IMG/VR virus record: IMGVR_UViG_3300028388_004132
Location: 1-23,765 of that record
From: a virus
Direction: 5' to 3' (one strand)
Length of the DNA: 23,765 nucleotides
Position 1 is the stretch's first letter; the number at the start of each line of letters is the position of its first letter. Under the pieces are notes generated by a model. It was given only the letters and a program-made list of their open reading frames with translations. It ran no database searches and was not told the origin of the DNA. This document shows, piece by piece, positions 1-23,765 of the stretch. A program made the translations under genes and the position numbers.

Positions 1-1
1 C

Positions 2-70
2 AGTCAAGATATTAGCATTAAACAGGTTAAGCCGCTATGTAAACGGTTGCGGCAACTATCAGCCGTTTAG
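2..70 (+). CDS. Possible 3' end of an upstream gene (partial)
   Basis: From base 2 a frame stays open through 22 codons to a TAG at 68-70, so it could be the C-terminus of a gene that begins outside the window. A second frame is also open, from base 3 to the TAA at 84-86, and the two cannot be told apart from so little sequence. No domain can be recognised. Everything between here and the start at 110 is the AT-rich leader of the next gene. Confidence 0.2.
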   Translation, partial: SQDISIKQVKPLCKRLRQLSAV

Positions 71-96
71 CAATACGTTGGTGTAAATAAATTTTT
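64..96 (+). repeat. Leader repeat, copy A
   Basis: This stretch is nearly the same as 620-653. Both contain CGTTT, then GCAATACGTTG, then TGTAA, TAA and a run of T. In both cases the repeat ends about 15 nt before a start codon (110 here, 668 for copy B), just ahead of the ribosome binding site. It could be a phage promoter or a leader carried along when a gene cassette was duplicated. The sequence alone does not separate these options. Confidence 0.55.
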
Positions 97-109
97 CTCC
101 GGAGGTACT

Positions 110-364
110 ATGTCGGACAATCTTGAACGGAAAATATACGAGGCAATACGAGGGCAGTGCATTTCAGATGCATCGGCAGAACGTGCGGCAGCTTTGGCGA
201 CAGAGCTTGCGGGGGAAAAATGTACATCCGCAGACAAACAAAGCATGGCTATCGCCCAAATTGCAGAACAAATGGAGCAGTGGAGCGATAAAAACGTTTT
301 TGCGGATGTATCGTTGCTTCGTTCCAGGATAGCAGACTGGGCCAGGCAGCTTCGTGCTTTGTGA
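110..364 (+). CDS. Small hypothetical protein, 84 aa
   Basis: I do not recognise this protein. It starts at ATG 110 behind a strong Shine-Dalgarno sequence (GGAGGT, 101-106) with ideal spacing. The protein is soluble-looking, probably all helical and alanine-rich, with no membrane segment or known motif. It heads a run of small accessory genes (110, 395, 668), each with its own ribosome binding site, as is common in phage accessory regions. A duplicated leader lies just upstream. The coding call rests on the ribosome binding site, the clean frame and the orderly neighbours. Confidence 0.7.
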   Translation: MSDNLERKIYEAIRGQCISDASAERAAALATELAGEKCTSADKQSMAIAQIAEQMEQWSDKNVFADVSLLRSRIADWARQLRAL

Positions 365-394
365 AGCGTTAAACAAAAAAAACCGGAGGGTTAT

Positions 395-610
395 ATGGCC
401 GCAAAAGACATAGTGGATGCATTTGAACAGGAATATGAAATGTCGTTTTTCAGTAACGGCGACAGGGCTCGTGATTTTACAAACGGGTGGTGTGCGGCCA
501 AAGCTGCGGAGGTTCAAAAACCTTCGCACAACAGCGAAAGTGCACCATGCTGTCCGCGTTTGACTCGTTGCGATGATGGCGTATGGCGGTGCGGTATTTT
601 GGTATCGTAG
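395..610 (+). CDS. Small hypothetical protein with Cys-rich C-terminus, 71 aa
   Basis: Function unknown. ATG 395 follows a good ribosome binding site (CCGGAGGG, about 383-390). The first ~40 residues look helical. The last 20 contain a cysteine pair and two further cysteines (C52, C53, C59, C66), which could bind a metal, although the spacing matches no family I can name. It lies 30 nt after the preceding gene and 57 nt before the Lar-like gene. It is probably co-transcribed with them unless the leader at 620-653 is a promoter. Confidence 0.6.
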   Translation: MAAKDIVDAFEQEYEMSFFSNGDRARDFTNGWCAAKAAEVQKPSHNSESAPCCPRLTRCDDGVWRCGILVS

Positions 611-619
611 CACGGCGCA

Positions 620-653
620 CGTTTCGCAATACGTTGTGTGTAATAAATTTTTT
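620..653 (+). repeat. Leader repeat, copy B
   Basis: Second copy of the 64-96 leader, differing by a base or two and a one-base shift in the AT-rich part. It sits just before the Shine-Dalgarno sequence (GAAAGGA, about 655-661) of the Lar-like gene at 668. The shared position relative to the start codon suggests it acts on expression of the gene that follows. Confidence 0.55.
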
Positions 654-667
654 TGAAAGGATATTAT

Positions 668-931
668 ATGGCCGATAAACTTAAACCATGCCCTTTTTGT
701 GGTAGTACAAATGTACGGTCTGTTGTCAAGGATTATCTTGGATACGTCAAATGTATGGATTGCAGGGGGCAGGGTGGTCATTGGCAATGGCATTCTACAA
801 CAGTGTGTGCAGATAACCAAGATGCGTTTGGTGAGTTTCGGTCAGCGTTCATTGCATCGTGGAATAATCGGCCTGAAATTTTAGAGGCTTATACACAAAG
901 GAAACTGGCGAACAGTTTCCTAGTGATATAG
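668..931 (+). CDS. Lar-like zinc-ribbon protein (restriction alleviation family)
   Basis: The 87-aa protein has the layout of the Lar family: CPFCGS near the N-terminus (C8, C11), a second pair in CMDC (C29, C32), and a final SWNNRP motif (about residues 64-69) matching the family's AWNRR ending. The two cysteine pairs should bind one zinc ion. Lar of the Rac prophage modulates type I restriction-modification; most phage homologues are untested. ATG 668 is preferred over an in-frame TTG at 653 because the ribosome binding site GAAAGGA lies between them. After the family's usual end (about residue 70) the protein runs on for ~17 unconvincing residues while a better-looking frame opens at -1, so the 3' end may be frameshifted. 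Confidence 0.75.
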   Translation: MADKLKPCPFCGSTNVRSVVKDYLGYVKCMDCRGQGGHWQWHSTTVCADNQDAFGEFRSAFIASWNNRPEILEAYTQRKLANSFLVI

Positions 932-960
932 TAGGGTATGCTGAGTGGGTGGAAGAAAAA

Positions 961-1098
961 ATGACATCCACCAACGACCAGTTTACAAAAAAAGAAACCA
1001 AGGCTATATCCGACAAATTTAAGGAAGTGTTTAGTGTTCTGCCAATATCTAAGCAGGTAGGACTCATTAGCCATCGAACGACATTTACCTGTTTCTGA
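961..1098 (+). CDS. Small ORF, possibly the displaced C-terminus of the Lar-like gene
   Basis: A frame that is -1 to the Lar-like gene is open from 875 to the TGA at 1096-1098. Within it, ATG 961 would give a 45-aa charged, helical peptide. The residues before that ATG (about 901-960) also read like normal protein, with a stretch such as VGYAEWVEEKM. This suggests the ORF is the continuation of the upstream gene after a one-base loss and not an independent gene. No ribosome binding site stands out before 961. Treat as a small gene or a fragment; function unknown. Confidence 0.35.
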   Translation: MTSTNDQFTKKETKAISDKFKEVFSVLPISKQVGLISHRTTFTCF

Positions 1099-1155
1099 GT
1101 GCAGCGGAAAGGGCCGCCCCGACAGAAAGCCACGAAGAAGAGTAACGGAGAAACA

Positions 1156-2103
1156 ATGCCACTGCCTAAATTGATAATACTGTATGGAAAGTTTGGCCAT
1201 AATCATAACGAAAAACAGCAGCGTATGATTGATGGCGATACTGTGTGTGGTTACCGTGATTACGCCAAAAGGTTTGGAGAAATCATATATCTGTGCCCAC
1301 AACACGTACACCACGAATGGGAACACAGCATCCCTAATACTGAGGCACTAACGGAATACCTTGGTGCCCAAGAAAATGCAATCGTGTGGTCAGTCAAACA
1401 CGACCAGAGCAAGGATGTAATACTTAGATCAATAACGCACATACCCACACTCTACTACTCATGCTGTGCATACAATGTATGTAATCCATACGTTGACGTG
1501 TCGTTGGTTGATACTCCTGGCAGACTAAATTGCGGGGCTAATTGCAAACAATGGTTTAAGGGGAAAGACCCAACATTCTGGCGACATCGCGGTGAGGAAC
1601 GCATATACGATTACTGCTTATGCGGTCGGAGAGGAGATAAGCACGAAATAGACTTTATCAAGCAGCTTACAGAAGACTGCAAAGAGAAAAGAAAAGTCGT
1701 TTGGATCGGTGGCATAGCGCACAACAAAACATGGGGAAAAACACACCACGATGTTGTATGCACCCCACCTGCAAACCCAAGACGTGTAAGGGATCTAATG
1801 TGTTCCAGCAAGGTAGGCATTCTTTTGACCGATCTTCCGGCAGAAGGGTTTCCGCAAACACTTATTGAGATGGCTATGTGTGGGCTCCCGGTGGTTTACA
1901 ATGAGAAGGGCCCAACTAACACACTATACAAAGAGCGTGGAATTACTACAGAATCGGTAAGCTTGTCTGACTCGGCGCACGTTGCCGAACGTCTGCTATG
2001 CGGGACACCAAGGCCTATTAACAATGAAATTGCTGAAAACGCGCAATATGAGTTAAGCATTGCCAAATCATATCAACACATGGTAGATTTATGCACACAA
2101 TAA
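1156..2103 (+). CDS. Glycosyltransferase, GT-B fold (GT4-like)
   Basis: Predicted 315-aa sugar transferase that would move a sugar from a nucleotide donor to a growing glycan in the cytoplasm. The C-terminal half carries the GT4-type donor-site motif EGFPQTLIEMAMCGLPVV (residues 230-247), with the paired glutamates E230 and E238 in E-x7-E spacing. A Rossmann-like strand (KVVWIGGIAH, about 180-189) opens that domain. The N-terminal half is divergent and cysteine-rich. ATG 1156 is preferred to the GTG at 1099 because ACGGAGA sits just upstream and the extra 19 residues are low-complexity and basic. It is the first gene of the glycan cassette and overlaps the next by 13 nt. Donor and acceptor cannot be inferred. 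Confidence 0.8.
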   Translation: MPLPKLIILYGKFGHNHNEKQQRMIDGDTVCGYRDYAKRFGEIIYLCPQHVHHEWEHSIPNTEALTEYLGAQENAIVWSVKHDQSKDVILRSITHIPTLYYSCCAYNVCNPYVDVSLVDTPGRLNCGANCKQWFKGKDPTFWRHRGEERIYDYCLCGRRGDKHEIDFIKQLTEDCKEKRKVVWIGGIAHNKTWGKTHHDVVCTPPANPRRVRDLMCSSKVGILLTDLPAEGFPQTLIEMAMCGLPVVYNEKGPTNTLYKERGITTESVSLSDSAHVAERLLCGTPRPINNEIAENAQYELSIAKSYQHMVDLCTQ

Positions 2104-2798
2104 TAACTATGGTAGATCAGCGATATTTTCCTTATGGCGGACTACTCGATACATTGTGTAATGTTAATCATGACAACCTTCGCATATACACACCAGACCC
2201 AATGTTTGTGTATCTTAACACCCCGAAGGATATCGGGCACAATTCAATTGCTGCGATAGATGCTGAGTATTGGGAGGTGTATGGGCAGTCAATAAAACTT
2301 ATGGCTCTTTCCAGGACGCAAGGGAATGCAACATACCTCGACTGGGACACATACATAAATAATGATTTTACGCATGTGTTTGACATTATCGATGGGCTGT
2401 GTGTGACTACTACCAATAGCACGAAGCCGTGGGCTACTGTCAATGGTGGGGTAATATTTTCCAAAAATGGACATGAATTGGCAAGCGATTTGTTTGATCT
2501 TGTGCGTGGACTACATTCCCCAGAGAGCGACACATTGTTACAACATTTTTACGACAACATTTGGGACCATTTAGACGCGCACAGGAACAAAAAGGGAGGT
2601 GTTTATCACAGGCAAGACCTATCATGGTGGTGTGACCAGGTTGCATTGTGTGCTTGTAACACAGTTGGCATGTGCAGCAGGCTCCCGTGCTGCGAGTACA
2701 ACAAACTGAACGCACACCCAGACGACAAAGATCAGGACTTTTTTATAGGACACATGAAACAGCGTAGCGGAGCCCCATCTGAATGGAAGGACGGTTAG
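2091..2798 (+). CDS. Glycosyltransferase-like protein, GT-A fold
   Basis: The 235-aa protein looks like a small GT-A nucleotide-diphospho-sugar transferase. It begins with a hydrophobic first strand (HTIITMVDQRYFPYGG) and has a DWD metal-binding motif at residues 84-86 (TYLDWDTYIN). The segment NGGVIFSK (118-125) resembles the acceptor/donor region of GT8-type and related enzymes, followed by WWCDQVAL (about 198-205), typical of a D/E-Q element near the active site. ATG 2091 lies inside the end of the preceding gene; ATG 2109 is an alternative start but would clip the first strand. It ends exactly where the next gene begins. The family assignment is tentative and the specificity unknown. Confidence 0.65.
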   Translation: MHTIITMVDQRYFPYGGLLDTLCNVNHDNLRIYTPDPMFVYLNTPKDIGHNSIAAIDAEYWEVYGQSIKLMALSRTQGNATYLDWDTYINNDFTHVFDIIDGLCVTTTNSTKPWATVNGGVIFSKNGHELASDLFDLVRGLHSPESDTLLQHFYDNIWDHLDAHRNKKGGVYHRQDLSWWCDQVALCACNTVGMCSRLPCCEYNKLNAHPDDKDQDFFIGHMKQRSGAPSEWKDG

Positions 2799-3524
2799 AT
2801 GCACTTTGACATAACAACAACAGCCACCCCTCGGCCGGAGATTCACGATAGGTGCTATTCGTCCTTTGTTCGGCGTCTAAGGGGTGTTGATTGGGGTGCG
2901 TGTAGGCACTTCGTAAATATTGACCCATTTCCGCATGATGTGGTGCCACGCGAGCAACAGGAAACGGCAATACTCGAGAGTATAGAAGTGAGTAAGCGGT
3001 ATTTCGGACATACAATATCTAATGTTGCAACCGAGGGCAATTATTCTGAGGCATACAACTGGGTGTGGTCCAATGCCGAAAGTGAGATAATACTAAATCT
3101 TGAAGACGACTGGGAATTAAAAGACAAAATATGGATAGATGACTTGATGATGCTTATGCATAGCACTACCAACATGTTGCAAGTTATACTGCGTGCATAC
3201 AATTATGAGTACGCACAGCACATTACCTCACCTTGTCTTATGCATCGTAATTTGTACAAAGCAATTGGCGGCAAGCTAATGCGCACGATAAATCCTGAAA
3301 CACAGATACATGCCCAAAGTCATGCAAAAAGATTTGGTCTTAAATACCCATACAAGGTACCAGGCAAAAGCAAGCCATGGCTCGATTATCTTGCTGTATG
3401 GCCGGATCGTGTAGTGCTTAAGGACATAGGAAGAGAATGGATGGACAGGCAGGGTTTTTGCCGTCCACAACAACAGGGCGGAAAGAAGTGTTATTTTACA
3501 GCCTGGGAGAAAAAAAGAAAGTGA
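2799..3524 (+). CDS. Glycosyltransferase-like protein, GT-A/GT2-type
   Basis: The 241-aa protein contains LEDDWEL at residues 101-107, preceded by EIILN. This is the strand plus acidic metal-binding motif of GT2-type GT-A enzymes, in which the aspartates hold the metal and nucleotide-sugar. The preceding segment (about 78-92, EGNYSEAYNWVW) resembles the helix that carries the GT2 'N-x-G-x-a-x-a' element. Just over half of the protein follows the motif and would form the acceptor side. The start directly abuts the previous stop codon (TAG then ATG), implying coupled translation. Substrate unknown. Confidence 0.65.
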   Translation: MHFDITTTATPRPEIHDRCYSSFVRRLRGVDWGACRHFVNIDPFPHDVVPREQQETAILESIEVSKRYFGHTISNVATEGNYSEAYNWVWSNAESEIILNLEDDWELKDKIWIDDLMMLMHSTTNMLQVILRAYNYEYAQHITSPCLMHRNLYKAIGGKLMRTINPETQIHAQSHAKRFGLKYPYKVPGKSKPWLDYLAVWPDRVVLKDIGREWMDRQGFCRPQQQGGKKCYFTAWEKKRK

Positions 3525-3537
3525 AAAGGGTTGACAC

Positions 3538-4338
3538 ATGAAAATAGATGTACAAACATACGTGCAAGGGACAAACGGTGTAGAGTATGCCGAATATCTT
3601 GGGAGAACACTACGCAAGTACCAGAGTGGTAAGCATAATATAACCCTAAAGGCATTCCGTGGGATTAACACAGATTGCCCTGACGGGTGGAGTAGTAGTG
3701 GTACATTTGCCGTTACGACAACACAGTCAAGCCTTCAGCATGGATACGCCTTGATGGAGTGTATGAGCAAGTTCGACACTGATGCTGAAATCGCGGTTAT
3801 AATAGACGCAGATACTGCCGTGCTATATCCTGGTTGGGATGACGTTGTTTCAAATGAGTGCAATGATAGCAACCAAGTGTGGGGTTGGGAGTTTCCCAAC
3901 GAAATGAGACGCGGTGCTCGAGGGTATCCAGGGATATTCTTTCTGTCAATCCATAGATCAGCAGGTCTTAACTGGAATTTTGTGCCAGTGTTAGACGACC
4001 GTGGTGAGCGATGCGTAAAACACATTTTCAAAAAAACCGAGAACCGTTGTCTTTATGGGCGTAACTCTGTTAAGTGCGATACTGGTTGGATGATTGGGCT
4101 CACATGCAAAGAGCATAGATATAGTGCCCGGGCACTGCCATTTGTGCCACGAGATAGCGATATGGCCATGTTGTCTAATATGCCATTTGAAAAGCACCAT
4201 AGGCTACACCAAGGAGAGTGGCATTATCAGGGTAGGTTATTTGGGACACACAAGCAGGCGGCGCGATCGCATCCAATAAACGGAAAATACGGGAAACAGT
4301 GGACAGATAGGATTGAGGTGTATGAAAGTACCATTTGA
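3538..4338 (+). CDS. Glycosyltransferase-like protein, GT-A fold
   Basis: The 266-aa protein begins with a beta-strand (MKIDVQTYVQG) and has a helix plus strand leading to AVIIDADTAVLYPGW (about 86-100), where DAD at 90-92 fits a GT-A metal-binding DxD. A later stretch, EMRRGARGYPGIFFLSIHR, is typical of the region where these enzymes close over the acceptor. The ribosome binding site is AAAAGGG before ATG 3538, after a 13-nt gap, the largest spacing inside the cassette. The gene overlaps the following methyltransferase by 17 nt. I cannot give a CAZy family with confidence. Confidence 0.6.
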   Translation: MKIDVQTYVQGTNGVEYAEYLGRTLRKYQSGKHNITLKAFRGINTDCPDGWSSSGTFAVTTTQSSLQHGYALMECMSKFDTDAEIAVIIDADTAVLYPGWDDVVSNECNDSNQVWGWEFPNEMRRGARGYPGIFFLSIHRSAGLNWNFVPVLDDRGERCVKHIFKKTENRCLYGRNSVKCDTGWMIGLTCKEHRYSARALPFVPRDSDMAMLSNMPFEKHHRLHQGEWHYQGRLFGTHKQAARSHPINGKYGKQWTDRIEVYESTI

Positions 4339-4861
4339 AAAAAACGCGCATTCTGATGTAATACATGTAATCGCCAAAGGGTTGTCTAAGTGTGGAAAGC
4401 TTAGAACATACCTGGAACTAGGCATAGCAAAGGGCGCGACATTCAAAAAGGTTGCTCCGTTGTCCGAAGTATCTATTGGCGTTGATACATCAGAGGAATC
4501 GTGCGCAATAGCGTCACTGTATGGGCGCAGCTTTGAAGGGACTACAGATAAGTTTTTTGCAGATAGACCATTTGGTGACACGAGATTCGACTTAATATTT
4601 ATAGACGCTTGCCACCAAAGTGATCAAGTGCGAAAAGATTTGGAATCTTCTTTGGGTGTGTTGGCCAAGGGCGGCATAGTAATAATGCACGACACCCACC
4701 CACACAACGAATCACAATTACCACATTGCCAAGGGGCTTGGGAGGTTGTGCGGGATTGCAAAAACGAAAACCGTAAAATAGAAATATGTACGCTTCCGAT
4801 ATACAGCGGCATAACAGTAATACGCAACATTCCCGCAGGCAACCAAGTCGATTGGATGTAA
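4322..4861 (+). CDS. Class I SAM-dependent methyltransferase (Methyltransf_24-like)
   Basis: The 179-aa protein has the Rossmann methyltransferase signature: LELGIAKG (residues 31-38) as the glycine-rich SAM loop, an acidic residue ending strand 2 in GVDTSEE (D54), and LIFIDACHQSDQVRKDL (91-107), followed by GGIVIMHDTHP (117-127). The ID-x-x-H and HD pairs are typical of the Methyltransf_24 and cephalosporin-hydroxylase-like families, which often methylate sugars in surface glycan loci. ATG 4322 is chosen over a TTG nine bases earlier because GAGG lies directly upstream. Placed among glycosyltransferases, it most likely O-methylates a sugar. The exact acceptor is unknown. Confidence 0.8.
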   Translation: MKVPFEKNAHSDVIHVIAKGLSKCGKLRTYLELGIAKGATFKKVAPLSEVSIGVDTSEESCAIASLYGRSFEGTTDKFFADRPFGDTRFDLIFIDACHQSDQVRKDLESSLGVLAKGGIVIMHDTHPHNESQLPHCQGAWEVVRDCKNENRKIEICTLPIYSGITVIRNIPAGNQVDWM

Positions 4862-5992
4862 ATGATGAACCTTTTTGTTGATTGCGGAGCCTATACTGGT
4901 GACTCAATTGCCAAATGGATGGCAACCCATAAGCATGGGTATGATTACGTGTGTTTTGAGCCAAACCGTACAAGTGCCAAAATAATTAGACACGCATTTC
5001 CATCAGTAAAGGTAATAGAAGCATGTGCCTGGCGCAACTATGGCGAGCACAGGCTGTACCCAACAGCACACGCAAACGGCGGGACGGTTGTCGGGAAAAA
5101 AAAACGTGGCGTAGATTCTTACATGGTAAACACAGTTGATCTTGGCGACTGGCTCGATGGGCAGCGTAAAGAGTATAAGAAAATTGTTGTAAAGCTCAAT
5201 GTAGAAGGCGCAGAGTATGACATCCTACGGTCCATGCAGGCCCATGATCAGATAAGGCTTGTGGATGAGTGGTATATCAATTGGCACGCCAACAAGATGA
5301 CAAGGGCACCCAAGGACCACGCAGAAATACGTGACATGATGAAGTGTTGGCCGGAATGGGACAACGCACATTCGCCTGTTGGAATTTACACCGCAATAAT
5401 TGGTGATGGGCCGTACTGTTTGCGCGAAGATTTTAAGCGGGAACATCATATTGATTACATATGCTATACCGACCGCCAAGACATCAAGAGTGATGTATGG
5501 GAAATTCGCAGGATTAAAAAACAGAAACACCCAATACTAAAGTCGAGAGAAATAAAAATATTGTGTCACAGGTGGATGCCTGGATATGAATACTCTGTGT
5601 GGATGGATACACGCTTCGTGCCATTCTATAAGCACCAAATATGGATCAACCACCAAAAGGCAAGCGATGCGCCGTTAGTGGTGATGGACCATAACAAAAG
5701 AAGGTGCGCATTGGAGGATCTGCGTGTACTTGGGCTTAAGAGTTCACGGCAATATAATCTATACAAGAAAGATCTCCCTGAGAAGTTTGGGCTCTGGGCT
5801 CCAGGAATTATGGTCAGAAGGCACGATGACGCGAGGCTTGCCGAGGCTATGGAGTTCTGGTATAACGAGATTGTTGAGGAGGAGACAGTGCGTGACCAAC
5901 CAGCATTGGCGTATACGTTGTATAAGACCGGTGTGCCGTATCGATCTATAAATTTTCGGAAATGTTACGACAAATGGATAGGTAGATCATGA
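4862..5992 (+). CDS. FkbM-type methyltransferase fused to a DUF616 (TOD1/MUCI70-like) glycosyltransferase domain
   Basis: The 376-aa protein reads as two domains. Residues ~1-170 are an FkbM-family methyltransferase: VDCGAYTGDS (6-15) is the SAM loop, CFEPN (31-35) the acidic second strand, and VKLNVEGAEYDIL (110-122) the family's hallmark (usually K-x-D-x-E-G-x-E; here N replaces the first D). Residues ~173-376 match DUF616: YTAIIGDGPY (176-185), DYICYTD (198-204), then KSREIKILCHRW and YSVWMDTRF (244-252), where plant TOD1/MUCI70 proteins have the WiDg element. It would both methylate and glycosylate. The start directly follows the preceding TAA; ATG 4865 is equally possible. The fusion is unusual as far as I know. 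Confidence 0.8.
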   Translation: MMNLFVDCGAYTGDSIAKWMATHKHGYDYVCFEPNRTSAKIIRHAFPSVKVIEACAWRNYGEHRLYPTAHANGGTVVGKKKRGVDSYMVNTVDLGDWLDGQRKEYKKIVVKLNVEGAEYDILRSMQAHDQIRLVDEWYINWHANKMTRAPKDHAEIRDMMKCWPEWDNAHSPVGIYTAIIGDGPYCLREDFKREHHIDYICYTDRQDIKSDVWEIRRIKKQKHPILKSREIKILCHRWMPGYEYSVWMDTRFVPFYKHQIWINHQKASDAPLVVMDHNKRRCALEDLRVLGLKSSRQYNLYKKDLPEKFGLWAPGIMVRRHDDARLAEAMEFWYNEIVEEETVRDQPALAYTLYKTGVPYRSINFRKCYDKWIGRS

Positions 5993-6450
5993 GCTTCGCA
6001 GAGTTTCGACGAGGCGTAAGGCTTGTTGGTAACCACATCGATGTGGTTGGTTGGGATAGTATTTATTGCCAATACAATCCTGATTGGATGCACACTTGGA
6101 ATGTTTTGGCTGGTGGGTCTTGGATGATCAAAGACTCGCCACACGTTAAGGCGTTGAGATCGTGGTTCCACGACGAAGGCAGTGTGCAGCCGTATGTTGA
6201 CATGCAAGTTGCATATACGCATTCTATGGAGCGGGCAAAGGCACGATTGTCAGAGCTTTTCGCGTTGTTTGAGGACATCGAAAAAAACGGATTGAAAAGT
6301 ACGCCGGTGGTATTGTCCATGCCGTTGTGTAAGACGAAGGTAAAAGGCCAAAAGGATTATTTTGAAATATGGGAAGGGCATCACAGATTGGCATGCATGT
6401 ATGTTTTAGGAATGGATGCAAATGTGGAGGTGTGTAAGTGGACTTTATAG
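5989..6450 (+). CDS. ParB/sulfiredoxin-fold-like protein in the glycan cassette
   Basis: The 153-aa protein ends with EIWEGHHRLACMYVLGM (126-142), matching the G-H/N-R-x-x-A segment of ParB-type N-terminal domains, which bind nucleotide and phosphate. The preceding PVVLSMPL and the closing VEVCKW would be the flanking strands. The first 100 residues are helical and not recognisable. There is no DNA-binding helix-turn-helix, so a role in partition is unlikely. In this fold some members are NTPases or kinases, and several phage and surface-glycan loci carry such proteins with unknown roles. ATG 5989 overlaps the preceding stop in the ATGA arrangement; the end overlaps the next start by 13 nt. 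Confidence 0.6.
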   Translation: MSFAEFRRGVRLVGNHIDVVGWDSIYCQYNPDWMHTWNVLAGGSWMIKDSPHVKALRSWFHDEGSVQPYVDMQVAYTHSMERAKARLSELFALFEDIEKNGLKSTPVVLSMPLCKTKVKGQKDYFEIWEGHHRLACMYVLGMDANVEVCKWTL

Positions 6451-7079
6451 CAACGTGGGTAGGACGTGAGATGCTGCGTCCGGCGATGGTTGTTGGAGCC
6501 GGGGCAACACTGCGTGACTATGGCGATGCCGTGGTAGGGATGGCACATAAATACGCGACATTTGGTATTAACAATATGACTCACATACTAACACCTGACT
6601 ATCACATTTGGACAAACGCCAAAAGGTTTGACACGTTTAGCGACAGTATCAAGAAAGAGTCACTTCTAGTAATTGGTGTTCAGGAGCACCATGTAAGACA
6701 GAAGGCTATAGCTTTACAGTACGATGCCGAAGTGCTACAGTACAAAGACCAGGGCGGGTTACCATATTCATACGATAGTGAAGGCATATACGGGCACTTC
6801 AGGACGTGCGGATGTCTGTCGATATACCTGGCATACATAATTGGGTGCTCACCGATACATGTGGTCGGTATGGATGGGTATACGCTTAATTATTGTGGTA
6901 ATCAGCATTGCTATGGCTCGGGGCATACTGATAGTAATGATGCCAGATACGAGGGCCGAAAGGATGACGAAATTTTAGAGGTCTTAAACAAATTGAAAGC
7001 GCACGGAGTTAATTTTAAAATCATTACACCTACTGTATACGAAGCGCATTATGACGGGAGTGTGTTGGATGTATCCTGA
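6438..7079 (+). CDS. DUF115/MptE-like Rossmann protein, possible ulosonic-acid transferase
   Basis: The 213-aa protein has the plan of the DUF115/MptE-like superfamily, which includes Maf flagellin glycosyltransferases and resembles GT42 sialyltransferases. It has VVGAGATLRDY (18-28) as the first glycine-rich loop, FGINN (42-46), PDYHIWTN (53-60), and later GCLSIYLAYIIGCSPIHVVGMDGY (125-148), the A-x-x-x-G-x-x-P-I-x-x-V-G-x-D element. Maf and GT42 proteins use CMP-activated nonulosonic acids, and the next gene encodes a CMP-sugar synthetase, so the two may be functionally paired (inference). The GTG start at 6438 overlaps the preceding gene by 13 nt. Confidence 0.6.
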   Translation: MDFIATWVGREMLRPAMVVGAGATLRDYGDAVVGMAHKYATFGINNMTHILTPDYHIWTNAKRFDTFSDSIKKESLLVIGVQEHHVRQKAIALQYDAEVLQYKDQGGLPYSYDSEGIYGHFRTCGCLSIYLAYIIGCSPIHVVGMDGYTLNYCGNQHCYGSGHTDSNDARYEGRKDDEILEVLNKLKAHGVNFKIITPTVYEAHYDGSVLDVS

Positions 7080-7791
7080 TGTTCTGGCTATTATACCGTG
7101 TCGCGTAGGAAGTACAAGATTCCCAAACAAGGGGATGGCAAAAGTCGGCGGTGAAGAAATGGTGTGGAAGGTGCATAGAGTTGCAAACCGGCTCGTAACA
7201 TCGTTTATTGCTACTGATCAACCCGAGCAAATATGCCGTACACAAGACGATACGAAATACATATGGCATGTTGACGGTGATATAAAGACAGGCCACGACA
7301 GGGTCGCATCAGCCGTAAATATGCGTATACACGGATCAAGGCAAATTATTAATCTGCAGGGTGATGAGCCCATGTTGCGTTGCGATGACTTAAAAAAACT
7401 TATAGAGTATCCAATTGAAAAAGGTGAGTGCGTGGGCGTAATGGCCATTGATGACTGTGTGACGCGACAGCACATGCCGTACTGTGTTGTCGATAACGAC
7501 AGCAGGCTACTATATATGTCACGCAATCCAGTCCCGGGTGTTATGGCTGGCACAGACCCCATATATTACCGGCAGGTAGGAATGTTCAAATGGCACTCTG
7601 AAGACTTGGTAAGGCTGTACGGGAATGGGGCACGCAAAAGTGAGATTGAAAGTGTTGAAGACATATGCCTTTTGCGAGCGCTGAGTAGCATGCGTGTAAA
7701 AATGATTGAGGTGGCGCATGGCACACACCCGGTGGATACGCCAGATGACATAAACATTGTGGAGGGGCTGCTTGAGTCTAAGAGGGGCTAA
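7069..7791 (+). CDS. kdsB: 3-deoxy-manno-octulosonate cytidylyltransferase homologue (KdsB-like)
   Basis: The 240-aa protein closely follows KdsB, which activates Kdo with CTP to give CMP-Kdo and pyrophosphate for LPS or capsule synthesis. It has IIPCRVGSTRFPNKGMAKVGG near the N-terminus (8-28), the nucleotide-binding signature R-x-x-S-T-R-x-P-x-K. It also has NLQGDEP (95-101) and VDTPDDI (222-228), whose aspartates hold the metal in KdsB. Length is normal (family about 245-250). One family position, the H-I-G of the substrate loop, reads Q-V-G here (about 169-171). ATG 7069 is preferred over ATG 7051 because GGGAG lies upstream; it overlaps the preceding gene by 11 nt. A different ulosonic acid as substrate is possible. 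Confidence 0.85.
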   Translation: MYPDVLAIIPCRVGSTRFPNKGMAKVGGEEMVWKVHRVANRLVTSFIATDQPEQICRTQDDTKYIWHVDGDIKTGHDRVASAVNMRIHGSRQIINLQGDEPMLRCDDLKKLIEYPIEKGECVGVMAIDDCVTRQHMPYCVVDNDSRLLYMSRNPVPGVMAGTDPIYYRQVGMFKWHSEDLVRLYGNGARKSEIESVEDICLLRALSSMRVKMIEVAHGTHPVDTPDDINIVEGLLESKRG

Positions 7792-8029
7792 TATCAAGCG
7801 CACTGTTTGTGAGGTGCTGCGTGAGATATACGACATAGCACAGAGTGATAGTGCTGAGGATGTTGCGATACGGCGCAAACTCGTTGAGGCAGAAAAGATG
7901 TGCAAAAAAATGGCAAAAGCTCTATACCGGTACAACAAAGACTTTGATGCCAATTGGTGGTTAAACAATCCCAATTATGACAAAGCCATTAAAAGAGATC
8001 TGAACCGTAGATATATACCAGATGCATGA
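7772..8029 (+). CDS. Small helical hypothetical protein, 85 aa
   Basis: I do not recognise this protein. It is charged, probably all-helical, with no membrane segment, and ends in an aromatic, basic tail (NWWLNNPNYDKAIKRDLNRR). The TTG at 7772 is the best start: GGAGGGG lies just ahead of it, while the TTG at 7757 has no ribosome binding site. It begins 20 nt inside the kdsB-like gene and overlaps the sulfotransferase gene by 8 nt, so translation is probably coupled to both. It may be an adaptor or regulatory subunit of one of them, which is inference from position only. Confidence 0.65.
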   Translation: MSLRGANIKRTVCEVLREIYDIAQSDSAEDVAIRRKLVEAEKMCKKMAKALYRYNKDFDANWWLNNPNYDKAIKRDLNRRYIPDA

Positions 8030-8660
8030 AATCAATCCAACAATTGACCCTATCCTTATCATGGGGTTTGAGCGGAGCGGGACCACTTTGCTTCGCCGGT
8101 TGATTAGCATGTGTCCTGCACTTAGGTATGATCTGTTGCACGAACAGTGGAGGCTGCAAACTTACGCCACGGCATCGGAAGCTATTAACAACTACCGCAT
8201 GCCGTGCAGACAGGCTGGGAAACTAACCGGCGGCAATGCAAGTATTGAGTCCGGGGAAAAGATAGCGTACTATGACAACTGGATGCGTGCGATTGCATAT
8301 TACAACAAATGGCGATGTTTTTGGCCACACGCTAAGGTGCTGCACATAATAAGAGATCCTAACGATGTTGCGAGGTCATGCTATAATACGTTCGAGCGTG
8401 ATATAAAACTCACAGAAAGAGCTTGGGAAGAGTCTGTATCAACAATACTGAATACTACATTCGACGACAAGAATTGTATTGTTGTATCATACGAGTGGTT
8501 AATAGAAAATCAAACAGACGCGCTTAGGTCTTTGTACAATATTATATGTGGTATGGAGTATGAGAGCCCCATATTACATGCAATAATGGAGACGCAAGAA
8601 CCATGGAATTACAATGGACGAGTCATGTGTGGCCTGAGATACAAGGCAGAAGTACAGTAG
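8022..8660 (+). CDS. PAPS-dependent sulfotransferase
   Basis: The 212-aa protein carries both cofactor motifs of sulfotransferases. GFERSGTTLLRRL (15-27) is the 5'-phosphosulfate loop, and HIIRDPNDVARSCYN (108-122) is the 3'-phosphate-binding strand and helix with the conserved R and S. It would transfer sulfate from PAPS to a hydroxyl, here most likely on a sugar. It is compact for the family (usually 250-300 aa), but both motifs are complete and the C-terminal helices are present. ATG 8022 lies in the end of the preceding gene; the 3' end overlaps the next gene by 58 nt. No APS kinase or sulfate-activation gene is visible, so PAPS would have to come from the host. Confidence 0.8.
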   Translation: MHEINPTIDPILIMGFERSGTTLLRRLISMCPALRYDLLHEQWRLQTYATASEAINNYRMPCRQAGKLTGGNASIESGEKIAYYDNWMRAIAYYNKWRCFWPHAKVLHIIRDPNDVARSCYNTFERDIKLTERAWEESVSTILNTTFDDKNCIVVSYEWLIENQTDALRSLYNIICGMEYESPILHAIMETQEPWNYNGRVMCGLRYKAEVQ

Positions 8661-9475
8661 CAATATATTTGCGTGGCTGGTGGGATGAGCGGACAGAGGA
8701 GAGTATTGAAAACGACGACGATATGTGGTTGCAATTGTTCGATGCTATACATCCAGGGCATATAGTTTTTTGGGATTACCCATATGGTTACGAGATAAAT
8801 TATCGTGACAGTAAAATATGTGGCCCGTCTGAACTGGGAAGCTGCGACTTGCTGTTCTGTCGTGGTGGGTTTGATTATTATTCCGAGTTTATAAACCAAA
8901 GACCAAGTGCAAGAAAAATCTATTATGGTGCTGGGCGCAGGTGGAAGCCAACAGACACATCGACAAATTACGATGTCATATTGTGCGATAGCGCAAAGCA
9001 GGCGGCAGAATTGAGAAACATGTATCCTTCCTCCGAGGTATCTGTGTGGGCAAAGCCTGCAGCAGAATGCGTCACGCCGGTTCAATGCGATAAGAAATAT
9101 GATATATGCTATATCGCAAACTGGCAGCAACGGTCAATAAAGGGTATCGATTGGGTGTACGATAGTTGCCCACGTGATTTGCGCATATTACACCTTGGCA
9201 GAGGTGAGCCACTGAGAAAATTGGCAAACGTGGAACAGCTTTGTTCGGCGCGCAAAGATATACACAAACACATATCAAAGTGTATCACTGGAGTTGCCCC
9301 ATATTGGTCTGGCGTTGATAGCGCTCCAAGGTCAATATGTGAGATGCGTGCATGTGGGTTGCCAGTTGTTTGCGCGGATACTGTAGCAGCAGACATGCTC
9401 GGTGTCAAATACGCAACTCCTAAATCATTTTGGCGGAAAGTGCGCGATATTATTGTGGAAAAGGGCGTGATGTGA
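8603..9475 (+). CDS. Glycosyltransferase, GT-B fold (GT1/GT4-like)
   Basis: The 290-aa protein has the GT-B C-terminal donor-site motif DSAPRSICEMRACGLPVV (239-256), followed by CADT. This is the counterpart of the GT4 E-x7-E region, but the first glutamate is replaced (D239 or S240), while E247 is kept. The segment KYDICYIANWQQRSIKGI (165-182) would open the second Rossmann domain. ATG 8603 gives a 58-nt overlap with the sulfotransferase gene; a GTG at 8627 is an alternative start that would still keep the first strand TVAIYLRG. Substrate unknown. Confidence 0.7.
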   Translation: MELQWTSHVWPEIQGRSTVAIYLRGWWDERTEESIENDDDMWLQLFDAIHPGHIVFWDYPYGYEINYRDSKICGPSELGSCDLLFCRGGFDYYSEFINQRPSARKIYYGAGRRWKPTDTSTNYDVILCDSAKQAAELRNMYPSSEVSVWAKPAAECVTPVQCDKKYDICYIANWQQRSIKGIDWVYDSCPRDLRILHLGRGEPLRKLANVEQLCSARKDIHKHISKCITGVAPYWSGVDSAPRSICEMRACGLPVVCADTVAADMLGVKYATPKSFWRKVRDIIVEKGVM

Positions 9476-10224
9476 AGCATTTATACGTGCAACCGTTTGT
9501 TGGTGAGTTTGGGTGGGAGGTGTGCCGATGGCAGTGCCTCGTACGCTCTGTTGCTAGTAGGTACGACACCACTACAGTGTGTTGCGAGGACGGGCACGAG
9601 TGGTTGTATTGGGATTTTGCGGAAGAAATCGAAACGATAAATGTTAGGCCACGTAAGCGTAATATGTACACTAGCGAGTTGGGTCTGTTGGAGTATTACG
9701 GTTCTGGCAATAGACTGATGCCATCCAAAGAGCTTTGTCTATGCAAACAAGATGTTGTATGGTATAGGTACAGGTCTCATGATCCGATAGCATCAAATAC
9801 GATACTGATTCACAACCGCACGACGAAAAATTACTCCACTGAAGAACGCAACTGGCCAAATCATAAGTGGGATGCGCTTGCATATGCTCTAAAGGATTTT
9901 AGAATAATTACGGTTGGTAGTTTAGGTGGGGCAGGAAGGGTGCGTGGCTGCGAAGATATGCGCGGTGTTGGGCTTGATAGGCTCTCAGTGTTATGCTCAG
10001 AGGCAAAATGTATTGTTGGGCCTAGTAGCGGTCCGATGCACTATGCGAGTATGTGTGAGTGTCCGCAAGTGGTTTGGTCAGAAAACAAAACCGAGGTAAT
10101 TGGGTGCACAAATGAAGTGCGATACAAAACAGCTTGGAATCCATTTGGAACACCGGTAGAGTATTTACCAACATGGCAACCTGAAGTAGTAGATGTGGTT
10201 ACTGCCGTAAGGAGATTTTTGTGA
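9472..10224 (+). CDS. Glycosyltransferase family 9-like protein (heptosyltransferase-type)
   Basis: The 250-aa protein shows IVGPSSGPMHYASM (181-194), which corresponds to the GT9 segment in which a Gly/Ser/Thr-rich loop and the P-M-H helix bind the ADP-heptose donor. A second hallmark, NWPNHKWDALAYAL (127-140), resembles the 'k-x-W-p-x-e-x-w-x-x-L' start of the donor domain. The N-terminal domain is shorter than in bacterial heptosyltransferases (about 340 aa). GTG 9472 is preferred over the TTG at 9430, because GGAAAAGG precedes it and it overlaps the previous stop as GTGA. Donor sugar uncertain. Confidence 0.75.
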   Translation: MKHLYVQPFVGEFGWEVCRWQCLVRSVASRYDTTTVCCEDGHEWLYWDFAEEIETINVRPRKRNMYTSELGLLEYYGSGNRLMPSKELCLCKQDVVWYRYRSHDPIASNTILIHNRTTKNYSTEERNWPNHKWDALAYALKDFRIITVGSLGGAGRVRGCEDMRGVGLDRLSVLCSEAKCIVGPSSGPMHYASMCECPQVVWSENKTEVIGCTNEVRYKTAWNPFGTPVEYLPTWQPEVVDVVTAVRRFL

Positions 10225-10931
10225 TTTATCTACCGATTGCAATGACAACCTATAACAGAGCTAAATATACAAAGGCTACTATTTCTTCTCTTGAGCAATC
10301 AAATGCCGACATGTCAGCTCTACATATACATGATGACGGCAGTACTGATGCCGATGCTATTGATTTGTTAAGCAAATACGACAAAACATATTATGTGCAT
10401 AGGCATGTTAACAGGGGGTCGTATCAAGCTGTATATGAGGCGCTGGACGATGTTTTTAGGAGGTACGTGACAAGGTGGGTATGTTACATACAAAACGATG
10501 TTGAGGTGTCTAAGAATTGGTTGCGGAATGGAATGGCGCTGGCATATCATTGTAACACAGCGAGTGATTGCAAATTAGGAATATTTTCTTTATACAATCG
10601 CAAGGAGGACAAGGCACGTGAAAAATGGTATACTATTACTGAGGGAGGGCATCCAGGTGGGGTGTGTTGGCTCGTAAACCGTCAATGGTGGACAGATTAC
10701 AAAAAAGAGGTTAACGAAGACATGGATGGTATGCGTTGGTTGCCAACAAATGATAGGCGTAGTGATCATTACCGGCGACACATTGTTGACTACAAAATGT
10801 GTGACGCTTGCAAAAGAATGGGGTGGGTTGTGGGGGCTGTCGGCAGGTCGCTAGTACAGCATGTAGGTGACAAATCCAGCATTGGAGACAAGGACATGAC
10901 ATTTTGCAGGGTGAAAAATTACGTTGGCTGA
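10221..10931 (+). CDS. Glycosyltransferase family 2 protein
   Basis: The 236-aa protein is a typical short GT2 enzyme. The first strand is YLPIAMTTYNRAKYTKATISSL (3-24), the second HIHDDGSTD (35-43) with the nucleotide-binding D-D-G-S-T-D, and CYIQNDVEV (88-96) supplies the metal-binding acidic motif. A GGHPGGVCWLVNRQWW stretch in the middle of the protein fits the acceptor loop of the family. GTG 10221 overlaps the previous stop as GTGA. It is the last gene of the glycan cassette and overlaps the minor head gene by 8 nt, which directly links this cassette to the structural genes. Substrate unknown. Confidence 0.85.
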   Translation: MIYLPIAMTTYNRAKYTKATISSLEQSNADMSALHIHDDGSTDADAIDLLSKYDKTYYVHRHVNRGSYQAVYEALDDVFRRYVTRWVCYIQNDVEVSKNWLRNGMALAYHCNTASDCKLGIFSLYNRKEDKAREKWYTITEGGHPGGVCWLVNRQWWTDYKKEVNEDMDGMRWLPTNDRRSDHYRRHIVDYKMCDACKRMGWVVGAVGRSLVQHVGDKSSIGDKDMTFCRVKNYVG

Positions 10932-11856
10932 ATTAAATACAGACGTTGACCAGCAAATAAAAGAGATCGAAGATGATCTTATAAGAGCGCAACAGCTTGA
11001 TTTGAAATTCAAGGGTGATAGAAACGCGGTGTGGACTGTGGCAAATGCTGCGGCCACCCGCCCGTCCTACTACACAAATTCGCAAAAGCTTGATAAGCTC
11101 ATTGGTAAAGTAAGAGGTATTCTAAATCGGGAGATCGCCAAGGCTGGGTCTCATGGCAGAATCATGGGCCGTAATGCAATAAACAGGTTTCTCGACGATT
11201 CGGAGCGGCGCACAAGGATGGACAGGTTGCGAAATATTGCAAAACGTAGCTCGGCAAAACGGGCTGGATTGCGGGTAGATGCCGCACTAACGCAACTTAA
11301 CAAAGAGGCCGGTATACTAAAGGCTGACATTGATGTGTTTAAGGCAAACGCACGTGCTGCAGGATTTACCAACAAGGAAATACTCGATCAGTTAATACAG
11401 GTCGGTGGAAGCAAGGCTGGGCCTATGCAGGCATTTGCCAAGCGGGCAAATGCTGTTGCTAGAGACGCGGCCAGGCGTGCGCGATCACAAGAGCAGATTG
11501 GAGTGTTGCGCCAGGACTTCCCGCGCCCGAACGACATGTGGCAATGGATTACGGTTAGCACAAAGCCGTGCCCTGACTGTAGCCTGCGTGCAGGCAAGGT
11601 GCTATCTTGGGCTGAGTGGGAGCAGATTGGCACACCTGGTAGTGGCCACACTGTTTGCGGCAGCGCGTGCAAATGCCTGCTTCAGCCGATAGAGATTGCG
11701 GAGAGGCGTTTTCCGACAGTTAAAGAATTTCGTTTTGATCCTGAGCGTGGGGTTTTGACTACAGCTAGCGAAGCGCGCAAATTAAACAAAAAGACTGCAC
11801 AGCCACCGCAAAACAAAGGAAAAAATGGTGATAAAACTACAAGCAAAAGGAGTTGA
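10924..11856 (+). CDS. Phage minor head / head morphogenesis protein (Mu gpF-like)
   Basis: The 310-aa protein ends in the cysteine-rich signature of Mu gpF-like head morphogenesis proteins: CPDCSLRAGKV (216-226), then GSGHTVCGSACKC (239-251), a likely zinc site near the capsid portal vertex. The ~200 residues before it are charged and helical. The tail after 290 is lysine-rich and low in complexity. The only reasonable start is TTG 10924; the next in-frame ATG (11163) would remove 80 residues. It overlaps the end of the GT2 gene by 8 nt. The role, by analogy, is assembly or completion of the head around the portal. The portal itself is not in the window. Confidence 0.75.
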   Translation: MAELNTDVDQQIKEIEDDLIRAQQLDLKFKGDRNAVWTVANAAATRPSYYTNSQKLDKLIGKVRGILNREIAKAGSHGRIMGRNAINRFLDDSERRTRMDRLRNIAKRSSAKRAGLRVDAALTQLNKEAGILKADIDVFKANARAAGFTNKEILDQLIQVGGSKAGPMQAFAKRANAVARDAARRARSQEQIGVLRQDFPRPNDMWQWITVSTKPCPDCSLRAGKVLSWAEWEQIGTPGSGHTVCGSACKCLLQPIEIAERRFPTVKEFRFDPERGVLTTASEARKLNKKTAQPPQNKGKNGDKTTSKRS

Positions 11857-11858
11857 AT

Positions 11859-12053
11859 ATGCTTAAGTCAGGATACAACAAAATAGACGGCACGCCATTT
11901 GGGATAAAAAGAGAACTTGAGCGTGTGACAAACGAAGCTATTAAAAAAGCACAAAAAAACGGTAAAAAGGTAAAAAAAACAACATCGAAGCCAGTAAAAC
12001 GGTCTTATACTCGTTCGCGAAATACATCAACTGTTGACAATTACAAAAAATAA
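11859..12053 (+). CDS. Small basic hypothetical protein, 64 aa
   Basis: The protein is rich in Lys and Arg, especially in its second half, and shows no domain. ATG 11859 follows AAAGGAG (11846-11852) with good spacing; a TTG six bases earlier is not needed. It begins 2 nt after the minor head gene. A basic tail like this could bind nucleic acid or an acidic partner in the head, but nothing in the sequence is specific. Small basic proteins are common next to head genes. Confidence 0.65.
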   Translation: MLKSGYNKIDGTPFGIKRELERVTNEAIKKAQKNGKKVKKTTSKPVKRSYTRSRNTSTVDNYKK

Positions 12054-12077
12054 ACGTATAATTACGTGTGGGCTTAT

Positions 12078-12245
12078 ATGCACAGTGCAAGACCAAAATC
12101 CGATGATCCCAAAAGGGACGCACTTTTGCGCCATCATGCAAAATCTCTTGAGAGGATGCATGCAAGATTTACCGGCAAGGTCACTCAGCACTGGAAAGAC
12201 GGCAAGATAGAGGTCGTTGAACTAAATTACAAGGTTCACGACTGA
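12078..12245 (+). CDS. Small hypothetical protein, 55 aa
   Basis: A clean frame from ATG 12078 to TGA 12243-12245 encodes 55 residues with normal composition: a basic helical first half and a strand-like second half, HWKDGKIEVVELNYKV. It is short enough to be passed over by simple length cut-offs. There is no strong ribosome binding site; GTG 12066 is an alternative start in the same frame. It fills most of the space between the small basic gene (ends 12053) and the terminator at 12301. Function unknown. Confidence 0.55.
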   Translation: MHSARPKSDDPKRDALLRHHAKSLERMHARFTGKVTQHWKDGKIEVVELNYKVHD

Positions 12246-12259
12246 TTTTGGACAAGTAG

Positions 12260-12281
12260 ATTGTGGGACATTAACCACAAT
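12260..12281 (+). other. Hairpin before the scaffold-gene terminator
   Basis: A perfect 7-bp stem, ATTGTGG (12260-12266) pairing with CCACAAT (12275-12281), encloses an 8-base loop. No T-run follows, so it is not a classical terminator. It could pause RNA polymerase or protect the mRNA end next to the terminator 20 nt downstream. The rest of 12246-12300 shows nothing else I can support. Confidence 0.4.
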
Positions 12282-12300
12282 AATAGCCTGAGCCAATAAC

Positions 12301-12349
12301 AAGGCCATGGGTAATCCAGATTTTGGATTATTCGTGGCCTTTTTTTTTA
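12301..12349 (+). terminator. Rho-independent terminator ahead of the capsid block
   Basis: AAGGCCA (12301-12307) pairs with TGGCCTT (12335-12341). The inner arms GTAATCCA and TGGATTAT lengthen the stem with G-U pairs allowed, and a run of nine T (about 12340-12348) follows. The strand with the T-run is the + strand, so it would stop transcription coming from the glycan and minor head genes. An in-frame ATG inside the stem (12307) is not used as a start. Confidence 0.8.
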
Positions 12350-12396
12350 CAAACCCACCGAGGTACGTGTGGGTAAACCATCGAGGGAGTGATGTT

Positions 12397-13122
12397 ATGC
12401 CAGTGCCAGCGGGTGTACACGACAAGCTTAAGGATGCCCTAAAGGGTATTACGTTGACAATTGACGGTGAGGAGATTGAGGCCTACGAGGCCATCCTGGG
12501 GGAAAATGGATGGCTACTTAAATCAGAGGCGGCAAGCAAAATTCAGCAAGCCAATAAGGAAATTTCCGACGAGCGCATGCTTTCAGATGACGACAAAAAA
12601 AGGTTTGATGAATTTAAGGCGAACGGCGGAAGGACTCAGGACGTGGAAGCTGAAATAAACAAGTACAAGGACGATTTGAGTACTCTTACCGAAAAGGTCC
12701 AAAATCTCACCAAGTCAGTAGAGTCTGAGCGTGCCGCTGCACTCGCGGCAAAAAGAAATGAACTCAATATGGCGCTTGACTCCGACATTCTTGGGTCACT
12801 ACAAGAAGCTAATATTGTTGGAAAAAACGCTAAAATTGCGTTGAATCTTATTAAGTCCGAGGGACTGGCAAAGTATTCTGATCCTGATGACCAAGGGAAC
12901 GTGTCACGGGCTTTCGCCGTTGTAAAGGACGGCAAAATGCTAAAGGCGGAAAGCCTCGCAGATGTTGCGAATCACGTTGCTACAGAGTATGAAAATCTGG
13001 TGTCATCGTCTAATCAGCGTGGGTCGGGAATGGACCACGGTGGTAATGGGGGCGGAAATCAGGTAGACTACAACAACATGAACACGCAGCAGATGCGGGA
13101 TAGTTTCGCCATCAGCGAATAA
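12397..13122 (+). CDS. Probable capsid scaffolding protein
   Basis: The 241-aa protein is acidic and helical with a strong coiled-coil tendency in the middle (about residues 60-125), charged at both ends, and sits immediately upstream of the major capsid gene. This is the usual place and build of a siphovirus scaffold, which directs procapsid assembly and then leaves. The C-terminal ~50 residues include a Gly/Asn-rich linker (GMDHGGNGGGNQ) and a short final helix that could contact the capsid protein. ATG 12397 has GAGGGAG upstream; the in-frame ATG at 12307 falls in the terminator stem and is rejected. No protease motif is visible. Confidence 0.75.
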   Translation: MPVPAGVHDKLKDALKGITLTIDGEEIEAYEAILGENGWLLKSEAASKIQQANKEISDERMLSDDDKKRFDEFKANGGRTQDVEAEINKYKDDLSTLTEKVQNLTKSVESERAAALAAKRNELNMALDSDILGSLQEANIVGKNAKIALNLIKSEGLAKYSDPDDQGNVSRAFAVVKDGKMLKAESLADVANHVATEYENLVSSSNQRGSGMDHGGNGGGNQVDYNNMNTQQMRDSFAISE

Positions 13123-13145
13123 CCCGTAACAAAGGAGTATCAGTA

Positions 13146-14084
13146 ATGCCTACTGGTGCAAATACACTACTCGAAACTGCCAAAACAATGGACATAGGGC
13201 ACTCACGTTCTGTTGTTGGGACTTATGCTTCGGCATATCACCCGATGACTGCAATGCCCATTCTGCCAGCACCTTCCGGGGTGCATAACTGGAATACAGA
13301 AGATCAACTGCCATACAATAGCGGCGGAACTCGTGCTTTCAATGGGTCATGGACATCAACACGTTCTGTTGTAAGCTCTTTCACAGAGTCAATCAAAATC
13401 TATGGTGGCGAAGTCCAGATTGACCGAATGATGGCCAAAATTAACCCGCAGAAGGTTCCACAGGAACGTGCTGCGCAGGTTCGGGCATCTGCACGCCAAT
13501 GGACAATTGATTTCATCAAGGGCGGTGGTGGAACGCAGCTGCGTGGTATCGAGGATTGGCTGAACAACGAAACGTTGTTTGCAAATCAGACATTTAATGT
13601 TGGCTCTGCCTCTGCTGGAAGCGCTTTAATGACGGACCATCTTGACAGGCTACTTAGCCTTGTGAACATTGTTCCAGGAATGACATACATTTACTGTAGC
13701 GACCAGATTGGTCTGCGCATTCAGAAACTGTCGCGAGGCAATAGCGCGACAAACGACACCGCATATGCAACCAGATTCAGCCCTGACCAGTGGGGATATT
13801 TTTCTGGTATGTATAACAACGTGCCGGTAGTTGTGCTTAAGGACGGCAAGGGTACTGACCTTATTGACACTGATGATGGTGATGGTGAGAGTTCGTCAGT
13901 CTACTGTGTGACTTATGGCACCGAGATGCTGGCAGGATTCCAGGTTGGCCCTATGGAGGTGCATACACTCAATCAGGCCGACGTTTACAACTACTTCGAC
14001 TTCGAATGGGGCGTTGGTCTTGCTCCGCAGGCAGTGCGCAGTATTGCGCGTTTGCGCTACGTTGCCGAGACTGTTGGCACCTAA
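13146..14084 (+). CDS. Major capsid protein
   Basis: The 312-aa protein lies after the scaffold and has the shape of an HK97-fold capsid subunit. It has an N-terminal arm, a long basic helix region (VPQERAAQVRASARQWTIDF, about 104-123), a stretch near GTQLRGIEDWL, and a C-terminal P-domain/A-domain end, VGPMEVHTL and WGVGLAPQAVRSIARLRYV, with the common 'R-x-x-V-A-R-L' type finish. Start ATG 13146 has AAAGGAG (about 13131-13137). Codon use is even and the composition is close to its neighbours. This is by far the best candidate for the main shell protein of the virion. Confidence 0.85.
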   Translation: MPTGANTLLETAKTMDIGHSRSVVGTYASAYHPMTAMPILPAPSGVHNWNTEDQLPYNSGGTRAFNGSWTSTRSVVSSFTESIKIYGGEVQIDRMMAKINPQKVPQERAAQVRASARQWTIDFIKGGGGTQLRGIEDWLNNETLFANQTFNVGSASAGSALMTDHLDRLLSLVNIVPGMTYIYCSDQIGLRIQKLSRGNSATNDTAYATRFSPDQWGYFSGMYNNVPVVVLKDGKGTDLIDTDDGDGESSSVYCVTYGTEMLAGFQVGPMEVHTLNQADVYNYFDFEWGVGLAPQAVRSIARLRYVAETVGT

Positions 14085-14105
14085 TAATTAATTGGAGGTT
14101 TGCTC

Positions 14106-14477
14106 ATGGCATTGGATGATAAGCAAACAAGAAAGGGGCGCCCAACCAACGCAGATAGAATATCTAAGTTGGAAATGGCGCAGGATGCAATAATGCAAAG
14201 TCAAAAGGCAATTCTCAGCAGGCTCGACGCAATGATGAACGCTGAAGGCAATAGGCAAAAGCCAGGCGCTGACGCTAAAACCATTGACGTTGCTCCGACT
14301 GTAGGTAGAAAGCGTATGCTTGATGCCAATGGCGAGATGACACCAGATGATGCATTGCTTGGAAACAGACCTGAGCCGATGACAAAGAGGCTAACCAGTA
14401 CGAAAAAATCAACCTTGACGGCAGAGTGGTTAAGCGGGTTGATGCTGGAAGTGCTACCCACAACCGACAGCAACTGA
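14106..14477 (+). CDS. Hypothetical head-region protein, 5' part of a possible frameshifted gene
   Basis: ATG 14106 follows GGAGG (about 14094-14098). The first ~90 residues are helical and charged and read normally. From about codon 91 (14376) the frame becomes less convincing, while the -1 frame opens at 14375 and reads ADDKEANQYEKINLDG and onward with no stop to 14626. The gene may therefore have lost one base around 14378 (for example CCGG to CCG), giving one protein of ~173 aa, or it may be truncated as read. Function unknown; position just after the capsid gene is typical of a minor head protein. Confidence 0.6.
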   Translation: MALDDKQTRKGRPTNADRISKLEMAQDAIMQSQKAILSRLDAMMNAEGNRQKPGADAKTIDVAPTVGRKRMLDANGEMTPDDALLGNRPEPMTKRLTSTKKSTLTAEWLSGLMLEVLPTTDSN

Positions 14478-14626
14478 GGAAGTACCATGGGAAAAAGGTG
14501 GACGAAAGCCGTGAGGCATTTCTTGCTTGGCAGCGTTCGCACACTCCCAGCCATGTTGCAAAGCTGCAGGAAAAAGTAAGCTCGGAAATGATTGCCAAAA
14601 GAGAAGCAGTTAATAATCTAACATAG
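14426..14626 (+). CDS. Possible 3' part of the frameshifted head gene
   Basis: GTG 14426 gives 66 residues in the frame that opens at 14375, but no good ribosome binding site precedes it, and the frame already reads as protein upstream of the GTG. The encoded part is helical and basic, with a run such as EAFLAWQRSHTPSHVAKLQE. The simplest reading is that this is the continuation of the gene at 14106 after a one-base loss, or a -1 frameshift product. A separate overlapping gene is less likely. Confidence 0.4.
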   Translation: MVKRVDAGSATHNRQQLRKYHGKKVDESREAFLAWQRSHTPSHVAKLQEKVSSEMIAKREAVNNLT

Positions 14627-14638
14627 GAGTTATGCTTT

Positions 14639-15058
14639 ATGGCATGGCAGACACAGTCAGAAATATGGGGCAGCGATCAATCAATCTCGGTTTGCTCTTC
14701 TGCGTCCGCAACTACTAGCTCTACACTCGGGACTGCATCAGATGTGGGCCGGGGAGTTTATGTGGCAGACCTTACCGTTACAAGTATTAGTACCGGTACT
14801 GGGTTTGACGTGATTAACCTGATTTTCCAGGCTAACACGTCTGCTGCTACATCGACATATGTAGAGATCGCAAATGTATGTATGGGTGATGCAACAGGAC
14901 GTGGCGCAGCCCTCACATCTCTTAGTAACGCGCAGGTGTTGATGGCGAACGATGGTGATAATGATATCAGGCTTTACGCTTATCTTCTGGGGTCCGCCTC
15001 AGCAATAAGCGGGGTCACGTGTTATCTTCGTCCGCTTTCGTCGAGCATTGGTGCGTAA
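14639..15058 (+). CDS. Probable capsid decoration protein
   Basis: The 139-aa protein is beta-rich, serine- and threonine-rich and lacks charged runs: SDQSISVCSSASATT, then GVYVADLTVTSI and FDVINLIFQANTSAATSTYVEIA. This pattern resembles Bbp16-like and other siphovirus decoration proteins found just after the major capsid gene. The C-terminal half (LMANDGDNDIRLYAYLLG) continues the same sheet. It is the last gene before a strong terminator. A ribosome binding site AGGAG (about 14625-14629) precedes ATG 14639. Family assignment is by composition and position, not by a diagnostic motif. Confidence 0.6.
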   Translation: MAWQTQSEIWGSDQSISVCSSASATTSSTLGTASDVGRGVYVADLTVTSISTGTGFDVINLIFQANTSAATSTYVEIANVCMGDATGRGAALTSLSNAQVLMANDGDNDIRLYAYLLGSASAISGVTCYLRPLSSSIGA

Positions 15059-15094
15059 TCGACATTCCTGGTTACGATCAGGGACATCCGATGG

Positions 15095-15138
15095 CAAGGA
15101 CTCCCAACCCTTTCGGGGGCTGGGAGTCCTGTTGTTTT
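15095..15138 (+). terminator. Rho-independent terminator after the capsid block
   Basis: A perfect 10-bp stem, AGGACTCCCA (15097-15106) with TGGGAGTCCT (15121-15130), can be extended inward by pairing of ACCC with GGGG around a TTTC-type loop. GTTGTTTT follows. It fits termination of the scaffold/capsid/decoration transcript and, with the terminator at 12301, isolates this block. Confidence 0.8.
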
Positions 15139-15150
15139 ATGGAGGAATAA

Positions 15151-15417
15151 ATGAGTATTGCATTTCCAGGTATAATTGAGATGCGCCAAATCGACCCGGG
15201 AACGTCCTTTGACTCTCCAAATAACGGGTCAGCACGAACCGGAAAGTGCTTTGTTATCGGCACTGATGGTAATTTGGATATTACATGGGCAAGTGGCAGG
15301 ACTGAGGTTATCCCGAGCGGTACGTTTACAACAGGAGTACAATATTGGTGTGAGTTTAAATCAATAAATTCACCGCGGACAACGGCATCTAATATTATCG
15401 TAGGTTTTGATTCGTAA
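15151..15417 (+). CDS. Small structural-looking protein, 88 aa
   Basis: The protein is beta-rich and polar with several G/T/S turns (SFDSPNNGSARTGKCF, then DGNLDITWASGRTEVIPSGTF), similar in style to phage head or tail-tip proteins, but it has no recognisable motif. GGAGG (15141-15145) lies just ahead of ATG 15151. It is the first gene after the terminator at 15138 and is followed, after 13 nt, by the membrane protein gene. Function unknown. Confidence 0.55.
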   Translation: MSIAFPGIIEMRQIDPGTSFDSPNNGSARTGKCFVIGTDGNLDITWASGRTEVIPSGTFTTGVQYWCEFKSINSPRTTASNIIVGFDS

Positions 15418-15430
15418 GGGGTTTTTAAGA

Positions 15431-15679
15431 ATGCCAGATAATAATAAATGTGGTGTACACGAAGAAATGTTACGCAGCTTGCGAGAATCGGTCGAAATGA
15501 TACGTCAAGACACTACAGCAATTAGGTCAACAGTGTTAGGCACGCCTGATCATCCAGACGGATTAATAAGCAAAGTTGCGATTTTATGGACATTTATGAA
15601 GGCTTCTGTTTGGTTTAATGCTGCGGTTGCTGTCGCCCTTGTTGCCGGTGCTATTAGACTATATTGGGGAGTATGGTAA
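15431..15679 (+). CDS. XhlA-like membrane protein with C-terminal transmembrane helix
   Basis: The 82-aa protein has an N-terminal amphipathic helix region (HEEMLRSLRESVEMIRQDTT) and one hydrophobic segment near the C-terminus (ASVWFNAAVAVALVAGAIRL, about 58-77). This matches the plan of XhlA-type proteins and many phage small membrane proteins, some of which take part in lysis. ATG 15431 is preferred over the upstream TTG at 15407. There is no strong ribosome binding site; translation may be coupled to the gene before it. A holin-associated or membrane-anchoring role is suggested but not proven; no clear holin or endolysin is nearby. Confidence 0.55.
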   Translation: MPDNNKCGVHEEMLRSLRESVEMIRQDTTAIRSTVLGTPDHPDGLISKVAILWTFMKASVWFNAAVAVALVAGAIRLYWGVW

Positions 15680-16309
15680 ATGGCTATTATATCTGCTACC
15701 ACACTTATTGCAGAGTTGCCAACAGACGCGCCGAATTCAAACAGCGAAATACAAGATGCTGTGGATAGGGCAAGTGCGTTTGTTGACACATGGACAAGTA
15801 ATAAGTATTATCCATGGGACTCGTTTACCGCATCTCCACTTACGATTAATGCGCCAAGCGAAATTGAACACGCATGCATACAGGTAGCTGTAGCTCTATA
15901 CAAGCAGCGCATAGCAGAACGCAGCCGTGATGGACAGGAAATAGTCTCTAACGGCGAAATGCTTGAGTATTGGCGCCAGTACCTGCAAAGCATCGATGTT
16001 TCGCCAACATGGGAGACAGAAACAATAAGTCTTGACAGTAGCACACTATCTATGGGGCTCGGGTCAAGAACTAACTCTATAGTGTGGACACAGGTCATAC
16101 CGCAAACCGTACAAGTGACTAGCGGAAGTGGTAATGTTTGGACACAGCCAGACGACTTTGAAGTAACACTTGGCGGTAGGTATAACAACGAATATCGCGA
16201 CAGGTGGTACTTACGGGCTGATTCATCCAGCTTTGAGGGAACTGTTAGATACATGAGAAGTTACCGCAGTGACGGGTTGGATTACGCACGTTATTCTAGG
16301 GCAACATAA
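15680..16309 (+). CDS. Head-tail connector-like protein
   Basis: The 209-aa protein starts directly after the preceding TAA. Its first 100 residues are helical (SEIQDAVDRASAFVDTWTSNKYYPWD, then SEIEHACIQVAVALYKQRIAERS), matching the all-helical neck adaptors of HK97 gp6/lambda FII type. The second half is beta-rich (WTQVIPQTVQVTSG, then DFEVTLGGRY), an extension not found in the shortest family members. It sits between the head genes and the virion-morphogenesis gene, where the adaptor belongs. The stop and the next start overlap (TAATG). Confidence 0.6.
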   Translation: MAIISATTLIAELPTDAPNSNSEIQDAVDRASAFVDTWTSNKYYPWDSFTASPLTINAPSEIEHACIQVAVALYKQRIAERSRDGQEIVSNGEMLEYWRQYLQSIDVSPTWETETISLDSSTLSMGLGSRTNSIVWTQVIPQTVQVTSGSGNVWTQPDDFEVTLGGRYNNEYRDRWYLRADSSSFEGTVRYMRSYRSDGLDYARYSRAT

Positions 16310-16845
16310 TGGCTAAGGGGCCTGTAAACATTACAATGGATGACAGAGAAGTCCAGCGAATGCTAGGGCGTCTTCTTAACAAAATCGAGCGCCCGGCGCC
16401 TTTAATGAAGCAAATACAGAGATATGTAAACGCCGTAACAATGAAGATGTTTAGAGGAAAAAGACCAGATAATTCTGAGGTGCGCGGGGTAAAGTGGGGA
16501 AAATTATCTCCTATGACAATCAAAAATAAAAAGGCTGCCGGAAAACGTGGAGTAATTGCAGCCGGAGCATCGCCAAACAGGCCATTGGTACGTACCGGCA
16601 AAATGCGTGATAGTTTGCGTGTTCTAGAAAGTAGCTCTAATGGATTTGTCTACGGGACGAAAATAAAAAGCAAAAAAGGATTCCCGTATCCAGCAGCGCA
16701 CAATGTTGGCGGGAAAAAAACAGGTAGACCTCCTGCTCGACCGTGGTTGTTTTTGTCAAGGGACGATTTTAGGCAAATTGTTAGCATGACGGTTGATTTC
16801 CTCGAAGGCGTAAAGCATGGACATAAATCATATGTTAAAAAGTGA
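16309..16845 (+). CDS. Phage virion morphogenesis protein (Mu gpG / P2 gpS-like)
   Basis: The 178-aa basic protein has the family's landmarks: a basic N-terminal helix region, GVKWGKLSPMTIKNKK (60-75), LVRTGKMRDSL (93-103), and PARPWLFLSRDD (142-153) as the family's R-P-x-x-x-L-S ending. Members finish or stabilise the head-tail join. The gene begins at the TAATG overlap with the connector and ends 29 nt inside the lipase gene. Length is normal for the group (150-200 aa). Confidence 0.8.
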   Translation: MAKGPVNITMDDREVQRMLGRLLNKIERPAPLMKQIQRYVNAVTMKMFRGKRPDNSEVRGVKWGKLSPMTIKNKKAAGKRGVIAAGASPNRPLVRTGKMRDSLRVLESSSNGFVYGTKIKSKKGFPYPAAHNVGGKKTGRPPARPWLFLSRDDFRQIVSMTVDFLEGVKHGHKSYVKK

Positions 16846-17545
16846 ATTTACACCATATCCTTACTTTGCACGTCATAGTGCCATTGCCTATAATGAGCCT
16901 TGTGGTAATGAGCCATGGTTTGCGTTTTCAAATACATTTCGACGCAAGATGCGTAATGATGATTTGGGATTTTCATACTTTGCGAAATACGACAACCATC
17001 AAGTATTATGCTTTCGCGGAACAGATACTCGTGGGTCTCATGGGGTTATACGGATCAAAAAATGGATTAGAAACTTTGATATAGCACCACTGTATGACAA
17101 TGGGTTTCATGATGGCTTTTGGGATACGTGGGCGGATTTTGAGCCATGGGTATTTGGAATGGTTGAGAATGGAATTATTGACCGAGGATTAGACTTAACA
17201 ATCACAGGACATTCTCTTGGGGCAGCATTGGCGTATATTTGCTCCATCCGGCTTGCAGGTGTATATGATTTACCCAACAGTGTTGTAGGTTTTTCCGGGC
17301 CAGCGTGCATGTGTAGAGAGCGATGTAAGCAAGCAGACAAGTACCGACAGGATGGCTTGTGCAACTATACTAGAATATGGATAGGTGGGGACGTTGTTCC
17401 ATACGCTTGCCCTTTGCCCCATGTGCCAGCAAACGAGATTAAACTAAAGCCCGTAAAATGGTGGCACAGGTTGCCTTTTATTGGGTTAGATGACAGGCAT
17501 ATAGTTGACAATGTTGTAATAGCGTGTGATCGGAGATGGCAATAA
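16817..17545 (+). CDS. Class 3 lipase (alpha/beta hydrolase)
   Basis: The 242-aa protein is a clear class 3 lipase. It has FRGTD (66-70) for the oxyanion region, the nucleophile elbow GHSLGAALA (131-139) with Ser133, VVGFSGPACM (156-165) as the following strand, GGDVVP (190-195) with likely catalytic Asp192, and a late His228 in DDRHIVDN (225-232). The triad appears complete. No signal peptide is seen. Within the neck/tail genes it is unexpected: it may be a virion-bound enzyme that attacks lipid in the host envelope, or it may act in lysis in the way mycobacteriophage LysB does (different family). ATG 16817 overlaps the preceding gene by 29 nt; the 3' end overlaps the next start (TAATG). Confidence 0.8.
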   Translation: MDINHMLKSEFTPYPYFARHSAIAYNEPCGNEPWFAFSNTFRRKMRNDDLGFSYFAKYDNHQVLCFRGTDTRGSHGVIRIKKWIRNFDIAPLYDNGFHDGFWDTWADFEPWVFGMVENGIIDRGLDLTITGHSLGAALAYICSIRLAGVYDLPNSVVGFSGPACMCRERCKQADKYRQDGLCNYTRIWIGGDVVPYACPLPHVPANEIKLKPVKWWHRLPFIGLDDRHIVDNVVIACDRRWQ

Positions 17546-17769
17546 TGGCAACACTTGACAAAAGCAATCAGGCGGCGAAAGCCCTGGCGGTCAAAGACAA
17601 GTTCGACAAGCTCATGGCAGAGCTTACCGACCGCAAGCCGTTTCTGATGCGGTCGAAGAAGGCGAGGCGCTGGATGGCGCAGAACGACCCAGTGATCATG
17701 CTATCGAAGTACATGCGCGACAATCTTAACACCTTTGCTGAGGAGGTGGGCATAGATGGCGACTCATAG
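17545..17769 (+). CDS. Small basic helical protein, 74 aa
   Basis: Function unknown. Helical with a basic middle (DRKPFLMRSKKARRWMA), no membrane segment. ATG 17545 overlaps the lipase stop as TAATG and is preferred over ATG 17536, which would sit almost on the ribosome binding site CGGAG (17531-17535). From here to about 19200 the GC content is visibly higher than in the flanking genes (hand-counted lines near 60%, against 32-55% elsewhere), suggesting a segment of different origin. Confidence 0.6.
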   Translation: MATLDKSNQAAKALAVKDKFDKLMAELTDRKPFLMRSKKARRWMAQNDPVIMLSKYMRDNLNTFAEEVGIDGDS

Positions 17770-18136
17770 AGGAAACTGGGCATTTCGGGACCTGCCCGAG
17801 GTGAGTAACGGCGACACGTTCGAGGGGCCCGGCTGTAATCTGGCACGCGCAATCCCGCATACCACTGTGTTTGCAGGCGTAACCGGGTTGACATTCCGGA
17901 AATGTAATCTGGAGAATTGTGACGTGCCGGGCGACGCAGTAATTGATGATTGCCTGCACTACCACAAGTCTCGGTGTAAACACGTAATGGCAGACAAAGG
18001 GCAAACCGACAACGCTCTGTACGCGGCCCTGCCGGACGAGCCGGACGACTGTCCCCACGTTGACGGATCGGACACAATAACGATAGACGGGCAGAGCGTA
18101 ACGACATACCAGCGATCTGATAAGGTGGTGCTGTAG
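17756..18136 (+). CDS. Hypothetical phage protein with a short beta-helix-like core, 126 aa
   Basis: Start ATG 17756 follows GAGGAGGTGGG (about 17740-17750). The core reads GDTFEGPGCNLARAIPHTTVFAGVTGLTFRKCNLENCDVPGDA in short repeating turns of the kind seen in pentapeptide- or beta-solenoid-type proteins, then a Cys/His-rich section (DDCLHYHKSRCKH). Related small proteins of unknown function occur in many tailed phages near tail genes. It overlaps the preceding gene by 14 nt and the following one by 1 nt. No enzymatic motif. Confidence 0.6.
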   Translation: MATHRGNWAFRDLPEVSNGDTFEGPGCNLARAIPHTTVFAGVTGLTFRKCNLENCDVPGDAVIDDCLHYHKSRCKHVMADKGQTDNALYAALPDEPDDCPHVDGSDTITIDGQSVTTYQRSDKVVL

Positions 18137-19206
18137 TGCCTACATACTATTTCAAAGAGGACGCGACGGGCGCAGCCGATGGCTCCAGCGCTGCCGATGG
18201 ATTTACTACATTCGCGGCTGTAGATGGCGTCCTTGCTGCTGGAGATGAGGTGCGCTTGTGCAAACAGGATGACGGCACCGGCGCTAAGCAGGCGTGGACG
18301 CTATCCGTTGCAGGGGCCGCAGGTAGCACGATTACTGTGGTCGGGTGCGATTCCGCAGGAACGCCATTGGGCCCAGGGTCCCCGGTCGGAAATGCCTCGT
18401 ACTTTGACATCGACGGCGAGAGTACGCGGGCCAACGGCACAGCTGCCGGAAACAAAGAATACTACTCATGGCAGTTTATCCGGTGGAAAAACCACACATC
18501 ACACGGATTTACTATCACCGGAGGAACCGACTATCATGCGTTTTTTGATTGCGCATGGCTTGACAACGGCGGGTCTGGTGTTACTTTGGGGATTCGGTCG
18601 GTGCTATTTTACCGGTGCTGTTTTGACGGAAACTCTATCAGCGGTGTGGAGGATAGCATCAACTGCACGACTGTGGCCTGCTGGTTCACCGCTACGGGTT
18701 TGTACGGGCTCGGCAACAGCCTGACCAACTCGCGCATAGATGGGTGTACATTTGTCAATATGGCACGCGGTGTAAATTTAGGAACAGGTAGCAACTCTGA
18801 CGTTATTGGCTGCACGTTTGTCGACATGAGCACAGAGGCGATACGCAACAGTGGTGTTGCCAACCGCATTAAATTTTGCCTGTTCCACACGTGTGTGCGC
18901 GATTACGTCGACGCGGCTGGCTCAGACTGGGCTTGGTGGGACCGCAACTACACGTACAACCGGACCAACGCCAACACAGTAAATGGAGAGTTGATCACAG
19001 GAATTGCAGACGTTTCGCTCGGATCAGACCCATTTGTCAACAAGGCCGGTGGCGATTACACTATTGCGTCCGGTAGTGCAGCGCGAAACATAGAGACATA
19101 TTACGATGCCAACAATTCCTCGTGGCGTGCCGCCGGGGCGCTGGAGCCCGAGGAAACGGCAGGCGGCGGGGGACGTATACCGAGAATCAGATTACACGGA
19201 GCATAA
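18136..19206 (+). CDS. Right-handed parallel beta-helix protein (tailspike- or adhesin-like)
   Basis: The 356-aa protein has repeated short strands with N/G/T turns through about residues 100-280: HGFTITGGTDYHAFFDC, then SVLFYRCCFDGNSISGV, SLTNSRIDGCTFVNM, SDVIGCTFVDMSTEAI and NRIKFCLFHTC. This is typical of the pectate-lyase/tailspike superfamily. The N-terminal ~90 residues are a separate part opening YYFKEDATGAADGSSAADG, and the C-terminus ends in a Gly/Arg-rich tail. It may bind or depolymerise polysaccharide, but I see no clear catalytic residues. The start GTG 18136 overlaps the preceding TAG. Located between neck and tail-terminator genes, an unusual place for such a gene. Confidence 0.7.
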   Translation: MPTYYFKEDATGAADGSSAADGFTTFAAVDGVLAAGDEVRLCKQDDGTGAKQAWTLSVAGAAGSTITVVGCDSAGTPLGPGSPVGNASYFDIDGESTRANGTAAGNKEYYSWQFIRWKNHTSHGFTITGGTDYHAFFDCAWLDNGGSGVTLGIRSVLFYRCCFDGNSISGVEDSINCTTVACWFTATGLYGLGNSLTNSRIDGCTFVNMARGVNLGTGSNSDVIGCTFVDMSTEAIRNSGVANRIKFCLFHTCVRDYVDAAGSDWAWWDRNYTYNRTNANTVNGELITGIADVSLGSDPFVNKAGGDYTIASGSAARNIETYYDANNSSWRAAGALEPEETAGGGGRIPRIRLHGA

Positions 19207-19209
19207 ACA

Positions 19210-19863
19210 ATGGCGCTTTACAAAAACGTAGCAGGTCAAAAAGTAGCAGTGTTCGCCTGGGACACGGCCAATAGCACCGAGAAAACAGGTGACGCGGGCA
19301 ATATCACCGCGCAGATCAGCAAGGACGGCGGCGCGACAGCAGCCAGTAATGACGCCAACCCGACAGAGTTGGATGCGACAGACGCGCCTGGTGTGTACAT
19401 ATTTGACTTGACACAGGCGGAGAGCAACGCGGATCTATTTGTCCTATTCGCCAAGTCCTCGACAGCCGACATTAAAATTGAGCCGGTAGTGATCTACACG
19501 ATGCCCGGTGACAGCGCTGCTATCAGTGCCGACGTAACCGAGGTGTCTGGCGACAGCACAGCAGCCGACAACCTTGAACTTGACTACGACGGCACCGGAT
19601 ACGACAAAACCAACTCCATCATCGGAACCACTACCACCAATACCGACATGCGCGGGACCGATGGTGCAATAACAACATCAACAACTGCAGATACCGGCTT
19701 TACCATTGCGCAAGCCCTAAAGCGATGTTTGGCTATATTAGATGGCACAGTTGACAATAGGACCGGAACAACTATAACAGACGGAACAGAGTTTAAGGAT
19801 AAAGACGGTGGTGTAGAAACAACGCATACTCTTGATGCAAACGGAAACAGAACGGTCAGTTAA
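19210..19863 (+). CDS. Acidic Thr/Asp-rich structural protein
   Basis: The 217-aa protein begins with a beta-sandwich-like domain (KVAVFAWDTANSTEKTGDAG, then ITAQISKDGGA, ELDATDAPGVYIFDLTQAE, IKIEPVVIYT), a pattern seen in structural proteins of environmental phages. A stretch TEVSGDSTAADNLELDYDG (about 109-127) recurs in the same kind of protein. It ends in a Thr/Asp-rich region that could form extended turns. It starts 3 nt after the beta-helix gene and overlaps the next gene by 1 nt (TAATG). Likely a virion fibre or attachment component; no specific function can be assigned. Confidence 0.6.
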   Translation: MALYKNVAGQKVAVFAWDTANSTEKTGDAGNITAQISKDGGATAASNDANPTELDATDAPGVYIFDLTQAESNADLFVLFAKSSTADIKIEPVVIYTMPGDSAAISADVTEVSGDSTAADNLELDYDGTGYDKTNSIIGTTTTNTDMRGTDGAITTSTTADTGFTIAQALKRCLAILDGTVDNRTGTTITDGTEFKDKDGGVETTHTLDANGNRTVS

Positions 19864-20708
19864 TGGCAACATATAAAGCAGACATTATCGCGTATATGTC
19901 CAACGGCATGCTATCTACCAATGATGCTGGTGCTACCCCGCCATGTATACAAAATATTGCGCCACAAAGCGGCAGTGCGAGTGGTGGTACAACAGTTACG
20001 CTTTCAGGCTCATTTCAAGTCGCGTCTGGAAACACTGTGACTGTTGGAGGTAACAATGCAACTGTTGTTTCAGAAAGTCTAACGTCCATCAGCATTACTA
20101 CGCCAGCAGGAACGGCCGGTGCTGCCGACATCGTATTAACCAACGCCAACGGATCAAGTACATATTCTGGTAGCACTGCCAACGGCTGGACGTACACAAG
20201 TGACACACTTCCGGCCGTTCTGGATAGGCAAGGTGTGTGTGATGCCATCGCACAATTGCTTAAGGGTGACACGAGCACGCTGTACGGCACAGGTAAACTC
20301 GTCAGCATAATTGACAGCGATCCGACCAAGTATTACCAGGCTCGTGTTGACAGGTCGCGCCCATTTGCGATATATCTATGGGCAGAGCAAAACGACACCG
20401 GCGAAGGCAGAATGCAAAATGTAGACGATGCCTATAGCGTGGACTTGCGCTATGTAGGGTCTGGCATGCAAGTAAACAATATAATGGCTCAACTGGACAA
20501 TGCACACGAGACAGTAAAGAACATTGTTCGCTCAGAGATGTGGGACGGAAACTATTTGTCTGGATATCATACCGATAGCGATGCAACGGTGTTGGATATT
20601 GTTGTTTCAAGTTCTACGCTTTCAGCACCAGAAGAAACAGAAACCGGTGAATTAATTTTTAACGTCGAGGGCGCAATCACCATACTGGTGAACAAGCTTA
20701 AGGCATAG
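19863..20708 (+). CDS. Tail terminator-like protein with inserted IPT/TIG (Ig-like) domain
   Basis: Of 281 residues, about 27-112 form an IPT/TIG Ig-like domain: NIAPQSGSASGGTTVTLSGS, then VTVGGNNATVVS, SISITTPAGTAGAADIVLTN. The remaining ~165 residues (RSRPFAIYLWAEQND, then AYSVDLRYVGSG, AHETVKNIVRSEMWDG and a final beta-sheet) resemble tail terminator proteins in layout and gene position, directly before the tail tube gene. The Ig domain would sit outside the tail end as a surface decoration. ATG 19863 overlaps the preceding stop (TAATG). The terminator call is by position and layout; the Ig domain is clear. Confidence 0.6.
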   Translation: MATYKADIIAYMSNGMLSTNDAGATPPCIQNIAPQSGSASGGTTVTLSGSFQVASGNTVTVGGNNATVVSESLTSISITTPAGTAGAADIVLTNANGSSTYSGSTANGWTYTSDTLPAVLDRQGVCDAIAQLLKGDTSTLYGTGKLVSIIDSDPTKYYQARVDRSRPFAIYLWAEQNDTGEGRMQNVDDAYSVDLRYVGSGMQVNNIMAQLDNAHETVKNIVRSEMWDGNYLSGYHTDSDATVLDIVVSSSTLSAPEETETGELIFNVEGAITILVNKLKA

Positions 20709-20722
20709 ACGGAGGTTTTGTA

Positions 20723-21823
20723 ATGCCTGTACAGAGTTGGAAAGCTTATAAGGGGTTCTTCTCGTACCGAGAGGCAACACCATTTACTGCCGACACTGAT
20801 GAGTTTTTCGAGGGTAGAGGTCGTATGACCCTGCCAGAACCAGAATACCAGGTGGAAAGTGATTACAATAAGCTTGGTAGTGGCGAACACGGAACAAAAA
20901 ACGAGCTTCAATCTGTGTTTACTCCGTGGTCATATACATGTGACAGGCTGAGCGAAGTCGCATATTTGCTTAGCTACTTTCAGGGTGACACGCTCTCAAG
21001 TACTCCAATAACACCAAGTGGTGCGACAAATGCACGCATTCACGAGCTTCGGCATCTGCCTATACAGTCACGGCTGTTGCCAACGTTTACATACCAAATG
21101 GGCCCGAGCAACAGCGGTGTAAATGAGGTTATAAGCGGATGTGTCGTTAATGAAATGTCAATTACATTTTCCAACGGCGGGAATGGCGTGGTAGAGGCAA
21201 CGTTTAGCGGTTGGGGTAACCGGCACTACGTTAGCGCTGGAACAATAACTGCGAATGCCACAGGTAGCATGAGTACTGGCGAGCAAACATTAGCCAGTGA
21301 ACCACTACTAAACTATAAGTGCCTTAAAGCATGGGCTGGGTCTACAGCTACGGCTCCTGGGCCATCATCAATATCACTTGATGAGCCAGACATGACAAGT
21401 GTTATTACTCTTACGCCTATACTTAACAGCGTGACAATAAGTGGCAGCAATGGGATGACTGGTGCTGATATGATGCGTGCTGGTGGTTGCGGTGTGACTA
21501 ATGATCGTACGCGTGGTGATAGAAGATATACACTTGAATTTAATATGCGCAAAGATCAAAGCCTTATTGACACGGACGCAGACAGGCTTGCAGACACACA
21601 GCGTGCCTTTGAGTTCGAATATATTGGCCCTGAAATTGAAACAGATTATCGATACGCATTAGATTTTTTGTTTCCTGTTGTTCAGGTAGCATCAGCGCCA
21701 GAGGACGATGCAAGCCCAATTAGTAAGGCATATACGACAGAAGTGTTTGAAAACAGCGACGGGGATAGCATGGTTGCATATGTGCAATCTGCTATTACAG
21801 TCGCATATAACAGCACAAAATAA
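20723..21823 (+). CDS. Major tail tube protein
   Basis: The 366-aa protein is beta-rich with repeated strand patterns (EVISGCVVNEMSITFSNGG, then GVVEATFSGWGNRHYVSAG, later DRRYTLEFNMRKDQSL and EFEYIGPEIETDYRYALDF) and a C-terminal strand, AYVQSAITVAYNSTK. The phrase S-G-C-V-V-N-E-M-S-I-T-F-S matches the central strand segment of siphovirus tail tube proteins. It sits between the terminator-like gene and the tail chaperone, as expected. ATG 20723 follows GGAGG (20711-20715). Longer than the smallest tube proteins (~200 aa), so extra loops or a domain are likely. Confidence 0.75.
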   Translation: MPVQSWKAYKGFFSYREATPFTADTDEFFEGRGRMTLPEPEYQVESDYNKLGSGEHGTKNELQSVFTPWSYTCDRLSEVAYLLSYFQGDTLSSTPITPSGATNARIHELRHLPIQSRLLPTFTYQMGPSNSGVNEVISGCVVNEMSITFSNGGNGVVEATFSGWGNRHYVSAGTITANATGSMSTGEQTLASEPLLNYKCLKAWAGSTATAPGPSSISLDEPDMTSVITLTPILNSVTISGSNGMTGADMMRAGGCGVTNDRTRGDRRYTLEFNMRKDQSLIDTDADRLADTQRAFEFEYIGPEIETDYRYALDFLFPVVQVASAPEDDASPISKAYTTEVFENSDGDSMVAYVQSAITVAYNSTK

Positions 21824-21858
21824 TTGAGTAATCACACAGCTATCGGGGGCAATTTAAG

Positions 21859-22311
21859 GTGTGGAAGTGGATTTTAAGAACGTTTTTTGGGTGGGCAGTA
21901 AGACCGATACGCCCACCCGAAGGCGGCACAGAGTGCCACATTGACATAGTTGACAACTGGGGGCGTATTGTATCAAAGATATATTATACAAAACCAGACA
22001 GCAATGCGTTAATAGAATACACGTACGTCATGCACGAATGTCTTAGCGACAAAAAAGAACTTGAAAAAATTGCAAAATCTCCAAACAAAGGTGTGGCATT
22101 TTTTAATGAAATTGTGGCAAATAAAAACATACCGTTTGCAAAAAGGATATTTGTTCGGTGTGAAGGGTATGTTGACGACAAACGTATGAAAGTGGACGAT
22201 CTGGAACGTGACATACAGATTGACTACTTGGTAAAATACTGGGTACATCATTTAATTGCAATGAACAATGTTGCATATCAAGATCGTTACAAAGTAAAAA
22301 AAAACGATTAA
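21859..22311 (+). CDS. Tail assembly chaperone, short (0-frame) form (gpG-like)
   Basis: The 150-aa protein ends at TAA 22309-22311, right after the slippery run at 22296-22305. Its place between tail tube and tape measure, and a second product made by a -1 shift, match the G/GT pair of lambda-like phages, which coat the tape measure protein during tail assembly. The protein is charged and helical at the C-terminus, with a basic aromatic N-terminus (MWKWILRTFFGW). GTG 21859 is the likely start; CGGGGG lies about 10 nt upstream. No sequence motif of the family is clear; the call rests on position and the slippery site. Confidence 0.7.
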   Translation: MWKWILRTFFGWAVRPIRPPEGGTECHIDIVDNWGRIVSKIYYTKPDSNALIEYTYVMHECLSDKKELEKIAKSPNKGVAFFNEIVANKNIPFAKRIFVRCEGYVDDKRMKVDDLERDIQIDYLVKYWVHHLIAMNNVAYQDRYKVKKND

Positions 22312-22610
22312 GGATTGACGAGTTTGCCGCAATTTGTCGCGAAGTTCTTGTACCACAAAAAAATTCAGATGGTACTTTTTCAGCCAAAGGGTTTCCTTCC
22401 GGGTGTATGGAATGCGATAAGCTTGAAGAGGACGGATGCCAAGAATATTGTTTATGGCCAGAAAACTATTGGAAATACGAAGAAGTGAGAAATTTTTTAG
22501 TTCTAACTCGCGCCGTCATTGGTGGATTTGATCCCAACAGAATGAACGAGCTTGACATTGTAGATTATGTCAAAGTTGGAATAATGCGCGGTATACTGGA
22601 GGCTAAGTAA
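21859..22610 (+). CDS. Tail assembly chaperone, -1 frameshift fusion (gpGT-like)
   Basis: If ribosomes slip -1 at A AAA AAC (22299-22305), reading continues at CGA (22305) through TAA 22608-22610 without a stop, adding ~101 residues to the 149 already made (~250 aa total). The added part is soluble and Cys/acid-rich at first (GCMECDKLEEDGCQEYCLWP) and helical at the end (ELDIVDYVKVGIMRGILEAK). The 3' part alone has an ATG at 22407 but no convincing ribosome binding site, which favours the fusion. The stop overlaps the tape-measure start (TAATG). Confidence 0.75.
22299..22305 (+). other. -1 ribosomal slippery heptamer A AAA AAC
   Basis: In the frame of the gene at 21859 the codons are AAA (22297), AAA (22300), AAC (22303), GAT, TAA. 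The heptamer A-AAA-AAC therefore has the standard X-XXY-YYZ phase, preceded by further A for a nine-A run (22296-22304). It lies six bases before the 0-frame stop, which is typical. I could not pick out a convincing downstream stimulatory hairpin by eye. Confidence 0.75.
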
Positions 22611-23765
22611 TGTCTTTGTTCGGGAAAGGCAACACAGCAGAAGCGCAGGTACGTGTTAATTATAATGGCGGCTCCGCAAGTAGAGGCCTAAAGAATTTGC
22701 GCGGTCAGCTTAAAAATATACAAAAAAGTGTTTCTGATTTTGCGACAAGGTTTGGCCCAGCGGCTTTGGCAGTAGCAGGCCTTACTCTTGCCATAAATAA
22801 GCTTGGTCAAGGTATTAGCTTTGTGCGTGAAAAGGCACAAAACTTTGAGGCTTCAATGTCACGGTTAAAGGCAATTTCAGGTGCCACCGCAACAGAATTT
22901 GCGGCATTAGAAGAAAAAGCCAAAGCACTCGGGGAGAGTACGGTGTTTAGTGCCTCGCAGGTTTCTGATGCCTTTACCGAAATGGCAAAGCTTGGGTTTG
23001 AGACAAACCAGATAATTGCGGCATCGGAGGGTGTTTTAAATCTGGCAGCAGTTGCACAAACAGATATGGCAACTGCTGCAAGTGTAACCGTTAGTACACT
23101 TAATCAGTTTGGGCTTGATGCAGACAAAGCAAATGATGTTGTAGACCTAATGGCCACATCGTTTACAAGCACCGCATTAGATATCACAAAATTTTCAGAG
23201 TCAATGAAAATCGCTGGGCCTGTTGCAGCGAATACAGGAACCAACATAATAGAGCTAACATCTGCGATAGGTACATTAGCAGATAACGGCATAGATGCCT
23301 CATTGTCTGGTACTGCTTTGAGACGTATAATGATAGAGCTTGCCGACGAAAGCAGCAAGGCAAGTCGATTACTCAGGGTAAACGGGAGCACAGCAGAAAC
23401 ATTAGCCGAAAAATTTTCTGATTTACGTGATGCCGGTGTCGACGCAACGCAAATGACAGAGATGTTCGGGCTGCGAGCTACAACTGCCGCACAAATACTC
23501 GCAAAGCAGGCCAACAAGTTGGGTGACCTCGAAGACAAATTTAACGATTCAAGTGGTGCCGCGAGAAATATGGCAGATGTCATGCTTAACAACGTCAAAG
23601 GTGCCAGTGTTCTTCTTCAGTCAGCGCAAGAAGGGCTTGCTATAGCAATAGGGAATACCTTTAGCGACGCGAAAATGGATCGCATAAACATTTTTAGAAA
23701 TCTAATTGAGGAGATGACAACAGATATAGAAGAAAACAAAGGTATATGGGAAGAGACTGCAGACC
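22610..23765 (+). CDS. Tail tape measure protein (N-terminal part, cut by window edge)
   Basis: The first 385 residues of a tape-measure protein of the TP901 core type (PhageMin_Tail). After a short N-terminus and a helical hydrophobic segment (GPAALAVAGLTLAINKLG, about 49-66) comes the core region from about residue 80: SRLKAISGATATEFAALE, LGESTVFSASQVSDAF, EMAKLGFETNQIIAAS, TALDITKFSESMKIAGPVAA and GTALRRIM, all characteristic of the family. It sets tail length and helps DNA entry. ATG 22610 overlaps the preceding stop (TAATG). The frame is open to the last base, so the gene continues beyond the window. Confidence 0.9.
   Translation, partial: MSLFGKGNTAEAQVRVNYNGGSASRGLKNLRGQLKNIQKSVSDFATRFGPAALAVAGLTLAINKLGQGISFVREKAQNFEASMSRLKAISGATATEFAALEEKAKALGESTVFSASQVSDAFTEMAKLGFETNQIIAASEGVLNLAAVAQTDMATAASVTVSTLNQFGLDADKANDVVDLMATSFTSTALDITKFSESMKIAGPVAANTGTNIIELTSAIGTLADNGIDASLSGTALRRIMIELADESSKASRLLRVNGSTAETLAEKFSDLRDAGVDATQMTEMFGLRATTAAQILAKQANKLGDLEDKFNDSSGAARNMADVMLNNVKGASVLLQSAQEGLAIAIGNTFSDAKMDRINIFRNLIEEMTTDIEENKGIWEETAD

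Follow-up and report, generated by a model that had tools for sequence, protein, structure and literature searches.

A small form of the system described here is already known, in phages with a small set of glycan genes at the junction between the portal and head genes. In the cluster O mycobacteriophage Corndog, an O-methyltransferase and three glycosyltransferases are encoded between the portal and protease genes, and capsid modification by these enzymes was proposed (PMC4351075). PMC12619734 cites Freeman 2023 for reported glycans on mycobacteriophage capsids and tail tubes. The chlorovirus PBCV-1 makes the methylated glycan of its capsid with its own cytoplasmic enzymes (A064R, A111/114R) and does not need host organelles (PMC7826918). 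Maf enzymes, which act in the cytoplasm (PMC4065374), transfer CMP-activated ulosonic acids (pseudaminic or legionaminic acid, Neu5Ac or Kdo) to Ser/Thr (PMC11339370, PMC4065374); the Clostridium botulinum Maf accepts CMP-Kdo (PMC11339370). Cyanophage P-SSM2 carries 24 LPS genes in two clusters, for which alteration of the host surface was proposed (PMC2984593).

We analyzed the whole of IMG/VR record IMGVR_UViG_3300028388_004132 (23,765 bases; hereafter the window), evidently a fragment of a tailed phage. Positions 1156–10931 hold 14 consecutive, tightly packed + strand ORFs (A–N; Table 1), as an earlier preliminary description had stated, and 13 of the 14 are found again, in unchanged order, in a second, independent contig, G001. 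Judged by sequence comparison, the cassette is real, conserved, located at a fixed site and unusually broad in its chemistry. It resembles the Corndog set in combining a methyltransferase with several glycosyltransferases and in its position between the portal and head maturation genes (seen directly in two relatives, L096 and G002; see below), but it comprises about 14 genes rather than four, and a CMP-ulosonate synthetase, a sulfotransferase, DUF115 and GT9 are not reported for Corndog. The preliminary judgment that such breadth is rare holds, whereas the suggestion of an entirely undescribed kind of system does not, given the small version in Corndog (PMC4351075).

Cellulophaga phages phi12:1, phi17:1, phi18:1 and phi18:2 (Helsingorvirus) have a Methyltransf_24 gene followed by a TOD1/MUCI70-like transferase gene near MuF. 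This two-gene version is placed after MuF instead of before it, separated from it by three small genes, and these phages have an annotated prohead protease and PF05065 capsid protein, unlike the window. PBCV-1 shares the virus-encoded, multi-enzyme synthesis of a methylated glycan, there on the major capsid protein (MCP), but it is an unrelated giant virus of eukaryotes with an N-linked glycan and provides an analogy of mechanism only. P-SSM2 is similar in having a large polysaccharide gene set, but the proposed role is at the host surface and a portal/MuF junction location is not described there (PMC2984593).

Gene content and layout of the cassette

Neighboring cassette genes overlap or abut with the single exception of a 13-bp gap between C and D, bearing out the tight packing described previously, and N overlaps the MuF-like head gene by 8 bp. 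The gene order continues downstream with the MuF-like, scaffold, MCP, neck (PHROG 26, 1e-17) and tail tube genes and the apparent start of a tape-measure gene. PHROG matches of the MCP and neck proteins confirm the structural genes downstream, and the claimed coupling to head genes is supported. GC content is 43–49% over the cassette and head genes, without a step at their border. The gene-end overlaps continue into MuF, which is consistent with one late transcript. The + strand inside the cassette has a single terminator-like site, with 5 pairs, which is no more than expected by chance. Shine-Dalgarno-like GGAG motifs are found upstream of several genes and indicate only that the host probably uses them.

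Table 1. Positions and assignments of cassette genes and adjoining head genes in the window (percentages are amino acid identities to homologs in the related contigs)
Gene	Assignment	Position	Strand	Basis
A	GT4-type glycosyltransferase	1156..2103	+	Glyco_trans_1_4 9e-5, below gathering; 47% G001
B	Probable GT-A glycosyltransferase	2091..2798	+	DxD, NGGV, DQ motifs; no family; 31% G001
C	GT2-like glycosyltransferase	2799..3524	+	NLEDDW motif; 36% G001; 23% to G002 protein at G002rc 29988
D	Probable GT-A glycosyltransferase	3538..4338	+	IDADTAVLYP; 31% G001
E	Class I SAM methyltransferase	4313..4861	+	Methyltransf_24 1.9e-10; 36% G001
F	FkbM methyltransferase fused to TOD1/MUCI70-type glycosyltransferase	4862..5992	+	Pfam FkbM 3e-7, TOD1/MUCI70-like domain 3e-5; NCBIfam fkbM 1e-12; PHROG 26101 3e-10
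G	ParB/Srx-type GHHR protein	5989..6450	+	EGHHRLAC motif kept in G001
H	DUF115/MptE-like protein, 213 aa	6438..7079	+	Pfam 1e-4, below gathering
I	CMP-Kdo synthetase-like cytidylyltransferase	7051..7791	+	Pfam 9e-21
J	Small protein, no family	7757..8029	+	No match in G001
K	PAPS-dependent sulfotransferase	8022..8660	+	Sulfotransfer_3 2e-16; RSGTTLLRRL and RDPNDVARS motifs; 39% G001
L	GT4-type glycosyltransferase	8603..9475	+	Pfam 1e-5, just below gathering; 40% G001, 38% G002
M	GT9, heptosyltransferase-like	9472..10224	+	GT9 1e-3, below gathering; 40% G001, 37% G002
N	GT2 glycosyltransferase	10221..10931	+	Pfam GT2 3e-9; 35% G001, 39% G002; 28% to one domain of L096 protein
	MuF-like minor head protein	10924..11856	+	Phage_Mu_F 1e-4, below gathering; 44/41/35% to relatives
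	Scaffold protein	12397..13122	+	Homologs in G001, G002, L096; start corrected from 12307
	Major capsid protein	13146..14084	+	PHROG 212 9e-23; 61% G001, 53% G002, 34% L096

Pfam gave a signal for nine of the 14 cassette genes (A, E, F, H, I, K, L, M and N), in some cases below gathering; B, C, D, G and J matched no family in this search. GT-A-like DxD/EDD motifs are present in B, C and D and are kept in their aligned homologs. The six or seven glycosyltransferases of at least three types (GT4, GT2 and GT9) counted in the preliminary description are a fair number, with the GT9 assignment of M being weak, and up to nine is plausible. The M homolog in G001 matches GT9 above gathering (7e-5). For M itself, a start at 9472 is more likely than one at 9430, as it gives a 4-base overlap with the end of L in an ATGTGA region. 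PDB profile searches with B, C, D and H yielded nothing meaningful, K had no PDB match, and AlphaFold models built from two-sequence alignments were unusable (mean pLDDT of 40 for H and 34 for B).

The two methyltransferase domains, the sulfotransferase and the CMP-sugar synthetase previously assigned have Pfam support (in E, F, K and I). E has weaker relatives in Cellulophaga phage phi18:2 and in two distant capsid relatives, L072 and L076. The F homolog in G001 aligns with the second, TOD1/MUCI70-type domain only and lacks FkbM. G is perhaps a small-molecule kinase, a suggestion resting on a weak SerK match (0.003) far below the cut-off. KdsB accounts for 13 of the 14 PDB matches of I, including every strong one (best 2y6p, 5e-22), and the presence of the KdsB motifs CRVGSTRFPNKG, QGDEP and HPVDTPDD meets the sequence criterion for the KdsB family. 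We class I as a predicted member of this family without implying Kdo specificity, because its scores fall below the NCBIfam equivalog cut-offs (TIGR00466, 69.3 bits vs. 155.2; best subfamily, 135.6 vs. 255).

The sole Pfam match in H, and in its G001 homolog (5e-5), is PF01973. The profile is covered over nearly its full length, but the scores (22.6 bits for H, 23.7 for the homolog) are below gathering (34.6), so the DUF115-like label given earlier has weak support only. The likeness to Maf (DUF115) flagellin glycosyltransferases consists of a DUF115-like protein encoded beside a CMP-ulosonate synthetase; the differences are that H is a domain match only, below the curated cut-off, and that there is no flagellin. 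Maf proteins are large and multi-domain, an architecture that H does not meet. The adjacency of H and I suggests that a CMP-activated Kdo-type sugar is used in a Maf-like way, and H is a candidate CMP-ulosonate transferase whose membership of the DUF115 family is not established. No convincing transmembrane segment was found in the window cassette proteins (19-residue hydropathy maxima of 0.2–1.6), and their Pfam matches include no lipid-carrier initiator, flippase, polymerase or ligase.

Glycan genes at the portal/MuF interval of related contigs

With the capsid and MuF proteins as anchors, searches of viral contigs recovered four additional contigs belonging to three additional lineages: G001, the near-identical G002 and G003, and L096. 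A scan of viral contigs with the MCP as a single sequence found nothing; a scan with an MCP alignment gave a single close relative together with 79 distant MCP relatives. Of the latter, only L072 and L076 matched a cassette profile, each through one isolated methyltransferase gene that lies upstream of the scaffold.

G001 (IMGVR_UViG_3300035698_013082) lacks J and has the other cassette genes at 31–47% identity. Its extra genes are an HMGL-like aldolase (PF00682) between H and I, an upstream GT4, several small ORFs, and, between L and M, a small ORF that contains a hydrophobic segment; a frameshift interrupts the reading frame of I. The structural proteins of the window and G001 are 28–66% identical. 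Divergence of the cassette is thus about equal to that of the head and tail genes, which suggests a long-established set and not a recent acquisition. G002 and G003 have the order terminase, portal, a different glycan cassette, MuF, scaffold and capsid, the cassette encoding a GT4, three glycosyltransferase-type proteins assigned by motif (one of which matches PF03407), a PIG-L deacetylase and then homologs of C, L, M and N. G002 also has a radical SAM/SPASM gene elsewhere, outside the cassette. In L096, the terminase and portal genes are followed by a DUF6492 gene, a methyltransferase-like gene, other genes and the gene for a 729-aa protein with GT11-, GT7- and N-type GT2 domains, the end of which overlaps MuF; scaffold and capsid genes follow.

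N is the only gene common to all four lineages and always adjoins MuF, and L-M-N is common to three. Glycan genes lie immediately 5' of MuF in all four lineages with a clear MuF homolog (31% identity or more). In G002 and L096 the cassette directly follows the portal gene; for the window, the border on the MuF side was observed, and the portal falls outside this contig and outside G001. By these sequence comparisons, the portal/MuF interval is a fixed site for variable, putatively glycan-building genes. Conserved synteny, proposed earlier as a check, was thus found, as the order is the same in G001 and glycan genes occupy the same junction in G002/G003 and L096. Cassette-free homologous phages with identical, unglycosylated virion proteins had been named as evidence against the interpretation. 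A distant relative, L100 (MuF 27%), has terminase- and portal-like genes, no cassette, and just two small genes between portal and MuF, but it is too distant for its virion proteins to be identical. In view of the parallels in the Cellulophaga phages, L072/L076 and Corndog, the portal-to-head junction is a recurrent location for glycan and methyltransferase genes.

The window MuF, H, L, M and N and the G002 portal had no match in 50,697 phage records (searched by tblastn for H, L, M and N), which sets H, L, M and N apart from Corndog-type enzymes with the reservation that the Corndog record was not compared directly. The capsid protein and the G002 terminase matched phage records at 25–34% only. 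Scans of GTDB genomes with MuF and H found no relative, hence no host could be assigned. The KdsB matches L089–L092 are other large viral contigs without any further cassette match, and L007 and L008, fecal 'Bacteriophage sp.' records, were set aside because they resemble bacterial polysaccharide or housekeeping contigs.

Proposed virion glycosylation and its alternatives

Gene content, synteny, the fixed site and its variable content were observed directly. The gene families and synteny support the prediction, made in the preliminary description, that the cassette builds a glycan of several sugars with methyl and sulfate groups and is coupled to head genes. That description left virion and host surface open; position, the absence of membrane proteins and published precedent favor the virion. 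We interpret the cassette as a late-expressed, phage-encoded module that glycosylates virion proteins, with a probability of about two in three; the acceptor, the order of steps and the benefit are inferred. The late position, the MuF overlap and the lack of membrane, lipid-carrier and export functions point to a cytoplasmic acceptor made concurrently, that is, a virion protein.

In the proposed mechanism, soluble glycosyltransferases would draw on host nucleotide sugars, and on a CMP-ulosonate supplied by I, and would assemble an oligosaccharide on a cytoplasmic virion protein, either ahead of head assembly or while it proceeds. H, encoded beside I, would probably transfer the CMP-activated Kdo-like sugar, possibly in a Maf-like reaction. 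E and the FkbM domain of F would methylate the glycan and K would sulfate it, capping or charging the chain. L, M and N are the conserved end of the gene set adjoining MuF, where N may attach the initial sugar to the protein or else work on a core sugar that is always required. The other genes would be swapped between lineages, such that the outer glycan varies and the head genes do not. The likely benefit would be a particle hidden from recognition, or altered in adhesion or stability.

Several observations count against a virion acceptor. Measurements of a glycan or virion protein are lacking, as is an isolate; the portal is missing from the window and G001, leaving the upstream cassette border there undefined; H is one third the size of Maf, with a family match below the curated cut-off; and the G001 ORF between L and M has a hydrophobic segment. 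The cassette content is highly variable, so the acceptor may differ between lineages.

Remodeling of the host surface (LPS or capsule) during infection, for instance against superinfection, has the precedent of P-SSM2 and its 24 LPS genes (PMC2984593), but we consider it unlikely here. An initiating transferase, flippase, polymerase, ligase or membrane protein was not found in the window cassette, nor were the GtrA/GtrB-like flippase and polyprenyl-phosphate transferase families of Gtr-type serotype conversion, and the genes are embedded in a head operon at a site fixed beside MuF in four lineages. In favor of this reading, the LPS inner core is typically made by KdsB- and GT9-like enzymes, and O-antigen loci often encode GT4 and GT2 enzymes. 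LPS-core GT9 and Kdo enzymes can moreover be peripheral cytoplasmic proteins, and the host-surface explanation is weakened, not excluded. The cassette's enzyme types are also common in bacterial surface polysaccharide loci, as would be expected if bacterial capsule genes had been joined to phage genes in a chimeric assembly. The relatives already refute this possibility, raised in the preliminary description: G001 shares the gene order, glycan genes abut MuF in four independent lineages, composition is uniform, and N and MuF overlap.

Glycosylation of hypermodified DNA bases, protecting the genome from restriction, appears improbable. Virus glycosyltransferases that put diverse glycans on DNA are reported in Pyle 2024, as cited in PMC12619734, and the window has a Lar-like restriction alleviation gene (668–931). 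However, no base hydroxylase, hydroxymethylase, base kinase or cytosine methylase was recognized among the families of the window or, by eye only, in the 38-kb G002 contig (both contigs are incomplete), and the portal/MuF interval is not where DNA-modifying genes would be expected. We give marginally less credence still to a gene set that makes a free small molecule, or a packaged or secreted glycoconjugate, instead of modifying a virion protein. The unknown acceptor, the HMGL-like aldolase of G001 and the PIG-L deacetylase and radical SAM/SPASM genes of G002 would accommodate such a product, but the head-gene overlap and the conservation beside MuF in four lineages fit a component of the particle better.

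Implications of a possible variable virion glycan

That three related lineages share or vary the cassette at the same place suggests that these phages coat themselves with a complex, changeable sugar. Because the site is fixed and its content varies, a comparison of virion glycans across lineages could test this. A broader proposal, which we hold only tentatively and at somewhat short of even odds, is that these contigs represent a new family of tailed phages with a cassette-exchange site between portal and MuF and a lineage-specific virion glycotype that includes a Kdo-type acid sugar and a sulfate ester. Such glycotypes would be comparable to the serotype switching of bacterial capsules. To our knowledge, neither a Kdo-type acid sugar nor a sulfate ester has been reported on a phage virion. 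The size of the cassette, its predicted acid-sugar and sulfate chemistry and the lineage-wise exchange of content at a fixed site are, as far as we know and in the literature searched, new.

If virion glycosylation is correct, bacterial phages would carry large, swappable pathways for acidic, methylated and sulfated particle glycans, and their virions would be glycosylated to an extent otherwise linked with giant viruses. The cassette would then be a source of soluble glycosyl-, methyl- and sulfotransferases acting on a protein acceptor, and would bear on how phages escape recognition and neutralization.

A probable small gene between the MuF-like and scaffold genes

The interval between the MuF-like minor head gene and the scaffold gene holds a small ORF that is conserved, with counterparts in both G001 (L009), a relative contig with 13 of the 14 cassette genes in window order, and G002 (L109), a contig of a further lineage. 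A sigma-70 promoter (12/12 consensus match) lies upstream of the ORF and a terminator with 19 pairs lies downstream. In G001, the counterpart is accompanied by a similar promoter-like stretch and a terminator-like hairpin. The segment from promoter to terminator looks like a small gene with its own transcription within the late operon.

Coordinates of features in the window and related contigs (rc, reverse complement)
Feature	Contig	Position
Lar-like restriction alleviation protein (PF14354, 2e-10)	window	668-931
Promoter	window	12034-12062
Small ORF (55 aa)	window	12078-12245
Terminator	window	12301-12341
Class 3 lipase (PF01764, 2e-11)	window	16817-17545
Low-complexity repeat	G001rc	128-367
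CMP-Kdo synthetase-like gene	G001rc	10941-11678
729-aa protein	L096	7618-9807
Second enzyme group	G002rc	14576-20066

Other genes of the window and G001

The Lar-like gene lies immediately 5' of the cassette. The lipase gene, in the neck-tail interval, has no counterpart in G001 by tblastn. The G001 CMP-Kdo synthetase-like gene is split by a frameshift, either real or a sequencing error, and a repeat close to the contig end encodes RSRSGSWS-type peptide runs.

Unusual enzymes in more distant lineages

Between replication genes and terminase, G002 carries a second group of unusual enzymes, comprising a DXD-motif sugar transferase, a SET-domain protein, a radical SAM/SPASM protein, an SPL-like radical SAM protein and two unknown proteins related to each other. 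In the more distant lineage L096, GT11-, GT7- and GT2-type domains are joined in one 729-aa protein, a three-in-one glycosyltransferase with a domain layout comparable to that of PBCV-1 A111/114R.
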